64,000 bases of DNA, taken from the NCBI RefSeq assembly GCF_017311415.1, contig NZ_JAEKIS010000004.1, positions 1 through 64,000 of the forward strand, written 5' to 3'. Position numbers and translations under genes: made by a program. Numbering within the stretch: the first letter of the stretch is position 1; the number at the start of each line of letters is the position of its first letter. Under the pieces are notes generated by a model. It ran no database searches, was not told where the DNA came from, and worked only from the letters and a program-made list of their open reading frames with translations. Below, one piece after another: positions 1 through 64,000 of the stretch. This DNA is from Salipiger abyssi. GTDB lineage: Bacteria > Pseudomonadota > Alphaproteobacteria > Rhodobacterales > Rhodobacteraceae.

Positions 1-14
1 CCGCGCCGCCTGCG

Positions 15-1661
15 TCACGAAGCGGCCTTGCCGTAGTGCCGGGCCGCCGCGTCCTCGGTCACGAAGCCGCGCCGCAGATCCAGCGCCAATGCCTCGGTGG
101 CGCGTTCATCGGGCGCGCCGTAGCCGCCGCCGCCAGGCATCTCGACGACCACCGTGTCGCCCGCCGGGATAGACAGGACGCCTTTCGCCTTGAGCTTGCC
201 GCCCGAACCGAGGCTCAGCCGCCCGGGTGCGCCCGGCAGCCCGCCCTTGCGGCCCCTTGCCGGGTTTTCCACCCGCTCATAGCGCGCATAGAGCGTCAGC
301 GGCGCATCCTCGCGATTGCCGATCTCCATCACCTGGCCGAGCCCACCGCGCAGCCGCCCGGCGCCGCCGGAATCCGGGCGGAACTCCTTGCGCCAGACCA
401 CCAGAGAGGTGATCGACTCCGTCACCTCCACCGGCACGTTGCGGATCCCCGAGGGGAACGGCGTGGCCGACAGCCCGTCGAGCGCCGGGCGCGCCCCCGC
501 GCCACCGCTGTGGAAGGTCGTGACCATAAAGCCGCGCGTGTTGCCCGAGGGCTGAGCGCCCAGCCGGATGTTCCAGAGTGTGCCGGTGCTTTCGGCAGGC
601 ACCTTGTCGTCGATGGCCTGTTCGAAACAGCCGAAAACCAGATCGGGCAGGAACATCCCGATGGTCGAGCGCGCCACCACCGGACGCGGGAACTTGGCAT
701 TGGCGATACAGTCGTCCGGCGCGGTCACGGTGATGCAGGCCATGGTCGCGGCGTTGTTGGGCAGGCGCGGCGCCACCAGGCATTTCACCCCGAAGGAGGC
801 ATAGGCCTCGGTGTAGCACATCGGGCAGTTGATGCCGTAGCGCGACGCCTCGGAGGTGCCCTCCATGTCGATATGCACGCCGGTATCGTCCACGGTCACC
901 GCCGCGCAAAGCGTGATCGGATGCTCGTAGCCGTCGATGGTCATCTCGTTGTGCCAGGTGCCCCCGGGCAGCTTGCCGATCTCCTCCATCATCGCCTTGC
1001 GCGAGCGGGCGAAGATCTCGTCTCCCACCGTGTCGATCTCGGACAGCCCGTATTCGTCCATGATGGTCAGCAGCCGCTGCCCGCCCACGTCGTTGCAGGC
1101 CACCAGCGCAAAGATGTCGCCCTCGACCTGCACCGGCTCTTTCACATTCGCGCGGACGAGTTGCAGCAGGCTCTCGTTCATCACGCCCCGGTCGGCGATC
1201 TTCATGATCGGGATGAAAAGCCCCTCGCCATAGACATCGCGCGATTCCGGCGACGGGCCGTTGCCGCCGATATCCACCACATGGGTGGTGCAGGCGAAAA
1301 GCGCCACAAAGCGCCCGTTGCGGAACACCGGAGTGACCACCGAGAGGTCGGACAGGTGCCCCGTCGCCTTCCACGGGTCGTTGGTGATGTAGACATCGCC
1401 CTCGGACATGCTCGCCGCCGGGAACACATCAAGGAAATGCTTCACCGAACGCGCCATCGAGTTGATATGCCCCGGCGTGCCGGTCACCGCCTGGGCGATC
1501 ATCTCGCCGCCGGTGTTGAACACCCCCGCCGAGACATCGCCCGCCTCGCGGGTCGAGGTCGAGAAGCCGGCGCGGATCAGGCTGCGCGCCTGCTCCTCCA
1601 CCGCCGCGATGAGGCGGCTCCAGATCACCTGGAGCTGGATGAGATCGGTTCCGTCTTTCAT
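15..1661 (-). CDS. hyuB: Hydantoinase/oxoprolinase family protein, subunit B
   Basis: The 548-residue product matches the HyuB family, the partner subunit of ATP-dependent N-methylhydantoinase, 5-oxoprolinase and related ring-opening hydrolases. Family-like segments are visible: an N-terminal helix ending IAAVEEQARSLIR, a VYITNDPW stretch and a glycine-rich C-terminal GGGGYG. The length is usual for a separate B subunit. The start was set at the ATG at 1661 because it overlaps the hyuA stop by four bases (ATGA); the frame stays open upstream but that extension only mirrors hyuA. It is the last gene of the operon starting at 11290. The substrate cannot be read from sequence: hydantoins, 5-oxoproline or acetophenone-type compounds are all possible. 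Confidence 0.92.
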   Translation of the reverse strand: MKDGTDLIQLQVIWSRLIAAVEEQARSLIRAGFSTSTREAGDVSAGVFNTGGEMIAQAVTGTPGHINSMARSVKHFLDVFPAASMSEGDVYITNDPWKATGHLSDLSVVTPVFRNGRFVALFACTTHVVDIGGNGPSPESRDVYGEGLFIPIMKIADRGVMNESLLQLVRANVKEPVQVEGDIFALVACNDVGGQRLLTIMDEYGLSEIDTVGDEIFARSRKAMMEEIGKLPGGTWHNEMTIDGYEHPITLCAAVTVDDTGVHIDMEGTSEASRYGINCPMCYTEAYASFGVKCLVAPRLPNNAATMACITVTAPDDCIANAKFPRPVVARSTIGMFLPDLVFGCFEQAIDDKVPAESTGTLWNIRLGAQPSGNTRGFMVTTFHSGGAGARPALDGLSATPFPSGIRNVPVEVTESITSLVVWRKEFRPDSGGAGRLRGGLGQVMEIGNREDAPLTLYARYERVENPARGRKGGLPGAPGRLSLGSGGKLKAKGVLSIPAGDTVVVEMPGGGGYGAPDERATEALALDLRRGFVTEDAAARHYGKAAS

Positions 1662-3775
1662 GCTGCTTCTCCCCGGCGGGCGCTGGCCTCGGCCATGGCT
1701 TCGATGACGATATGGCCCTCGGCGCTGAGCGTGGCGGTGAACCCCGCCGGCACCATCGTGTTGGTTTCGAATTCGGTGATGATGGCGGGGCCGGTCAGGC
1801 TCGCCCCCGGCGCGAGATCGGGACGGAGATAGACGCCCGCCTCGCCATCGCTCATGCTGAGCAGATCGACCAGAACCTGGGTCTTGCGCGGCGCGGGGGC
1901 TGCGGCCGCCACCGGAGGCGCGCTCGGCACGGCGCGGCGCGCGGGTGGACCGGAGAGCGCCAGCTTCCAGGTCAGGCACTCGATCTCCATGCCGGGAATG
2001 ACGCGGCCGAAATGCCGGCGGTATTCGGCCTCGAAGGCTTCGGTCAGCGTCGCCACCAGCGCCTCGGGCGCGGGCAGCGCGTCGAGGGTCACCATGATCT
2101 CGTGCCCCTGCCCGCGATAACGCATATAAACCGCGATGCTCTCGCGCAGCGCCTCGCCCTCGGGCACACCCAGCCGCACGATGGCCTCGGCCTCGGTCCG
2201 CATCTCGCCCGCCAGCGCCTGCACATCCGCCATGCTGAGCGTATCGAGCGCGAAGAGCCGCGTGCGCACCGCCTCATAGGCGACCGGCGCCAGCAGGAAA
2301 CCATGCGCCGAGCCCACGCCCGCGCCTTTCGGCACGATCACCCGGTCGATGGACAGTTTCTGCGCGATCCGTGCCGCATGCATGGGCGCCGCGCCGCCGA
2401 AAGCGATCATCGTACGCCCTTCGAGCTGCGCGCCGTTGTCGGTGGCATGTACCCGCGCGGCATTGGCCATGTTCTCATCCACCACCTCGACCACGGCGAT
2501 GGCGGCGGTGCGGGTGTCCATGCCCGCAGGCCCGCCCACATGGGCATCGAGCGCCTTTGCCGAAAGCGAGAGATCCAGCGCGATCTTGCCCCCGGCAAAG
2601 CCCTCCGGGTCGATCTTGCCGAGGATCAGGTCCGCATCGGTCACCGCCGGGCGGGTGCCGCCCAGACCGTAGGCCGCCGGCCCCGGCTCCGAGCCTGCGC
2701 TTTCCGGGCCCACGGCGACGCAGGACAGGCTGTCGATATGGGCGAGCGATCCGCCGCCCGCGCCGATCTCGACCAGGTCGATCACCGGCACCCGCAGCGG
2801 CATGCCCGAGCCGCGCAGGAAGCGGTAGGCGCGCGCCACTTCGAGGTTGCGGCTTTGTTGCGGGGTGGCGTCGTCGATCAGCACCAGCTTGGCGGTGGTG
2901 CCGCCCATGTCGAAGGCGATGGCCTTTTCGATCCCCATTTCGCGAGCGATATCGGCGGCCAGCACCGCGCCGCCCGCGGGGCCGGACTCCACCAGCTTGA
3001 TCGGCTGGGCACAGGCCACATCCAGGCTGCAAAGCCCGCCCGAGGACATCATCAGCATGATCTCGCCCGGAATGCCCAGGCCTGCGATGCCGGTCTTGAG
3101 GCGGCGCAGATAGCTTTCCATCACCGGCTGCACATAGGCATTGGCGCAGGCGGTGGAGCCGCGTTCGTATTCGCGGATCTCGGGGCAGATCTCGTGCGAG
3201 AGTGTGATACGCAGTTCGGGCATCTCGCGGCGCAGGATCTCGGCGGCGGCAAGCTCGTGGCACCCGTCCACATAGGAATGCAGGAACGAGATCGCCACCG
3301 CCTCGATGCCTTCCGCGCGCAGGGTCGGGATCAGGTCGCGCAGGCTCTGCTCGTCGAAGGGCCGCAGCACCGATCCGTCGGCGGCCAGCCGTTCGTCGAC
3401 TTCGAGCCGCAGCCAGCGCGGCACCAGCGGTTCGGGGCGTTCCATATAGAGGTCGGACACCTCGAAACGGTGTTCATAGGCCATCTCCAGCGAGTCCCGA
3501 AACCCGCGCGTGGTGATCAGAGCGATCCTGGCGCCCTTGCGCTCGATCAGCGCGTTGGTGGCCAGCGTGGTGCCATGCACCACCAGCCCGATGCGCGCCG
3601 GGTCGATGCCGCTTTTCGCGACCAGCTCGCGGGTGCCCTCGATCACGGCGCGTTCCGGTTCGCCATGGGTGGTCAGGAACTTTGCCGAGACGAAATCGCC
3701 GGGGCCGCGTTCGAGAACGATATCGGTGAAGGTCCCGCCGATATCCACGGCGAGGCGAGCGGAGGGCTCGGTCAT
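1658..3775 (-). CDS. hyuA: Hydantoinase/oxoprolinase family protein, subunit A
   Basis: A 705-residue HyuA-type subunit. The N-terminus carries the sugar-kinase/Hsp70-like phosphate loop DIGGTFTD (residues 11-18), and ESGPAGG and FDMGGTTAK motifs lie further in, as expected for the ATP-using subunit that activates the cyclic amide. Family members work with a B subunit, here encoded next with an ATGA overlap. The upstream enzyme gene ends in a TGATG overlap with this start. The cytoplasmic complex would open an imidic or lactam ring with ATP hydrolysis. Substrate identity is unknown; the gene's place behind a peptide-type ABC importer suggests an imported cyclic amide or modified amino acid (inference). 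Confidence 0.93.
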   Translation of the reverse strand: MTEPSARLAVDIGGTFTDIVLERGPGDFVSAKFLTTHGEPERAVIEGTRELVAKSGIDPARIGLVVHGTTLATNALIERKGARIALITTRGFRDSLEMAYEHRFEVSDLYMERPEPLVPRWLRLEVDERLAADGSVLRPFDEQSLRDLIPTLRAEGIEAVAISFLHSYVDGCHELAAAEILRREMPELRITLSHEICPEIREYERGSTACANAYVQPVMESYLRRLKTGIAGLGIPGEIMLMMSSGGLCSLDVACAQPIKLVESGPAGGAVLAADIAREMGIEKAIAFDMGGTTAKLVLIDDATPQQSRNLEVARAYRFLRGSGMPLRVPVIDLVEIGAGGGSLAHIDSLSCVAVGPESAGSEPGPAAYGLGGTRPAVTDADLILGKIDPEGFAGGKIALDLSLSAKALDAHVGGPAGMDTRTAAIAVVEVVDENMANAARVHATDNGAQLEGRTMIAFGGAAPMHAARIAQKLSIDRVIVPKGAGVGSAHGFLLAPVAYEAVRTRLFALDTLSMADVQALAGEMRTEAEAIVRLGVPEGEALRESIAVYMRYRGQGHEIMVTLDALPAPEALVATLTEAFEAEYRRHFGRVIPGMEIECLTWKLALSGPPARRAVPSAPPVAAAAPAPRKTQVLVDLLSMSDGEAGVYLRPDLAPGASLTGPAIITEFETNTMVPAGFTATLSAEGHIVIEAMAEASARRGEAA

Positions 3776-4548
3776 CAGTCGGTCCTTTCGAAGATATTGG
3801 GAGCGGTGGCCGGATCAGGCGCAAGCCGCATCAGCGCGCCCGGCCCCGTCAGGGGCAGCGGCGCGCCGGTCTCGCAAAGCGCCGCCCGAAGCAGCGCGAG
3901 ATTGGAAGAAATGACCGGCTTGCCCAGCCGGTCCTCAAGCTCGGGGATGATGTCGAAGGTGAGCAGATTGGTACAGCTCAGAAAGACCGTGTCCGAGGCG
4001 GCGGCAATCTCTGCTTGCTGCATGAGCAGCGCGACCGTCTCGCGGCTGTCCACCGCGCCAATCGGGCGCGCCTCGTCGCAGGTATGCGCCACACAGCCGG
4101 TCACCTCATGGCCCGCCGCCGTCAAAAAGGCGATCTCAGCCTGGTTGATCGCTTCGGGATAGGGCGTCAGCAGAAACACCCGTTTCGCCTTGAGTTCGGC
4201 CAGCGCCGACCGAACCGCGCGCGAGGCAGTCAGCGCGGGCACGCCGGTGACCGCAGTGATCTCTTGCGCCACCGCGTCCTCGGAGCCGGGGCCGTCGACG
4301 AAACTGCCACTGGTGCAGGCGTAGAGGATCAGCTCGGGACGGGTGCGCATCAGGCTTTGCGCGGCGTCGATGGCGTTGCGCCCCATCTCGCCCAGCGAGG
4401 CGGCGGTCAGCGCCGTGCCTCCGGGGCGCACCGCGCGGGCGTGGTTGATGGCGAAGCCTTCGGGCAGATGGCGCGGCAATTCCCATTCCAGCGCCATATT
4501 GCCCGCGGGCCCCACCACACCGATCCGTCTCAGATCGGCGTGTTTCAT
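3775..4548 (-). CDS. Maleate isomerase / arylmalonate decarboxylase-type Asp/Glu racemase superfamily enzyme
   Basis: A 257-residue protein of the Asp/Glu racemase superfamily. The two expected cysteine regions are present: YACTSGSF in the N-terminal half and LSCTNLLTFD in the C-terminal half. The pattern around them (GxPALTASRA, LLTPYPEAIN) resembles maleate cis-trans isomerases and arylmalonate decarboxylases more than hydantoin racemases, but hydantoin racemase is a fair alternative given the hydantoinase genes directly downstream. The start at 4548 overlaps the metC stop by four bases. It probably isomerises or decarboxylates a product or substrate of the neighbouring enzymes. Family assignment is solid, reaction is not. 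Confidence 0.8.
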   Translation of the reverse strand: MKHADLRRIGVVGPAGNMALEWELPRHLPEGFAINHARAVRPGGTALTAASLGEMGRNAIDAAQSLMRTRPELILYACTSGSFVDGPGSEDAVAQEITAVTGVPALTASRAVRSALAELKAKRVFLLTPYPEAINQAEIAFLTAAGHEVTGCVAHTCDEARPIGAVDSRETVALLMQQAEIAAASDTVFLSCTNLLTFDIIPELEDRLGKPVISSNLALLRAALCETGAPLPLTGPGALMRLAPDPATAPNIFERTD

Positions 4549-5756
4549 TTCAGCCGCTCCAGCCCGGCCTCCAGATCCGCGATCAGGTCCGCCGGATCCT
4601 CGAGCCCCACATGGATGCGCATGGACTGTCCCCCCGGCGCCCAGTCCGTCGCGCTGCGCAGCTTGGCGGGATCGGTGGGGATCAGCAGACTTTCGAAACC
4701 GCCCCAGCTCGACCCCATGCCGTAAAGTTTCAGACCGTCGAGCATGCGGGCGAGCTGCGGACGCTCCACCGGGTGCAGCACAAAACCGAAGAGCCCCGAG
4801 GCGCCGGTGAAGTCGCGCTGCCAGAGCGCGTGACCCGGATCCTGCGGCAGACCGGGATGCATCACCCGCTTGACCTCGGGACGGCTTTGCAGCCAGCGCG
4901 CAACGGCCAGCCCCGCCTCGTGATGCTGGCGCAGCCGCACCGACAGGGTGCGCATCCCGCGCAGCACCAGATAGGCGTCGTCCGGTCCCACGCAGGCGCC
5001 GAGCCGCGCGGCGAAATCCCGGATCCGCGTGTGATGGCCGGTGCCGCAGGCGATCACCCCCGACATCACGTCGGAATGCCCGCAAAGATATTTCGTGCCC
5101 GCCTGAAGCGAGATGTCGATGCCGAGTTCGAGCGGGCGCAGGAACACACCGCCCGACCAGGTATTGTCGATCACCGTCACCGCGCCGCGCGCCCTGGCCG
5201 TCGCCGCGATGGCGCGCAGATCGGGCATTTCGAAGGTCTGCGAACCCGGCGCTTCCAGCCACACCAGTGCGGTCTCGTCGCGGATCAGCGCGTCGATGCC
5301 CACGGTCGGGTCATAATAGCTGACCTCCACCCCCATGGGTTGCAGGATCTCGGTGCAGGCGTGGCGGCAGGGGCCATAGACATTGTCGGGGATGAGGAAA
5401 TGCGCGCCGGGCCGTGCATGGGCCAGCAGCGAAATGGTGATCGCCATGGCACCGGAGGGGGTGAGCACCGTGCCCTCGGCACCTTCGAGGGCGGTTACCG
5501 CCTCTTCCAGCGCGTGGGTGGTGGGCGTACCGCGCCGCCCGTAGCGTACCTTGGCCTCGCCCTTGGCGCTCAGCGCGTCGAGCGTGGGGAAGAGGATGGT
5601 CGAGGCGTGAAAGACCGGCACATTGACCGCGCCGCTGTGCTGCTCGGGATGGCGGCCCGCGTGGCAAAGCAGCGTGTCCATCGAAAGCCCGCGTTCCGGG
5701 GCCGCCTCGGCGGCCTCAAGCGGCCGGTCCGCATCCAGGGAAGTCGAAACTGTCAT
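4545..5756 (-). CDS. metC: Cystathionine beta-lyase, PLP-dependent
   Basis: A Cys/Met-metabolism PLP enzyme of 403 residues, close to the usual length of about 395. It starts its conserved part with DTLLCHAGRHPEQHSG, contains the cofactor-binding VIDNTW aspartate near 197 and the Schiff-base lysine in QAGTKYLCGHSD (K222). Such enzymes cleave C-S bonds of cystathionine or other cysteine S-conjugates to pyruvate, ammonia and a thiol. The ATG at 5756 was chosen on length, with a weak GGACGAGA upstream; an alternative GTG at 5828 would overlap the ATPase stop by four bases and add 24 residues. Its place inside an ABC importer and hydantoinase operon hints at catabolism of a sulfur-containing imported compound rather than methionine synthesis (inference). 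Confidence 0.9.
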   Translation of the reverse strand: MTVSTSLDADRPLEAAEAAPERGLSMDTLLCHAGRHPEQHSGAVNVPVFHASTILFPTLDALSAKGEAKVRYGRRGTPTTHALEEAVTALEGAEGTVLTPSGAMAITISLLAHARPGAHFLIPDNVYGPCRHACTEILQPMGVEVSYYDPTVGIDALIRDETALVWLEAPGSQTFEMPDLRAIAATARARGAVTVIDNTWSGGVFLRPLELGIDISLQAGTKYLCGHSDVMSGVIACGTGHHTRIRDFAARLGACVGPDDAYLVLRGMRTLSVRLRQHHEAGLAVARWLQSRPEVKRVMHPGLPQDPGHALWQRDFTGASGLFGFVLHPVERPQLARMLDGLKLYGMGSSWGGFESLLIPTDPAKLRSATDWAPGGQSMRIHVGLEDPADLIADLEAGLERLK

Positions 5757-5824
5757 TCTCTCGTCCAGTCTTTTGTTGTCGGCAGCGCCTGTGGTGGCGG
5801 CTGCATCCGTCCCGGCGCGCCGGG

Positions 5825-7720
5825 TCACGCTTTTGCCAGATCCGCGGGCCGGCCCTTTGCCTGCGGCTGCGCCGCATCGCCCTCGTCCAGCACGAAATGG
5901 CCGGGCGAAAGCTCGATCATGCGGGTGGGCGGCGGCTGGTAGCCCAGCGGCCGCACCGGGCTGCGGATCTCGTCCACCGCGAGCCCGCGCCGCAGATGCC
6001 GCCGCGCCGGATCGGGCACCGGCACCGCAGACATCAGCTGCCGCGTGTAGGCATGGCCGGGGTTCTCGAACACCGCGCGGCGCGGCCCGATCTCGACGAT
6101 CCGGCCCAGATACATCACTGCCACCCTGTGGCTGATGCGTTCGACCACCGCCATGTCGTGGCTTATGAAAAGGTAGGAGAGGCCCCGTGCGCGCTGAATC
6201 TCCATCATCAGGTTGATGATCTGTGCCTTGACCGACACGTCCAGCGCCGAGACCGCCTCGTCCGCCACCACCAGCTCGGGGTCGAGCGCCAGCGCCCGCG
6301 CGATGGCGATCCGCTGCCGCTGCCCGCCCGAGAACTGGTGCGGAAAGCGCGCCGCCATTTCGGGGCTCAGCCCGACATCGCGCAGCAACTCGCCCACCCT
6401 TGTCCGCAGCGCCTCGCCCTGAGCGGTGCCATGGACGCGCAGCGGCTCGGCCAGCAGATCGCCGACGCGCATGCGCGGATCGAGGCTTGCGAAGGGATCC
6501 TGAAAAATCATCTGAAGCCGGTCGCAGAGCGCGCTGCGCGGCGCCTGCCCCTCGCCTGCGGCAACAAGATCGCCCATGGTGATCCGGCCCTGACGCACGC
6601 GGTTCAGCCCCATAATGGCGCGTGCCGTGGTGCTTTTGCCCGAGCCGCTTTCGCCCACAAGCGACAGCGTCTCGCCGGGCGCGATGTCAAAGGACACATC
6701 CTCGACCGCATGCACCCGTCCCGTCACGCCACCCAGCAGCCCGCCGCGCACATCGAAGCGCACGGACACGTCCTTGACCGAAAGCCGTGGCGCGGCACTC
6801 GCGGGGGGCGCGGCCACCTCGGCCTCCGCCGCCGCGACGGGCTCGCCGCTGCGGTGGTCGATCAGCGCGAAGGGCTGCGGCAGGTCGGTGCCGTTCATCG
6901 AGCCCAGACGCGGGATCGAGGCCAGCAGCGCCCGCGTATAGGGCTGGCGCGGCGCGGCAAAGACATCCGCCGTGCGCCCGGTCTCGACCAGATCGCCGCG
7001 ATACATCACCGCCGTGCGGTCGGCGATCTCGGCCACCACGCCCATGTCATGGGTGATGAACATCACCGACATGCGCTCTTCGTCCTGAAGCTGTTTGATC
7101 AGCTCTACGATCTGCGCCTGAATCGTCACATCCAGCGCCGTGGTCGGCTCGTCGGCGATCAGCAGCTGCGGCTTGCAGGCCAGCGCCATGGCGATGGCCA
7201 CCCGTTGCCGCATGCCACCCGACAGCTCGTGCGGGAAATCGTCGAGCCGTTTCTTCGCGGACGGAATGCGCACCTTTTCCAGAAGCTGCACCGCCTCGCG
7301 CTTTGCGTCGCGCTGGGTCAGCCCGCGTTTGATGCGTAGCGTCTCCATCAGCTGGAAACCGACATCATAGACCGGGTTCAGGCTCGCATCCTGAAAGATC
7401 ATCGACATCTCACGCCCGCGATACCCCCGGATCTGGCTGTCCGAGAGGCCGGGCAGCGAGGTGCCGCCGAAGAGGATCTCTCCCTCGATCCGGGCCGAGC
7501 GCGGGTTGAGCAGCCGCATCACCGACAGCGCGGTAACGCTTTTGCCCGAACCGCTTTCGCCCACCACGGCCAGCGTCTCGCGCGGGGCGATGTGGAAGGA
7601 GAGATCGCGCACCACGGGGCTCCAGCCCTTGGAGCCACGGAACGAGGTGGTGAGGTTGCGGACCTCCAGGATCGGGGTCACGGGCAGCGCCCGGATCGAC
7701 ATATCGGGGCGATCCATCAT
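5825..7720 (-). CDS. Dipeptide/oligopeptide-type ABC transporter, fused DppD-DppF ATPase
   Basis: One 631-residue polypeptide holds two complete ABC ATPase domains. The first has Walker A GESGSGKS (54-61), signature LSGGMRQR (166-173) and Walker B LLIADEPTTALD (187-198). The second has GESGSGKST (356-364), FSGGQRQR (463-470) and VVADEAVSALD near 484-494. Each is followed by the oligopeptide-type C-terminal segment typical of DppD and DppF. In most peptide transporters these are two genes; the fusion is a known variant. The start at 7720 overlaps the permease stop by four bases (ATGA). It powers the permeases encoded upstream at 7717-9617. Confidence 0.93.
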   Translation of the reverse strand: MMDRPDMSIRALPVTPILEVRNLTTSFRGSKGWSPVVRDLSFHIAPRETLAVVGESGSGKSVTALSVMRLLNPRSARIEGEILFGGTSLPGLSDSQIRGYRGREMSMIFQDASLNPVYDVGFQLMETLRIKRGLTQRDAKREAVQLLEKVRIPSAKKRLDDFPHELSGGMRQRVAIAMALACKPQLLIADEPTTALDVTIQAQIVELIKQLQDEERMSVMFITHDMGVVAEIADRTAVMYRGDLVETGRTADVFAAPRQPYTRALLASIPRLGSMNGTDLPQPFALIDHRSGEPVAAAEAEVAAPPASAAPRLSVKDVSVRFDVRGGLLGGVTGRVHAVEDVSFDIAPGETLSLVGESGSGKSTTARAIMGLNRVRQGRITMGDLVAAGEGQAPRSALCDRLQMIFQDPFASLDPRMRVGDLLAEPLRVHGTAQGEALRTRVGELLRDVGLSPEMAARFPHQFSGGQRQRIAIARALALDPELVVADEAVSALDVSVKAQIINLMMEIQRARGLSYLFISHDMAVVERISHRVAVMYLGRIVEIGPRRAVFENPGHAYTRQLMSAVPVPDPARRHLRRGLAVDEIRSPVRPLGYQPPPTRMIELSPGHFVLDEGDAAQPQAKGRPADLAKA

Positions 7721-8637
7721 GCGTCCTTTCTCGGGTTCAGCACGTCGCGCATCCGGTCGCCCACGAGATTGATGGCCACGATGGTGATGAGGAGCGCAAT
7801 GCCGGGATAGACGCTCATCCAGTAGAGCCCCGAGAACATGAACTGATAGCCGTTCGAGATCAGCAGCCCGAGGCTCGGCTCGGTGATCGGTACGCCCACG
7901 CCCAGGAAGGACAGCGTCGCCTCGAGCGAGATCGCGCGCGCCACCTGCACCGTGGCGATGACGATCAGCGGCGGGATACAGTTGGGCAGCAGATGGCGCA
8001 GCATGATGCGCCAGGCCGGGATCCCCAGCACATAGCTCGCCTCGATATATTCCTTGCGGCTCTCGACCATGCCGACACCGCGCGCGGTGCGTGCAAAGGT
8101 GGCCCATTCCACCAGCACCAGTGCCAGCACCACATTGGCCACGCCTTTGCCCAGCAGCGCGAGGATCATCAGCGCCATGAGGATGGTCGGGAAGGACAGT
8201 TGCAGGTCCACCAGCCGCATGATCGCGGCTTCGATCCGCCCGCCTTTATAGGCTGCGAAAAGCCCCAGCGTCGCGCCAACCAGCGCCGCGCTCACCGCAG
8301 AGACCACCCCCACGCCCAGCGAGATGCGCAGCCCGTAGAGGATCGCGGAATAAATGTCGCGCCCCTGCTCGTCGGTGCCCAGCAGATAGTTGAAACCATA
8401 GGCCATGGAGCTTTCGCCCGGCGGCAATTGCCCGTCCATGATGTCGAGCTGCATCAGGTCATAGGGGTTCTGCGGCGTCAGCAGCGGGGCAAAGACCGCC
8501 GCCAGCACGATGGCGAGCAGCACCGCGAAGCCCAGTACGGCGCCCGGCGAGCGGACATATTCGCGGGCAAAGTCCCGCACCGGGCGGGCGCGCTCCTGCG
8601 GCTCTGCGGCAAATGGATCGGCCAGATCGACGGGCAT
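7717..8637 (-). CDS. Peptide-type ABC transporter permease (DppC-like)
   Basis: A 306-residue inner-membrane permease of the DppC/OppC kind. It begins with a cytoplasmic tail, then a transmembrane helix near 35-55 and a periplasmic loop ending with GTDEQGRDIYS, a hallmark of this subfamily. Further helices flank the EAA-type loop (EYIEASYVLGIPAWRIMLRHLLPN) that docks on the ATPase. The ATG at 8637 forms TGATG with the preceding permease stop. It pairs with the DppB-like permease upstream and the fused ATPase downstream. Confidence 0.93.
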   Translation of the reverse strand: MPVDLADPFAAEPQERARPVRDFAREYVRSPGAVLGFAVLLAIVLAAVFAPLLTPQNPYDLMQLDIMDGQLPPGESSMAYGFNYLLGTDEQGRDIYSAILYGLRISLGVGVVSAVSAALVGATLGLFAAYKGGRIEAAIMRLVDLQLSFPTILMALMILALLGKGVANVVLALVLVEWATFARTARGVGMVESRKEYIEASYVLGIPAWRIMLRHLLPNCIPPLIVIATVQVARAISLEATLSFLGVGVPITEPSLGLLISNGYQFMFSGLYWMSVYPGIALLITIVAINLVGDRMRDVLNPRKDA

Positions 8638-9617
8638 CAGGCGGCTCTCCCCGAAGCGAAGCGGACGCGCGGGTCCAGCAGCGTGTAGATAATATCGACC
8701 AGAAGATTGATCGTGACGAAGAGCAGCACGATGATCATGAGGTAGGCAACGATCACCGGACGGTCGAGATTGTTGATCGAGTCGATGATGAGCTTGCCCA
8801 TGCCCGGCCAGGCGAAAATCGTCTCGGTGACCACCGAGAAGGCGATGACAGAGCCGAATTCCAGCCCCACCACGGTCACAACCGGGATCATCACGTTCTT
8901 GAGCACATGCACCATGGTGACGCGGCGCGCGCTCAGCCCCTTGGCGTGGGCGAGCCGGACATAATCCTGCGGCAGCACCTCCGCCACCCCGGCGCGCGTC
9001 AGGCGCAGGATCAGCGAGGTCTTGAAGAGCGCCAGATTGATCGCCGGCAGCAGCATGTGTTTCAGCCCGTCCAAGGTCAGGAACGACCAGTCGGCGCCAA
9101 GCATCTGTACCGTCTCGCCGCGCCCGCTGCTCGGCAGCCAGCCCAGCTTGACCGAAAAGATCATGATGAACATCATCCCCACCCAGAAGGTCGGCAGCGA
9201 GAAGCCCAGGATCGAGCTGCTCATGATCACCCGCGACACCGGCGAATGCGGGCGCAGCCCGGCATAGAGCCCGAGCGGAATCCCCACCACCACGGCAATC
9301 AGCGTCGCCATCACCGCCAGTTCCAGCGTGGCGGGCAGCCGGGTCAGGATCACCTTGAGGGCCGGTTCGTTGAAGATGTAGCTGCGTCCGAGATCGAGAT
9401 GCAGCAGCCCGTCGAGGAAATGCAGGTACTGTGTCCACACGGGCTGATCGAGCCCGAACTCGACGATCAGGCGCTCGCGTTCGGCCTGGGTGGCCTGCGG
9501 CGAAATCAGCAGGTCGATGGGATTGCCGATGAGATTCATCCCGATGAAGACAATCACCGTCATGCAGAGCACAACGAACACCGCCTGGATGAGCCTTTTG
9601 AGAATGGATGCGAACAT
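8637..9617 (-). CDS. Peptide-type ABC transporter permease (DppB-like)
   Basis: A 326-residue integral membrane protein with the DppB/OppB layout: an N-terminal helix (ILKRLIQAVFVVLCMTV), a large periplasmic loop containing the FGLDQPVWTQY region, and the EAA loop with DYVRLAHAKGLSARRV. It is the first permease after the solute-binding protein gene, from which it is separated by a 56-base gap holding a strong hairpin. It forms the translocation pore together with the DppC-like protein. Confidence 0.93.
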   Translation of the reverse strand: MFASILKRLIQAVFVVLCMTVIVFIGMNLIGNPIDLLISPQATQAERERLIVEFGLDQPVWTQYLHFLDGLLHLDLGRSYIFNEPALKVILTRLPATLELAVMATLIAVVVGIPLGLYAGLRPHSPVSRVIMSSSILGFSLPTFWVGMMFIMIFSVKLGWLPSSGRGETVQMLGADWSFLTLDGLKHMLLPAINLALFKTSLILRLTRAGVAEVLPQDYVRLAHAKGLSARRVTMVHVLKNVMIPVVTVVGLEFGSVIAFSVVTETIFAWPGMGKLIIDSINNLDRPVIVAYLMIIVLLFVTINLLVDIIYTLLDPRVRFASGRAA

Positions 9618-9636
9618 GGGGGCTTCCGGTCTTTGT

Positions 9637-9666
9637 GCCCCGCGGCCAGGGAGCGGGCCGCGGGGC
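9637..9666 (-). other. Intercistronic hairpin after solute-binding protein gene
   Basis: A perfect 11-bp inverted repeat, GCCCCGCGGCC and GGCCGCGGGGC, with an 8-base loop lies eight bases past the stop of the binding-protein gene at 9674. No U-tract follows. Hairpins at this spot usually protect the upstream mRNA from 3' exonucleases so that the binding protein is made in excess over the permeases; partial termination is also possible. Confidence 0.6.
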
Positions 9667-9673
9667 TATGTGA

Positions 9674-11290
9674 TCAGCTTGCGGCGGCGTGGAAATCCAT
9701 CGCCAGCGTGCGCTCGTCAGAACGTCCGCCGAAATCGATGCCGTCTGTCATGCCCCAGACGCTGATCGGGTAGTAAAGCGGCAATACGGCCACATCCTTG
9801 ACCGCGATGGCGCAGCATTCGCGGTAGATCGCCAGGCGCTTTTCATCATCCACCGTTGCCATGCCTTCCTCGATCATCGCGTCGAGTTCGGGGTTGGAAT
9901 AGCGCCCACGGTTGTTCGAGCCGAGCCCGCGCGACTTGTCATAGGTGTGCACGAGATTGCGCAGCGCCGCCGAGACCTCGCCCGTGGCGGCGCCATAGCC
10001 CACCAGGAAGAAGCTGAATTCCGGCACCCCGTCAGGACCGCCCGAAGAGGCGCGCTTGTAGAAGATGTTCGCCGGCATCGCATCGACCGAGATCTCGACG
10101 CCAATGCGGGTCAGCATCTGCGCCGCCGCCTGCATCACCGCGCTGTCGCGGATAAAGCGGTCGTTGGGCCCGTGCAGGATCACCTTGAACCCGTCGGGAT
10201 AGCCCGCCTCGGCCAGCATCTCCTTGGCCTTGGCCATATCGGCGTCACGCAGCGGGATGTCCGGGTTGTGGCCATAGATCCCCGTGGGCACTAGCTGCTC
10301 CGCCGGGGCGCCGTTGCCCGACAGGATGCGGGCCGAGATGGCCTTTTTGTCGATCGCCAGATCGAAGGCGTCGCGCACCATCTGGTTCTTGAACGGGTTG
10401 GGAATCTCGCTGCCGTCCTTGGCGGTGACATAGGGAGTCACCTCGCGGTCGTGATCGAAGAACAGAAAGATCATGCGGTTCGCCGTGCCGCGCCCGAGCG
10501 CGATGCCCGCTTCGGCTTCAAGGTGTTCCACATCCGAGGGCGGTACAGTGTCAATCACGTCCACCCCGTCGGACTGAAGCGCCGCGACGCGCGAGCCGCC
10601 GGTCGGGATCGGACGGATCACCACGCGGCTCCAGTCGGGCTTCTCGCCCCAGTAATCGTCATTCCGCTCCAGCTCGATCACCTCGCCCGGCTTGTAGGCG
10701 ACGAATTTGAACGGGCCGGTGCCGATGGTGGCCTTGCCGGAATTGTAATCCTCGGGCAGCGCCGTCTCGCCCACTGCTTTCGAGATGATCGACGTGGTGG
10801 ACAGCTCGCGCGGGACGATGGGGTTCGGTGCGTCGGTGATCACGCGAAGCGTGCGCTCGTCGGCCTTTTCGAAACTCTTGCCGCCGAGATAGGCGCGAAG
10901 GTTGAAGATCGCGCCCGGCACGTTCTGCGCCCGCTCATAGGTGAAGATCAGATCCTCCACCGTGACCGGATCGCCATTATGGAAGGTGGCGCCCTCGCGC
11001 AGTGTGAATTCCCAGGTCAGCTCGTCCACGTTGCGCCAGCTTTCAGCCAGGCCGGGAACGACGTTCTGCGTCTCGTCCATATGCACGATGCGGTCGAAAA
11101 TATGCTGCGCAATGGAGCTGTTGGCCGTGCGGATATGCCAGTGCGGGTCCATCGAGGAGCTTTCCGAGGACATGCCGACGGTCAGCGTCCCATCGGGAGA
11201 CACCGCGAAAGCGGGACTGGCGGGGATGAAGGTGCCGGGAAGGAAGAGAAGGCCAAGGCTTCCCATGAAGGTGCGTCTGTCGAGTGTCAT
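9674..11290 (-). CDS. Peptide-type ABC transporter solute-binding protein (SBP family 5)
   Basis: A 538-residue periplasmic binding protein of the DppA/OppA family. The N-terminus (DRRTFMGSLGLLFLPG, then a PAFA-type cleavage region) has a twin-arginine motif, suggesting Tat export of a folded protein. The mature part shows family features such as SSMDPHWHIRTANSS, VPGLAESW and GTGPFKFV. The ATG at 11290 follows AGGGAA at good spacing; in-frame starts at 11308 and 11335 are alternatives without better signals. It is the promoter-proximal gene of the operon ending with hyuB and sets its substrate range, probably a peptide-like or opine-like compound. Ligand unknown. Confidence 0.92.
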   Translation of the reverse strand: MTLDRRTFMGSLGLLFLPGTFIPASPAFAVSPDGTLTVGMSSESSSMDPHWHIRTANSSIAQHIFDRIVHMDETQNVVPGLAESWRNVDELTWEFTLREGATFHNGDPVTVEDLIFTYERAQNVPGAIFNLRAYLGGKSFEKADERTLRVITDAPNPIVPRELSTTSIISKAVGETALPEDYNSGKATIGTGPFKFVAYKPGEVIELERNDDYWGEKPDWSRVVIRPIPTGGSRVAALQSDGVDVIDTVPPSDVEHLEAEAGIALGRGTANRMIFLFFDHDREVTPYVTAKDGSEIPNPFKNQMVRDAFDLAIDKKAISARILSGNGAPAEQLVPTGIYGHNPDIPLRDADMAKAKEMLAEAGYPDGFKVILHGPNDRFIRDSAVMQAAAQMLTRIGVEISVDAMPANIFYKRASSGGPDGVPEFSFFLVGYGAATGEVSAALRNLVHTYDKSRGLGSNNRGRYSNPELDAMIEEGMATVDDEKRLAIYRECCAIAVKDVAVLPLYYPISVWGMTDGIDFGGRSDERTLAMDFHAAAS

Positions 11291-11626
11291 CTGGTTTCCC
11301 TGTGTCATGCGTTGATGCCGTTTGCCGGTTCTCACACAGGATTGGCGTCATGAATGTATTAGTATGCAAGTGTTTTTTTATGTTTTTAAATGCGCCAAGT
11401 TCAATGGCGCAGACCGGTTCGCACCGCAAGAGCACAGGGTGCAATCGTTTATTTTCAATGATTTAAATAGTATTTTTCCATATCGACAGGGGTCAGCGGC
11501 CTGCCGGGGCACATCCGGATGGCAAAATATCACCGCCACAACCGGGCGCTACGCGCTGAATTTCGCAGCGCTTTGCCAGGGCAAGCCGATATATTGGTCA
11601 GGCGGAAAAGCTGGCCCGCGCGCCGA
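11291..11626. other. Intergenic promoter region upstream of the ABC/hydantoinase operon
   Basis: This 336-base gap has no supportable gene. An AT-rich part at about 11340-11480 likely holds the operon promoter on the minus strand: the minus strand reads TACTAAT near 11357-11363, a good -10 match, without a convincing -35. The same spot contains AGTATGCAA (11361-11369), close to the AGTATACAT seen on the minus strand at 12990-12998 beside the glutathione transferase, so both may be sites for the neighbouring GntR regulator. That link is inference from two sites. Confidence 0.35.
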
Positions 11627-12280
11627 TCACGAATCGCCGCGAAGCATCACCAGCATGCGGTGGCGCTGAGAGGAGCGTACATGTTCGCGAATGGCGGCCT
11701 CGACAGCCTCCCCGTCACGCCGCATCAGAGCGTCCACGATCTGGATATGCTGCTCATGCGCGATACGCGCCCGACCGCGCTCCTGCAAAAGGCTCGGCAG
11801 CAACGACATGGTGACCGAAAGCTGCTCGATGCTGGCCAACAGATAGCGGTTATGGGCCGCGAGCGCGATGAGATGGTGGAACTGCCGGTTGATGTCGAGC
11901 ATGCGCGGCATATCTTCGAGCGCGTCCGCCTCGGAGTCGATCAGCTCCTTCAAGGCGGCAAGCTCGGTATCGCTTCCGCTCAACGCAGTAAGGCGCCCGG
12001 CTGCGCCTTCGAGGATTTCGCGCATTGTGTAGAGCTCGACGATCTGCTGGTGAGTCAGGCTGGTGACGATCAGACCACGGCGCGGCACATTGGTCAGCAG
12101 CCCCTCGGCCTCCAGCCGCGAAACAGCCTCGCGGATCGGCGTGCGCGAGACGCCGAATTTCTCCGCCAGCGCCACTTCGGTCACCCGCTCGCCGATTTTC
12201 AGGGCACCGTTCTGGATGGCGCCTCGGACATGTTCATAGGCCGTATGGCTGACGTCTCGCGACTTGTTTGTGTCCTTCAC
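11627..12280 (-). CDS. GntR family transcriptional regulator (FadR/FCD type)
   Basis: A 217-residue regulator with an N-terminal winged helix (YEHVRGAIQNGALKIG, then the recognition part LAEKFGVSRTPIREAVSRLEAEG) and a C-terminal FCD effector domain with histidine-rich NRQFHHLIALAAHN, typical of metal-assisted acid binding. The GTG at 12280 was chosen because GGGGAAGGGG precedes it at eight bases; the frame stays open to a TTG at 12361 without a ribosome site. It lies between a glutathione transferase gene (84 bases upstream) and the hydantoinase/ABC operon it most plausibly controls. Confidence 0.88.
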   Translation of the reverse strand: MKDTNKSRDVSHTAYEHVRGAIQNGALKIGERVTEVALAEKFGVSRTPIREAVSRLEAEGLLTNVPRRGLIVTSLTHQQIVELYTMREILEGAAGRLTALSGSDTELAALKELIDSEADALEDMPRMLDINRQFHHLIALAAHNRYLLASIEQLSVTMSLLPSLLQERGRARIAHEQHIQIVDALMRRDGEAVEAAIREHVRSSQRHRMLVMLRGDS

Positions 12281-12364
12281 CAAAACGGCCCCTTCCCCTG
12301 AACTCCCGAACACGAATGTACCGGCGCCCAAGCCTGTATCCAAATGTTTTGATACTCTCAAGCA

Positions 12365-12955
12365 TCAGTCCAGCGCAGCCTCGACATGGGCACGATAGCC
12401 CTCACACATACGCAGCCGATCGCGATAGGCGCCCAGCCCGTGCAGCGCCGGGCGCGGCGCAGAGATCAGGAACCAGCGATGCACCGCCGGCGCTGCCGCG
12501 ATATCGGCAAGGGTCATCGTCTCACCGGCGATCCAGGGCGTTTCGCAAAGACGGGTGTCGAGCGCCGTGAAAGCTGCGGCGACCGGCGAGAAGAGCGTCG
12601 CCTTTTCCGCGTCTTCCGCTTTCCGGTAACGCCCAAGCGGCGGCACAAGCGCCGTTGCGATCCAGTCCATCCAGGCATCCGCCTGCGCCCGCGCAACAGG
12701 ATCGGTGGGCCAAAGGGGCGTGTCGTACTCTGCCCCGAGATAGCGCAGGATCGAATGCGATTCCCAGATCGCCCCGCCATTCACCTCAAGAGCGGGCACC
12801 TTGCCATGTGGATGCAGGCGGCGATAGGACGGCGTGTCCGTGGGCGCGTATCCCCGTCCGGTTTCGCGCAGGTCATAAGTCAGACCAAGCGCATCGAGCG
12901 CCCAATAGATCTTGGCTGTATTCGAGGAATTGCGACGTCCGTAAAGCGTGATCAT
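12365..12955 (-). CDS. Glutathione S-transferase family protein
   Basis: A 196-residue cytosolic GST-like protein. The N-terminal thioredoxin fold opens with ITLYGRRNSSNTAKIYWALDAL; the serine pair after RRN takes the place of the catalytic residue, and HGKVPALE plus the glutathione-contacting ESHSILRYL follow. The C-terminal helical domain includes the N-capping-like MTLADIAAAP segment. GSTs conjugate or remove glutathione from electrophiles. It reads in the same direction as the GntR gene. Substrate unknown; cysteine S-conjugates could connect it with the cystathionine-lyase-like gene in the adjacent operon (inference). Confidence 0.88.
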   Translation of the reverse strand: MITLYGRRNSSNTAKIYWALDALGLTYDLRETGRGYAPTDTPSYRRLHPHGKVPALEVNGGAIWESHSILRYLGAEYDTPLWPTDPVARAQADAWMDWIATALVPPLGRYRKAEDAEKATLFSPVAAAFTALDTRLCETPWIAGETMTLADIAAAPAVHRWFLISAPRPALHGLGAYRDRLRMCEGYRAHVEAALD

Positions 12956-12988
12956 ACTAGTCTCACATCAAAGTTCATCTGGACACCA

Positions 12989-13000
12989 ATGTATACTTAT
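12989..13000. promoter_or_regulatory. Possible GntR-type operator
   Basis: ATGTATACTTAT lies in the 95-base divergent gap between the glutathione transferase and the AbrB-type gene. Its GTATAC core resembles operators of FadR/FCD-type GntR proteins, and a related sequence occurs at 11361-11369 upstream of the ABC operon. Weak evidence from two similar sites. Confidence 0.3.
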
Positions 13001-13050
13001 GTTTCAAAAGCGTCAAACATGCTCGCTGCAACATATGGCAGATTTCGCTC

Positions 13051-14148
13051 ATGGCCTCCTCCGACATCCCACCGCAAGACGGCCGCCTTTACGGCGCCGG
13101 CCTACCCACCCTGCTCCGCCAGATCCCGACCTTCGCGGTGGCGCTGCTCGGCGGGTATCTGTTCGATCTCGCCGATGTGCCGCTGGGCTGGATGATCGGG
13201 GCGCTGGTGTTTTCGGCGCTTTTCTCCTGGGGCTTTGCGGTCTCGATGCCGCCGCGCACGCGGCCCATGGCGCTGGTGGTGCTGGGCGCAAGCTTCGGCA
13301 CCGGTGCCTCCCCCGAGATCATCGCCGAAGTGATCGAACGGCTGCCCTGGATGGTGCTGGCGAGCCTGCTGACCCTTGTCACAGGCGCGCTGCTCACCCG
13401 CCCGCTCGCCGCCATCGCCCGGCTCGATCCCCGAAGCGCGTTTTTCTGCGCGGTGCCCGGCGGAGTGACGGTGATGCCGGTGCTGGCCGAAGCCGCCGGC
13501 GCCGACACCCGGCCCGTCACCCTGTCGCAGACCATGCGCATGGTGCTTGTGGTGCTGCTGGTGCCGCCGGCGGTGATCGCCCTCGGCGCGGGCGCCGGGG
13601 CCGAACCTTTCCACGCCACAAGCACCCCGGTGGAACCGCTGGTGCTGACGCTCTTTCTGGCCGCGAGCCTGGGGGCGGCCTATGCGATGAAATATGTCCG
13701 CGCCGCCAATCCCTGGATCCTCGGGCCGCTTTTCCTCTCCATCGGCCTCACCGCCACCTTCGGCGCGCCCAGCGGTTTCCCGCGTTGGATGATCGCGCTG
13801 GCACAGGTGGCCATGGGCGCAGGTTTGGGCGTCAAACTGAACCGCAGCTTCGTACTGGGCTCGGCCCGGCTGCTCATCGCCTCGGCGCTGTCGACGCTGT
13901 TTCTGGGGCTGCTGCTCGGGCTGCTGGCAAGTGTGCTGGCGCGTGCCTCGGGCCTGTCGCTCGGGGCGGTACTGCTGGGAATGGCGCCGGGCGGCACCCC
14001 GGAAATGGTCGTAACCGCCGCCGCACTCGAAGTCGCGGTGCCAATGGTACTCGCCTTCCATCTGGTGCGCATGGTGGCCAGCAACGTGCTGATCGCGCCA
14101 ATGTGGGCGGCCGTCCGGCGCAAGCCGGGGTTCGGGCGCAGCGCCTGA
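13051..14148 (+). CDS. AbrB family putative membrane transporter/regulator
   Basis: A 365-residue hydrophobic protein with about ten membrane segments arranged as two related halves, as in the AbrB/ammonia-monooxygenase-like family. The duplicated motif is visible: AVPGGVTVMPVLAEAAGAD in the first half and GMAPGGTPEMVVTAAALEV in the second. Function in this family is poorly defined; transport or resistance roles have been proposed. The start lacks a clear ribosome site, so a nearby alternative is possible. It stands alone on the plus strand, divergent from the glutathione transferase and convergent with flhB. Confidence 0.82.
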   Translation: MASSDIPPQDGRLYGAGLPTLLRQIPTFAVALLGGYLFDLADVPLGWMIGALVFSALFSWGFAVSMPPRTRPMALVVLGASFGTGASPEIIAEVIERLPWMVLASLLTLVTGALLTRPLAAIARLDPRSAFFCAVPGGVTVMPVLAEAAGADTRPVTLSQTMRMVLVVLLVPPAVIALGAGAGAEPFHATSTPVEPLVLTLFLAASLGAAYAMKYVRAANPWILGPLFLSIGLTATFGAPSGFPRWMIALAQVAMGAGLGVKLNRSFVLGSARLLIASALSTLFLGLLLGLLASVLARASGLSLGAVLLGMAPGGTPEMVVTAAALEVAVPMVLAFHLVRMVASNVLIAPMWAAVRRKPGFGRSA

Positions 14149-14258
14149 CCGGCGACCGTCTTCGCTCAAATCCAGGCAGGAGAGCCACGGACATAAACTG
14201 CGCCCGGCTGATCACCCGCGACGCTGCCGGAGGTACAGCCGATTAGCAGGCGCTGCGC

Positions 14259-15386
14259 TCAGACCTCGTCCTCGTCGCGCAGACGCGAGCCTTCGGGCGG
14301 CGCGCGGCGGATATTGCGCTCCAGATCCAGCACATAGCCGATGATCGCCGCCACCGCCTCCCAGTGCTCGACGGGGATCTCGCGGTCGATCTCGCTCACA
14401 TCGTAGAGCGCGCGCGCCAGCGGGCGGTTCTCGACAATCGGGATCTCGGAGTCGCGGGCCAGCCGGCGGATCTGCGCCGCCATGAGATCGGTGCCCTTGG
14501 CCAGACAGACCGGCGCCAGATCGACGCCGTTTTCGTATTTCAGCGCCACCGCGTAATGCGTCGGGTTGGTGAGGATCACCGTCGCGCGCGGCACCGCCGC
14601 GGCGATGCGCTGGCGGGCGCGTTCGCGGCGCAGGCCCAGACGCTTGGCGCGGATCTGCGGATCGCCCTCGGTCTCCTTCATCTCGTCCTTGATTTCCTGG
14701 AAGGACATGCGCTGCTTGCGACGATGGTCGAAACGCTTCCACATGATGTCGGCGATGGCGATCACCGCCACCAGCGCCAGTGTCATCAGCAGCATCTGCC
14801 CCGCCGCCTGCCGCGCGTAATCGGCCAGCATCTCGGGAAAGATCCCCTGCCCCTGCCAGATCTGCCGCACTGCACGATAGCTCACCCAGCCGGCAATCGC
14901 ACCGACCGCGAGCACCTTGCTCACGCTTTTCAGGAACTCGACGAAGGCGGCGAGCGAGAACAGCCGCTTCAGCCCCGCCGCAGGCGAGATCTTGGACCAT
15001 TTCGGCCGCAGCCGCTCCGCCGCGACCACCACCTCGCCCTGAAGCGCCACACCGGCCAGCGCCCCCAGCACCATCAGCAGGATCATCGGCGCGAGCAGCA
15101 GCACAACGCCGCGCAGCAACTCGCGCGTGACCCCGCCCAGATCGCGCAGCCCGGTGACATCGCCACCGATATGCACCTGCCCCGCCGTCTCGAACACGCC
15201 GCGCAACAGCCCCGTGAGCGGCGCCGAGACCGAGGGCAGCACAAAGGCGGTGATCCCGAAAAGCGACAGCACCGCCATCAGCGTGCCAGCCTCTCTGGAG
15301 GAGGCGACATCGCCCTTCTCGCGGGCCTTTCGCAGCCGGCGCTCTGTCGGCTCTTCTGTCTTGTTGTCCTTGTCCTCGTCGGCCAT
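14259..15386 (-). CDS. flhB: Flagellar type III export protein FlhB
   Basis: A 375-residue FlhB. The charged N-terminus (EEPTERRLRKAREKGDV) and four membrane helices are followed by the cytoplasmic domain with the autocleavage motif NPTH (274-277), so substrate-specificity switching should be intact. It sits in the inner membrane as part of the export gate with FlhA, FliP, FliQ and FliR. It is the last gene of the minus-strand block that starts at flgB, three bases behind fliR. The length is usual. The next gene is a convergent AbrB-type transporter, so the flagellar block ends here. Confidence 0.97.
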   Translation of the reverse strand: MADEDKDNKTEEPTERRLRKAREKGDVASSREAGTLMAVLSLFGITAFVLPSVSAPLTGLLRGVFETAGQVHIGGDVTGLRDLGGVTRELLRGVVLLLAPMILLMVLGALAGVALQGEVVVAAERLRPKWSKISPAAGLKRLFSLAAFVEFLKSVSKVLAVGAIAGWVSYRAVRQIWQGQGIFPEMLADYARQAAGQMLLMTLALVAVIAIADIMWKRFDHRRKQRMSFQEIKDEMKETEGDPQIRAKRLGLRRERARQRIAAAVPRATVILTNPTHYAVALKYENGVDLAPVCLAKGTDLMAAQIRRLARDSEIPIVENRPLARALYDVSEIDREIPVEHWEAVAAIIGYVLDLERNIRRAPPEGSRLRDEDEV

Positions 15387-15389
15387 GGC

Positions 15390-16145
15390 TCAGAACACCA
15401 GCAGGCCGAGCCAGTCGGCGAAACGGTTGGCGAATTCGCGCAGCATCATCGGCGCGGCCAGCCCCAGCACCAGAAGCCCCGCCATGATCAGCACCGGCGC
15501 CGCGACAAAGAACACCGGCAGCGCCGGCATCATCCGCGCCGCGAGCCCCATGCCGAGATTGGCCAGGAGCCCCATGACGTAGAACGGCGCCGCCACGGTC
15601 AGCCCGAGGTAAAAGCTCTGCCCCACCGCCTTGACCATCTGCTGCGCCAGATCGCCGGTGAGGATGCGGCCCGGCGGGAACATGTCATAGCTCATCAACA
15701 TGGCGCGGATGATCAGGTGATGCAGATCGGTGGCAAAGATCACCGCGATGCCGCCCAGCATCAGACCGGTGGAGATCAGCGTGGAGCCCTGAAAAGACCC
15801 CAAGTCGGGCGAAAACGCGTTGGACAGGCCCGAGATCAGCCCGATCTGATAGCCCGCGAATTGCAGCCCGGTCATCAGGATCCGCGCTGTCATGCCGATC
15901 CAGACCCCCAGCGTCAGCTCGATGGCAAACGTGCCCAAGAGCTGCGCCGGCGTATCGAGCGAGATCGGCCCCACCGGCAGCGCCGGGTAGAGCGTCAGCG
16001 ACAGCAGCACCGCGAAGGCCAGACGGTGGCGTGTGGGGATATAGGTCTCGCCAAGCGCCGGCATGAACATCAGCACGCCGCCCAGCCGGGCAAAGACCAT
16101 CGCCACCCCGAGGAATTCCAGCGTGAGCAGCGCCGAGAGGTTCAT
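15390..16145 (-). CDS. fliR: Flagellar export gate protein FliR
   Basis: A 251-residue polytopic membrane protein with FliR features: an N-terminal LEFLGVAMVFARLGGVLMFMP helix, an RHRLAFAVLLSLTL segment, and a C-terminal helix ending ANRFADWLGLLVF. FliR closes the export pore with FliP and FliQ. The ATG directly follows the flhA stop without overlap. Operon position between flhA and flhB is the common alphaproteobacterial order. Confidence 0.96.
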   Translation of the reverse strand: MNLSALLTLEFLGVAMVFARLGGVLMFMPALGETYIPTRHRLAFAVLLSLTLYPALPVGPISLDTPAQLLGTFAIELTLGVWIGMTARILMTGLQFAGYQIGLISGLSNAFSPDLGSFQGSTLISTGLMLGGIAVIFATDLHHLIIRAMLMSYDMFPPGRILTGDLAQQMVKAVGQSFYLGLTVAAPFYVMGLLANLGMGLAARMMPALPVFFVAAPVLIMAGLLVLGLAAPMMLREFANRFADWLGLLVF

Positions 16146-18242
16146 CTACTGCCCGATCGTCGCGACGGTGCGCAGCGCCGCCTTGCGGTGGATCTCGTTA
16201 TGCGAGAGCACCACCGTCATCGGGCTCACCCGTTCCAGCATCGAGCGCACAAAGCTGCGCACCTCGGGGCTGACCAGCAGCGCCGGCCATTGATCCTGCT
16301 CGGCAAAGCGCTGGATCTCGCGCCGTGCCTGCAACACGAATTCCTGCACCCGCTGCGGCGACATCACGAAATTCCGGTCGTCGCCATTGACCCGCAGCGC
16401 CTCCAGGAACTCCTTTTCCCAGGCGGGCGACATGGACAGCACGGAAATGAACCCGGTATCGTCGATCAGCGATTTGCAGATCTGGTTCGACAGCCGCCGC
16501 CGCACCAGCTCGGTGATCTGCACCACGTTCGAGGTGCTGCGCTTGGCCTCGGCGATGGATTCGACGATCAGCGGCAGGTTGCGGATCGAGACGCGCTCGG
16601 CCAGCAGGGTTTGCAGCACATGCTGGATCAGCACCAGCGGCGCGTTGCCGGGGATCTCGTTGGCGAGCTTCTGATATTCGCGGTCCAGCCCCTCGACCAG
16701 ATCCTGCGTCGCGCCATAGGTCATCAGCTCGGGCAGGTGTTCCTTCACCACCTCGGTCAGATGGGTGATGATCACGCTTTCCGGATCGACCACCGTCAGC
16801 CCCATCGCCTCGGCCCGCGGACCGTTCTCGGCATCGACCCAGAGCGCCTCCAGCCCGAAGGTCGGATCCTTGCCGCGCTCGCCCGGCAACCCGCAATCGC
16901 CGGGATTGACCACCATGAGCCCGGCGGGCCGCACCTCGCCCCGCGCCACCTCGACCCCCTGCACGATCAGCGCATAGCATTGCCCCGGCAGCATCGGCTC
17001 GTCCTTGATCCGCACCGAGGGCAGCACGAAGCCGAATTCGCGGGCAAAGAGGTTGCGTAGGCTCTTGATCTTGCCCGCCAGCGCCGCGTCGCTGCTGGAG
17101 ATCAGCGGCACCAGCGCCTGGCCCAGCTCCAGCCGCAGGCTGTCGAGCTTGAGCGTATCCTTGATATTGTCCTCGGGCGTCGCAGCCTCGGCCTTTTGCT
17201 TGGCCGCCTCGTCGCGCGCCGCCGAGACCCGCGCGGTGCGCGCCTGCTGTGCCACCACCACGCCCAGCGACACCATAAGCCCGGCCAGCAGCGTGAACAC
17301 GACGCTGGGAAAGCCCGGCAGAAGCCCGATGCCGAAAAGCAGCACGGAGGCCATGAACAGCGCCTTGGGGAAACGCGAGAGCTGGCCCAGAACCGCCTCG
17401 TTCGTGGCACCTTCGGTGCCGCCCTTGGTGACGATGAGGCCCGCGGCCAGCGACACGATCAGTGCCGGCACCTGTGTCACCAGCCCGTCGCCGATGGTCA
17501 GCGACGTGTAGAAATCCGCCGCCTCGGAGAGGCTCAACCCGTGCTGAGCGACGCCGATCAGGATGCCGCCCACCACGTTGATCAGCGTGATGATGATGCC
17601 GGCCACCGCGTCGCCGCGCACGAATTTCGCGGCACCGTCCATGGCGCCGAAGAAACTGCTCTCGTCCTCCAGCTCCTTGCGGCGGGACCGGGCCTGTTCC
17701 TCGTCGATGAGCCCGGCGCCGAGATCGGCGTCGATGGCCATCTGCTTGCCGGGCATCGAGTCGAGCGAGAAGCGGGCGGAAACCTCGGCGATGCGCGTCG
17801 AACCCTTGGTGATCACCACGAAGTTGATCACCACCAGAATGGCGAAAACCACGATCCCGATGATGAAATTGCCCGAGACGATGAAGCGCGAAAAGCCCTC
17901 GATCACCCCGCCCGCCGCGCTGGCGCCGGTATGGCCTTCGGACAGGATCAGCCGGGTCGACGCGACGTTGAGCGACAGGCGCATCATGGTGACGACCAGC
18001 AGCAGCGTGGGGAAGCTGTTGAACTCCAACGGCTTCGGAATCCACAGCGCCACCATCAGGATCAGCACCGAGACCGACAGAGACACCGCCAGCCCGAAAT
18101 CGAGGATCACCGGCGGCAGCGGCACAAAGAGCACCGCGAGGATCAGGATCACCGCGACGGCAAAGCCGATATCGCGGTTGCCCCGGCCCCGCGTCAGCCA
18201 GCCGGAGCCGGCGGCGTTGAGGATGGGATCTGACATCGCCAT
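16146..18242 (-). CDS. flhA: Flagellar export protein FlhA
   Basis: A 698-residue FlhA of normal length. The N-terminal membrane half holds the conserved FHIPEP-family block FPTLLLVVTMMRLSLNVASTRLIL near 75-100 and the DSMPGKQMAIDADL loop near 155; the C-terminal half is the cytoplasmic ring domain that receives chaperone-substrate complexes. The start at 18242 gives a TGATG overlap with the transglycosylase gene; a second ATG two codons later is possible. Confidence 0.97.
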   Translation of the reverse strand: MAMSDPILNAAGSGWLTRGRGNRDIGFAVAVILILAVLFVPLPPVILDFGLAVSLSVSVLILMVALWIPKPLEFNSFPTLLLVVTMMRLSLNVASTRLILSEGHTGASAAGGVIEGFSRFIVSGNFIIGIVVFAILVVINFVVITKGSTRIAEVSARFSLDSMPGKQMAIDADLGAGLIDEEQARSRRKELEDESSFFGAMDGAAKFVRGDAVAGIIITLINVVGGILIGVAQHGLSLSEAADFYTSLTIGDGLVTQVPALIVSLAAGLIVTKGGTEGATNEAVLGQLSRFPKALFMASVLLFGIGLLPGFPSVVFTLLAGLMVSLGVVVAQQARTARVSAARDEAAKQKAEAATPEDNIKDTLKLDSLRLELGQALVPLISSSDAALAGKIKSLRNLFAREFGFVLPSVRIKDEPMLPGQCYALIVQGVEVARGEVRPAGLMVVNPGDCGLPGERGKDPTFGLEALWVDAENGPRAEAMGLTVVDPESVIITHLTEVVKEHLPELMTYGATQDLVEGLDREYQKLANEIPGNAPLVLIQHVLQTLLAERVSIRNLPLIVESIAEAKRSTSNVVQITELVRRRLSNQICKSLIDDTGFISVLSMSPAWEKEFLEALRVNGDDRNFVMSPQRVQEFVLQARREIQRFAEQDQWPALLVSPEVRSFVRSMLERVSPMTVVLSHNEIHRKAALRTVATIGQ

Positions 18243-19045
18243 CAGAACATCTTCCGGAATGCGGGCAGCACCGGCTCCATGACGCCGCGCCCGAAGAGAC
18301 TGCGCGCGCCCTCGGCGGCGGCGCCGGAGCGCTGCGTGAGATCCGAGGTCCAGAAGTGCCCCGCCGGCAGCGGTTCGGCGGCGGCGGTGATCGTCGCTCC
18401 CCCTGCCCCGACCCCGCGCGAGGCCAGCGCACGAAAGATGTCGAGCCGGTCATTGGCGATATCGACATTCTGCTTCAGCCGCGAGAGATAGGCGTCCTTG
18501 TATTGCTCGGTGGCCGAGTGATAGCGCCCCGCCGCCTCGATCCAGTCGCCGGTCTGGCCGTAAAGGCTCACCAGCAGCCGCGCCGCGTAATCGACATTGC
18601 GCGCCGGGTCGAGCCCCTCCTCGACCGAGGCAAAGGCATCCGGGTGCCAGCGCAGATTGACCTGCATGCATCCGACGTCGATGGACTCGACCCCCTGCCC
18701 CTGACGCGCGCGCACCCAGCTTGCCGTGGTGCCCGGGCTGGAGAAGAACCGCCCGTCGCCATCGGCATTGGCGACCCAGGGCCAGATCGTCAGCTCGCCC
18801 TCATGCATCAGTCCGGCCTCCTGCAACCCGATGCCGAGCAGCAGATTGCCCGGGATCTGGTGGCGCAGCTGCGCGCGCAGGATCTCCTGGATGCAGACTC
18901 CGGCCGGATCGACGGCAGCGCCGGGGCGTGCGGCAGCCTCTGCCCGGGCGCTGGGGCGGTAAAAATTGCTCCAATCGGCAAAGGCCCCCTGTCCCGCTGC
19001 GAACAGGGCAACCAGCACCGTCAGCATCCCCGCAAGCCAGCGCAT
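18242..19045 (-). CDS. Flagellum-associated lytic transglycosylase (SLT domain, SltF-like)
   Basis: A 267-residue exported protein: N-terminal signal peptide (WLAGMLTVLVALFAAGQGAFA), then an SLT lysozyme-like domain with the catalytic glutamate in GIGLQEAG (E76) and the downstream ESIDVGCMQVNLRWHPDAF stretch. In Rhodobacterales a transglycosylase (SltF in Rhodobacter sphaeroides) opens peptidoglycan for the flagellar rod; the position between fliQ and flhA supports that role. The ATG at 19045 overlaps the fliQ stop (TGATG); a GTG one codon earlier is an alternative. The C-terminal 80 residues have no recognised fold. Confidence 0.88.
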   Translation of the reverse strand: MRWLAGMLTVLVALFAAGQGAFADWSNFYRPSARAEAAARPGAAVDPAGVCIQEILRAQLRHQIPGNLLLGIGLQEAGLMHEGELTIWPWVANADGDGRFFSSPGTTASWVRARQGQGVESIDVGCMQVNLRWHPDAFASVEEGLDPARNVDYAARLLVSLYGQTGDWIEAAGRYHSATEQYKDAYLSRLKQNVDIANDRLDIFRALASRGVGAGGATITAAAEPLPAGHFWTSDLTQRSGAAAEGARSLFGRGVMEPVLPAFRKMF

Positions 19046-19314
19046 CACGACCCCCCGCTTATGATGAGGTCGAACGCCCGGTCAGAGAGCGTCTTGACCA
19101 CGGAGTACATGAAGGGGGTGAAGACCAGCAGCCCGAGAAAAATCGCGACGATCTTGGGCACGAAAGTAAGCGTCATCTCCTGAATCTGCGTCAGCGCCTG
19201 AAAGAACGCGATGAGCAGACCGACGACCAGAGCAATCGCCATGATCGGCCCCGCCGCGTACAGCACGGTGAGGAAGGCGTCGGAGAGTATCCTATGTGTG
19301 TCGCTCTCGGTCAC
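19045..19314 (-). CDS. fliQ: Flagellar export gate protein FliQ
   Basis: An 89-residue protein with the two hydrophobic hairpin helices of FliQ (GPIMAIALVVGLLIAFFQALTQIQE, then FVPKIVAIFLGLLVF). The frame stays open far upstream, but the GTG at 19314 has a GGGGG ribosome site five bases before it and gives the normal FliQ length. FliQ packs around FliP and FliR in the export gate. It overlaps the transglycosylase start and lies 28 bases behind fliE. Confidence 0.94.
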   Translation of the reverse strand: MTESDTHRILSDAFLTVLYAAGPIMAIALVVGLLIAFFQALTQIQEMTLTFVPKIVAIFLGLLVFTPFMYSVVKTLSDRAFDLIISGGS

Positions 19315-19342
19315 AGTGCCCCCTGCCCGATCAGACCGATGC

Positions 19343-19669
19343 TCAGACCGGCATGCGGATGATTTCCTGATAGGCCTCGACCAGCTTGTCGCGCACCGAG
19401 ACGGCGGTGCGCACGGTCGAATCCAGCTCCAGCGTGGCCTCGACCACCGCCTGGGTGTCGGCCTGCCCCTGCAACCCGGTCTGCGCCACAGCCTCGGCGT
19501 GGCGCACGGTCTGCACCGCGTCGCGGCCAGCCTCGGCGAGCATGTCGGAAAAGCTGGGCTTGTCGGTCGCAGGCGCCGCAACGGCGCCCGGCTCGGCCGC
19601 CATGTCGCGCGAGGCCCGATAGGCCCCCGAGGCGGCGTTGATCGACAGGAGAGAGGAGGAGTCAGCCAT
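19343..19669 (-). CDS. fliE: Flagellar hook-basal body protein FliE
   Basis: A 108-residue FliE, the small adaptor joining the MS ring to the rod. The C-terminus is diagnostic (VRDKLVEAYQEIIRMPV), preceded by the VVEATLELDSTVRTAVS helix. Length is typical. It lies between flgC and fliQ, the usual order. Confidence 0.95.
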   Translation of the reverse strand: MADSSSLLSINAASGAYRASRDMAAEPGAVAAPATDKPSFSDMLAEAGRDAVQTVRHAEAVAQTGLQGQADTQAVVEATLELDSTVRTAVSVRDKLVEAYQEIIRMPV

Positions 19670-19680
19670 GACGGGTTACC

Positions 19681-20091
19681 CTATTTCAGCAAATCGAGGA
19701 GCTGCGAGCGCATGTTGCGCCCGGTTTCGAACATATTGAGATTGGCCTGATAGCTGCGCGATGCTTCGCGCATATTGCTCATCTCGAGGATGGTCTTGAC
19801 GTTGGACACCTTGACGAACCCGTCCTGATCCGCCGCCGGGTGGGCCGGATCGTAGCGCAGCTCGAAATCGGTGTCGTCGCGGCGGATGCCCGAGACCTCG
19901 ACCATGGAGTTGCCGCTCTCGCGATCGACCATCTCCTCAAAGGAGATGATCTTGCGACGATAGGGCTCCTCGCCGGGGTTGGTGCCGGTTGAGTTGGCGT
20001 TTGCAACGTTCTCAGAGACGACCTTGAGCCGTTCGCCCTGCGCCCGCATGCCGCTCGCGGCGATGGCGCCGATGGATTTCAGCGAGTCCAT
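19681..20091 (-). CDS. flgC: Flagellar basal-body rod protein FlgC
   Basis: A 136-residue rod protein. The N-terminal rod motif (ASGMRAQGERLKVVSENVANANSTG) and the C-terminal helix (NMREASRSYQANLNMFETGRN) are characteristic. FlgC is exported and assembles in the proximal rod. It is 10 bases behind flgB and 11 bases before fliE. Confidence 0.96.
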   Translation of the reverse strand: MDSLKSIGAIAASGMRAQGERLKVVSENVANANSTGTNPGEEPYRRKIISFEEMVDRESGNSMVEVSGIRRDDTDFELRYDPAHPAADQDGFVKVSNVKTILEMSNMREASRSYQANLNMFETGRNMRSQLLDLLK

Positions 20092-20101
20092 AATGCCCCC
20101 C

Positions 20102-20503
20102 TTAACGAATGCCGGTGACCGCGATGGTCAGCAGCGTATGACCCTTGCGGTAAAGCTCGGCGGCCAGCCGGTAGTTGCCCGCCACCTCCGCCGCCTTGAT
20201 GGTCTGCTGTTCGAGCGCCACGGTGTTGCCGTCGAGACTGCCCTCCCAGGCGCTCTCGTCTGTGGTCACCCGCACCCCGTCAGGCGCGCCGCCGACACTC
20301 TGGATATGCTTGGCATTGGTCACGTTCAGCCCGCGCACCGTGCGCGCACCGTCGGTCATGCTTTCGAAAGAGCTGATCTCCTTCGCCTTGTACTCCGGCG
20401 TATCCGCATTCGCGATATTTTCGGAGATCACCGACTGCCGCGCGCCCAGCCATTTCATGCGCTGAGAGGCGAGCTGAAAAAACGACATACCCGCAAGCTT
20501 CAT
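20102..20503 (-). CDS. flgB: Flagellar basal-body rod protein FlgB
   Basis: A 133-residue FlgB with the rod signature ARQSVISENIANADTPEYKAKE near its N-terminus. The ATG at 20503 has AAGGGA seven bases upstream; a GTG one codon earlier (20506) is possible. It is the first gene of the minus-strand flagellar operon and faces fliI across a 67-base gap, which must hold both promoters. Confidence 0.96.
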   Translation of the reverse strand: MKLAGMSFFQLASQRMKWLGARQSVISENIANADTPEYKAKEISSFESMTDGARTVRGLNVTNAKHIQSVGGAPDGVRVTTDESAWEGSLDGNTVALEQQTIKAAEVAGNYRLAAELYRKGHTLLTIAVTGIR

Positions 20504-20570
20504 CACTAGTTCCCTTTTGCTTGAAACAAGGATAGCATGAATAAATCCGCGTTAGCAATGGATAGAGACC

Positions 20571-21917
20571 ATGCATACAGCCTTTTCAGAGCTTTCAAGC
20601 CTTACAAGGACCATTGAAAGGGCAAGTATAACCGGTCAGGTGACCTCTGCACTGGGTTTGGTGCTCACGGTCTCCGGTTTGGAGCGCGCGATGGGAATCG
20701 GGTCGCATTGCGTGGTGCAGGGCAGCGGCGGCCCGGTGCTGGCGGAGGTTGTGGGGGTCGATGCGCAGGGCACACGGCTCCTGCCCTTCGGCAGCTGGGA
20801 CGGCGTGCGCGCCGGCGATCCGGTCGCTGTCAGCCACAGCGCCGCCGAGATCCGACCCGACGACGCCTGGATCGGTCGGGTGCTCGACGCACTGGGGCGC
20901 CCGCTCGACGGCAAGGGGCGGCTGCCCGAAGGCGCCGAACCACGCGCCATCCGTGCGGCCCCTACCCCGGCCTTCCAGCGCCGCCGCGTCGGTCCGCGCC
21001 TGGCGACCCGGCTCAAGGTCATGGATGCCTTTACCCCGCTGTGCCGCGGTCAGCGCATGGGGGTCTTTGCCGGCTCGGGCGTCGGCAAGTCGACCATGAT
21101 GGCGATGCTGGCGCGCAATGCGGAGGCGGATGTGATCGTGGTCGGGCTGGTCGGCGAGCGCGGCCGCGAGGTGCAGGACTTCCTTCAGGACGATCTTGGC
21201 GAAGAAGGTCTTGCGCGCGCGGTCGTCGTGGTCTCGACCGGGGACGAGCCGCCGCTGATGCGCCGGCAGGCCGCCTGGACAGCCACCGCCGTGGCCGAGC
21301 ATTTCCGCGATCAGGGCAAACAGGTGCTGCTGCTGCTCGACAGCGTGACCCGCTTCGCCATGGCGCAGCGCGAGATCGGTCTCGCAGGTGGCGAGCCGCC
21401 GACCTCCAAGGGCTACCCGCCCACCACCTTTGCCGAGCTGCCGAGGATGATGGAACGCGCCGGCCCCGGGTCGGGCGAGGCTGGCGACATCACCGCGCTT
21501 TATACGGTGCTGATGGATGGCGACGATATGGAAGATCCGATTGCCGACGCTGTGCGCGGCATTCTCGACGGCCATATCGTGCTGGACCGCAAGATCGCCG
21601 AGCAGGGCCGGTTCCCGGCGGTGAACCTGCTGCGCTCGATCTCGCGGATGCTGCCGGACTGCCACAGCGAAGAGGAATACGCACTCTTCAAGACCGCCCG
21701 GCGAGCCGCAGCGCGCTACGCGGATATGGAAGAGCTGATCCGGATCGGCGCCTATCGTCAGGGCAGCGACGCCGAGGTCGATTCGGCGATCCGGCTGGCC
21801 GAGCCGCTGGATACGCTGCTGTCGCAGGGCAAGCGCGAAGCGATGGAGCCAGGCGAAACTTTTGCCGGCCTGAGGCAGTGCCTGGCCAACGCCGGGCTGA
21901 TCTCAAAAGGCACCTGA
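20571..21917 (+). CDS. fliI: Flagellum-specific ATPase FliI
   Basis: A 448-residue F1-beta-like ATPase. Walker A is GSGVGKST (168-175), and ERGREVQDFL, LLLDSVTRFAMAQREIGLAGGEPPTSKGYPP and the C-terminal recognition region are FliI-like. It energises unfolding and export of flagellar substrates as a cytoplasmic hexamer. No fliH or fliJ is found beside it. It is divergent from flgB and only about 260 bases from repA, so it marks the junction between flagellar block and replication module. Confidence 0.95.
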   Translation: MHTAFSELSSLTRTIERASITGQVTSALGLVLTVSGLERAMGIGSHCVVQGSGGPVLAEVVGVDAQGTRLLPFGSWDGVRAGDPVAVSHSAAEIRPDDAWIGRVLDALGRPLDGKGRLPEGAEPRAIRAAPTPAFQRRRVGPRLATRLKVMDAFTPLCRGQRMGVFAGSGVGKSTMMAMLARNAEADVIVVGLVGERGREVQDFLQDDLGEEGLARAVVVVSTGDEPPLMRRQAAWTATAVAEHFRDQGKQVLLLLDSVTRFAMAQREIGLAGGEPPTSKGYPPTTFAELPRMMERAGPGSGEAGDITALYTVLMDGDDMEDPIADAVRGILDGHIVLDRKIAEQGRFPAVNLLRSISRMLPDCHSEEEYALFKTARRAAARYADMEELIRIGAYRQGSDAEVDSAIRLAEPLDTLLSQGKREAMEPGETFAGLRQCLANAGLISKGT

Positions 21918-22012
21918 ACCGCGGCTCCACATCAGGCCCCTGCCCCGGCGGATGCCCGAAACCGCGTGGCGTTGGCGCAGCAGGATTCCCGGTATCGCTC
22001 CGACCGCGCGCT

Positions 22013-22028
22013 GTTTACAGTTGTAAAC
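22013..22028. promoter_or_regulatory. parS-like palindrome, copy 1 (upstream of repA)
   Basis: GTTTACAGTTGTAAAC is a 16-bp near-perfect palindrome, one of three copies around repA and repB (others at 23550 and 24294). RepABC plasmids carry such palindromes as RepB-binding centromere sites, and their sequence defines compatibility groups in Rhodobacterales. The three copies agree at all positions except the central one or two. Confidence 0.8.
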
Positions 22029-22050
22029 GGCGCGCCTGAGTCATCGCGCA

Positions 22051-22121
22051 TATAGTCTCGAAGAGCCGTGATAGACACTATATCCGCGAAAATCCTTGAC
22101 TTAGAAGGGTGAATCACGGCT
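22051..22121. promoter_or_regulatory. Operator-rich repA upstream region
   Basis: Two nested inverted repeats precede repA: TATAGT (22051-22056) with ACTATA (22077-22082), and AGCCGTGAT (22064-22072) with ATCACGGCT (22113-22121). A TTGACT hexamer at 22096-22101 could be the -35 of the repABC promoter. RepA proteins of this family repress their own operon by binding repeats in this position, so these are candidate RepA operators. The assignment is inferred from position and symmetry. Confidence 0.5.
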
Positions 22122-22174
22122 TTTAACCCCAAGTGGCGTGAAAAAGGCCACATTTCATATTTTTGGGCAACCAC

Positions 22175-23359
22175 ATGATTCCTGTGACACCACTTGCGAC
22201 CGAGCGGCCCTCCGCTCTCGCAACCGAGATTTCGGAGCGATTGAACGCCGCGATCCGCGAGCATCTACTCTCGGCGTTCGCCCCCGACAACACCAAAACA
22301 CTGCGCAGTTTCTCCGCCCCCGAAGCGGCGGAACTGCTGGGCGTTTCGGGTCAGTTCATGCGCAAGGTTCATGCCGAGGGCACGATCCCCGAACCCGGAG
22401 ACATCCGTGGCGGGCGACGCTATTACTCCGCACAGGAGCTTTGGGACGCCCGCGAAATCCTCGAACAATCCTCGCGCAAGAAAGGCCGCTACGTGCCCCG
22501 CCGCACCGGTGACGAAAAGCTCCAAGTCTGGCAGCTGATGAACTTCAAGGGCGGCAGCAGCAAGAGCACCACGAGCATCCATCTCGCGCATTACTTTGCC
22601 CTGCGCGGCTACCGTGTTCTGGTGGTGGATCTCGACCCGCAGGGCTCGCTGACGTCGATGTGCGGCATCAGCCCCGAGATCGAATTCGACGGGCTCACCG
22701 TTTACGACGCGATCCGCTATGAGGATCCGGTCAACATGGCCGATGTCGTGGTGCCCACCTACTTCCCCGGTCTTTCGATTGCGCCATCCCGGCTGCTGCT
22801 CTCGGAGTTCGAAACGGAATCGGCGGTGCATTCCAACCCAGACCAGCCCTTCTTTACCCGAATCCGCAACGCGCTGGCGCAGATCGAAGGCGATTTCGAC
22901 CTCGTGCTGATGGACAGCCCGCCGCAGCTCGGCTTTCTGACCATCGCCGGCATGGCCGCCGCCAGCTCGCTGATCGTGCCGCTGACGCCATCGATGCTGG
23001 ATGTCTCCTCTACTGCGCAGTTCCTGGAACTCGCGGGCGCCTATATGGGCGTGATCGAAGATGCAGGCGCGACCCTGCAATACGATCACTTCAAGTTTCT
23101 CATCACCCGCGACGAACCGACCGACGTGCCGTCGCAACAGCTCACCTCTTTCATGCGGGCTCTGTTTCAGGATCGTGTGATCTCGGCCACTGCGCTCAAA
23201 AGCACCGCGATCAGCGACGCGACCATGCTGAAACAGTCGATCTACGAAGTCGTCCGCTCGGAGATGACCCGTGCGACCTACGATCGCGCGAAGAGTTCCA
23301 TGGATGCGGTCGGCCATGAGGTCGAAACCATGATCCGCCAGGCTTGGGGGCGTAAATAA
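22175..23359 (+). CDS. repA: Plasmid partitioning protein RepA (ParA-type ATPase)
   Basis: A 394-residue ParA-family ATPase of the RepABC type. An N-terminal HTH region (FSAPEAAELLGVSGQFMRKVHAEG, about 46-69) precedes the deviant Walker A KGGSSKST (125-132); VDLDPQGSLT and LVLMDSPPQLG follow. It moves plasmid copies together with RepB and represses the operon. The ATG at 22175 was chosen over an in-frame TTG at 22163. The stop overlaps the repB start (TAATG), implying translational coupling. Confidence 0.95.
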   Translation: MIPVTPLATERPSALATEISERLNAAIREHLLSAFAPDNTKTLRSFSAPEAAELLGVSGQFMRKVHAEGTIPEPGDIRGGRRYYSAQELWDAREILEQSSRKKGRYVPRRTGDEKLQVWQLMNFKGGSSKSTTSIHLAHYFALRGYRVLVVDLDPQGSLTSMCGISPEIEFDGLTVYDAIRYEDPVNMADVVVPTYFPGLSIAPSRLLLSEFETESAVHSNPDQPFFTRIRNALAQIEGDFDLVLMDSPPQLGFLTIAGMAAASSLIVPLTPSMLDVSSTAQFLELAGAYMGVIEDAGATLQYDHFKFLITRDEPTDVPSQQLTSFMRALFQDRVISATALKSTAISDATMLKQSIYEVVRSEMTRATYDRAKSSMDAVGHEVETMIRQAWGRK

Positions 23360-24327
23360 TGGCCAGAAAATCGCTCAGGGACATGTCCGGAATCGCCAAC
23401 ACCATCGCCCGTTCCGGCGGCAACGCGCCAGAGAAGGCCCCGCGCACCAGCGCACCCGCCCTCGGCGCGCTCCAGGGCTCGCTCGCCGCGATCCGCGAGA
23501 TCGACCCCACCCTCATCGACGACTGGGGCCCGGCGGACCGGCTTGAGGAGTTTACAGCTGTAAACCCCGACGAGGACGACGACAGCTTCGACGCTCTCAA
23601 GAACAGCATTCGGGAGGGCGGGCAGCACGTCCCGATCCTCGTGCGTCGCGCCAAGACCGAGGGCCGCTATGAGGCGATCTATGGGCGGCGGCGGCTGAGG
23701 GCTTGCCGTGAACTCGGTATCAAGGTGCGCGCCAACGTCCAGGATATTGACGACGCGACGGCCCTGCTGGCCAAGGGGCTGGAAAACGCCGCGCGGCGCA
23801 ACCTTTCCTTCTATGAAAAAGCGCGCTTTGCCGAGGCGATACAGGCTGCGGGCCATGACGGTGCGACCGCGCGGCAGGTGCTCAACCTCTCTGCCTCGGG
23901 TCTCTCGCATCTGAGCAAGATCACGCAAAACGTTCCCGCCAAAGTCGGCGACCAGCTCGGCGCCGCACCCCGGTCCGGGCGCCCGAAATGGACGGCACTT
24001 GCCGAGCTTTTTTCCGCCGGAAAGCTCACCGAGCGAGTCGCGCTCGACCTGCTGAAAAAGATGCCGCCGGAGCTGAGCTCTGACGAACGCCTCGAAACCC
24101 TGATGAAGGAAGCCGCGAAACGCGGTGCGCGACAGGGCGGGGCGGCCACCGAGATCACGCCCATCAAAGGCGTGACGATCAAATCCAGCCGGAGCTCGCT
24201 CTCGCTGTCCGTGAAGAAAACAGGCGAAAACGCCGCTTTCGCGGATTGGCTCGACGAGAACCTGTCGGAGATCATCAAGAAATCCTACGCGGCGTTTACA
24301 GATGTAAACGCCAAGGATGACACCTGA
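23359..24327 (+). CDS. repB: Plasmid partitioning protein RepB (ParB-type)
   Basis: A 322-residue ParB-family centromere-binding protein. The ParB/sulfiredoxin-like part includes VPILVRR and GRRRLRACRELG (109-120), then ENAARRNLSFYEKARFAEAI (142-161) and the HTH region (TARQVLNLSASGLSHLSKI). It should bind the GTTTACA-type palindromes, two of which lie within this very gene, encoding TAVN near residue 67 and TDVN near 314. Normal length for RepB. The stop is 181 bases before the chosen repC start, leaving room for the antisense RNA. Confidence 0.95.
   Translation: MARKSLRDMSGIANTIARSGGNAPEKAPRTSAPALGALQGSLAAIREIDPTLIDDWGPADRLEEFTAVNPDEDDDSFDALKNSIREGGQHVPILVRRAKTEGRYEAIYGRRRLRACRELGIKVRANVQDIDDATALLAKGLENAARRNLSFYEKARFAEAIQAAGHDGATARQVLNLSASGLSHLSKITQNVPAKVGDQLGAAPRSGRPKWTALAELFSAGKLTERVALDLLKKMPPELSSDERLETLMKEAAKRGARQGGAATEITPIKGVTIKSSRSSLSLSVKKTGENAAFADWLDENLSEIIKKSYAAFTDVNAKDDT
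23550..23565. promoter_or_regulatory. parS-like palindrome, copy 2 (inside repB)
   Basis: GTTTACAGCTGTAAAC is a perfect 16-bp palindrome inside the first quarter of repB, where it encodes part of the linker before the ParB domain. Same motif as at 22013 and 24294. Its persistence inside coding sequence argues for selection on the DNA site. Confidence 0.8.
24294..24309. promoter_or_regulatory. parS-like palindrome, copy 3 (3' end of repB)
   Basis: GTTTACAGATGTAAAC lies in the last codons of repB, 18 bases before its stop codon ends. It differs from the perfect copy only at the centre. Candidate RepB-binding site next to the ctRNA region. Confidence 0.8.
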
Positions 24328-24360
24328 ACCTGAGGACGAGCAGAAAGGAGGAAGGCGAAC

Positions 24361-24392
24361 AAAGAAAACCCCCGAAACCGGAGTTTCGAGGG
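24361..24392 (-). terminator. Rho-independent terminator of the ctRNA
   Basis: Read on the minus strand, CCCTCGAAAC pairs with GTTTCGGGGG (one G-U) around a 4-base loop, followed by TTTTCTTT. Arms are at 24383-24392 and 24369-24378. This is a standard intrinsic terminator and fits the end of an antisense RNA in the repB-repC gap. Confidence 0.7.
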
Positions 24393-24424
24393 CTGCTGCG
24401 CAAAGCGCAATTCTTAGATTAGAC
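24361..24424 (-). ncRNA. Predicted antisense ctRNA controlling repC
   Basis: RepABC plasmids encode a small antisense RNA between repB and repC that limits RepC synthesis. On the minus strand here a promoter-like TTGTAT (24454-24459) and TAGATT (24431-24436) are 17 bases apart, which would start transcription near 24424. About 30 bases downstream lies a terminator hairpin with a T-rich tail at 24361-24392. The resulting RNA of about 64 bases fits known ctRNAs. TAGATT and AATCTA at 24415 and 24431 form an extra inverted repeat. Predicted from signals and position only. Confidence 0.6.
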
Positions 24425-24508
24425 ACCTAGAATCTAGCAGCCAGCGAATCGCCATACAAGAGAAAACGCTCCTGAGCGAACGGGATTTCTTTGTCAGCTG
24501 GCAAAATC

Positions 24509-25855
24509 ATGGAACAAATCAACGATGCTCCGCATGGAGCGACCGTGGCAGGGCTGTCCCGGAACGGTCGGGCTGTGCCGAACGGCTGTCATGCATCCGG
24601 ATGGCGGAAAGCGACCGCAGCGCTGGCGCATGCCGAACGGCATGCGCTTGCAGGCGAACGCGCCGCTGTGCCAAAATCACAGGCGTTTGCAGCGGCGAAA
24701 CGTGTCGGGCCGCAGATCGGGCTGAAACCCGGCGACCTGCTGCTGCTGGACACGCTTGGCGCCTTCACCCAGGCGCAAGACTGGGAGGAGGGCAGGCGCC
24801 CGATTGTCTGGGCTTCCAATGCATATCTGATGGAACGTACGGGCTTTTCGCTTTCCGCCCTGAAACGCCACGCCCGGCGCCTGGTGGAGGCCGGTGTGAT
24901 TGCCTTCCGAGACAGCCCCAACGGCAAGCGCTGGGGACATCGCGACGCTGCGGGCATCATCGTCGAAGCTTACGGGTTCGATCTGTCACCGCTCGCAGCG
25001 CGGGCAGAAGAATTCACCCAGCTCTTCGCCACCCTGGAAGCCGAGCGCGCCGAATGTCAGCGCCTGAAGCGCCAAATTACCATCACCCGTCGCACGATCC
25101 GTGCCCGCATCCAGATCGCGCTGCAAGAGGCGCTCAGCGGCCCCTGGCAACAGTTTGAGACGCTGTTCCACGCCCTCCTCTCAAAACTGCCACGCCGCAA
25201 CTCGGAACGCGCGGCGCTGGAAGGCCTGCTGAGCTGGTTCACGGAACTGCTCCAAAAAGTCGAGACTGCCTTTCTCGACGCCCATCCACCTGTGGAAAAC
25301 TCCGCGCAAACCGAAAAAGAAGCGAAGCAAAAAACCAATGAAATGACCCCCAACGAGATCATTTTCGACCCCCACATACAGACTACAAATCAACTTCAAT
25401 TTGTAACTCGTACATCCGCATCAATGGACAAAAGCGTGACGAGACCCGACGAAAACCCTTCCAGTACTTGCGCAGAGAACGCTTCGAAACGCGAGCTAAG
25501 GAGCGATAATGTCTTTACAAATACCGATTTACCAATCGTGATAAAAGCCTGTCCAGAATTCAGCGCCTGGGCTCACACTATGGGCAATGCTCTTGGAGGA
25601 TGGCAGGATCTGAACCATGCCGCTACGCGGCTTGGACCTATGATTGGCCTCTCTGAACCTGTGTGGGCCACTGCGCAAGAGAAGCTGGGCAATATTGCTG
25701 CGACAGCGGCACTCGCGCTAATTTTCGAAAAACACTGTGCAGGTGAGATCAGATCTCCAAGTGGATATATGCGTGGCATGCTGCGGAAAGCCGGGGCAGG
25801 GGAGCTACATCTCAATCGCAGTTTTCATGGCCGTATGAACCGGCAGGTGACGTGA
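24509..25855 (+). CDS. repC: Replication initiation protein RepC
   Basis: A 448-residue RepC, the initiator of RepABC replicons. The N-terminal domain includes LLLLDTLGAFTQAQDWEEGRRPIVWASNAYLMERTGFSLSALKRHARRLVEAGVI, the winged-helix core; a polar linker and a C-terminal domain (PEFSAWAHTMGNALGGW...SGYMRGML) follow. In the family the origin lies inside repC. The ATG at 24509 was chosen; an in-frame TTG at 24491 is possible and no strong ribosome site exists, as expected for a gene under ctRNA control. The part from about 25360 on is clearly more AT-rich than its surroundings. Confidence 0.94.
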   Translation: MEQINDAPHGATVAGLSRNGRAVPNGCHASGWRKATAALAHAERHALAGERAAVPKSQAFAAAKRVGPQIGLKPGDLLLLDTLGAFTQAQDWEEGRRPIVWASNAYLMERTGFSLSALKRHARRLVEAGVIAFRDSPNGKRWGHRDAAGIIVEAYGFDLSPLAARAEEFTQLFATLEAERAECQRLKRQITITRRTIRARIQIALQEALSGPWQQFETLFHALLSKLPRRNSERAALEGLLSWFTELLQKVETAFLDAHPPVENSAQTEKEAKQKTNEMTPNEIIFDPHIQTTNQLQFVTRTSASMDKSVTRPDENPSSTCAENASKRELRSDNVFTNTDLPIVIKACPEFSAWAHTMGNALGGWQDLNHAATRLGPMIGLSEPVWATAQEKLGNIAATAALALIFEKHCAGEIRSPSGYMRGMLRKAGAGELHLNRSFHGRMNRQVT

Positions 25856-26534
25856 GATGACTCGTCATGACCTTCATTCGGAGCGTCCAATATCGGCACA
25901 GTCAGGCTCCAGACCTCTGCAAACCGGGCCGGCATTCTTCTCCGAGGCAGGTGAGCAAAGCGCGTCGGGGAATTCGTGTCGAACTGCTCGTACTTCTGAA
26001 CCCCAGGTCATCATTGAGGGTCACCTTGCCGTTTGATTATTGGACATATCGACAGCTTGAAAGGGGAGGCGGTTTTTGTCGGGATTTCGTACGAAAAGCG
26101 CCGCACCTATGTGGATACCGAGCATGAAATTTGCCCGTCACAGTCACAAAGGCGATCATGACACGCTATCCCACATGGCGCGGCAGGTCACGTCTCTGCG
26201 CGTGGAAGCCATTGAAGGTGTTGCGTCTTTGTCGGTGACATTGTCCGTCGTCCGACTGACGCAAGCGCTTCAGGTCCACAGCACTTGTCACCTGACGGGG
26301 CAGGGGGCTTTATGCGGCAGAATATTCAGAGGAGCCGTAACGAAAAAATCAGGATATCGGCGACAGCTATCCAGCCTCCTCCATTGGACCGAATGCGCGC
26401 ACAGGCAGGACGGGGCGGGCGCGCCACAGGTTTGGCCTCAATACCGGACCTGTCCGCTGCCCGGCAGCGCATCATGTCGCGACGACTCAAGAGAGGAGCA
26501 TGAAGTTCCGCGAGCCCAGCGAGGCGCGCCTCAG
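25856..26534. other. Gene-poor stretch between repC and the TauE/TIGR02186 genes
   Basis: About 680 bases without a recognisable gene. Composition is less GC-rich than in neighbouring operons and the open frames crossing it look like noise or remnants. The first 180 bases contain the small coupled frame listed separately. At 26500-26534 a GAGGAGC ribosome-like site precedes an ATG with only eleven further sense codons before a stop, which may be the beginning of a gene destroyed by rearrangement. The stretch looks like a junction scar between the replication module and the sulfatase cargo. Confidence 0.5.
25857..26036 (+). CDS. Possible small protein coupled to repC (unknown)
   Basis: An ATG one base after the repC stop, with AGGTGA six bases upstream inside the repC end, opens a 59-residue frame (MTRHDLHSERP at the start, VIIEGHLAV at the end). 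It matches no family I recognise, has no membrane segment and is rich in Ser, Arg and Glu. Tight spacing suggests translational coupling, but it could be chance. Low confidence. Confidence 0.25.
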   Translation: MTRHDLHSERPISAQSGSRPLQTGPAFFSEAGEQSASGNSCRTARTSEPQVIIEGHLAV

Positions 26535-27284
26535 CTAGCGTCGGCTGAAGATGGCGGAGGCGAGCCATCCCGCGAAGAGCGCAATCAGCGCGGCGGCGAT
26601 CCCGTAGAGCAGCCCGTAATCCTGCGCGGCCCGGTAGATCAGGCGTTGCAGCGAACTTTTTCGAACCGGCAGATCCACGTCCGAACGGCTTAGCACCACA
26701 CCGTCCTCGAGCAGAAAGACCCGCACGTCATAGGTGCCTGGAACGAGGCTCACCGGCAGCGGAATCCGGGCCTGGAACAACACGCCCTGCGACAGTTCGA
26801 CAATGCCCTCCTCCAGCGTGATGCGGCGGCTTTCGCTGGTCAGCCTGCGCATCGCATCGAAGTAGAGATCGGTCTCTTCGCGGGTTTCGAGGCCGATGGG
26901 GGCGGGGATGTAGGTGCTGGGCGCGATGCCGTGCCGCAGGTTTTCCACCGGGTCGACGATCTCGTCCAGCGGGCCGGTCGTCGCAACCGTGTAGAAGCTG
27001 GGCATCCACACGAACTGGGCTTCGCCGGTGAACATCCAGATACCGGCGACCTGTTCCTTGCGGCGCAGCGTGGCGCGACCGGGCGGGCCGGTGACGGTGA
27101 TGACCACGTCGTAGTTGCCCGCCATCCCCCCGGTGGGTGCTCCAAAGACCAGCAGTTCGGCGCCATGGAATCCGGTGGTGATCTCCACCTCGTCGAGACT
27201 GAGGGCAAAGGTGGCCTCGGGCGCATCGGCCGCATTCCCGGCTGCGGGGAGGAGCGCCAGAAGCAGCGCGAGGGCTTTCCTCAT
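26535..27284 (-). CDS. TIGR02186 family membrane-anchored protein of unknown function
   Basis: A 249-residue protein with a signal peptide (KALALLLALLPAAGNAA), a beta-rich extracytoplasmic part (LDEVEITTGFHGAELLVFGA, a basic ATLRRKEQVAGIWMF) and one C-terminal membrane helix near 225-245. This matches the alphaproteobacterial TIGR02186 family, known chiefly for its neighbourhood with TauE/SafE permeases; its role is unknown, probably an accessory subunit. The ATG overlaps the tauE stop by four bases (ATGA), so the two are tightly coupled. It is the last gene of the sulfatase operon starting at 32728. Confidence 0.83.
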   Translation of the reverse strand: MRKALALLLALLPAAGNAADAPEATFALSLDEVEITTGFHGAELLVFGAPTGGMAGNYDVVITVTGPPGRATLRRKEQVAGIWMFTGEAQFVWMPSFYTVATTGPLDEIVDPVENLRHGIAPSTYIPAPIGLETREETDLYFDAMRRLTSESRRITLEEGIVELSQGVLFQARIPLPVSLVPGTYDVRVFLLEDGVVLSRSDVDLPVRKSSLQRLIYRAAQDYGLLYGIAAALIALFAGWLASAIFSRR

Positions 27285-28186
27285 GGCGTTGCCTCCCAGA
27301 ACAGCGCGAACGCTTCCGCAGGCACCCGAACAAGATCGACCGCAACCTTGGCGCTGACCCCAAGCACCAGGATCGACAGCAGGATGCGCAGCTGTTCGCC
27401 GCGTAGCTTTGCCCCAAAGCGCGTGCCCAGCTGTGCACCCACGACACCGCCGATCAGCAGCAGCAGCGCCAGCACGATATCCACCGTGTGGTTGGTGGCT
27501 GAGTGCAATATGGTGGTGAAGACCGACACAAAGGTGATCTGGAACAGCGACGTACCAACGACGACCTTGGTGGGCATTTTCAGCAGGTAGATCATCGCGG
27601 GCAGCATGATGAAGCCGCCGCCGACCCCCATGATCGCCGCCAGCACGCCGCAAAGCAGCCCCACCAGCAGCGGCGGGATGGCCGAAATATAGAGGCCAGA
27701 GGTGCGGAACTTCACCTTGAGAGGCCAGCCCTGACCCCAGCCATGCCCGCGTTTGCGGGGCGCGCTACGGCCGCGCAGCGCTTTGAGGCTCTCGACGAAC
27801 ATCATAAGCCCGATAAAGCCGAGGAAGACCACGTAGAAAAGCTGCACCGCGAGGTCGATCTGACCCAGCGAGCGCAGGAAGGCGAAGAGCCAGACCCCCA
27901 GTGTCGAGCCGACCAGACCCCCGATGAGCAGCACGGTGCCCATTCGGATGTCGAGCGTCTTGCGGCGCCAATGCGCGAGCGCACCCGAGCAGGAGGAGGC
28001 GACAATCTGCACCGCCTGGGTCGACACGGCAACCGCAGGCGGGATGCCGATGAAGAACAGCAGCGGCGTCAGGATGAAGCCGCCGCCGACCCCGAAGAGC
28101 CCGGACATGATCCCGACGAAGGCCCCCAGCCCCACGATGAGGAAGAGGTTCACGGGAATTTCGGCAACGGGGAGGTAAATGTGCAT
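27281..28186 (-). CDS. tauE: Sulfite/organosulfur exporter, TauE/SafE family
   Basis: A 301-residue polytopic membrane protein. Two related halves each open with the glycine-rich TauE/SafE motif: VGIMSGLFGVGGGFILTPLL near 23-42 and CGVLAAIMGVGGGFIMLPAM near 180. Family members export sulfite, sulfoacetate or related anions. It lies 19 bases behind tctA and before a TIGR02186 partner. In this operon it may remove sulfate or sulfite left after ester or sulfonate cleavage; the exact anion cannot be deduced. Confidence 0.87.
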   Translation of the reverse strand: MHIYLPVAEIPVNLFLIVGLGAFVGIMSGLFGVGGGFILTPLLFFIGIPPAVAVSTQAVQIVASSCSGALAHWRRKTLDIRMGTVLLIGGLVGSTLGVWLFAFLRSLGQIDLAVQLFYVVFLGFIGLMMFVESLKALRGRSAPRKRGHGWGQGWPLKVKFRTSGLYISAIPPLLVGLLCGVLAAIMGVGGGFIMLPAMIYLLKMPTKVVVGTSLFQITFVSVFTTILHSATNHTVDIVLALLLLIGGVVGAQLGTRFGAKLRGEQLRILLSILVLGVSAKVAVDLVRVPAEAFALFWEATP

Positions 28187-28205
28187 CCTGTCCTGGCGTT
28201 AGCGA

Positions 28206-29681
28206 TCACATCTTTTTGGAAAAGACCATTATCAGCAGTGCGACGAGGCACAACCCGAGAAACACGGCTGAAATCGGAGATGTGACGAAGGTGCTGAAAT
28301 CGCCGCGCGACAGGAGCAGGGCGCGCCGGAAATTCTCTTCCATCATCGGCGAGAGAATGAAGGCCAGCACCAGCGGCGCCGGCGGAAAGCCGAGCCGCGC
28401 CATGACCAGGCCGAAGATGCCGAAGCCCAGCACAAGGTAGATATCCACCACCGAGGAGTTGATCGAATAGACGCCGATCGACACCAGCACCAGGATGATC
28501 GGGAAGAGCGCGTTATAGGGCACCTGCAAGAGCCGCGTCCAGATCCCCACGAAGGGGATGTTGAGCAGCACCAGCAGCAGGTTGCCGACGAAAAAGCTCA
28601 CCACCAGCCCCCAGAACATCGTCGGATTCTCGGCGATGAAGGTGGGGCCCGGCGTGATGCCGTGGATCATCAGCGCGCCGATCATCACCGCCATGACGGC
28701 GTCGCCGGGCACGCCCAGCGTCAGCGTCGGGATAAAGGCCGCCTGCGCGGTGGCGTTGTTGGCGCTTTCCGGCGCGGTCAGCCCCTCGATCCGGCCCTTG
28801 CCGAAGAGATGCGGCACGCGGCTGAGGCGCAGCTCTACCGCATAGGCGACGAAGGAGGCCATGGCCGCGCCGGCGCCGGGCAGGATGCCGGCAACCGCGC
28901 CGATGGCCGAGCCGCGCCCCATTGCGGGGGCGGACTGGCGCCATTCCTGGCGGGTGGGCAGCATCGAGGAGAAGGAAAATTTCTCGAATGTCGTGGCGTG
29001 GCTGCGCATCGCGATGGTCGAGATGATCTCTGAGACACCGAAGACACCCATGGCGACGGCCACGATGTTCAGCCCGTCGGCGATGGCGGGCAGGCCGAAG
29101 GTGAAGCGGAAGGTGCCCGAGGTGACGTCCTGCCCGACGATGCCGAGGATCAGCCCGATCACCACCATCGACAGCGATTTCAGAATGTCGGACCCGCCCA
29201 CGGCGGCAGCGGCAAAGAGGGCGAATACCATCAGAGAGAAATACTCGGCGGCACCGAATTCCAGCGCGAAGCGGGCCAGCACAGGCGCGAATGAGGCAAC
29301 CAGAACGATGCCCACCATCGAGCCCACCAGCGAAGCGATGGCCGTCATGAAGAGCGCCACAGAGGCGCGCCCGTCCTTCGCCATCGGGTAACCTTCGAGG
29401 CAGGTGACGGCGGCGGCGGGGGTGCCGGGCAGGTTCAGCAGGATCGAGGCGGTCGAGCCGCCATATTGCCCGCCGTAGTAGATCCCGGCCAGCATAATGA
29501 TGGCCTCGGACGGTTCGATATAGAAGGTCAGCGGCAGCAGCATGGCGATGGCGGGCAGGGGGCCGATGCCGGGCAGCACGCCTACGACCATGCCGAGCGT
29601 CACGCCGAGGAAGCAGTAGAAGAGGGCCGACCAGCTCAGCGCGATGCTGGCGCCGTCCGCGAGATTTGCGAAGAGTTCCAT
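28206..29681 (-). CDS. tctA: Tripartite tricarboxylate transporter permease, large subunit TctA (system 1)
   Basis: A 491-residue permease with about eleven membrane helices and the two TctA signature loops: GVLPGIGPLPAIAMLLPLTFY with YYGGQYGGSTASILLNLPGTP near the N-terminus, and GAVAGILPGAGAAMASFVAYAVE with TLGVPGDAVMAVMIGAL later. It carries out ion-driven uptake of the ligand delivered by the TctC-type binding protein. It is 10 bases behind tctB. Substrate is set by the binding protein; context suggests a sulfated or sulfonated acid. Confidence 0.95.
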   Translation of the reverse strand: MELFANLADGASIALSWSALFYCFLGVTLGMVVGVLPGIGPLPAIAMLLPLTFYIEPSEAIIMLAGIYYGGQYGGSTASILLNLPGTPAAAVTCLEGYPMAKDGRASVALFMTAIASLVGSMVGIVLVASFAPVLARFALEFGAAEYFSLMVFALFAAAAVGGSDILKSLSMVVIGLILGIVGQDVTSGTFRFTFGLPAIADGLNIVAVAMGVFGVSEIISTIAMRSHATTFEKFSFSSMLPTRQEWRQSAPAMGRGSAIGAVAGILPGAGAAMASFVAYAVELRLSRVPHLFGKGRIEGLTAPESANNATAQAAFIPTLTLGVPGDAVMAVMIGALMIHGITPGPTFIAENPTMFWGLVVSFFVGNLLLVLLNIPFVGIWTRLLQVPYNALFPIILVLVSIGVYSINSSVVDIYLVLGFGIFGLVMARLGFPPAPLVLAFILSPMMEENFRRALLLSRGDFSTFVTSPISAVFLGLCLVALLIMVFSKKM

Positions 29682-29691
29682 GTGCGGGCTC

Positions 29692-30174
29692 TCAGTAAAG
29701 CTTGAAGGGAAGGCCGAAGCCCAGCACGAAAACCACCCAGGCGCCCACCGGTGTCAGCAGTGCGATCATGAACAGGCGCTTGAGGTTTGGCTTTTCGGCG
29801 GCGAGGCCGGAGATCATCACCAGCGCGAAGGTGGCGATCAGCAACCCGGCACTTTCCAGCAGCGCGGCGAAGGCGGCGATGCCCAGCGGCACCAGCAGCA
29901 TGGGCCGCAGCCTGTGCCAGCGTTCGGTCCAGTCGATGGTCTCGGGCTCGGCATCCTCTGCCGGGGCTGGGAAGAGGCCGTGCCGCACCGTGATTGCCAG
30001 CCCCAGAAGGATGGCGCAGCTGCCGAGCAGCATCGGGAAGTACCCTGTGTCCATCCGGCGCAGCGAGCCGATGCCGTAGCCGACCGAGGTCACGGTAACG
30101 CCGATGCCAATGGCCAGCATGATGGCTCCGGCGATCAGCCCGCCTGCATCGGGGGCGAATGTCCTGCGTGTCAC
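29692..30174 (-). CDS. tctB: Tripartite tricarboxylate transporter small subunit TctB (system 1)
   Basis: A 160-residue protein with four hydrophobic helices, the layout of TctB. The GTG at 30174 was chosen because AGGGAGGG precedes it by five bases; the frame stays open upstream into the sulfatase gene but that part has no TctB character. TctB is a small membrane partner of TctA. It lies between a sulfatase gene (22 bases) and tctA (10 bases), so the sulfatase splits the usual tctC-tctB-tctA order. Confidence 0.87.
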   Translation of the reverse strand: MTRRTFAPDAGGLIAGAIMLAIGIGVTVTSVGYGIGSLRRMDTGYFPMLLGSCAILLGLAITVRHGLFPAPAEDAEPETIDWTERWHRLRPMLLVPLGIAAFAALLESAGLLIATFALVMISGLAAEKPNLKRLFMIALLTPVGAWVVFVLGFGLPFKLY

Positions 30175-30196
30175 GTTTACCCTCCCTGGGTCGCGT

Positions 30197-31678
30197 TCAG
30201 GCCGAGCCGACGGCGACGGACGGGTCGCTGGCCGGAACCTGCGGATAGTGAAAGCCGCGCTGGCCAGACAATCCGCGATTGTCGGGAGTGGCGTCGGCGG
30301 GTTCGGGGAGACCGACAAAGCGGTCGCCCTCGATCATGTCGAGATCGCTGCCATAGAGATGTCCGCGCAGCAGCGTCTTCATCTTTTCCAGCGTCTCGGC
30401 CTGGGCCGGATCGGCGGCCAGATCGTGCTGTTCGCGCGGATCTTCCATCATGTCGAAGAGCTGGAAGCGGTTGCCGGCGGGATACCAGATCAGCTTGTGC
30501 TGGCGGTCGCGGATCATCCGCGTGGCTTTGGCCCCGGACTGGCTTTCGCCATAGAGGTGATCGCGAGTGTCGGGCGCCAGCAGCGAGCTGCCCTCGACAC
30601 CCTCCGGGATCGCCACGCCCGCCATGTCGAGCATTGTCGGCATCAGATCGTGCAGCGCGACCAGCCGGTCGCTGGTGGCATTGCGCCCGATGCGGTCGTG
30701 CCTGCGGGTGTCGATCACCAGCAGCGGTACATTGGCCGATGCATCGTACATCAGCCTTTTGCCGAACATGCCGTGATCGCCCAGCATGTCGCCGTGGTCC
30801 GAGCAAAAGACGATAATGGTGTCGTCAAGGATCCCTTCCTCGCGCAGCGTGCCGATCAGCAGGCGGATCTGGTGGTCGATATGGGTGCAGAGCGCATAGA
30901 ACGCGCGCCGCGTGTCGGCAAGCTGCGCGGGCGGAAGCGCCGCGTAATAGCCCCGGACCGAGCGCAGCAGCGCAGGCATCGTGGCGGTCTCGGCCGACCA
31001 GTCGCTTTGCAGCGGGGTCGCCACGTCGCGGCGGGCGTAGCGGTCGAAATAACGTTGCAGCGGCACCAGCGGCGGGTGGGGATGGGTGTAGGAGACGTGC
31101 CAGAAGCCGGGCCTTGTGGGGTCGCGCCGCTTGATCTGCCGCGCGGCGGTGCGCGTGGTCCAGTTGGTCACATGCAGGTCGTCGTCCAGATGCCAGGTGT
31201 TCCAGCCGTATTCGTTGTTGCTCATGCCGTGGGTGAACTGCTCGCCCGGATGGCCCCGGTCGGCGAGAAACATCTCGTAATCGTCGGGCCCGCCGAGATG
31301 GCCGCGGCCTTCCTCGGCCAGCAGCGCGTCGTCAAAGCCGATGCGGTCGCGCGGCGGGAAGACATGCAGCTTGCCGATGGCGCCGGTCTGGTAGCCGGCG
31401 GCGGAAAAGGCCCCCGCCAGCGTCTGCGCCTTGGCGGGCATCCGCAGCGCCGGCTGGAAATCGCGGTCGCCATGGCCGCGCGCGGTCAGGCCGGTCATCA
31501 TCGAACGGCGCGAGGGGATGCAGATCGGCGTTTCGGCATAGCAGTTGCGGTAGAGCGTGCCGGAGCGCGCCAGCATGTCGAGCGTCGGCGTCTCGATGTC
31601 GGGATGGCCCATGCAGCCCAGCAGATGCGCGGGCCACTGGTCCACGGTGACAAAAAGCACATGCGGTTGATCGGACAT
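30197..31678 (-). CDS. Sulfatase, type I (formylglycine) family, no signal peptide (sulfatase 1)
   Basis: A 493-residue alkaline-phosphatase-superfamily sulfatase. The modification motif CIPSR starts at C53, the N-terminal metal ligand is in VDQW (D13) and the C-terminal metal motif is CSDHGDMLGDHG. There is no signal peptide, so hydrolysis should be cytoplasmic. The ATG at 31678 has GAGGTGG at suitable distance; an ATG one codon earlier is closer than ideal. It is inserted between tctC and tctB of a TTT transporter and is strongly similar along its length to the sulfatase at 51823. It releases sulfate from an imported ester; the substrate is unknown. Confidence 0.93.
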   Translation of the reverse strand: MSDQPHVLFVTVDQWPAHLLGCMGHPDIETPTLDMLARSGTLYRNCYAETPICIPSRRSMMTGLTARGHGDRDFQPALRMPAKAQTLAGAFSAAGYQTGAIGKLHVFPPRDRIGFDDALLAEEGRGHLGGPDDYEMFLADRGHPGEQFTHGMSNNEYGWNTWHLDDDLHVTNWTTRTAARQIKRRDPTRPGFWHVSYTHPHPPLVPLQRYFDRYARRDVATPLQSDWSAETATMPALLRSVRGYYAALPPAQLADTRRAFYALCTHIDHQIRLLIGTLREEGILDDTIIVFCSDHGDMLGDHGMFGKRLMYDASANVPLLVIDTRRHDRIGRNATSDRLVALHDLMPTMLDMAGVAIPEGVEGSSLLAPDTRDHLYGESQSGAKATRMIRDRQHKLIWYPAGNRFQLFDMMEDPREQHDLAADPAQAETLEKMKTLLRGHLYGSDLDMIEGDRFVGLPEPADATPDNRGLSGQRGFHYPQVPASDPSVAVGSA

Positions 31679-31715
31679 CATCCACCTCGGGTTCGTCGGA
31701 AAATTCGTGGAAAAG

Positions 31716-31740
31716 CGGGCGCCGGGTGGGCCGGCGCCCG
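31716..31740 (-). other. Intercistronic hairpin after tctC (system 1)
   Basis: A perfect 10-bp inverted repeat CGGGCGCCGG / CCGGCGCCCG with a 5-base loop lies 10 bases past the tctC stop and before the sulfatase start. No U-tract. Likely a 3' mRNA stabiliser for the binding-protein message. Confidence 0.6.
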
Positions 31741-31750
31741 TGGGTCGAGA

Positions 31751-32728
31751 TCAGTCGCGGCTGGCGCCCGACATCTCGACCAGCTTGCCGAGCGTGTCGG
31801 CCTGCTCGGTCACAAAGGCGGTGAACTCCTCGGAGCTGCCGCCGACAAGGCCGATGTTCAGGGCGCCGAACCGCTCCTGGATCTCGGGCCGGGCGAGGAT
31901 TTCGTCCAGCGCGCCGTTCACTTTCCCGATGATTTCGGGATCGGTGCCCTTGGGCGCCATGATGCCGTGCCAGGAGGTATAGACCATGTCGACACCCTGT
32001 TCCTTCATCGTCGGCACGTCGGGCAGGGCGGCGACCCGCTCTTCCGAGGTGACCGCGAGTGCACGCAGGGTGCCGTCCTTGATCATCGGCACCAGCGTGC
32101 CATCGATCATCACGCCGACCTCGCCGCTCATCAGCGCGGTGCGCGCCGGGGCCGAGCCCTGATAAGGGATGTGTAGCGCTTCGATCCCGGCGATGGAGCG
32201 GAAGAGCTCGAACGCCAGGTGCTGCGCGGTGCCGACACCGGCGGAGGCGTAGTCGAGATATTCGGGGTCTTCCTTGGCCCGCGCGATCAGGTCGGGCAGG
32301 TCGGCGACCTCTTCGAGCCGGGGCCCGACGCCCATGACCAGCGGGATCGAGGTGATCTGGATCACCGGGTCGAAATCTTCCAGCGGTTCGTAAACGAGGT
32401 TGTCATAGACATGCGGGTTTATGCCCATGGTGGCGATGTCGCCCACGACCAGCGTGTAGCCGTCCGCCTCGGCGCGAGAGGCTTCGCCCACGCCCACGGT
32501 GCCACCGGCGCCGCCACGGTTCTCGATCACCACGGGCTGGCCCAGCAGTTCCGAGAGCGGTTCGGCCAGAGTGCGGGCGATGAGGTCGGTGTTGCCGCCC
32601 GGCGGGTAGGGTACGATGATGTTGACGGGATTCTGCGGCCAGCCGTCCTGGGCCAGCGCGGGCGCGGCGCTCAGGCCGAGCGCTGCGGCGCCTGCCAGCA
32701 TGAGGGCACGACGGGTGATGGTGAGCAT
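31751..32728 (-). CDS. tctC: Tripartite tricarboxylate transporter binding protein TctC/Bug (system 1)
   Basis: A 325-residue periplasmic protein of the Bug family. Signal peptide (TRRALMLAGAAALGLSAAPALAQ) is followed by the family motif IIVPYPPGGNTDLIAR, ENRGGAGGTVG and YASAGVGTAQHLAFE. Bug proteins bind carboxylated or sulfonated organic acids and deliver them to TctAB. ATG at 32728 is annotated; a TTG at 32737 has the better-placed GGAGGA and may be the true start. First gene of the minus-strand operon tctC-sulfatase-tctB-tctA-tauE-TIGR02186, divergent from a LysR gene. Confidence 0.94.
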   Translation of the reverse strand: MLTITRRALMLAGAAALGLSAAPALAQDGWPQNPVNIIVPYPPGGNTDLIARTLAEPLSELLGQPVVIENRGGAGGTVGVGEASRAEADGYTLVVGDIATMGINPHVYDNLVYEPLEDFDPVIQITSIPLVMGVGPRLEEVADLPDLIARAKEDPEYLDYASAGVGTAQHLAFELFRSIAGIEALHIPYQGSAPARTALMSGEVGVMIDGTLVPMIKDGTLRALAVTSEERVAALPDVPTMKEQGVDMVYTSWHGIMAPKGTDPEIIGKVNGALDEILARPEIQERFGALNIGLVGGSSEEFTAFVTEQADTLGKLVEMSGASRD

Positions 32729-32789
32729 ATGTTGCAAGAGTTCCTCCTCCTTCTGTCGATGGATCCTGAGCGCGGCTCGGATCGGACTG

Positions 32790-32835
32790 ATAAGTGTTGC
32801 CATAGGTGTATAATTAAGAAATAAGTGATGCTTAT
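32790..32835. promoter_or_regulatory. LysR-type operator region between tctC and lysR (system 1)
   Basis: The perfect inverted repeat ATAAG-TGATG-CTTAT (32821-32835) contains a T-N11-A core and lies 17 bases before the LysR start. A partial copy, ATAAGTGTTGCCATA, is at 32790-32804, 31 bases away. Such paired boxes in a divergent gap are the standard arrangement for LysR control of the neighbouring operon. Confidence 0.55.
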
Positions 32836-32852
32836 CATTTTTCGGGGGCAAG

Positions 32853-33740
32853 ATGGACACGGGACAGATGCGGGCAATCGTCGTTCTCGCCGAAGAACTG
32901 CATTTTGCCCGAGCCGCGCGCAAGCTCGGCATCAGCCAGCCGGCGCTGTCGCAAAAGATCCAGAAGGTCGAAACCGAGATCGGCATGACACTCTTCGACC
33001 GGGGCCAGCGGCATGTGGCGCTGACGCCTGCGGGGACGGCTCTGGTGGGCGATCTGCCCGAGCTGCTGACCCGCATCGACACGGTGCTGGCCCGCGCGGG
33101 CCGCATCGCGCGGGGCGACGAGGGGTTTCTGCGTGTGGGCTTTGTCGAGAACGCCAGTTTTCACCTTGTCCCTCATGTGATTACCCGGCTGCGGCGGCGC
33201 TTTCCCAATGCTCAGATCGAACTGGTCGAGATGATCTCGCCCGACATTCCCGACGCGCTGGCGCGGGGCGATATCGACGTGGCGCTGACCCGGCCTTTGC
33301 CCACCGATACGCTGCGGGTGCATGAGGTGATGCGCGAACGCTATTTCGTCGCGCTGTCCGATGGCGACCCGCTGGTGCGGCAGGACGCGGTGCCGGTGCG
33401 CGCGCTTGGCGGGATGACCTTCATCGCGGCCGCCGGGCGCAAGTCGAACTACCTGCGCGGCCAGTTCGCAGCGTTGTTCGAGCGGCACGGTTTTCACCTC
33501 GGCATCGGGCAGGAGGTGAACCAGCTACCGGCGATCATCGCGCTGGTGGCGGCGGGGGGCGGGTTCACGATTCTGCCGCGCTCGGCCACCGGTCTGTCGA
33601 TTCCCGGCGTCTGTTACCGTCCGATTCGCGACGCGGACGCACCCGAGGCGGTGCTGCACGCGTGCAGCCGCGAGCATGACACCAACGCGCTGGTGCAGGC
33701 TTTCTTCGCCTTCGCACTGGAGCTGCGCAACCGGGTTTAG
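32853..33740 (+). CDS. LysR family transcriptional regulator (sulfatase/TTT system 1)
   Basis: A 295-residue LysR protein with the N-terminal winged helix (FARAARKLGISQPALSQKIQKVETEIGMTLFDRGQRHVALTPAG) and a periplasmic-binding-like effector domain. GGGG precedes the ATG. It is divergent from the tctC-sulfatase operon and is its probable activator, with the transported compound or a product as inducer. Its stop overlaps the convergent GntR gene stop by three bases. Confidence 0.92.
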   Translation: MDTGQMRAIVVLAEELHFARAARKLGISQPALSQKIQKVETEIGMTLFDRGQRHVALTPAGTALVGDLPELLTRIDTVLARAGRIARGDEGFLRVGFVENASFHLVPHVITRLRRRFPNAQIELVEMISPDIPDALARGDIDVALTRPLPTDTLRVHEVMRERYFVALSDGDPLVRQDAVPVRALGGMTFIAAAGRKSNYLRGQFAALFERHGFHLGIGQEVNQLPAIIALVAAGGGFTILPRSATGLSIPGVCYRPIRDADAPEAVLHACSREHDTNALVQAFFAFALELRNRV

Positions 33741-34441
33741 GTCACGCCGGCCCGCACCAGCGCGGCAATGGCGCTGTCGAAATGTTCGGTCATCACACGT
33801 TCGGCCTCTACGCTGTCGCGGGCGGCGATGGCGGCGGCGAGGCGGGCGTGACATTGCAGGTTCTCCAGCCGGTTTTCGCGGGTGGCGCGCGCCTGCCAGC
33901 CGATTTCCCAGATACGCCGTGTGATGGCGCCGTAGCTTTCGATGAGCAGCGCAAAGAGCGCATTGCCCGAGGCGGCGCCGATCTCGGTATGCAGCGCTAC
34001 GTCCAGCTCGCGGATCTCGCCCGGGTCGCCATCGATTCCGGTCAGCATGGCCTCGGCGATCTCGGTCATGCGCCGCGCCTGCGCCTCGCTCCGGCGCAAC
34101 GCGGCTAGCGCGGCGGCGCGGATCTCCAGCGTGCGGCGCACATCCATCATCTGTTGCAGCGTCAGTTCGCCGGTATAGGCGGCGTGGTCCAGCAGCGTGG
34201 CCATGGCGGTGGGGCTGACCCCGGCGACGCGGGCGCGGCGGCCATTGCCGACCTCGACCACGCCAAGCGCGGCCAGCGCCCGCATCGCCTCGCGCACCAC
34301 GTTGCGCGACACGCCCAGCCCGGAGGCGATGGTCTGCTCGGCGGGCATCGCGTCGCCCACCTTCAGGCCCTCATCGCGGATCATCTGGCGCAGGTCCTGC
34401 ATCACCTGATCGACCCGCCCGGGCTTTTTCTCGTCGGTCAT
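33737..34441 (-). CDS. GntR family transcriptional regulator (FadR/FCD type)
   Basis: A 234-residue regulator: winged helix ([41 protein letters not shown]) and a C-terminal FCD domain ([39 protein letters not shown]). It is divergent from the sugar-acid dehydratase and KDG kinase genes, which it likely represses in the absence of a sugar acid. The ATG at 34441 is the only start fitting the domain; the longer open frame is not coding. Confidence 0.9.
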
Positions 34442-34570
34442 CGGCAAACCTATCCTACAATTCCTTGCATTCTGATGGTCCAAAATGCCAATACTGCCGC
34501 AACAGAGTTTGCCCCGCGACCGGCCCGGCTGCAACCGCCGACCGGCGCCGCCCCTCAGGAGGTGCCTAAG

Positions 34571-36364
34571 ATGACCGCCAAGATCCGCCCCCAGGACCTG
34601 CGTTCCGCCAAATGGTTCAACAATCCCGACGATCCGGAGATGACCGCGCTCTATCTGGAGCGCTACCTGAATTACGGGCTGACGCGCGAAGAGCTTCAGG
34701 GCGGTAAGCCGATCATTGGGATTGCCCAGACCGGTAGCGATCTGTCGCCCTGCAACCGCCACCATATCGAGTTGGCCAAGCGGGTGCGCGACGGCATCAT
34801 CGCCGCCGGCGGCATCCCGATGGAAATTCCGGTGCATCCGATTCAGGAGACCGGCAAGCGCCCCACGGCGAGCCTTGACCGCAACCTCGCCTATCTCGGG
34901 CTGGTCGAGGCGCTGCACGGCTATCCGATCGACGGTGTGGTGCTAACCATCGGCTGCGACAAGACCACGCCGGCGCTGCTGATGGCGGCGGCGACGGTGA
35001 ACATTCCCGCCATCGCCTTTTCGGTGGGTCCGATGCTGAACGGCTGGTTCAACGGCGAGCGCGCCGGGTCGGGCAGCGTGATCTGGAAGGCGCGCGAACA
35101 GCACGCGGCGGGCGAAATCGACGATGACGGGTTCTTCGATCTCGTGGCTTCGTCCGCGCCGTCGGTGGGCTATTGCAATACGATGGGCACCGCCTCGACG
35201 ATGAACTCGCTGGCCGAAATCCTGGGGATGCAGCTGCCCGGTTCCGCCGCGATCCCGGCGCCCTATCGCGAGCGCGGGCAGATGGCGCGGGCCACCGGCG
35301 CGCGCATCGTCGAGATGGTGTGGGAGGATCTGCGCCCGCTCGACATCCTGACGCGCGCGGCGTTCGAGAATGCCATTGTCGGCTGTTCGGCGCTTGGCGG
35401 CTCGACCAATGCGCCGATCCATATCAATGCGATTGCCGCCCATGCGGGCGTGACGCTCGACAATGACGACTGGCAGCGGCTGGGCCACAAGGTGCCGCTG
35501 CTGGCCAATATGCAGCCCGCCGGGATCTATCTGGGCGAGGATTTCCAGCGCGCGGGTGGCGTCCCCGCCATTCTGGGCGAACTGATCGAGGCCGGCCTGC
35601 TGCCGCATCCGCAGGCGGGCACTGTCGCGGGCCAGCCACTTTCGGCGGGGGCCATCCGCAGCCACGAGCCCGAGGTGGTGCGCCCGGTCGATGGCGCGCT
35701 GCTGGCGCATGCGGGGTTCATGAACCTCAAGGGCAATCTCTTCGACAGCGCGATCATGAAGACCTCGGTCATTTCCGAGGATTTCCGCGCCCGCTACCTG
35801 TCCAACCCCGACGACCCCGAGGCCTTCGAAGGCACGGTCTTTGTCTTCGACGGGCCGGAGCATTTCCACGCCACCATCGACGACCCGGCACTGGCGGTCG
35901 GGCCGGACGCGGTGCTGGTGATGCGCGGGGCGGGACCGCTGGGCTATCCCGGCGCGGCGGAGGTGGTGAACATGCGCCCGCCCGCCTATCTGCTGAAACA
36001 GGGCGTGCAGGCGCTGCCCTGCATCGGCGACGGGCGGCAATCGGGCACCTCCGGTTCGGCCTCGATCCTCAATGCCTCGCCCGAGGCGGCGGCGGGCGGC
36101 AATCTGGCGCTTTTGCGCAACGGCGACCGCATCCGCGTGGATCTGCGCAAGGGCCGGGTCGATGTGACGTTGACCGAGGCAGAGCTGGCCGAGCGTCGTG
36201 CGGCGCTGGATGCCGCTGGCGGCTATGCCGTGCCGGAAAGCCAGACGCCATGGCAGGCGATGTTCCGTGCCGGTGTGGCGCAGCTCTGCGACGGCATGGT
36301 GCTGAAGGGCGCGCCGGAGTTCCGCGATATCGCGCGCAAGCATATGCCGCGCAACAATCACTGA
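34571..36364 (+). CDS. IlvD/Edd family sugar-acid dehydratase (arabinonate/xylonate dehydratase-like)
   Basis: A 597-residue Fe-S dehydratase. The opening ([37 protein letters not shown]) is typical of the L-arabinonate/D-xylonate branch rather than dihydroxy-acid dehydratase. Candidate cluster cysteines are C61, C129 (TIGCDKT) and C202 ([11 protein letters not shown]). It converts an aldonic acid to a 2-keto-3-deoxy acid. AGGAGGTG lies seven bases before the ATG. It is followed 10 bases later by a KDG-kinase-like gene, so a short sugar-acid route is encoded. Exact substrate is unknown. Confidence 0.93.
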
Positions 36365-36374
36365 GGAGGCGACG

Positions 36375-37283
36375 ATGCCAAGGCTGCTATCCGTGGGCGA
36401 GGCCCTTGTCGAACTGGCGCCCTCGGGCGAGCCGGGACTGTTTCGCGCGGGCCATGCGGGCGACACGCTGAACACTGCCTGGTATGCCCGCGCCATGCTG
36501 CCGTCCGACTGGCGGGTGGCCTATTACACCGGGGTCGGGGCGGACGAGCCTTCGGCGGGGCTGCGGGCGCTGCTGGAGGGTGCGGGGATCGAGGCCGACC
36601 GGCTCTTCACCCATCCCAAACGCACGCTGGGTCTCTACATGATCGCGCTGAAGGATGGCGAGCGCAGCTTTACCTATTGGCGTGACAGCTCTGCCGCGCG
36701 CACATTGGCAGAGGATCCGGCGCGGCTGGCGGCAGCGCTGGCGGGTTGCGACGTAATCCACCTTTCGGGCATCACCGTAGCGATCCTGCCGCAGGAGGAT
36801 CGCGACAATCTGCACGCGGCGCTGGCGGCGCTGCCCGAAACGGTGACCGTGGTCTTCGACCCGAACCTGCGTCCGCGCCTTTGGGAAGACGCCGAGACCA
36901 TGTGCCGCGAGGTGACGCGCTTTGCCGCGCTGGCGAGCATCGCATTGCCCAGTTTCGATGACGAGGCGGCGCATTTCGGCGATGCCGATCCGGAGGCGAC
37001 ACTCGCGCGCTATGGGGCGCTCGGCTGCGCCGAGGTGGTAGTGAAGAACGGCGAGGGGCCGGTGCATGTTGTTGCGCATGGCGTGCGGTTCGTCAGCATG
37101 CCCGATGCGGTGACCCGCCCGGTCGACACCACCGGGGCGGGGGACAGTTTCAACGGCGGCTATCTGGCGGCGCGACTGACGGGGGCCGAGGCACAAGAGG
37201 CGGTGGCCCAGGCGCAGGCGCTGGCGCGGAAGGTCGTTGGCTGGCGCGGGGCGCTGATGCCGTTCGACCGGATCACCGGCTGA
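36375..37283 (+). CDS. kdgK: 2-dehydro-3-deoxygluconokinase-like PfkB sugar kinase
   Basis: A 302-residue PfkB-family kinase. The ATP/anion-hole signature DTTGAGDSFNGGYLA lies near residue 250, and N-terminal GEALVELAP and GDTLNTAWYAR resemble KdgK. It would phosphorylate the keto-deoxy acid made by the dehydratase encoded just upstream. No KDPG aldolase gene is in the window, so the last step must be elsewhere. A terminator-like hairpin follows. Confidence 0.88.
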   Translation: MPRLLSVGEALVELAPSGEPGLFRAGHAGDTLNTAWYARAMLPSDWRVAYYTGVGADEPSAGLRALLEGAGIEADRLFTHPKRTLGLYMIALKDGERSFTYWRDSSAARTLAEDPARLAAALAGCDVIHLSGITVAILPQEDRDNLHAALAALPETVTVVFDPNLRPRLWEDAETMCREVTRFAALASIALPSFDDEAAHFGDADPEATLARYGALGCAEVVVKNGEGPVHVVAHGVRFVSMPDAVTRPVDTTGAGDSFNGGYLAARLTGAEAQEAVAQAQALARKVVGWRGALMPFDRITG

Positions 37284-37294
37284 GGGATATGAAC

Positions 37295-37323
37295 GGGCCG
37301 GCGCGGATCTTCCGCCCCGGTCC
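37295..37323. terminator. Hairpin between convergent kdgK and tctA (system 2)
   Basis: An imperfect stem with arms at 37295-37307 and 37311-37323 (one C-C mismatch and one G-T pair, 3-base loop) sits between the kdgK stop and the stop of the convergent tctA. No long U-tract on either strand, so termination strength is uncertain. Confidence 0.45.
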
Positions 37324-37340
37324 TTGTCCCTGTAGCCGTC

Positions 37341-38825
37341 TCAGCTCCGTTTGCGCGGGCGTACCGTTGTGATCGTCACATAGACCAGCATCACCGCCGC
37401 GATGGCGAGGATCGTCGCGCTGATCGGGCGTTCGAGAAAGATCATCGGCCCGTCGCGCGACAGCAGCAGCGCCCTGCGGAAGTTGTTCTCCAGCACCGGC
37501 CCGAGGATCATGCCGATGATGATCGGCGCCAGCGGGTAATTCGCCTTGCGCAGCACATAGCCGATCCCGCCAAAGGCCAGCATCACCCAGAGGTCGAAGA
37601 CCGAGTTTTGCAACGCATAGGTGCCTAGCGTCGAGAGCAGCAGCACCAGCGGCAGCAGCCAGGCCTTGGGCACTTTCAGCACGGTGCCAAAGAACGGCAC
37701 CAGCACAATGCCCAGCACGATCAGCACCACATTGCTGGCGAGATAGGCGAGAAAGATCCCGCCCGCTACATCGGCGTGGTACTGGAACAGCTCGGGGCCG
37801 GGGAAGAAGCCCAGCAGGAACAGCGCGCCCAGCAGCACCGCGGTCGAGGCGTCGCCCGGAATGCCCAGCGACAGGGTCGGGATCAGCGCGCCGCCGCAGG
37901 TGCCGTTATTGGCCGCTTCGGTGGCGACGACCCCGCCCTCGGCGCCCTCGCCATAGGCTTCCGCTTCCGAGGCCAGGCGCTTGGCCACCGCGTAGGAGAC
38001 AAAGGCGCTGACATCGCCGCCGGCGCCGGGAATGGCGCCAAGGCCGGTGCCCAGCAGCGCCGAGCGCACCACGTTCCAGCGGTGGTTGACGATCAGGCGG
38101 AAGGCGCGGAATGAGATGCGCAGCTTTTGGATCTGCGGGCGGTCGCGGAAATTGCCGCCCTCGATCTGCACGAACAGCTCCGAAAGCGCGAAGAGCCCGA
38201 CCACCACCGCTACGAGGTTCGGGCCCGAGGTCAGGTTGATCGTGCCGAAGGTGTAGCGATAGGCTTGGGTGAATTCGTCGGTGCCCACCGTCGCCACCGC
38301 CAGCCCGAGCCCGCCCGCCAGCATCCCCTTGATGGCCGAGCCTTCCGAGACCACGGCGATGGTCAGCAGTCCGAGCAGCGCCATGGCGGCATATTCCGGC
38401 GGCGCGAAATTCAGCGCGAAATCCGCCAGCACCGGCGAGAAGAAGATCAGCACGATGCCCGCGACCAGCCCACCCAGCGAGGAGGCGGTGATCGAGAGGC
38501 CTATCGCGTCCTGGCTGCGGCCCTTCTGCGCCAGCGGGTAGCCGTCAAAGAGCGTCGCGGCGGCCAGCGGCGTGCCGGGAATGCGCAGCAGAATGGCCGA
38601 GATCGAGCCCCCGGCGGAGCCACCGACATAGACCGCGATCAGCATCGCCATGGCGGGGATCGGGTCGAGATGGAACGCCACCGGCAGCAGCAGCACGATC
38701 CCCATCAGCGGCCCGAGCCCGGGCAGCACGCCGATGACGAGGCCGCCGATGATGCCGAGCACCGTCAGCAGCACGGAGGCGGGAGAGAAATAGAGGGGCG
38801 CGCCCTCAATCAGCAGGTCGAACAC
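37341..38825 (-). CDS. tctA: Tripartite tricarboxylate transporter permease TctA (system 2)
   Basis: A 494-residue TctA paralogue with the same signature loops as system 1: GVLPGLGPLMGIVLLLPVAFH, YVGGSAGGSISAILLRIPGTP, and later GAIPGAGGDVSAFVSYAVAKR with SLGIPGDASTAVLLGAL. About eleven membrane helices. Last gene of the sulfatase 2-tctC-tctB-tctA operon, 10 bases behind tctB. It is only moderately similar to the system 1 permease, so the two systems probably take different ligands. Confidence 0.95.
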   Translation of the reverse strand: MFDLLIEGAPLYFSPASVLLTVLGIIGGLVIGVLPGLGPLMGIVLLLPVAFHLDPIPAMAMLIAVYVGGSAGGSISAILLRIPGTPLAAATLFDGYPLAQKGRSQDAIGLSITASSLGGLVAGIVLIFFSPVLADFALNFAPPEYAAMALLGLLTIAVVSEGSAIKGMLAGGLGLAVATVGTDEFTQAYRYTFGTINLTSGPNLVAVVVGLFALSELFVQIEGGNFRDRPQIQKLRISFRAFRLIVNHRWNVVRSALLGTGLGAIPGAGGDVSAFVSYAVAKRLASEAEAYGEGAEGGVVATEAANNGTCGGALIPTLSLGIPGDASTAVLLGALFLLGFFPGPELFQYHADVAGGIFLAYLASNVVLIVLGIVLVPFFGTVLKVPKAWLLPLVLLLSTLGTYALQNSVFDLWVMLAFGGIGYVLRKANYPLAPIIIGMILGPVLENNFRRALLLSRDGPMIFLERPISATILAIAAVMLVYVTITTVRPRKRS

Positions 38826-38835
38826 GGGACGCGGC

Positions 38836-39324
38836 CTATCCGAACAGGGTGAAGTTGAAGATGCCGAGCGGCAGAACCACGTTCAGCAGCCCTTCGAACA
38901 CGGCGGCCACGATCAGCGTGGCCGCGATGGCGCCCGCCAGCGAAGCGATGGGGCCGAGGCCGAGCATTGCAAAGAGCAGCGTCAGCAGGACCGGCGTCGC
39001 GATGTAATAGCCCAGCCAGCCGAGGCACAGCAGATAGGCCACGAAAAGCGCGGTCGCGATCATGGCGAGCCGCGTGGTCGGCGTGGGATCGAGCGGCGAG
39101 TGCTGCGAGATCCGCCCGGCGACGATGCGCAGCGCGTTCACCGCGGTCAGCCCCAGCAGGATCCAGGCGATGATCGCGGGATAGGCGGCGGCGTTGGACA
39201 TCGGCCCGCCCGAGGCCACGCTCTGCTCGGTCAGGGAGGTCGCGTTCTGCCAGAAGATCAGCAGCGGCACCGCGCCGATCAGCAGCCAGGCAAGCCAGTC
39301 ATAGGCATGTTCACGCAGTTTCAT
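38836..39324 (-). CDS. tctB: Tripartite tricarboxylate transporter small subunit TctB (system 2)
   Basis: A 162-residue protein with four hydrophobic helices (DWLAWLLIGAVPLLIFW, AYPAIIAWILLGLTAVNAL and two more), fitting TctB. GGAAG precedes the ATG. It stands between tctC and tctA; the gap to tctC holds a hairpin at 39355-39381. Confidence 0.88.
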   Translation of the reverse strand: MKLREHAYDWLAWLLIGAVPLLIFWQNATSLTEQSVASGGPMSNAAAYPAIIAWILLGLTAVNALRIVAGRISQHSPLDPTPTTRLAMIATALFVAYLLCLGWLGYYIATPVLLTLLFAMLGLGPIASLAGAIAATLIVAAVFEGLLNVVLPLGIFNFTLFG

Positions 39325-39354
39325 GTTGGTCTTCCGGTTGCGGCGAAAGCAGGA

Positions 39355-39381
39355 CGGGCGGCCGCTGTAGCGTGCCGCCCG
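39355..39381 (-). other. Intercistronic hairpin after tctC (system 2)
   Basis: CGGGCGGC and GCCGCCCG form a perfect 8-bp stem with an 11-base loop 22 bases past the tctC stop and before tctB. No U-tract. Same kind of structure follows every other binding-protein gene in the window. Confidence 0.5.
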
Positions 39382-39403
39382 AACGCCTGTGCAAAGCGTC
39401 GGG

Positions 39404-40393
39404 TCAGAGCCCGTTCAGCTTCTCGGTTTCCCACTCGATGGCCTTTTGGCCGTGCTCCAGCTCGCCGGCGACGGCGCCGACGATTTCCTCGTACTGGTCG
39501 GGCGAAAAGCCGGTCGGCACATAGCCCATGTCCAGCAGGCGCTGATGCACGTCGTCGCGCTTCAGCGCTGCTTCCATGGCGTTGCGCAGGGTGGTCACGA
39601 CATCCTCGGGCGTGTCCTTGCGCACCAGCCACCAGTTCCAGCCCGAGGGGCTGAGATTGGCCATGCCGATATCGATATCGAATGCGCCGACCAGCGGTGC
39701 GCCGCCATAGGTGGTCGAGGCATCCTCCATGTCGGACAGCACCGCCAGCACCTTCATGTCGGCCTTGTTGACGTTGTAGACGCCGGGATTGGTGACCATG
39801 AAATCGAGGATGCCGCCGCGCATGTCGCGCACGGCCACGTCGATCTCGGGGTAGGGGACAAGCTGCGCAACGGTGTCGGTGGCCATCAGCGTCGCGGCGC
39901 CGACCATATGCGGGATGCCGCCCGCCACGCCGGGAGAATAGCGCAGATCGCCGGGGTTCTCTTTCATATAGGCGATGAGATCCGAGAGATCGTCGAAGCG
40001 GTCGTCATCGGCGCGCACGGCAATGGCAAAGCTGTTCGAGGTGGCCGACCACAGCGGGGTGAAGTCCTGATAGGTCCAGTCGGCATTGCCCTTCATCGGC
40101 TGGATGACCAGCGGCGCGACATAGCCGTCGAAGAGCGTATAGCCGTCGGCATCGCGCGACAGCGCGGTCTCGAACGCCTTCACGCCGCCCGCGCCGGGGG
40201 TCGAGACCACCGAGATGTTCACGCCCAGCTCCTCGCCCATGGCGTCGGCGATCACCTGGCTGGCTGCCATGGTGGCGCCCGGCGCCCAGGGGTAGATGCT
40301 TTCGATATTGCGCTCGGGAAATTCTGCCAGCGCGGGGCCGGCCAGAGCGGCAAGCCCGAGGGCCGCCGCGACGAGGCGAGATGTCAGTGTCAT
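39404..40393 (-). CDS. tctC: Tripartite tricarboxylate transporter binding protein TctC/Bug (system 2)
   Basis: A 329-residue periplasmic protein. Signal peptide TLTSRLVAAALGLAALAGPALAE; the family's glycine loop is altered to IYPWAPGATMAASQVIAD, and the later VSTPGAGGVKAFETALSRDADGYTL is Bug-like. It is a divergent member, so ligand preference likely differs from system 1. The ATG at 40393 has GGGAGGA six bases upstream; an earlier in-frame ATG at 40411 lies inside the sulfatase stop region and lacks a site. It is 14 bases behind sulfatase 2. Confidence 0.88.
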   Translation of the reverse strand: MTLTSRLVAAALGLAALAGPALAEFPERNIESIYPWAPGATMAASQVIADAMGEELGVNISVVSTPGAGGVKAFETALSRDADGYTLFDGYVAPLVIQPMKGNADWTYQDFTPLWSATSNSFAIAVRADDDRFDDLSDLIAYMKENPGDLRYSPGVAGGIPHMVGAATLMATDTVAQLVPYPEIDVAVRDMRGGILDFMVTNPGVYNVNKADMKVLAVLSDMEDASTTYGGAPLVGAFDIDIGMANLSPSGWNWWLVRKDTPEDVVTTLRNAMEAALKRDDVHQRLLDMGYVPTGFSPDQYEEIVGAVAGELEHGQKAIEWETEKLNGL

Positions 40394-40407
40394 GATGTTC
40401 CTCCCAA

Positions 40408-41937
40408 TCATGCGGTTTCTTTCAGGGTCAGCCCGTACCAGTCATAGGTTTCTGCGGGCGCGTCATGTGCGCGGAATTCGGCGGCGGCCTGCGCCACGAG
40501 GCGGGCCTGCACCGCCGGATTTGTCACCGGCGCTTTCTGCGCCGGATCGGCGGCGAGGTCGTAGAGCCGGGTGACGTCGTCGTCAAAGCCCAGACCGTCG
40601 TTCATCGGCACGCGCTTGGCGTCGGGCAGGGCGTCGATGGCCATCAGCGGCACGCCCTTGGTAAAGTCGAAGCCCGGCACCATGTGGGCGGTCTTCAGCT
40701 CGGCGGCGGTGAAATGCCCGGTCATGTGCTGTGGCGCGAGCGTGTATTCCTTCAGCCCCGGGGCGCGCCAGTCCACCGGGTAGTGATAGAGCACATGCCG
40801 CCCGTCGGCGATGCCCACCGGCCCGCCGAAGATGCCGAACACCGCGCTGTCCCGTACCTTGCCGGACGTGCCCGCCAGCAGCGGCGCGAGGTCATGCGCG
40901 CGCACCTCCGGCGGCAGCGCGGCGCCGTGCAGCCCCAGCAGGGTCGGCATGATGTCGGGCGTCTGGGTGACCGCATCGCAGCGGGTGCCGGCGGCCTGCG
41001 GATTGCGCGGATCGTGGATCATCAGCGGGATGTGGCTGATTTCCTCGTAATAGGGCATCCGGCATTTGCCCCACCAGCCATGCTCCGACAGCAGGAAGCC
41101 GTGGTCGGTGGTGACCACGAGCGCGGTGTCCTTCCACATGTCGTGCCGGTCGAAATAATCCAGCAGGCGCCCCAGATACTCGTCGCACATCGCCACCAGC
41201 GCGGCGTAGTTGGCGCGGATCTCGTCGATCTCGGCCGGATTTTCGGTGACGCGGGCATAATAGGGCCAGTCGAGCGCGCCGCCGTTGTAACCGGTGGGGA
41301 AGGCGTCGCGGAAGCGTTCGGGCGCGTGGAACGGCTCGTGCGGGTCGAAACATTCCAGCATCAGCAGCCAGTCGTCCGCATCGCGGTTGCGGTCGAGGAA
41401 ATCGAAGCCCGCGGCAAAGCATTTCGGGCCGGGGAAATCGGCCTCGTCCTGCATGACCTCGCGGTTCACCATATGCTGGAACCGCTTGCTGGAGCGGTCG
41501 AGCGGATAGTGTTTCTCCGAGAACTCACGGCGGAATTTCTCCAGCGGCGGCGCCACCATCGGCACCCAGGGGTCGTATTCTTGCCCGCGGATGAACTCCC
41601 AGCTGTCGAAACGGGTGTGAAAGCCCGCGCCGCCATCCTCGAAGTAATGCACATGATCGGTGATGAGGTGCGAATAGACGCCCTTGTCGCGCAGGCAGTC
41701 GGCAAAGGAGTTGTCGAAGGCTTCGAGCGGCCCCCAGGAGCGGTGCATGAAGTTCAGCCGCCCGGTGTGAAGATCGCGCCGCGCGGGCATGCAGGGCAGG
41801 GAGCCGGTGTAATGCTGATCGAAGCTCATCGAACGCGCGGCGAGCCGGTCGAAATTCGGCGTGGCGATGGCATCGCCGCCGTAAGCGCCAAGCGCCGAGC
41901 GATTCAGGCTGTCGAAAAGCAGGAAAACTGTGCGCAT
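40408..41937 (-). CDS. Sulfatase, type I (formylglycine) family, no signal peptide (sulfatase 2)
   Basis: A 509-residue sulfatase with modification motif CMPAR at C49, an N-terminal metal aspartate in FLLFDSLNR (D9) and a second metal motif TTDHGFLLSEHG. No signal peptide, hence cytoplasmic. It differs clearly from sulfatases 1 and 4 outside the motifs. It is the first gene of the operon continuing with tctC-tctB-tctA, and faces a LysR gene. The local gene order (sulfatase first) differs from system 1 (sulfatase second). Confidence 0.92.
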   Translation of the reverse strand: MRTVFLLFDSLNRSALGAYGGDAIATPNFDRLAARSMSFDQHYTGSLPCMPARRDLHTGRLNFMHRSWGPLEAFDNSFADCLRDKGVYSHLITDHVHYFEDGGAGFHTRFDSWEFIRGQEYDPWVPMVAPPLEKFRREFSEKHYPLDRSSKRFQHMVNREVMQDEADFPGPKCFAAGFDFLDRNRDADDWLLMLECFDPHEPFHAPERFRDAFPTGYNGGALDWPYYARVTENPAEIDEIRANYAALVAMCDEYLGRLLDYFDRHDMWKDTALVVTTDHGFLLSEHGWWGKCRMPYYEEISHIPLMIHDPRNPQAAGTRCDAVTQTPDIMPTLLGLHGAALPPEVRAHDLAPLLAGTSGKVRDSAVFGIFGGPVGIADGRHVLYHYPVDWRAPGLKEYTLAPQHMTGHFTAAELKTAHMVPGFDFTKGVPLMAIDALPDAKRVPMNDGLGFDDDVTRLYDLAADPAQKAPVTNPAVQARLVAQAAAEFRAHDAPAETYDWYGLTLKETA

Positions 41938-41973
41938 GGCTCCTCCGGTCCGGACGGGACCATGGACGAAATA

Positions 41974-42015
41974 TAACGATAGTGTAAAATAGAAATGTAG
42001 CTGTTAGCGATACAG
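41974..42015. promoter_or_regulatory. Putative LysR-controlled divergent promoter region (system 2)
   Basis: In the 89-base gap between sulfatase 2 and its LysR gene, direct repeats TAACGATA (41974-41981) and TAGCGATA (42005-42012) are 31 bases apart, about three helical turns. The second lies in a CTGT-N7-ACAG inverted repeat (42001-42015). Candidate regulator sites; weaker than the boxes of the other two LysR genes. Confidence 0.4.
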
Positions 42016-42026
42016 AGAATTTATCA

Positions 42027-42956
42027 ATGTCCTCCTTCGATGCCTTCCTGAACCGCCGGCTGCTGCATTTCCTGGCCACCGCCGATGCGGGCAACATCCA
42101 CCGTGCGGCGGAAACGCTTGGCCTGTCGCAACCGGCGCTGACCGTCAGCCTGCGCAATCTCGAACAGGATATCGACGCGACGCTTTTCGAGCGCTCGGTC
42201 AAGGGGGTTACGCTGACCCCGGCGGGAGAGCTGTTCTACCGCCACGCGGGCGCGTTGCGCACCGCCTCGCGTCAGGCGCAGGACGAGCTGAAGGCGCTGC
42301 GCACCGGCGAGGCAGGCACGCTGCGCATCGGCGCGGGGGTGGCCTGGTCGGCGACGGTGCTGCCGCAGGTGCTGCGCGATTTGCGGCGGGATTATCCGGG
42401 CCTTGCCATCGACCTTCTGACCGGGGTGGGCGATCAGCTTGCCATGCAGTTCGCCGAAGGGCGCATTGACCTGCTGCTGGTGGCGGGCGGGCTGGCCGGT
42501 CACGAGCTGAGCGATGCGCGGCGCGAACAGCTTGTGACCCTGCCGATGCGGCTGGTCGTGTCGCATGATCACCCGCTGGTGGGGCGCGGGCCGGTCGGGG
42601 TCCGGCAGCTCGCGGGGTATGACTGGGTCGGCTTTTACGACGACGACAGTTTCGTGCAGCTTGCGGCTTTGCTGACGGCGCGCCACGGGCTGGCGCCGCC
42701 GCGCATGGCGATGCGGGCGAATTCGGTCGCCGCGCTCAGCACCTTTGTGCGCGGCACGGATGCGGTGATGGTGGTGATCTCGTCGCTGGCCTCGGCGATG
42801 CGCGACGACGACCTGGTGACGCTGCCGCTCGAAGAGCCGCTCTGGGACATGCCGGTCAGCCTGTGCTGCCGCGAGCTGGTGGCCGGCCGTCCGGTGACGC
42901 GGGACTTCACCGAGAGGCTGCGTCGCGCCATCCTGGCGGCGGTCGAGGGCGGCTAG
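42027..42956 (+). CDS. LysR family transcriptional regulator (sulfatase/TTT system 2)
   Basis: A 309-residue LysR protein: winged helix with NIHRAAETLGLSQPALTVSLRNLEQDIDATLFERSVKGVTLTPAGE and a C-terminal effector domain. Divergent from the sulfatase 2 operon and its likely regulator. Its stop overlaps the stop of the convergent FGE gene by two bases. Confidence 0.92.
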   Translation: MSSFDAFLNRRLLHFLATADAGNIHRAAETLGLSQPALTVSLRNLEQDIDATLFERSVKGVTLTPAGELFYRHAGALRTASRQAQDELKALRTGEAGTLRIGAGVAWSATVLPQVLRDLRRDYPGLAIDLLTGVGDQLAMQFAEGRIDLLLVAGGLAGHELSDARREQLVTLPMRLVVSHDHPLVGRGPVGVRQLAGYDWVGFYDDDSFVQLAALLTARHGLAPPRMAMRANSVAALSTFVRGTDAVMVVISSLASAMRDDDLVTLPLEEPLWDMPVSLCCRELVAGRPVTRDFTERLRRAILAAVEGG

Positions 42957-43918
42957 CCCGCGTCGGCGGCCACCCGGAACCCGCTGTTCGAGGTCGAGCT
43001 GTCGGGGTCATTCCTGGTGCGGGAATGGACGTGGTAGCGGTCGCAATAGCTGACATGGCAGAGGAAGGATCCGCCGCGCTGCACCTTGCCCGTGCCGCTC
43101 TCGGGGCCCTTGGGGTTGCGCAGCGGGCCGGGGCCGGGTGCGCGCGGGCCGAACCAGTCGGCGACCCATTCCCAGACATTGCCGGTCATATTGTAGAGCC
43201 CGTAGCCGTTCGGCTCATAGGCGGTGACGGGGGCGGTGCCGACAAAGCCGTCCTCGGCGCTGTTCTCGTCGGGAAAGCGGCCCTGCCAGGTGTTCATGGC
43301 ATAAGCGCCGCCGGGCACCAGCTCATTGCCCCAGGGGAATTTCTTGTTGACCAGCCCGCCGCGTCCGGCACGCTCCCATTCGGCTTCGCTCGGCAGGCGC
43401 AGCCCGGCCCAGCGGGTATAGGCCAGCGCGTCGTACCAGGTGATATGCGTCGCCGGATGGTCTTCGCGGGTCGTCACATCGCTGCCGGGGCCTTCGGGCG
43501 CGGCCCAGTAGGCGCCATCGACCTTGCGCCACCAGCGCAGGCCCGGCGGATGCTCGGGCCAGTCGTCGGCGCACGCCAGCAGCAGGTGAAAGACATAGCT
43601 CCAGCCCTCGTGCTCGGCGACCGTGCGGTATCTGGTGGCGGCCACGAAACGCGCGAATTCGGCATTGGTGACGGCGGTCGCCGAGATGCGGAACGGGTCG
43701 AGCCGCACCCGGCGGCGCGGGCTGTCGAGATCGGCGGCAAAGGTCGATTTGCGCGCCCCCATCTCGAAGAAACCGCCGGGGATCGGGCGCAGCTCCGCAG
43801 CCAGCGCGGCCCGGGTGCTGTCATCGGCAGGGCCGATCGCAAGCGCCCGGCGCAGATGCGCGTCGGTGATCTGCTCACCGCCGGCGGGGGCACAACAGGT
43901 CGGTTTTTCCTCGGTCAT
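42953..43918 (-). CDS. Formylglycine-generating enzyme (sulfatase-modifying factor)
   Basis: A 321-residue FGE-sulfatase domain protein. Both catalytic cysteines of true FGE are present as CHVSYC (C287, C292), followed by the RYHVHSRTRNDPDSSTSNSGFR segment that closely follows the human SUMF1 pattern. The protein oxidises the cysteine of CxPxR motifs to formylglycine with oxygen and copper, activating sulfatases. No signal peptide, which matches the cytoplasmic sulfatases here. ATG at 43918 was chosen on family length; an ATG at 43969 is possible and neither has a clear ribosome site. It is the only FGE in the window and can serve all four sulfatases. Confidence 0.94.
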   Translation of the reverse strand: MTEEKPTCCAPAGGEQITDAHLRRALAIGPADDSTRAALAAELRPIPGGFFEMGARKSTFAADLDSPRRRVRLDPFRISATAVTNAEFARFVAATRYRTVAEHEGWSYVFHLLLACADDWPEHPPGLRWWRKVDGAYWAAPEGPGSDVTTREDHPATHITWYDALAYTRWAGLRLPSEAEWERAGRGGLVNKKFPWGNELVPGGAYAMNTWQGRFPDENSAEDGFVGTAPVTAYEPNGYGLYNMTGNVWEWVADWFGPRAPGPGPLRNPKGPESGTGKVQRGGSFLCHVSYCDRYHVHSRTRNDPDSSTSNSGFRVAADAG

Positions 43919-44025
43919 GGGGAGGCTTTCGTTCAGCAAGCAGGAGCGGTTGCTCTTATAGGAGCCCATGCGCGCCGGGCCAAGGCGGCATATCCGCCCG
44001 CCGGATAGGCGCGGCGGACCGGCCG

Positions 44026-44952
44026 TCAGGGCGTGACTTCGGGCAGTGCGGCGCGCAGCTCGCCCACCGGTCCCCATCGGCGCAGGCAGGAGGCGCGTGT
44101 CAGCGCCAGGAAGCGCCGCGTCACGGAGGACAGTTCGACCCGCGACAGGCAGAGAATGCCCGAGACGAAATTCGGGCTCTCGGGGTCTTCCATCAGCGGC
44201 ACGAGATCGAAGCGTTGGAAGATCGGCGCCATGGTTTTGGCCGTCGAAAGCAACAGTTGCGAACCGCGCATGGTCTCCAGCGCATGCAGCATGGTGTTGC
44301 TGCGCCGCGCAAAGACCCTGCGTGTGCGCAGGGCAAGGCTGGGATCGAAGTCGTATTCGAAGCGGTGATTGATCCAATGATAGTCGAGCAGATCGGCGCG
44401 CGCGATCTTCGCCCGGTCCAGCAACGGATGGGCCGCGTCGCAATAGATGTCGTAGGGTGCCTGAAGCAGCGGTTCGAAAACATAGCGCCCGGTCGCGAGG
44501 GTTTCAGGCGCGACGATGCCGAACGCGAGATCGTAATTCCGGGTTTCGATACCGCGCAGCCGCGCGTTGTGCTCCAGCAGATCCACCTGCACGGTGACCT
44601 CGGGGGCCTCGGCGGCGAAGGCGTTGACCACTTCGGGCAGCACGCCATAGCCCCAGCTGTCGCCGCAGCAGACCCGCAATGTCAGCCGCTGCTGTTCGAC
44701 GAAATGGCCGATCTCCTCCTGTGCACTCTGCAAGGCCCGCACCGCTCGGCTGGCATAGAGATAGAGCGTCCGCCCGGCTTCGGTCAGCTCCATGCCCGAC
44801 CCGGTGCGGCGGAAAAGGCGCGTGCCGAAAGCGTCTTCGAGCTGCCGGATGGTGCGGGACAGCGCCGGCTGCGAGACGTTCAGCTCGTCCGCTGCGGAAG
44901 AGATGTTGCGGCGGTCCGCAACCGCAAGGAAGCGTTGGTAGTCGACGAGCAT
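44026..44952 (-). CDS. LysR family transcriptional regulator (sugar ABC operon)
   Basis: A 308-residue LysR protein with winged helix NISSAADELNVSQPALSRTIRQLEDAFGTRLFRRTGSGMELTEAG and an effector domain. It is divergent from the malFG-like ABC genes with a perfect LysR box in the gap, so it most likely controls them. It reads in the same direction as the FGE gene 107 bases downstream, which may share its transcript. Confidence 0.92.
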   Translation of the reverse strand: MLVDYQRFLAVADRRNISSAADELNVSQPALSRTIRQLEDAFGTRLFRRTGSGMELTEAGRTLYLYASRAVRALQSAQEEIGHFVEQQRLTLRVCCGDSWGYGVLPEVVNAFAAEAPEVTVQVDLLEHNARLRGIETRNYDLAFGIVAPETLATGRYVFEPLLQAPYDIYCDAAHPLLDRAKIARADLLDYHWINHRFEYDFDPSLALRTRRVFARRSNTMLHALETMRGSQLLLSTAKTMAPIFQRFDLVPLMEDPESPNFVSGILCLSRVELSSVTRRFLALTRASCLRRWGPVGELRAALPEVTP

Positions 44953-44965
44953 CGCGCGGCCTCAT

Positions 44966-44986
44966 GGTATGCGTTTTGTTGATACC
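44966..44986. promoter_or_regulatory. LysR box in divergent gap upstream of sugar ABC operon
   Basis: GGTAT-N11-ATACC is a perfect inverted repeat with the classical T-N11-A geometry, 14 bases upstream of the LysR gene start and 67 bases before the ABC permease start. Confidence 0.6.
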
Positions 44987-45052
44987 TTATTCGAATTTGA
45001 TATTTGCGGGAAGGGGAACATTCTGCGACACCCTCCGCGAGGAGGAGGCACC

Positions 45053-45940
45053 ATGCCCGGAAAAACCAATAGGGGTCTTTGGCCCCTTATCATGCCCACC
45101 TTTCTGGCACTGGTGGCGATCACCGTGCTTCCGATCCTCGTGACGCTCGGTATCAGTTTATTCTATGTCGATCTCACAATGCCCGGCATGACCCGCTTTG
45201 CCGGCCTCGAAAACTATTTCGAGCTGTTCCAGGATTCGCGCTTTCTCAATTCGCTGACGGTCACCGCCAAGCTGATCTTCATTCCCGTCGCGCTTCAGAT
45301 CGTCATCGGGCTGCTGCTGGCGATGGTACTCAAGGAAAAGCTGCCGGGCACCGGCTGGATGCGCATGGCCTTCCTGCTGCCAGCGGTGATCCCGCCGGCC
45401 GTCAGCGGCCTTGTCTGGAAGCTGTTCATCGTGCCAGGTGCCGGCGGTCTCAGCTATCTCGGCCATGTTATCGGCGTGGATCTGAGCCTCGATCTGCTCA
45501 GCATGCCCGGCAGCGCCCTGACGCTGGTTATCGTTACCTCGGTCTGGGTCGGCACGCCCTTTGTCGCGCTTCTGATGCTCTCGGCGCTCGAAAGCCTCGG
45601 CGAAGAGCAATATGAAGCCGCCCGCATCGACGGCGCCTCGTGGTTCCAGGCGCATTGGCACATCTCGCTGCCCGAGATCCGCCCGGTGATCCTCACCGTC
45701 GCCGTGTTCCGCATTCTGGAGGCGCTGGCGATCTTTCCGATCATCTTCGTGCTGACCGGCGGCGGGCCTGCGGGCGCCACGGAGCCGATCAACTACTATG
45801 CCTATGTCAACGGGTTCGAATACCTGCGCGTCGACTATGCCGCCACGATCATCTTTTTCTTCTTCGTGGTGATGATGGGCATCTGCTCCCCCTTCCTGAT
45901 CAATATCGCGCGCCGCGAAAGCAGCGAGGAGGCCCGCTGA
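45053..45940 (+). CDS. Sugar-type ABC transporter permease (MalF/UgpA-like)
   Basis: A 295-residue permease with six membrane helices and the EAA loop EQYEAARIDGASWFQAHWHISLPEIRPV of carbohydrate importers. GAGGAGG before the ATG at 45053 fixes the start; the longer open frame is upstream leader. It begins the operon permease-permease-binding protein-sulfatase-ATPase-dehydrogenase. Confidence 0.94.
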   Translation: MPGKTNRGLWPLIMPTFLALVAITVLPILVTLGISLFYVDLTMPGMTRFAGLENYFELFQDSRFLNSLTVTAKLIFIPVALQIVIGLLLAMVLKEKLPGTGWMRMAFLLPAVIPPAVSGLVWKLFIVPGAGGLSYLGHVIGVDLSLDLLSMPGSALTLVIVTSVWVGTPFVALLMLSALESLGEEQYEAARIDGASWFQAHWHISLPEIRPVILTVAVFRILEALAIFPIIFVLTGGGPAGATEPINYYAYVNGFEYLRVDYAATIIFFFFVVMMGICSPFLINIARRESSEEAR

Positions 45941-46758
45941 TGCTGCGCACCCGGGAAAAGATCTTCTGCTATGTCGTCGCCTTCGCGTTCATCCTGTTCC
46001 TGCTGGCGCCGATTGTCTGGCTGCTGTCTACATCGTTCAAGGGGCAGCTCGACATCTTCGCCGACCCGCCGCGGCTGATCGCGACGGTCACGCTCGACAA
46101 TTACCGCGAGGTTCTGGGCGACCGCGACTTCATGCACTCGTTCCTGAACTCGATTCTTGTGTCGAGCGGCACGGTCATCCTGTCGATGATCCTGGCGCTG
46201 CCTGCCGCCTACGGGCTGTCGCGGCTGCGCTCGAAGACCAAGGTGGGGCTCCTGTCCTGGGTGCTGCTGGTGCGCGCGGCGCCGGGGATGATCTATGTGA
46301 TCCCTTACTTCATGGCCTTCAACGAACTTGGGCTCATGGACACCAAGGCCGGGCTTATCCTGATCAACACGGTGTTTACCGCGCCGCTGGCGATCTGGAT
46401 CCTGATTTCCTTTTTCGACGGCGTGCCCGGCGAGATCGAGGAAGCCGCCTTTGTCGATGGCGCGACCCGCTGGCAGACCTTCACACGCGTGGCGCTGCCG
46501 ATGGCGGCGCCGGGCATCGCCTCGGCCGCGATCCTCGTTTTCATCTTTTCGTGGAACGAGTTCCTGTTCGCGCTGACCATGACCCGCTTCGAGAGCAAGA
46601 CCGCCGCCGTCGCGATCCTGAACTACATGGGCTACGAGGGCACCGAATGGGGCAAGATCGCCGCCGCCGGCATCCTGATCCTGCTGCCCGTCGCCATCTT
46701 CGCAATCGGTATCCGCAAGTATTTCGTCCAGACCTCCGCCGGAGGGGTGAAGGGATGA
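45940..46758 (+). CDS. Sugar-type ABC transporter permease (MalG/UgpE-like)
   Basis: A 272-residue six-helix permease with the EAA loop EIEEAAFVDGATRWQTFTRVALPMAAPG. The ATG overlaps the first permease stop (TGATG), which argues for coupled synthesis of the heterodimer. The preceding longer frame is a shadow of that gene. Confidence 0.95.
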   Translation: MLRTREKIFCYVVAFAFILFLLAPIVWLLSTSFKGQLDIFADPPRLIATVTLDNYREVLGDRDFMHSFLNSILVSSGTVILSMILALPAAYGLSRLRSKTKVGLLSWVLLVRAAPGMIYVIPYFMAFNELGLMDTKAGLILINTVFTAPLAIWILISFFDGVPGEIEEAAFVDGATRWQTFTRVALPMAAPGIASAAILVFIFSWNEFLFALTMTRFESKTAAVAILNYMGYEGTEWGKIAAAGILILLPVAIFAIGIRKYFVQTSAGGVKG

Positions 46759-46787
46759 CGACGATGTTTCACCAAGGGAGGAAAACC

Positions 46788-48104
46788 ATGAAACGCTTTG
46801 TAAACAGGCTGGCGACAGGTGTCGCGTTCGCCGCGCTGACGGCAGGTGTCGCCAGCGCCCAGGACAAGCCCTATGAGGGTGTCACCCTGCGCGTGCTTAG
46901 TACCCAGCAGCCCTGGGACACCGCTGTAGAGGCGATGATCGACGAATATGAAGAAGAGACCGGTGCGCGGGTGGTTTTCGACCTCTACGCCTTCGGGCAG
47001 GCGGTGCAGAAGGTGGGTGTCGAGCTGTCCACCGGCTCTTCGGCCTATGACGTCTTCTTCCTCGAAGCCTCGGACGTGCCGCGCTATGCCGCCGGCGGAC
47101 GCCTGGCGCCGTTGAGCGTGATGGCGGCGGATGCGGATTACGACGCCGAGGATCTGATCGCCTCGACCCGCGAAGCCTTTACCTATGACGGTGAGATCTA
47201 TGGCGTGCCCTATTTCGCCGCCACGCAGCTCTACTACTGGAACGCCGAGCAGCTTTCCGAGGCCGGGGTCGATGCGCCGCCCGCCACCTTCGAGGACATG
47301 CTCGCCATGTGCGAGACGCTGAAGGAAAAGGGCATTGCCCCCTGCACCGCGCTGCGCGGCAAACCCAACACCTCGGAGAACATCTGGTACTGGACGCAGA
47401 TCATGCTGGGTGAAGGCGGCCACTGGGTCGCGGATTTCCCCAATGACATGACCCCGACGGTCAACTCGCCCGAAGCGGTGCGTGCCGCCGAGATCTATGC
47501 CGAGCTGCTCACCGAACACGGTATTCCGGGCTCGGTTTCCGCCGGCTATGACGATGTGGTTGTCGCGATCCAGCAGGGCAACGTGCCGATGGTCGTCGAG
47601 GGCGCGCCGCTGGCGGGCCGCATTCTCGACCCTGAGCTGTCCAAGGTCAGCGGCAAGCTGGGCTTTGCTCCGCCGCCGGGTGGCTCGGCCGGGCTGCAAG
47701 CGCCGTTCACCGCACAGGGCTGGGCCGTCGGCGCGGCTTCGCGCAACCTCGAAGCCGCGCAGGATTTCGTGCTCTGGGCGACCTCGAAGGAAACCGTCAA
47801 GGCGGTGACGCTGAATTCGCCCTTCGTGGCCGTGACCCGCGACTCGGTCTGGGAAGATCCCGACTTCATCGAAGCGCATGGCTATGATTTCGGCAACGGC
47901 TCCTTCACCGAAGCCTATGCCGAGGCGCTCGCTGCCGGTGACCCGCTCTACCGCCTGCCGATCCCGGAATTCCGGTCGATGGGCGACCGCGTGGGCCTTG
48001 CCCTTCAGGAGATCGTAACCGGAGAAGCCTCTGCACAAGAGGCGCTCGACGAGGCGCAGGAGGACGTGACGCGCATCCTCAAGCGCGGCGGTTACCTCGA
48101 CTGA
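46788..48104 (+). CDS. Sugar-type ABC transporter solute-binding protein (family 1)
   Basis: A 438-residue extracellular binding protein. Signal peptide RFVNRLATGVAFAALTAGVASAQ; mature part with VTLRVLSTQQPWDTAVEAMIDEYEEETGARV and YGVPYFAATQLYYWNAE, typical of family 1 carbohydrate or polyol binders. GGGAGG seven bases before the ATG at 46788 fixes the start. The gene is followed by a very strong hairpin. Ligand probably a sugar or polyol, perhaps sulfated because a sulfatase gene follows in the same operon. Confidence 0.94.
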   Translation: MKRFVNRLATGVAFAALTAGVASAQDKPYEGVTLRVLSTQQPWDTAVEAMIDEYEEETGARVVFDLYAFGQAVQKVGVELSTGSSAYDVFFLEASDVPRYAAGGRLAPLSVMAADADYDAEDLIASTREAFTYDGEIYGVPYFAATQLYYWNAEQLSEAGVDAPPATFEDMLAMCETLKEKGIAPCTALRGKPNTSENIWYWTQIMLGEGGHWVADFPNDMTPTVNSPEAVRAAEIYAELLTEHGIPGSVSAGYDDVVVAIQQGNVPMVVEGAPLAGRILDPELSKVSGKLGFAPPPGGSAGLQAPFTAQGWAVGAASRNLEAAQDFVLWATSKETVKAVTLNSPFVAVTRDSVWEDPDFIEAHGYDFGNGSFTEAYAEALAAGDPLYRLPIPEFRSMGDRVGLALQEIVTGEASAQEALDEAQEDVTRILKRGGYLD

Positions 48105-48120
48105 TGCCCTGACGCGATGG

Positions 48121-48157
48121 CCGGCGGCGGCAGGTCTCTCCTCTCTGCCGCCGCCGG
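48121..48157 (+). other. Strong intercistronic hairpin after sugar-binding protein gene
   Basis: CCGGCGGCGGCAG and CTGCCGCCGCCGG form a perfect 13-bp stem with an 11-base loop 16 bases after the stop codon. There is no U-tract, so a role in mRNA stability or partial read-through is likelier than full termination. Confidence 0.65.
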
Positions 48158-48220
48158 TCTGCTGCCGATCCGTATTCACGCCACCGCGCCAGCGGCGCGG
48201 CAACGCAAGAGCCTTGCCCG

Positions 48221-49678
48221 ATGACCCGACCCAACATCCTGTGGATCTGTACCGACCAGCAGCGCTGGGATACGATCCGGGCGCTCGGCGCCGCGGCGGC
48301 GCAGACCCCGCATCTCGACCGGCTGACGGAGGAAGGCACCGCCTTTACCCGCGCCTATTGCCAGAGCCCGATCTGCACCCCCAGCCGCAGCTCGTTCCTG
48401 ACCGGCATGTACCCCGCCGCGCATCAGGTTCAGCGCAATGGCAACGCTTATTTCCCCGACCACCTGACACTGGTGCCGCAGATATTTCGCGATGCCGGCT
48501 ATCGAACCGGGCTGATCGGCAAGCTGCATCTCTCGGCGGCACAGAACCGGATCGAAACGCGGCCCGAACGCGACGGTTATGAAGAATTCTACTGGTCGCA
48601 GCACCCGGGCAACGACTGGCCCGAGGGTCACGATTATGCCGACTGGCTCGCCGAGCGCGGCCAGAGCGCCGCGGCCTTCGACGAAAGCCACGACCTCATC
48701 AGCCATCCGGTCACCGCCGAGCATAGCCAGGTTGCCTGGGCGGCGGACCGCGCGCTGAGCTTTATCGACCGCGCCGACGGGCGGCCGTGGATGCTGACGA
48801 TCAATGTCTATGATCCGCACCCGCCCTTCGATCCGCCGAAATCATGGTATGACCGTTTCGATCCGGCGGATATGCCGCGGCCGGTCTTCGCCGAGAGCGA
48901 TCTTGCGCATCACGACCGGCTGAAGGGCGTGGATCAGCAGACGCAGGCGCCGGGCGATCCGATGCGCCTGCCCGATCCGGACGCGCCGCAAGCGGCGACC
49001 CATGACAGCCCGCCCGAACGCTACGACGTGCTGGCGGTGCGCGCGGCCTATTACGCCATGGTGGCGATGGTCGACGACATGGTCGGCCAGCTTCTCGACA
49101 GGCTCGACGCCAGCGGCCAGCGGCAGGACACGCTGGTGCTGTTCATGAGCGATCACGGCGAGATGCTGGGCGATCACGGGCTGCTCTACAAGGGCTGCCG
49201 CTTCTACGAGGGGCTGGTGCATGTTCCCATGATCCTGTCGCAGCCGGGCCGGGTGCAGCAGGGCGTGAAGGCCACCGGCCTGGCCGAGCTGGTCGATATC
49301 CCTGCCACGCTCTGCGATGCGGCAGGGCTCGAGGTGCCGGTGCAGAACCAGGGCCGCTCGCTCTGGCCGGTGCTGACCGGGCAGGCACCTGCCGACGAGA
49401 TCAAGCCCTATGTGCTCTGCGAATATCACGACGCGCTGGCCTTTCCCGGCAGCACCGGCTCGCGCGGGTCGATGTATTTCGATGGGCGCCATAAGCTCGT
49501 TGTCTATCATGATCTCGAAACCGGCGAGCTTTTCGACCTTGCCGCCGATCCCGGCGAGTTGCACGACCTCTGGACCGACGAGGGCAGCGCCGGGCTGCGC
49601 GCCGAGCTGGTTCTGAAACATTTCTCCGCCATGATGCGCGTCACCGGCGCGGGTCCTGAGCGCGTGGCGAATTTCTAG
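48221..49678 (+). CDS. Sulfatase, type I (formylglycine) family, no signal peptide (sulfatase 3)
   Basis: A 485-residue sulfatase with motif CTPSR at C52, N-terminal metal motif CTDQQ (D12) and second metal motif [12 protein letters not shown]. No signal peptide. It sits between the binding-protein and ATPase genes of a sugar ABC transporter, which suggests it removes sulfate from the imported sugar or polyol inside the cell. General S1-type features; no subfamily can be assigned by eye. The sulfatase splits an otherwise standard transporter operon. Confidence 0.93.
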
Positions 49679-49709
49679 GTCCGCCCGGACCCGGATGGAA
49701 GGAAACCCG

Positions 49710-50708
49710 ATGGCAGACGTCACTCTCAACAAACTCACCAAGAGCTTCGGCCCGGTCGAGGTCATTCCCGAGCTGGACCTCACTATTCCCTCGGGTTCGT
49801 TCACCGTGCTGGTCGGCCCTTCGGGCTGCGGCAAGTCCACGCTGCTGCGGATGATCGCCGGGCTCGACGATCCCACCACCGGCGGGCTGGAGATCGACGG
49901 CGACAACGTGCTGGGCAAGCAGCCCTCGGATCGTGGTATCGCCATGGTGTTCCAGAGCTATGCGCTCTATCCGCATATGAGCGTGCGCGAGAATATCAGT
50001 TTCGGGCTGCGCCTCGCCAAGACCGATCCCACCGAGATCGACGCCCGCGTCGAGGAGGCCTCCAAGATCCTGCAACTCGACCCGCTGCTCGACCGCAAGC
50101 CCAAGCAGCTTTCCGGCGGTCAGCGCCAGCGGGTCGCCATCGGTCGGGCCATCGTGCGCCACCCCAAGGTGTTTCTGTTCGACGAGCCGCTGTCCAATCT
50201 CGACGCGGCGCTGCGCGGGCAGATGCGGGTCGAGATCATGGAGCTGCACAAGCGGCTCAAGGCGACGATGATCTACGTCACCCATGACCAGGTCGAGGCG
50301 ATGACGATGGCCGACCGCATCGTGGTGCTGAACAAGGGCAATATCGAGCAGGTTGGCGCGCCGCTGGAGCTTTACGACACGCCGCAGACGCCGTTTGTGG
50401 CCGGCTTCATCGGGTCGCCCAAGATGAACATGATCGAGGGTGCCGAGGCAGAGGCCCATGGGGGGGATCTGCTGGGCGTCCGGCCCGAGGACATCACGCT
50501 GTCGACCGAGGGCAGCGGCTGGTCCGGCCGGATCACCCTGATCGAGCAGCTTGGCAGCGACAGCTACGCCCATGTCGTCACCGAACACGGTGCGATGATC
50601 GTGCGGTGCGGGCGTGAGGCTTCGGACTGGCTCGACCGCGAGGTGGTGCTGACCCCGGCCTCCGACAAGCTGCATATCTTCCGCAACGGTCATCGCGTCA
50701 GCGCCTGA
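49710..50708 (+). CDS. Sugar-type ABC transporter ATPase (MalK/UgpC-like)
   Basis: A 332-residue ATPase: Walker [10 protein letters not shown] (36-44), signature LSGGQRQR near 133, Walker [13 protein letters not shown], and a C-terminal TOBE-type regulatory domain (GVRPEDITL). The C-terminal domain is somewhat shorter than in MalK. AAGGAAA precedes the ATG at 49710; an ATG at 49695 is less well placed. It powers the two permeases at 45053-46758. Confidence 0.94.
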
Positions 50709-50730
50709 CCACCCATCCAGGATCCAGAAA

Positions 50731-51774
50731 ATGACGGAACAGACAGCCCTCGTACTCGAAGAGAAGGGCAAGCTTTCGATCCGCGACATCGACCTTGCCC
50801 AAAGCGTCGGCCCCGACGACGTGCAGATCGCCATTCACACCGTCGGGATCTGTGGCTCTGACGTGCATTACTACACGCATGGCCGCATCGGCCAGTTCGT
50901 GGTGAACGCGCCGATGGTACTCGGCCACGAGGCGGCGGGCACGGTAACGGCGGTGGGCGACCGGGTGAGCCATCTGGCCGTGGGCGACCGGGTGTGCATG
51001 GAGCCGGGCATCCCCGACATGACCTCGCGCGCCAGCAAGCTCGGCATCTACAACGTCGATCCGGCGGTGACCTTCTGGGCCACGCCGCCGATCCACGGCT
51101 GCCTGACGCCCTCGGTCGTGCATCCGGCGGCCTTTACCTACAAGCTGCCGGACAACGTCAGCTTTGCCGAAGGCGCCATGGTCGAACCTTTCGCCATCGG
51201 CATGCAGGCCGCCGCCAAGGCAAAGATTGTGCCGGGCGATGTGGGTCTTGTGATCGGCGCCGGCCCCATCGGCGTGATGACCGCACTGGCCGCGCTCGCG
51301 GGCGGTTGCGCGCGGGTGATGATCTATGACGTGGTGGCCGAGAAACTCCAGGTCGCGGGCCAGTACGAGGGCGTGATCGCGCTCGACCCGGCGCGGCCTG
51401 TGGACACACAAGTGCTGGAGGCCACCGGCGGCTGGGGCGCGGATGTGGTGTTCGAATGCTCGGGGCATCCGTCGGCGTTCAAGACGCTCTTCGCAACGCC
51501 TCGCCCTGGTGGCTGCGTGGTCTTTGTCGGCATGCCGGTGGACGATTTCCGGTTCGATCTCGTCGCGGCGCAGGCCAAGGAGCTGCGGATGGAGACGGTG
51601 TTTCGCTACGCCAATGTCTACGACCGCGCCATCGAGTTGATCGCATCGGGAAAGATCGACCTCAAGCCGCTGATCTCGGGCACCTTCCCCTTCGAGCAGT
51701 CGGTCGAGGCCTTCGACCGCGCGGTCGAGGCGCGGCCCACGGACGTCAAGCTTCAGATCACGCTGCCCGGCTGA
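50731..51774 (+). CDS. Zinc-dependent polyol dehydrogenase (xylitol/D-xylulose reductase-like)
   Basis: A 347-residue medium-chain dehydrogenase. Catalytic zinc ligands fit C41 (GICGSDVH), H66 and E67 (GHEAAG) and E152 (VEPFA); the Rossmann motif is GAGPIG (176-181) and an aspartate after the second strand (MIYDVV) points to NAD. The cysteine cluster for a structural zinc is missing, as in the rhizobial-type xylitol dehydrogenases with CMEPGIP. It ends the sugar ABC and sulfatase operon and would oxidise the released polyol to a ketose. Confidence 0.9.
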
Positions 51775-51780
51775 CCGGGC

Positions 51781-51814
51781 CGCCCCGGCCCGGAGCGGTC
51801 TCACGGCCGGGGCG
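51781..51814. terminator. Hairpin terminator between convergent dehydrogenase and sulfatase 4
   Basis: CGCCCCGGCC and GGCCGGGGCG make a perfect 10-bp stem with a 14-base loop in the 48-base gap between the two convergent stops. No long U-tract on either strand; a bidirectional stop or mRNA end protector. Confidence 0.55.
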
Positions 51815-51822
51815 CGTTTGCG

Positions 51823-53307
51823 TCAGCCCGCCTTTGCGCCCGGCTCGATCACCACGGAAGGATCAAGGGGTTTGACGGGGGGGAACTGTAGGCCGCGCTG
51901 ACCGGTCAGGCCGCGATTGTCCATGGCCGCGCGCTCGGGCGCGGGGCAGCCGATGAGCGTGCCGTCGCTGACCCAGGACAGGTCTTCGCCATAGAGCTCT
52001 CCGAGCAGTCGCCGCTCCAGCGCGGCGCGGATCTCGGCACAGGCTGGATCGGCAGAGAGATCGCGGGTCTCGTTCGGGTCGTTGGCGAGATCGAAGAGCT
52101 GCACCCGGTTGCCCGCCGGATACCAGATCAGCTTGTGCGTCGCGTCGGTGACCATGCGCATGGCGCCGGCACCCTCCATCGCCTCGCAATAGAGATGATC
52201 GCGTTGCGCGGGCCCTGCGAGCGACTCGCCGCAGCAGCTTTCGGGGATCTCGATCCCCGCCATGTCGAGCAGGGTGGGCATGATGTCCTGCAACCCGGCG
52301 AGCCGGGTATCGACCGCCCCCGCCGCGAACCGGTCGCCATCCGGGCGGTCGAGCAGGATCATCGGAATGCCGACCGAGCCTTCCAGCATGGCGCGCTTGG
52401 CATAGAGCCCGTGATCGCCCAGCATGTCGCCGTGATCGGCGATGAACCCGATCACGGTGTTTTCCAGCAGGTTCTCTTCGCGCAGCGTGCCGATGATCAG
52501 GCGGATCTGGTGGTCGATATGGGTGCAGAGCGCGTAATAGGCACGCCGCGCCTCGGTCAGCCGTTCGGGCGTCAGCCGGTCCCAGTACGCGCGCATATTG
52601 GCCAGCGCATAGGGCAGGTCCGCGTCGCCAGACCAGTCGCTTTCGACCGGCGGCAGCACGTCGCGCATGCGGTAGCGGTCGAGGTATTCCGTCAGAGGCG
52701 CCAGCGGCGGGTGCGGATGGGTGTAGGAGACGTGCCAGAAGGCCGGGCGTGTGGGGTCGCGGCGCTTGATCGTCTTGCAGGCCTCGCGGGTGGTCCAGTT
52801 GGTGACGTGGTGGCGCTCGTCCAGATGCCAGGGGCGCCAGGAATATTCGTTGTTGCTCATGCCATGCATGAACTGCTCGCCCGCATGGCCCTGTTCGCCG
52901 AGATATTCGTCGTAATCGTCGAACCCGTCGAGCCCCGAGCGGCCCTCTTCGGCGAGCTTCACGTCGTCAAAGCCGATCCGGTCGCGGGGCGGGAAGACAT
53001 GCAGCTTTCCGATTGCCGCGGTCTGGTATCCAGCGGCGCGGAAACATCCCGCCAGCGTCGGCATGTCGGGCATGCGCAGGTCGGGGCGGAAGCGGCGGTC
53101 GCCATGCGCGCGCGCATTGGTGCCGGTCATCAGCCCGCGCCGCGCCGGTCCGCAGATCGGGGTTTCGGAATAGGCGCGGGAAAACCGCGTGCCGCTGGCG
53201 CAGAGCCGGTTGAGCGTCGGCGTTTCGATGTCGCTGCGGCCTGCGGCCTCGATCAGATGGCCGGGCCATTGGTCGACGCAGATCAGCAGGAAGTTCGTGT
53301 CGTCCAT
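51823..53307 (-). CDS. Sulfatase, type I (formylglycine) family, no signal peptide (sulfatase 4)
   Basis: A 494-residue sulfatase with motif CGPAR at C52, metal motifs VDQW (D12) and IADHGDMLGDHG. It resembles sulfatase 1 over the whole length: GKLHVFPPRDRIGFDD, HGMSNNEY and FWHVSYTHPHPPL are shared exactly. This points to duplication within the region. No signal peptide. It follows the RpiR regulator gene by 18 bases and is probably cotranscribed with it. Confidence 0.93.
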   Translation of the reverse strand: MDDTNFLLICVDQWPGHLIEAAGRSDIETPTLNRLCASGTRFSRAYSETPICGPARRGLMTGTNARAHGDRRFRPDLRMPDMPTLAGCFRAAGYQTAAIGKLHVFPPRDRIGFDDVKLAEEGRSGLDGFDDYDEYLGEQGHAGEQFMHGMSNNEYSWRPWHLDERHHVTNWTTREACKTIKRRDPTRPAFWHVSYTHPHPPLAPLTEYLDRYRMRDVLPPVESDWSGDADLPYALANMRAYWDRLTPERLTEARRAYYALCTHIDHQIRLIIGTLREENLLENTVIGFIADHGDMLGDHGLYAKRAMLEGSVGIPMILLDRPDGDRFAAGAVDTRLAGLQDIMPTLLDMAGIEIPESCCGESLAGPAQRDHLYCEAMEGAGAMRMVTDATHKLIWYPAGNRVQLFDLANDPNETRDLSADPACAEIRAALERRLLGELYGEDLSWVSDGTLIGCPAPERAAMDNRGLTGQRGLQFPPVKPLDPSVVIEPGAKAG

Positions 53308-53325
53308 CGGGGGGTCCTTTGTGTG

Positions 53326-54216
53326 TCAGTCGCCGATCGGATGCGGTTTGTCCGTCGGGGTGAGGGGCGCCAGCGCGGTGCGGATGCGGCGCAGCTTTTC
53401 GCGGGAGACATCCGGCGTTCTGGCCGCGGTGGCGGCGGCGAGCATGTCGATGACCGCCATGAAGGCCACGCGCGAGGCGGTGGGTTTGAAGAGATCCGCC
53501 GCCTCGGGCGGGTCGAGGGTGATCGCGATATCGCAAAGCTCTGCCAGCGGCGTCGCCGGGCGGGTGACCGCGATGGTCTCGGCGCCGTATTGACGGGCGA
53601 TCTGCACCGCGTCGGTGAGCTCGGGGGGCCGGCCGCTCTGCGAGAGCGCGACCAGCGCGTGGCCGGGCTCCAGCGTGGCGGCGAGCATGCGCGCCAGATA
53701 GCCGTCGGCATGGGCCTCGCTTGCCTTGCCGAGCCGGAAGAACCGGTTGGCGGCATCGCGGGCGAGCACGGCGGAACCGCCGCCCACGCCAAGGAAAACG
53801 ATCCGCTCCGAGCCCGCCAGCGCCTCCGCCGCCCGTTCCAGCGCGGCGGGGTCGAGCGTGCTGCGGGTCTGTTCCAGCGCGGCGGTCATGCCGTCGACGA
53901 TCTGGCCGATCAGGTCGTCGGGCCGGGTGGCCACGGTGGCGGGATTGCCGAGATAGTGCATCGAGGCGGAGACGTTCATCGCCAGCCGGATGCGGAATTC
54001 CTTGAACCCGCTGCACCCGAGCGTCTGACAAAACCGGTTCACGGTGGCGACGGAAACATCCGCGCCGGCCGCGATTTCCCCGAGATTCTGGTGCACGGCA
54101 CGGTCGAGATGGTCGAGCACATAGGCCGCGACCCGGTTTTCCTGCCGCGACATTCCCTCCTGCCGCGCCCGCAGGCGCGAGATGAGGTCGATGGGGCCGG
54201 TGTCGGGATCTGCCAT
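53326..54216 (-). CDS. MurR/RpiR family transcriptional regulator
   Basis: A 296-residue protein with an N-terminal HTH of RpiR type (MSRQENRVAAYVLDHLDRAV, AGADVSVATVNRFCQTLGCSGFKEFRIRLA) and a C-terminal SIS sugar-phosphate-binding domain (ERIVFLGVGGGSAV, ALSQSGRPPELTDAV). It senses a phosphosugar. Two palindromic candidate operators lie just upstream of its start, so self-regulation is likely. It heads an operon with sulfatase 4. Confidence 0.93.
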   Translation of the reverse strand: MADPDTGPIDLISRLRARQEGMSRQENRVAAYVLDHLDRAVHQNLGEIAAGADVSVATVNRFCQTLGCSGFKEFRIRLAMNVSASMHYLGNPATVATRPDDLIGQIVDGMTAALEQTRSTLDPAALERAAEALAGSERIVFLGVGGGSAVLARDAANRFFRLGKASEAHADGYLARMLAATLEPGHALVALSQSGRPPELTDAVQIARQYGAETIAVTRPATPLAELCDIAITLDPPEAADLFKPTASRVAFMAVIDMLAAATAARTPDVSREKLRRIRTALAPLTPTDKPHPIGD

Positions 54217-54244
54217 CGGGTGCCTTCCCAGAGCGGAGTGAAAA

Positions 54245-54299
54245 TGTAATATTTTTACGAGATCGAGTGATTCTGGCTCAAGTATGAAAAAATATTACA
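54245..54299. promoter_or_regulatory. Paired RpiR-type operators
   Basis: TGTAATATTTTTACG (54245-54259) and TGAAAAAATATTACA (54285-54299) are each palindromic 15-mers (TGTAA-N5-TTACG and TGAAA-N5-TTACA) and are near-identical when one is read on the opposite strand. Centres are 40 bases apart. They lie 29 bases upstream of the RpiR start, match the general RpiR operator form and stand out as AT-rich in GC-rich surroundings. Confidence 0.65.
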
Positions 54300-54364
54300 T
54301 ATCGGCAAGCGGAAAGACGACCGCCGGTCGTCGCGGCGGTCGGGTGTATGCCGGGTGGGAGCTG

Positions 54365-55141
54365 TCAGGAGACGGCGACTTGGGGTGTGCCGAGTGCGCT
54401 TTCTATATTTGTCGCGGCGCTGCGAACCGCCTGCGCAAGACGCGCCTCGTCGGCCTGCGCCTTCGATTCCGGGAGCACGATGGAAATGGTCGCCAGGCAA
54501 TTGCCCGCGTGGTCGCAGACCGGCGAGGCGATGCAGGCGACCGCGTATTCCGAGGCGCTCATCTGGATGGCGATCCGCTCGCGGAATTCCCGGCCCGCGA
54601 GCTCGGAGAGCTCGGCAGGGTCGGTCGCGGCCTGTTTGGTGGCCGAGGGGCGGGCGCATTCGGCAAAGATCGCGCGCCGTTCCGCATCGGGCAGATGGCC
54701 CAGCAGCAGACGGCCCGAGGCGGTCCAGTTCAGCGGCACGCGGGTGCCGACATCCGAGGCGACGGCGAAATGTCCGGGGCCGCGCGCCATGTGCACGACG
54801 GTCATCATGCCACCGTCGCGGGCGCAGATCTGCACCGTCTCGCCGACCTCGGCGCAGAGCCGGTCCATCTCGCGGCGCGCCTCGGTGAAGAGATCGACAC
54901 TGGCGCGGTAAGCCAGCCCATAGCGCAGCAGGCGCGGCCCGAGCCAGATGGCGTTTTCGTCTGCGCGGCTGAGCATGTCGCGGGCCAGCAGCTCGTCGAC
55001 AATCTTGTAGATGGTCGAAGCGGGGGCGCCGGTGGCGCGGGCCAGCTCATAGGCGCTCATCGGGCGGTTGGTTTCGGTCAGCACATCCAGCACCTGCAAA
55101 GACCGGCTTATCGCTCCGACTCGTTTGCCTCTTTCGCTCAT
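54365..55141 (-). CDS. IclR family transcriptional regulator
   Basis: A 258-residue IclR protein: winged helix (SRSLQVLDVLTETNRPMSAYELARATGAPASTIYKIVDELLARDML) and a GAF-like effector domain (LNWTASGRLLLGHLPDAERRAIF, ASPVCDHAGNCLATISIVLP). The ATG at 55141 follows AGGGATGGA. It is divergent from the peptide-type ABC operon across a 223-base gap with an inverted repeat, so it probably controls that operon. Confidence 0.92.
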   Translation of the reverse strand: MSERGKRVGAISRSLQVLDVLTETNRPMSAYELARATGAPASTIYKIVDELLARDMLSRADENAIWLGPRLLRYGLAYRASVDLFTEARREMDRLCAEVGETVQICARDGGMMTVVHMARGPGHFAVASDVGTRVPLNWTASGRLLLGHLPDAERRAIFAECARPSATKQAATDPAELSELAGREFRERIAIQMSASEYAVACIASPVCDHAGNCLATISIVLPESKAQADEARLAQAVRSAATNIESALGTPQVAVS

Positions 55142-55211
55142 TTGTCCATCCCTGTGATGTATAGAACATAATTGTGGAAGTCTCTGGCGCAGGTCAAGCA
55201 GGCTGTTGCAT

Positions 55212-55235
55212 CTTGCCAATGAAGCGTATGGCAAG
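55212..55235. promoter_or_regulatory. Putative IclR operator
   Basis: CTTGCCA-N10-TGGCAAG is a perfect 7-bp inverted repeat in the gap between the IclR gene and the ABC operon, upstream of a promoter-like TTGACA. IclR proteins commonly bind such spaced repeats. Confidence 0.5.
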
Positions 55236-55298
55236 TGTTTGATAAAATTTGAGTATTCCTTATTTTTTCATGTTTTGTGACGACTGTCCAAACCTATC

Positions 55299-55328
55299 TT
55301 GACAGCTCATTTCGCCTCTGACTATCCT
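55299..55328 (+). promoter_or_regulatory. Putative sigma-70 promoter of the amidohydrolase ABC operon
   Basis: A consensus -35 TTGACA (55299-55304) is followed 18 bases later by TATCCT (55323-55328), which fits a -10 at four of six positions. It lies 37 bases before the binding-protein start and downstream of the inverted repeat at 55212. Confidence 0.45.
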
Positions 55329-55364
55329 AATAAGACAATAACATACACAATAGTGGAGGTCAAA

Positions 55365-56894
55365 ATGATGATCGATAAACTTGGCAGGGCCGGTCTGCTC
55401 GCCGCTCTGCTTGCCGGTACGTCCCTCGCTTTGCCGGCTCATGCAGACGGCGCGCTCGATATCGCGATGATCGGCGAGCCCGACACGCTCGATCCGATGA
55501 TGTCGACCAAGGGCGTGGTTTCCATTGCCACCCAGCATTTCATCGAAACGCTCTATACCTTCGATTCCGCGTGGAACATCGCGCCGCTGCTGGCCGAGGA
55601 TATGCCCGAGATCGGCGAAGACGGGCTAAGCTACAAGATTGCGATCCGCGAAGGCATCACCTTCCATGACGGCTCGACCATGGACGCGCAGGACGTGGTC
55701 GCCTCGCTGGATCGCTGGCTGGAGGTCGCGACGCGCGGCAAGCTGGTGGCCGACAAGGTCGCTTCGGTCGAGGCGACCGGCGATTACGAGGTGACGATCA
55801 CCATGTCCGAGCCCTATTCGCCGCTGCTGTCGCTGCTCGCCTTCTCCAACTCCGCCGCCGCGATCTATCCCGAAGAGATCATCGGCGAGTCCATCGACGA
55901 GCCGATCGGCACCGGCCCCTATATGGTCGCCGAACATGTGCCCGACCGGTATCTGCGCGTGGTGCGCTTCGACGATTACGTCTCGCGCGACGAGCCCTCC
56001 GACGGCGCCTCCGGCGCACGCCAGCAGATCCCCGACGAGATCCGTTTCGTGCCGGTGCCCGATGCCAACACCCGCGTCGAGGGGCTGCTCTCCGGGCAGT
56101 TCGACTTTGCCGACAGCCTCCCGGCGGAGAGCTATGCGCGGCTCGAAGGCTCCGATACCGCCGAACCGATCCTGCAAAAGCCCTTTGGCTGGCCGATCTT
56201 CGCGATCAATCACAAGGCCGGGCTGCTGACCGATCTGCCGATCCGTCAGGCGGTGCAGGCGGCGCTGCCCATCGACGACATGCTGTTCGCGGCCTTCGGC
56301 GATGACACGTTCTTCCAGGTCGACGGGCCGATGTATCCCGAGGGCTGGGCCTGGCGCAACGAGGCCGGGACCGAGTCTTTCAACCAGAACGACCAGGCGA
56401 AAGCCCGCGCGCTGCTGGAAGAGGCGGGCTATGACGGCACGCCGCTGCGCATCCTGACCTCGCGGCAATACGAATTCCACTACAAGATGGCCGAGGTCGC
56501 GCGCATGGCGCTGGAGGCCGCCGGGTTCGCCGTTCAGATGGATGTGGTCGACTGGGCGACGCTGGGCCAGCGCCGCAACGATCCCGCACTCTGGGACATC
56601 TATATCACCCATTCGCCCTTCCTGCCGGAACCGTCCCTGACCAGCCTTTACGACGCGACCTCGCGTCTCGGCTGGACCAACCCGGAGAAGGAAGAGATCA
56701 TGAAAGCCTTCACCACCGAGACCGATCCGGCGAAGCGGCAGGAGATCTTTGCCCAGCTTCAGGAGCAGGTCTTCACCGATGTGGGCTTCATCAAGATCGG
56801 CGCGTTCAATGCCCTGACCGGCCAGCGCCAGGGCCTGACCGGGGTGACCGACACCCCCTGGCCGTTCTTCTGGAACTCGGACGTCTCGGAATAA
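55365..56894 (+). CDS. Peptide-type ABC transporter solute-binding protein (SBP family 5)
   Basis: A 509-residue binding protein with a Sec signal peptide (LGRAGLLAALLAGTSLALPAHAD) and family 5 features (IGEPDTLDPMMSTKGVVS, GTGPYMVAEHVP, LPIRQAVQAAL). GGAGGTC five bases before the ATG pair fixes the start. First gene of the operon that continues with two permeases, amidohydrolase, two ATPases, RidA and SelA-like genes. Ligand probably an amino acid conjugate or amino-sugar derivative in view of the enzymes encoded with it (inference). Confidence 0.93.
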   Translation: MMIDKLGRAGLLAALLAGTSLALPAHADGALDIAMIGEPDTLDPMMSTKGVVSIATQHFIETLYTFDSAWNIAPLLAEDMPEIGEDGLSYKIAIREGITFHDGSTMDAQDVVASLDRWLEVATRGKLVADKVASVEATGDYEVTITMSEPYSPLLSLLAFSNSAAAIYPEEIIGESIDEPIGTGPYMVAEHVPDRYLRVVRFDDYVSRDEPSDGASGARQQIPDEIRFVPVPDANTRVEGLLSGQFDFADSLPAESYARLEGSDTAEPILQKPFGWPIFAINHKAGLLTDLPIRQAVQAALPIDDMLFAAFGDDTFFQVDGPMYPEGWAWRNEAGTESFNQNDQAKARALLEEAGYDGTPLRILTSRQYEFHYKMAEVARMALEAAGFAVQMDVVDWATLGQRRNDPALWDIYITHSPFLPEPSLTSLYDATSRLGWTNPEKEEIMKAFTTETDPAKRQEIFAQLQEQVFTDVGFIKIGAFNALTGQRQGLTGVTDTPWPFFWNSDVSE

Positions 56895-56907
56895 TGTAGG
56901 ATCCCGT

Positions 56908-56935
56908 GGCGGGGCTGCCGGTCCGGCACCCCGCC
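56908..56935 (+). other. Intercistronic hairpin after solute-binding protein gene
   Basis: GGCGGGG-C-TGCC and GGCA-CCCCGCC form an 11-bp stem with one bulged base 13 bases past the binding-protein stop. No U-tract. Same placement as at 9637, 31716, 39355 and 48121. Confidence 0.55.
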
Positions 56936-56961
56936 CGATCCATTCGTGTCCCGGAGGCCGC

Positions 56962-57903
56962 ATGGCACGCTATCTGATCAAACGCATCCTCGGGATGTGT
57001 GTCGTCATCTTTCTGGTCCTGACCATTGCCTTCATCATCGTGCGCCTGGCGCCGGGCGACCCCGCCGCGCTGATGCTGGGGCCCGACGCCACGGCAGAGG
57101 ATGCGGCGGCGCTGCGCAGCCAGCTCGGCCTCGACCGGCCGATCACGGCGCAGTACCTTTCTTTTGTCACGGGCGCGCTGCAAGGCGATCTCGGCACCTC
57201 GATCTATTTCAAGCAGCCGGTGGTCTCGGTGCTGGCGGGGCGGGCGGAGCCGACGATCTTCCTGTCGCTCTTCTCGCTGGTGATCGCGCTGGTGATCGCG
57301 ACGCCCATCGGCATCTATGCCGCCTACCGGCGCGGCTCGCTGCTCGATCAGGGCGCGATCACCACCGCCATGCTCGCCGCCTCGATCCCCAGTTTCTGGA
57401 CCGGGCTGATGTTCCAGCGCTATCTCGCCACCGATCTGGGTTGGTTCCCGGCCTCGGGCTATGGCGCGCCGGATGCGAGTTTCGTCGAGCGGATGGGATA
57501 TCTCATCCTGCCCTCCATCGTGCTCGGCATCGTCAATTCGGCGCTGATCCTGCGGTTCACCCGCGCCTCGATGCTCGACATCCTGGGCGAGGATTACGTG
57601 CGGACCGCGCGCTCCAAGGGCATGACCGAGCGCCGGGTGGTGCTGCGCCACGCGCTCAAGAACGCGGCGATTCCGATCATCACCGTGATCGGCCTGACCT
57701 TCGCGCTGCTGGTCTCGGGCGCCGTGGTGACCGAACGGGTCTTCAACATCCCCGGCATGGGCAATCTGGTGGTCAGCGCGGTGCTGCGCCGGGATTACCC
57801 GGTCATCCAGGGCGCGCTGATCGTGGTCGCCTCGCTCTATGTGCTCATCAACCTGCTGACAGACCTGCTGTACCTGCTGGTCGACAAGCGTGTGAAATAC
57901 TGA
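56962..57903 (+). CDS. Peptide-type ABC transporter permease (DppB-like)
   Basis: A 313-residue permease with N-terminal YLIKRILGMCVVIFLVLTIAF, a periplasmic loop with LGLDRPITAQYL and the EAA loop DYVRTARSKGMTERRVVLRHALKNAAIP. It is a distinct paralogue of the permease at 8637. Confidence 0.94.
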   Translation: MARYLIKRILGMCVVIFLVLTIAFIIVRLAPGDPAALMLGPDATAEDAAALRSQLGLDRPITAQYLSFVTGALQGDLGTSIYFKQPVVSVLAGRAEPTIFLSLFSLVIALVIATPIGIYAAYRRGSLLDQGAITTAMLAASIPSFWTGLMFQRYLATDLGWFPASGYGAPDASFVERMGYLILPSIVLGIVNSALILRFTRASMLDILGEDYVRTARSKGMTERRVVLRHALKNAAIPIITVIGLTFALLVSGAVVTERVFNIPGMGNLVVSAVLRRDYPVIQGALIVVASLYVLINLLTDLLYLLVDKRVKY

Positions 57904-57918
57904 AGCGGAGAACATTCG

Positions 57919-58779
57919 ATGGCCGCCCCATCCGCCGCCAGCCCCGATGCCAACTTCCTGGCGCTGCTCTTTTCCCGCCGCGCGGTTCTGCTCGCGCTGA
58001 TCGTCTTTGCCGCGATCCTGCTGCTCTGCCTCTTCGCGCCGCTGGTGGCGCCCGCCGATCCGATGAAGATGTCGGTGCGGGCAAGGCTGAGCCCGCCGGG
58101 CGGAGACTTCCTGCTCGGCGCCGATGCCTTTGGCCGCGACGTGCTGTCCCGCCTGCTCTATGCCGGGCGCGTGTCGCTGATGATCGGGCTGGGCGTCGCC
58201 GCGCTGGCCTCGGTCGCGGGGGTCGCCTTCGGGTTGCTGGCCGGGTTCTTCCGCCGGCTCGACGGGCCGATCTCGCGGCTGGTCGATGCGATGATGGCCT
58301 TCCCCGACATCCTGCTCGCCATTGCGCTGGTGTCGATCCTCGGCGGATCGGTGGTCAATGTGATCATCGCGCTCGCCATCGTCTACACGCCGCGCATCTC
58401 GCGCATCGTGCGGGCCTCGACGCTGGTGATCCGTGAGCTGCCCTATGTGGAGGCGGCGCGGGCGCTCGGTTCCTCCACGCGCACGATCATGTTCACCCAT
58501 GTGCTGCGCAACATCCTGTCGCCCATCGTCGTGCAGGCCACCTTCATCTTCGCTTACGCCATGCTGGCCGAGGCGGGCCTCTCGTTCCTCGGGGTCGGCA
58601 TCGACCCCAAGACCCCGTCCTGGGGCACGATGATCAACGAGGGGCGGCAATATCTCGACCAGGCGGCGTTTCTCATCGTCTTTCCCGGGCTGGTGATCTC
58701 GGTCTCCGTCCTGGCTCTGCAACTTATCGGCGACGGTTTCCGCGATGCGCTGGACCCGCGCCTGGCAAAGGATCTCTGA
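57919..58779 (+). CDS. Peptide-type ABC transporter permease (DppC-like)
   Basis: A 286-residue permease; after an N-terminal helix it carries LLGADAFGRDVLSRLLYAGRVSL, the DppC hallmark, and the EAA loop LPYVEAARALGSSTRTIMFTHVLRN. It follows the DppB-like gene by 15 bases and ends one base before the amidohydrolase ATG. Confidence 0.94.
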   Translation: MAAPSAASPDANFLALLFSRRAVLLALIVFAAILLLCLFAPLVAPADPMKMSVRARLSPPGGDFLLGADAFGRDVLSRLLYAGRVSLMIGLGVAALASVAGVAFGLLAGFFRRLDGPISRLVDAMMAFPDILLAIALVSILGGSVVNVIIALAIVYTPRISRIVRASTLVIRELPYVEAARALGSSTRTIMFTHVLRNILSPIVVQATFIFAYAMLAEAGLSFLGVGIDPKTPSWGTMINEGRQYLDQAAFLIVFPGLVISVSVLALQLIGDGFRDALDPRLAKDL

Positions 58780-58780
58780 C

Positions 58781-59899
58781 ATGGCGTTCAAACTCATGAA
58801 CTTCCGGCCCGTGGGCTTCGACACGGCCCCCAGCGAAATCCATGTGGACGATGCGGGCCGCGTCGCCGCCGGTGCCATCGACGGCGCCGAGGTTATCGAC
58901 GGCAAGGGGGCGTTTCTCAGCCCCGGCTGGTGCGACTTGCATGTGCATGTCTGGCACGGCGGCACCGATATTTCCGTGCGCCCCGAAGAGGCGGGCCGCG
59001 CCACCGGCGTCACCGCCATGGCCGATGCCGGCTCGGCGGGCGAGGCGGCGTTTCACGGGCTGCGGGAATACGTGATCGAGCCGGGTCAGGAGACGATCAA
59101 GGCCTTCCTCAATATCGGCTCCATCGGGCTCGTGGCCTGCAATCGCGTGTCCGAGCTGCTCGACCCGCGCGTCTCGGTCGATGTGGACCGCACCCTTGCC
59201 GTCGCCGAGGCCAACCGCGACGTGATCTGCGGCATCAAGGTGCGCGCCAGCGGCGTGATCGCCGGCGGCTGGGGGATCACGCCCGCCAAGATCGCCAAGC
59301 GGGTCGCCGAAATCCTCGACCTGCCGCTCATGGTGCATGTGGGCGAACCCGCCCCGCTCATTGACGAGGTCTTCGATATCCTGACCCCGGGCGACATCGT
59401 CACCCATTGCTTCAACGGCAAGCGCGCGGGCTCCATCGGCGACACGCCGCAGCTCTTCGCCCAGGCCAAGCGTCTGGCGGAGGAGGGCGTGCGCATGGAT
59501 ATCGGCCACGGGCAGGCCTCGTTCAGCTTCGAAACCGCGCGGCGGGCGCTGGCGGACGGGCTGCGCCCGTTCTCGATCTCGACCGACCTGCACCTGCGCA
59601 ACATCAAGGGGCCGGTGCATGACATGTCGACCACCCTGGCCAAGCTTCTGGCGGTGGGCCTGCCCTTCGACGAGGTCATCGCTGCCGTGACCGAGCGCCC
59701 GCGCGGGATGCTGGGCCTCTCGGGCCGCGACGGGCTGACCCCGGGCATGAAGGCCGATTTCACGCTCTTCGATCTGGAACCCTATGGCAAGACGGCCACC
59801 GACAGCCTCGGCGCCGATCTCGAAATCGCCGAGATGTTCGAGCCGCGCATGACGGTGATCGGCGCCTCGGTGCAATCCGCGAAACGGAGGGCTGCATGA
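58781..59899 (+). CDS. EF_0837/AHA_3915-type amidohydrolase
   Basis: A 372-residue metal-dependent hydrolase. Ligand candidates are H54 and H56 in CDLHVHVWHG, a likely carboxylated lysine K153 in GIKVRASG, H186 in MVHVGEP and H209 in VTHCF, then an aspartate in FSISTDLHLRN. This matches the EF_0837 family, which is regularly encoded with a SelA-like PLP enzyme, as here at 62336. Family substrates are not well established; deacetylation or cyclic amide opening of an amino-acid or amino-sugar derivative is likely. Start at 58781 sits one base after the permease stop; the earlier open frame is a shadow. Confidence 0.88.
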   Translation: MAFKLMNFRPVGFDTAPSEIHVDDAGRVAAGAIDGAEVIDGKGAFLSPGWCDLHVHVWHGGTDISVRPEEAGRATGVTAMADAGSAGEAAFHGLREYVIEPGQETIKAFLNIGSIGLVACNRVSELLDPRVSVDVDRTLAVAEANRDVICGIKVRASGVIAGGWGITPAKIAKRVAEILDLPLMVHVGEPAPLIDEVFDILTPGDIVTHCFNGKRAGSIGDTPQLFAQAKRLAEEGVRMDIGHGQASFSFETARRALADGLRPFSISTDLHLRNIKGPVHDMSTTLAKLLAVGLPFDEVIAAVTERPRGMLGLSGRDGLTPGMKADFTLFDLEPYGKTATDSLGADLEIAEMFEPRMTVIGASVQSAKRRAA

Positions 59900-60897
59900 C
59901 GGAAAGCCCAATTCTCGACGTGCGCAACCTGCGGGTCGGCTTCCGGTCGCGCCGCAGCCAGGTGACGGCGCTGCGCGACGTGAGCTTCACCCTTTATCCG
60001 GGCAAGACGCTGGCGCTGGTGGGCGAGAGCGGCTCGGGCAAATCGGTGTCTTCGCTGGCCATCATGGGGCTGCTGCCGCGCAATGGCGCGGTCACCGGCG
60101 GCACGATCCGTTACCGCCGCCGCAACGGCGGCGAGATGGATCTGGCGCAGGCGGACGAGACGACCCTGCGCGGCATGCGCGGCGCCGAGATCGCGATGAT
60201 CTTTCAGGAGCCGATGTCTTCGCTCAACCCGCTCTTCAGCATCGGCGACCAGATCGGCGAGATGCTGCTTTTGCACAGCGATCTCGACGCGGCAGCCCGG
60301 CGCAAGCGGGTGATCGAGATGCTGGAGCTGGTCGAGATCCCGGGCGCCGCGCGCCGCGTCGACCAGTTTCCGCACGAGATGTCGGGCGGCATGCGCCAGC
60401 GGGTGATGATCGCGCTGGCCATGGTCTGCAACCCGGCGCTGCTGATCGCCGACGAGCCGACCACGGCGCTCGATGTCACCATTCAGGCGCAGATCCTCGA
60501 CCTGATGCGCCGCTTGCAGCGCGATCTGGGCATGTCGATCCTGTTCATCACCCACGATATGGGCGTGGTGGCCGAAATGGCCGACGACGTGGCGGTGATG
60601 TATGCCGGCGCCATTGTCGAACAGGCCGGCGCCGAGGCGCTTTTCGAGACGCCGAGCCATCCCTATACGCAGGGGCTGTTGCATTCCATCCCGGTGCCGG
60701 GCCGGCCCGAGGGCGAGCGGCTGGTGCCGATCCCCGGCGCGGTGCCGGCGCTGCACGCCATGCCGCCGGGCTGCGCCTTTGCGCCGCGCTGCGGTTTGGC
60801 GCAGGACGTGTGCAAAAAGCCGGTGGCGCTGCGCGATATCGGCGGCGGGCACAATGTCGCCTGCGCGCTGGCCGGACGGGAGCAGGCCCATGTCTGA
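59896..60897 (+). CDS. Peptide-type ABC transporter ATPase (DppD-like)
   Basis: A 333-residue ATPase: Walker A GESGSGKS, signature MSGGMRQR, Walker B LLIADEPTTALD, and a C-terminal cysteine-containing oligopeptide-type extension (GCAFAPRCGLAQDVC) that often holds an Fe-S-like cluster. The ATG overlaps the amidohydrolase stop by four bases. Confidence 0.95.
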   Translation: MTESPILDVRNLRVGFRSRRSQVTALRDVSFTLYPGKTLALVGESGSGKSVSSLAIMGLLPRNGAVTGGTIRYRRRNGGEMDLAQADETTLRGMRGAEIAMIFQEPMSSLNPLFSIGDQIGEMLLLHSDLDAAARRKRVIEMLELVEIPGAARRVDQFPHEMSGGMRQRVMIALAMVCNPALLIADEPTTALDVTIQAQILDLMRRLQRDLGMSILFITHDMGVVAEMADDVAVMYAGAIVEQAGAEALFETPSHPYTQGLLHSIPVPGRPEGERLVPIPGAVPALHAMPPGCAFAPRCGLAQDVCKKPVALRDIGGGHNVACALAGREQAHV

Positions 60898-61855
60898 GCC
60901 CTTGCTGAAAATCCGCAATCTCACCAAGACGTTCAACGCGCCGAGCGGCGCCGTTCAGGCGGTCAGCGATGTCAGTTTCGACATTCCGCGCGGCTCGATC
61001 ACCGGGCTCGTGGGCGAAAGCGGCTCGGGCAAGACGACGCTCGGGCGCGCGCTGCTGCGGCTGATCGAGCCGACCTCCGGCGAGACGGTGTTTGACGGGC
61101 AGGATCTCAACACGCTTTCGGTCGCCGAGATGCGCGAGGCGCGCAAGCGGATGCAGATCATCTTTCAGGATCCGGTCTCCTCGCTCAACCCGCGCCTGCG
61201 CGTGTGCGACATCATCGCCGAGGGGCTGAAGGCGCACCGGATCGGCACCGCGCGCAGCCGCCGCGACACGGTGGCATCGCTGCTCGAAGAGGTCGGGCTC
61301 AGCGCCGATCACATGAGCCGGTTTCCGCATGAATTCTCGGGTGGGCAGCGCCAGCGTATCGGCATCGCGCGGGCGCTGGCGCTGGAGCCGGAATTCATCG
61401 TGGCCGACGAAAGCGTCTCGGCGCTCGACGTGTCGATCCAGGCGCAGGTGCTCAACCTGCTGCTCGACCTTCGCAAGCGGCGCAACCTGACCATGCTGTT
61501 CATCGCGCATGACCTTTCCGTGGTGGAATATCTCTGCGACCAGATCGCGGTGATGTATCTCGGCAAGATCGCCGAGATCGGCCCGTCGCGCCCGCTCTAC
61601 GAGGCGCCTGCGCATCCCTATACCGAGGCGCTGCTCTCGGCGATCCCGCTGCCCGATCCCAAGCGGAACCGCAGCCGGACGATCCTCAGGGGCGATATTC
61701 CCAGCCCGCTCGCACCGCCCTCGGGCTGCGTGTTCCGCACCCGCTGCCCGCATGCGGAGGATGCCTGTGCGCAGGGCGATACCGCCGCCATCACCGTGGG
61801 CGCCGCCCACCAAAGTTACTGCAAAAGAACTGAAGAGCTATATGTCCGTGCTTGA
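60890..61855 (+). CDS. Peptide-type ABC transporter ATPase (DppF-like)
   Basis: A 321-residue ATPase: GESGSGKTT, FSGGQRQR, FIVADESVSALD, and a C-terminal GCVFRTRCPHAEDAC segment. It overlaps the DppD-like gene by eight bases and the RidA start by 14. Together they form the separate two-gene version of what is fused in the left-arm transporter. Confidence 0.95.
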   Translation: MSEPLLKIRNLTKTFNAPSGAVQAVSDVSFDIPRGSITGLVGESGSGKTTLGRALLRLIEPTSGETVFDGQDLNTLSVAEMREARKRMQIIFQDPVSSLNPRLRVCDIIAEGLKAHRIGTARSRRDTVASLLEEVGLSADHMSRFPHEFSGGQRQRIGIARALALEPEFIVADESVSALDVSIQAQVLNLLLDLRKRRNLTMLFIAHDLSVVEYLCDQIAVMYLGKIAEIGPSRPLYEAPAHPYTEALLSAIPLPDPKRNRSRTILRGDIPSPLAPPSGCVFRTRCPHAEDACAQGDTAAITVGAAHQSYCKRTEELYVRA

Positions 61856-62339
61856 ACGCAAATCCGAAACCGCCATTGCCGACCGTCTTGCCGAGCTGGG
61901 GGTCGAGCTGCCCGCCGCCGCGCCCGATCCCATCGGGGCGTTCTGCAATGTCCGGCAGACCGGCAATCTGGTCTATGTCTCCGGGCAGGGGCCTGTCCTT
62001 GCCGACGGCACGCTGCTGCGCGGCAAGGTCGGGCGCGAGATCGGCGTCGACGAGGCCCGCGACCGCGCCCGGCTGGTGGCGGTCAACATCCTCGGCGCGC
62101 TGCGCGATCATCTCGGCGGGCTCGAACGGGTGACCGGCGTCATCAAGCTTCTGGGGCTGGTCAATGCCAGCCCGGATTTCGAGCGGCACCCGGCGGTGAT
62201 CGACGGCGCCTCGACCCTGCTTGCCGATGTGTTCGGCCAGACCGGGGTGCATGCCCGCTCGGCCTTTGGCGTGGCCTCGCTGCCCAACGACATCAGCGTC
62301 GAGATCGAGGCGATTTTCGAGATCGGAGACGCGGGATGA
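61842..62339 (+). CDS. RidA/YjgF family protein
   Basis: A 165-residue RidA-family protein. VYVSGQGPVLADGTLLRGKVG and GVASLPNDISVEIEAIFEI are family-like; the catalytic arginine position of true RidA (RSAxG) is represented by HARSAFGVASLP. Members hydrolyse reactive enamines or imines released by PLP enzymes, which fits the SelA-like ammonia-lyase-type gene next to it. The start at 61842 lies inside the ATPase gene end; the stop overlaps the next start by four bases (ATGA). Confidence 0.85.
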   Translation: MSVLERKSETAIADRLAELGVELPAAAPDPIGAFCNVRQTGNLVYVSGQGPVLADGTLLRGKVGREIGVDEARDRARLVAVNILGALRDHLGGLERVTGVIKLLGLVNASPDFERHPAVIDGASTLLADVFGQTGVHARSAFGVASLPNDISVEIEAIFEIGDAG

Positions 62340-63532
62340 CCGGTATGTGGGACTGGCACGATGCGCAGGGGCTGAGCCGCGTCATTAACGTCTCCGGCAC
62401 GATGACCGGGCTCGGCGCTTCGGTCACCGCTGCGCCGGTGCAGCAGGCGGTGGCGGCGGCGATGGGGCGCTTCGTCAAGATGCACGAGCTTCAGGCCCGC
62501 GCCAGCGAGGTGATCGCGCGGCTCACCGGGGCAGAGGCCGGCTTCATGACCGCCTCCGCCTCGGCGGGGGTGAGCCTGTCGCTCGCCGGCTGCATGACGG
62601 GGCTCAATCCGGGCGCCGCCGAGGCGCTGCCCCGCGATCCGGGGGAGGCACCGAATGTGGTGGTGCAGATGGGCCATCTCTGCGGCTACGGCGCACCGAT
62701 CTCGCAGGCGGTCGAGCTGACGGGGGGTGCGGTGCGCTCTATCGGGCAGTCGACGCTCTGCACCGACTACGCGCTTGAGGCAGCGCTCGACGAGACCGTC
62801 GCCGCGGCACTCTATGTCGTGTCGCACCATGTGGTGCATTACGGCCAGATTCCGCTGCGGCGCTTTGCCGAGATCTGCCATGCGCGCGGTGTGCCGGTCG
62901 TGGTGGATGCGGCCTCGGAATACGACCTGCGCGGCTTCCTCGCCGCCGGCGCCGATATCGTCAACTATTCCGGCCACAAGTTCCTCGGCGGTCCGACCTC
63001 GGGCATCGTCGCGGGGCGGCGCGATCTGGTGCGGGCGGGCTATCTCCAGAATATCGGCATCGGCCGCGGCATGAAGATCGGCAAGGAGAGCATCGCCGGG
63101 GTGATCGCCGCGCTGGAGGCCTGGGAGACCCGCGATCACGCTGGAATCCACGCCCGCGAACGCGCGGCGCTCGACCTCTGGACCGGGGCGCTGGCCGGGA
63201 TCGACGGCGTTGCCGCCCGGATCGTGCCCGACCCGACCGGCAACCCGCTCGACCGGCTGGAGGTGCATGTGGATGCGGCGCGGTTGGGCGCCGGGGCCGG
63301 ATCGGTCGCGGGGCTGCTCGCGGCGCGCGATCCGGCGATCATCGTGCGCGATCACGAGGTCGAGCTTGGCTATTTCCAGCTCGATCCCTGCAACCTTCTC
63401 CCCGGTCAGGCCGAGATTGTCGCCGAGTCGCTGGTGGCGTGTCTGAACGACAGGGCTGCGCTGGCTCAGGCGGTGCCGGCCGATGCGCGAAATGGCGGCG
63501 TTGCGGGCTATCTGCAATGGGGTGCCGTCTGA
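62336..63532 (+). CDS. SelA-like PLP-dependent enzyme (D-glucosaminate-6-phosphate ammonia-lyase type)
   Basis: A 398-residue fold-type I PLP enzyme with the lysine in NYSGHKFLGGPTSG (K215) and the cofactor aspartate in VVVDAASEYDLRG (D191). It resembles the SelA-related family that includes DgaE and partners of EF_0837 amidohydrolases, not real selenocysteine synthase. It likely removes ammonia or another group from an amino acid or amino sugar acid released by the amidohydrolase, with RidA clearing the enamine. Last gene of the operon; a strong terminator follows. Confidence 0.86.
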   Translation: MTGMWDWHDAQGLSRVINVSGTMTGLGASVTAAPVQQAVAAAMGRFVKMHELQARASEVIARLTGAEAGFMTASASAGVSLSLAGCMTGLNPGAAEALPRDPGEAPNVVVQMGHLCGYGAPISQAVELTGGAVRSIGQSTLCTDYALEAALDETVAAALYVVSHHVVHYGQIPLRRFAEICHARGVPVVVDAASEYDLRGFLAAGADIVNYSGHKFLGGPTSGIVAGRRDLVRAGYLQNIGIGRGMKIGKESIAGVIAALEAWETRDHAGIHARERAALDLWTGALAGIDGVAARIVPDPTGNPLDRLEVHVDAARLGAGAGSVAGLLAARDPAIIVRDHEVELGYFQLDPCNLLPGQAEIVAESLVACLNDRAALAQAVPADARNGGVAGYLQWGAV

Positions 63533-63592
63533 GCGGGACAATCACGATCACGGCGTATCACCCTACTGATCCAGAGGGGTGAGGGCCGAAAT

Positions 63593-63627
63593 AAAACAGG
63601 CGGCGGGAATGACCCGCCGCCTGTTTT
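63593..63627. terminator. Perfect bidirectional intrinsic terminator
   Basis: AAAACAGGCGGCGGG and CCCGCCGCCTGTTTT form a perfect 15-bp stem with a 5-base loop between convergent genes. The A and T ends provide the U-tract for either strand; on the minus strand it continues TTTTATTT. One of the clearest terminators in the window. Confidence 0.9.
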
Positions 63628-63634
63628 GTGCTCC

Positions 63635-64000
63635 TCAGGCGGAGCCGTAGATCATGGAAGACGGTTTGCGACCCAGCGTCAGCTCGCTCACCGAATTGGC
63701 GATGGCGTGGCGGTCGATCCCGAAATGATGGGCAAGATCGCCGATGGTGCCGGTCTGGCCGAAATGCTCGACCCCGTGCGGGATCGTCCGGTGTCCCTGC
63801 ACCGCGCCCAGCCAGGACAGCGTGGCCGGGTGACCGTCGATCACCGTGACGATGCTGCAATGGGACGGCAGCTCGGCCAGCAGCGACTCGACATGGCTGG
63901 TGGCGGCGGGATTGCCGCGCGCGCGTTCGCGCTGCGCCGCCGTCCAGCCGGCGTTGAGCCGGTCGGCGGAGGTTACCGCCAGCACGCCGACGTCGCGCCG
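63635..64000 (-). CDS. Transketolase-like/pyruvate dehydrogenase E1-type protein, C-terminal part (cut by window edge)
   Basis: The visible 121 codons encode the C-terminal domain of a thiamine-diphosphate enzyme: DVGVLAVTSADRLNAGW, VTVIDGHPATLSWLGAVQGH and GVEHFGQTGTIGDL are typical of the transketolase C-terminal fold in pyruvate-dehydrogenase-E1-like proteins. The frame is open to the right edge and continues beyond, so start and full function are not visible. The gene ends against the bidirectional terminator, convergent with the SelA-like gene. Confidence 0.8.
   Translation of the reverse strand, partial: RRDVGVLAVTSADRLNAGWTAAQRERARGNPAATSHVESLLAELPSHCSIVTVIDGHPATLSWLGAVQGHRTIPHGVEHFGQTGTIGDLAHHFGIDRHAIANSVSELTLGRKPSSMIYGSA

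Follow-up and report, generated by a model that had tools for sequence, protein, structure and literature searches.

A TTT transporter operon with an embedded leaderless sulfatase on a Salipiger replicon and its proposed role in the uptake and desulfation of O-sulfated organic acids

A plasmid-like replicon of Salipiger carries, on the minus strand at positions 26535-32737 of the window (the whole 64,000-nucleotide stretch of DNA analyzed here), the gene series tctC-sulfatase-tctB-tctA-tauE-TIGR02186 with a divergent LysR gene. On balance we favor the reading that this is an import-then-desulfate operon, in which a TTT system would take up an O-sulfated organic acid to be desulfated in the cytoplasm, with use of its carbon and export of the sulfate. 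Pfam scores of all six genes and of LysR1 are far over the cut-offs, which confirms the genes and the order reported in a first-pass annotation of this DNA:

26535..27284, minus strand: TIGR02186/Alph_Pro_TM protein, partner of TauE (PF09608, 203.7 bits)
27281..28186, minus strand: TauE/SafE (TSUP) anion exporter, proposed for sulfate (PF01925, 181 bits)
28206..29681, minus strand: tctA1, large TTT membrane subunit (PF01970, 503.4 bits)
29692..30174, minus strand: tctB1, small TTT membrane subunit, GTG start (PF07331, 69.5 bits)
30197..31681, minus strand: SULF1, leaderless type I sulfatase with CIPSR (PF00884, 138.9 bits; SGSH_C, 70.7 bits)
31751..32737, minus strand: tctC1, periplasmic Bug/TctC binding protein (PF03401, 228.5 bits)
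32853..33740, plus strand: LysR1 regulator, divergent (PF03466 and PF00126, 135.8 and 73.4 bits)

Intergenic gaps from tctC to the TIGR02186 gene are 69, 22, 10, 19 and -4 bases, the last being the 4-base overlap with tauE, and this spacing is as expected of a single transcript. In the colinear plasmid of S. abyssi tctC measures 978 bp, which places the likely start of tctC1 at an ATG near 32728 and not at the TTG of position 32737; for the TIGR02186 gene the start is near 27284, not the TTG of position 27653. Both S. abyssi pPABY1 and S. thiooxidans have these genes in the same order. The nearest solved chains to TctC1 are 2dvz, Bug27 and BugD. By eye, the TIGR02186 protein has a signal-like N-terminus and a C-terminal membrane helix.

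We infer every biochemical step of the proposed route from gene content and arrangement. In the periplasm, TctC1 would bind an O-sulfated organic acid of small size, and TctA1B1 would move it, intact, over the inner membrane. Once in the cytoplasm, the sulfate ester would be split by SULF1, activated by a formylglycine-generating enzyme (FGE) encoded 11 kb away. The released acid, most likely a sugar acid, would then enter carbon metabolism, with the IlvD/EDD dehydratase and the KDG-type kinase encoded beside the operon as candidates for its breakdown, and TauE with its partner TIGR02186 would expel the sulfate. The first-pass annotation had likewise proposed a single functional unit in which the sulfate ester enters the cell intact and is desulfated there, and synteny with tctABC in several genera supports this. 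Small dissolved sulfate esters are a little-charted marine carbon pool, and marine sulfatases are mostly treated as polysaccharide tools. If the favored reading is true, these operons give small sulfated acids a way into the cell, orphan TTT systems gain a testable cargo class, and use of sulfate esters as carbon demands sulfate efflux.

The N-terminus of SULF1, MMSDQPHVLFVTVDQW, has no room for a signal peptide because the Pfam domain begins at residue 6, and we expect the enzyme to be cytoplasmic. SULF1 carries CIPSR at residue 54 as well as SDHGDMLGDHG. All five sulfatases of the genome are leaderless and have CxP[S/A]R, and C-x-P-[S/A]-R is present in 39 of the 40 sulfatases scoring above 450 bits, the window's four included (L053 is the exception). 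The motif and the presence of an FGE gene in the genome assign all five to the type I (formylglycine) sulfatases, for which hydrolysis of sulfate esters is predicted. The choline sulfatase model TIGR03417, with a cut-off of 433.45, gives 213.6 for SULF1, 109.9 for SULF2, 214.7 for SULF3 and 195.6 for SULF4. Arylsulfatase PRK13759, the best NCBIfam model for SULF1, gives 406.4 against a cut-off of 481, and the Mn-arylsulfatase NCBIfam model gives 256.6 against 850. With scores under the curated cut-offs, SULF1 being a choline sulfatase or a known arylsulfatase was ruled out.

A second operon is located at 37341-42956, with a LysR gene divergent to sulfatase-tctC-tctB-tctA. In both modules the TctA, TctB and TctC subunits are encoded together, with PF01970, PF07331 and PF03401 over cut-off. 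The remaining features of this island are as follows:

33737..34480, minus strand: GntR/FCD regulator (PF07729, PF00392; frame as scanned, annotated in S. abyssi as 705 bp)
34568..36364, plus strand: IlvD/EDD-family dehydratase, perhaps acting on a sugar acid (977.8 bits on the NCBIfam PRK13017 subfamily model, above its cut-off)
36375..37283, plus strand: PfkB kinase, 2-dehydro-3-deoxygluconokinase-like (PF00294, 136.8 bits)
37341..38825, minus strand: tctA2 (PF01970, 470.3 bits)
38836..39324, minus strand: tctB2 (PF07331, 51 bits)
39404..40411, minus strand: tctC2, binding protein without GGxxD (PF03401, 71 bits against a cut-off of 27)
40408..41937, minus strand: SULF2, leaderless sulfatase with CMPAR (PF00884, 114.2 bits)
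42027..42956, plus strand: LysR2 regulator, divergent (PF03466, PF00126)
42953..43918, minus strand: FGE (PF03781, 248 bits; annotated in S. abyssi as FGE family)
48221..49678, plus strand: SULF3, leaderless sulfatase with CTPSR (PF00884, 184.2 bits)
51823..53307, minus strand: SULF4, leaderless sulfatase with CGPAR (PF00884, 129.6 bits)

SULF2 and tctC2 overlap by 4 bases, and the FGE gene in this island is the single PF03781 match of the whole genome; its product is the proposed activator of the sulfatases. The dehydratase scores 515.1 bits on the L-arabinonate dehydratase model, under that model's cut-off, and the kinase 230.1 bits on NF052444, below the cut-off of 400. SULF3 is accompanied by a sugar ABC transporter (neighbors as annotated in S. 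abyssi), and SULF4, which is 59% identical to SULF1, has ABC components within 6 kb. A third TTT-sulfatase operon of this genome lies on a different contig. The second operon, the FGE gene, the two ABC-linked sulfatases and the third operon are all absent from the first-pass annotation. An RpiR-like regulator gene was noticed by eye next to SULF4.

Pairing of TTT systems with sulfatases exceeds chance. Of 17 relatives of SULF1/SULF4, 10 have a tctA gene within 6 kb, as do 7 of 21 relatives of SULF2, compared with 1 of 78 distant sulfatases; the synteny with tctABC expected of the sulfatase homologs thus holds for many of them, not all. Without the window and S. thiooxidans the counts are 8/14 (p=2.7e-7) and 5/19 (p=9e-4) versus the same 78 sulfatases, which are mostly choline-sulfatase-like and from Hyphomicrobiales, include 19 pairs of at least 93% identity and are not a matched control. 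These synteny counts, and the count of TctA1 relatives given below, leave out L090 (a near-copy of the window), the fragment L197, the short loci of the ranges L081-L089 and L098-L137, and loci retrieved later. TTT-sulfatase loci occur in several genera, in several TctA groups and with several gene orders, and sulfatase relatives elsewhere share their stretch with one ABC or MFS importer. A one-time insertion of a sulfatase into a single TTT operon was ruled out, since the pairing recurs across gene orders and TctA groups; the sulfatase is indeed within the operon as first annotated, but not as a one-off insertion. On the TctA tree at least 4 changes are needed, of which the starred branches compel only 2; members of the TctA2, L162 and L093 groups were sampled mostly via sulfatase loci.

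Viewed from the transporter side the pairing is rare. A sulfatase was present in the fetched stretch for 2 of 44 TctA1 relatives at a threshold of 60 bits (a 48-bit match in L149 is thus uncounted); sulfate specificity is therefore not a trait of the TctA1-like carriers as a whole. Checks starting from TctAs of the TctA2, L162 and L093 groups returned few matches with a mixed outcome. Among five examined of the eight plasmid records of the L162 group, TctA is linked to a sulfatase in P. seriniphilus; in M. mediterranea the sulfatase is about 4 kb away and has GntR and TRAP genes of its own, in Martelella NC18 it lies beyond the divergent LacI gene, and no sulfatase was found in the D. shibae or S. 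profundus stretches examined; the locus of the sole genome match (G631) stops at a contig end. In the L093 group, G514 has a sulfatase about 4 kb upstream, closer to a different TctA, and Pseudosulfitobacter has a DUF3604 gene in its stead.

The available text of PMC8556258 gives P-F-x-A-G-G-x-x-D as the motif of TTT binding proteins. TctC1 has PYPPGGNTD at this position, in which F and A differ and GGxxD is retained, while the aligned PWAPGATM of TctC2 has a gap of one residue, contains no D and so lacks the motif; by Pfam, TctC2 is still a TctC. Loss of GGxxD is shared by all six rows of the TctC2 group in the alignment, where a 3.5-kb rule labels L170 as sulfatase-free though this locus contains SULF2. 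The TctA2 group was seen beside SULF2-type sulfatases alone, and this held with TctA2 as a query: at E 1e-150 both further genome matches, namely G445 and the C10 copy of this same genome, lie beside such a sulfatase, and so do both plasmid records at E 1e-120 (an S. abyssi near-copy and Chelativorans). Neighbors of the C10 copy are SIS and amidohydrolase/NagA-like genes, and SULF2 relatives in Hyphomicrobiales are paired with sugar ABC transporters and DUF4432. A tentative idea, which we hold with more doubt than confidence, is that the TctABC2-type branch left carboxylates and became dedicated to sulfate-bearing sugars; it would then recognize the sulfate ester's own anion.

The window's TIGR02186 protein scores 143.9 on the NCBIfam TIGR02186 equivalog, below the cut-off of 255.25; its PF09608 match and adjacent TauE identify it, at the sequence level, as a divergent second copy. 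Of the 29 TIGR02186-family matches, counting the window's, 28 have TauE next to them and the remaining one is a fragment of 37 residues. In the scan that gave the TctA1 count, TauE-TIGR02186 turned up only in S. thiooxidans and the window, and beside TTT-sulfatase modules the pair was seen only in Salipiger (the window, S. thiooxidans, S. abyssi and G783). The second copy is present in 4 of 16 genomes of the genus, the identical four that have a near SULF2 ortholog, and it adjoins a TTT-sulfatase module in each of them, with a different layout in G783 (L245). This co-occurrence may reflect a single horizontally acquired block. TauE as a general component of TTT-sulfatase modules was rejected; the pair does belong to the operon, as first proposed, but outside Salipiger it was not seen with such modules. 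SulP sulfate permeases lie next to sulfatases at two further loci, L010 and L170, which makes sulfate the probable exported ion.

Neighboring genes suggest sulfated sugar acids as the cargo. The P. seriniphilus TTT-sulfatase locus has ltnD-otnK-aldolase-TIM barrel nearby, L162 has the same four domain types, L160 has a class II aldolase and an FGGY kinase, and L005 and L161 have MR/MLE nearby. If the favored reading is true, the tetronate-linked loci (P. seriniphilus and L162) point to O-sulfated threonate or erythronate as the first candidate substrate. Sugar-acid genes are also found in related TTT loci whose stretches hold no sulfatase, namely ltnD in D. shibae and MR/MLE with L-arabinonate dehydratase in S. 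profundus. The link of the window's dehydratase and kinase to the cargo is loose, because the loci of S. thiooxidans and Jannaschia, which hold both modules, yielded no IlvD or KDG-kinase relatives. Sulfated phenolic acids were considered as an alternative cargo class and may be one, although no aromatic pathway caught the eye next to the TTT-sulfatase loci.

One alternative is that the TTT takes up a plain unsulfated carboxylate and the sulfatase is co-regulated with it, its substrate entering via another importer as part of one regulon for algal matter. Such an arrangement would fit the 42 of 44 TctA1 relatives without a sulfatase in the fetched stretch, the canonical carboxylate motif in TctC1 and the two more sulfatases of the replicon near ABC importers. 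We nevertheless regard it as unlikely: the sulfatase is packed within the operon (gaps of 69 and 22 bases, and an overlap of 4 in the second module), this packing recurs in differing gene orders and TctA groups, and sulfatase relatives elsewhere share their stretch with one ABC or MFS importer. In the Pseudomonas AtsRBC-AtsA system, import is followed by a leaderless type I sulfatase, and operon 1 similarly combines such an enzyme with its own importer and a LysR gene. However, AtsRBC is an ABC importer used for sulfur scavenging in Pseudomonas, whereas the TauE exporter in operon 1 and the sugar-acid catabolic genes around its relatives point to carbon use. Sulfate is also abundant in seawater and not limiting there, and we give little credence to ester desulfation for sulfur supply under sulfate limitation.

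Could SULF1 and SULF2 be PMH-like enzymes acting on phosphate or phosphonate monoesters imported by the TTT? The PehA model (phosphoric/sulfuric ester hydrolase) gives 172.7 for SULF1 and 129 bits for SULF2, for which no other NCBIfam model does better; both values are far under its cut-off of 900. The PDB matches of the sulfatases include phosphonate monoester hydrolases. Yet the neighbors TauE and SulP are sulfur-anion transporter families, and the best model for SULF1 is an arylsulfatase, albeit below cut-off, which makes phospho-esters very improbable substrates. Least credible of all is the option of a sulfonated acid such as sulfolactate as cargo, with TauE exporting sulfite; the first-pass annotation had allowed for a sulfonated acid. 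Type I sulfatases with FGE fit O-sulfate esters and do not cut C-S bonds, and no sulfonate-cleaving gene is annotated in the incomplete gene table of the 41-kb colinear S. abyssi stretch. In favor of a sulfonate are the assignment of the TTT SlcHFG to sulfolactate in the available text of PMC5812351 and a TauE homolog proposed as sulfite exporter in a sulfonate pathway (PMC12421959).

Among the papers listed by our literature search, in which most subscription journals were beyond reach, none joining a TTT to a sulfatase appeared. The coupling had been called uncommon on first annotation, but a TTT for a sulfur-bearing acid is already known. In the sulfolactate pathway SlcHFG is accompanied by SuyAB, among others. 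SlcHFG of Roseovarius nubinhibens and Chromohalobacter salexigens resembles operon 1 as a TTT assigned to a sulfur-bearing organic acid and differs from it in having a sulfonate (C-S bond) as cargo, and the available text of this review does not contain the word sulfatase (PMC5812351). The same text tabulates a galactarate/glucarate TctABC of Halomonas sp., which is a TTT for sugar acids, the cargo type predicted for operon 1, but with an unsulfated cargo listed (PMC5812351). The choline sulfatase BetC is, like SULF1, a type I enzyme, acting on a small alkyl sulfate ester (available text of PMC5870055), although its cargo is cationic and SULF1 is below the choline-sulfatase cut-off (213.6 vs 433). 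In the acesulfame pathway of Shinella, a formylglycine sulfatase lies directly upstream of an amidase-LysR-TauE/SafE cluster; the cargo is a xenobiotic, there is an amidase step, and the available text mentions no TTT and only guesses at the importer, with ABC candidates (PMC11500405). This cluster is nonetheless similar to operon 1 in being a plasmid-borne FGly sulfatase adjoining LysR and TauE/SafE (available text of PMC11500405).

The first-pass annotation had proposed the order tctC-sulfatase-tctB-tctA-tauE-TIGR02186 with a divergent LysR gene for module 1 (26535-32737, minus strand), and all six genes and the LysR gene are confirmed by Pfam, with intergenic spacings of 69, 22, 10, 19 and -4 bases. 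Module 1 belongs to a sulfatase island that extends to about 53 kb on contig C4, which begins with the window and has 308,654 bases in a genome of 5.2 Mb. Two further features of this region are:

22163-25855, a ParA/ParB/replication-protein-like block recognised by eye, upstream of module 1 in window coordinates
37341-42956, module 2, comprising LysR2 and SULF2-tctC2-tctB2-tctA2

The S. abyssi plasmid pPABY1 is colinear with the window over 26535-51774, from TIGR02186 to an ADH gene, and its counterparts of SULF1 and SULF2 are 99.4% and 97.6% identical. Flagellar genes (flhB-, fliR-, flhA-, fliE-, flgC-, flgB- and fliI-like by eye from translations, 14259-21917) adjoin the ParA/ParB-like block on this plasmid-like replicon.

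The formylglycine-generating enzyme (FGE) gene adjoins module 2, SULF3 is accompanied by a sugar ABC transporter, and SULF4 adjoins a gene that is RpiR-like by eye. The genome has a single match to PF03781 (FGE) and five to PF00884, of which the window holds four and contig C10 the fifth. This fifth sulfatase is held by a third TTT operon, ordered LysR/SULF2-like/tctC/tctB/tctA and adjoined by SIS and amidohydrolase/NagA-like genes. CxP[S/A]R is present in all five sulfatases, which we infer to be cytoplasmic because the catalytic domain lies right at the protein start in each.

Pairing of a TTT with a sulfatase is rare but recurrent. When TctA1 was queried against 198 family genomes and all 44 matches besides the window's own were fetched, a sulfatase was found in two stretches (L180 and L190), a lower bound since contig ends clip several stretches. 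In a TctA tree of 66 rows, the 22 that are linked to a sulfatase cluster together (4 changes vs 18.5 with shuffled labels; starred branches force 2); the tree yields no frequency of pairing because many of these rows were reached via sulfatases. Counting from the sulfatases, we scanned 80 sulfatase-relative loci, the fetched TctA1-relative stretches and 10 plasmid loci (12 fetched among 55 listed matches, omitting an S. abyssi near-copy and a Klebsiella fragment); window and S. thiooxidans excepted, no pair of SULF1/SULF4 or SULF2 relatives is 93% or more identical. Of 17 SULF1/SULF4 relatives (identity of at least about 48%), 10 have a tctA gene within 6 kb, as do 7 of 21 SULF2 relatives and 1 of 78 more distant sulfatases (L006-L009, L011-L080). 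When the window and S. thiooxidans are left out, the comparisons with these 78 are 8/14 (Fisher p=2.7e-7) and 5/19 (p=9e-4), p-values that are optimistic because the control is unmatched and contains near-copies (19 pairs).

Other importers also occur beside sulfatase relatives. ABC components lie near 12 of the 21 SULF2 relatives, two of them also with tctA; further loci have ABC transporters, and in P. caffeinilytica an MFS carrier accompanies a SULF1-type sulfatase. In this soil Paraburkholderia (locus L091), glutamate-cyclase-domain genes and a GH79-type glycosidase (3136-6523, 14848-16356) perhaps hint at another sulfated cargo. Another importer type, TRAP, adjoins a sulfatase in Martelella mediterranea, where the sulfatase and a GntR regulator are divergent from the transporter genes (L209, 13650-17509). 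Outside the synteny counts, a 10-kb locus of genome G514 holds one TctA, a second set of TctC-TctA and a SULF3-like sulfatase (L208, 666-10081).

The cargo of module 1 is probably an acid, since TctC1 retains GGxxD in the TctC alignment and its closest solved relatives are Bug proteins, for which carboxylate ligands are described in PMC5812351. GGxxD is missing in all six rows of the TctC2 group among the 62 TctC rows aligned. Sugar-acid enzymes recur beside TTT-sulfatase loci. Neighbours of the P. seriniphilus TTT-sulfatase locus are L-threonate dehydrogenase, 3-oxo-tetronate kinase, an aldolase and a TIM-barrel protein, the same four domain types as in locus L162; L160 has a class II aldolase and FGGY kinase, L005 and L161 have MR/MLE, and the window has IlvD/EDD and a KDG-type kinase. 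Among relatives of the L162 transporter, that of D. shibae is followed by ltnD in a stretch without a sulfatase, and that of S. profundus adjoins MR/MLE and L-arabinonate dehydratase. On the simplest reading of these neighbourhoods, sugar acids would be the cargo of these TTTs and O-sulfated sugar acids that of the sulfatase-bearing versions. Against this reading counts that the loci of S. thiooxidans and Jannaschia, which hold both modules, showed no IlvD or KDG-kinase relative. In Pseudosulfitobacter sp. (L213, 9621-11774), a DUF3604 protein occupies the position of the sulfatase in the related P. seriniphilus TTT and may be another hydrolase for the same cargo class.

Of 26 genomes searched, 24 have a match to PF09608 (TIGR02186); TauE adjoins 28 of the 29 matches, the remaining one being a 37-residue fragment. 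A second, distinct copy occurs in 4 of 16 genus genomes (the window's, G771, G775 and G783), adjoining a TTT-sulfatase module in all four; in G783 it lies beside LysR2/SULF2, not after tctA1. Exactly these four have a SULF2 orthologue of at least 86% identity, which none of the other 12 has (the match in G777 is partial, at 53%). In L010 and L170 the sulfatases have SulP sulfate permeases next to them. Together, the G783 layout, SULF2 co-occurrence and SulP neighbours suggest that the TauE-TIGR02186 exporter tracks the sulfatase rather than one TctA, and that sulfate is likely the exported ion. Titles of references in PMC12421959 describe Cupriavidus necator TauE as an exporter of sulfite and report one for sulfate in Paracoccus pantotrophus cysteate degradation. 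A comparable arrangement in Shinella places a formylglycine acesulfame sulfatase upstream of an amidase-LysR-TauE cluster (PMC11500405).

The literature searched, largely outside subscription journals, yielded no paper in which a TTT is coupled with a sulfatase. Desulfation after import is familiar for ABC importers. Sulfolactate and galactarate/glucarate already have published TTT systems (PMC5812351). The word sulfatase is absent from the TTT review PMC5812351 and the TphC paper PMC8556258.

Several sulfatase relatives look broken. A K. pneumoniae IncR plasmid has a fragment between insertion sequences (L197, 9001-9834; 57% of SULF1 covered, 62.9% identity), apparently a remnant. Broken-looking SULF2 relatives are a partial match amid transposase genes in Sulfitobacter SK025 (L199, 9001-10185) and one with an in-frame TGA in genome G055 (L103).
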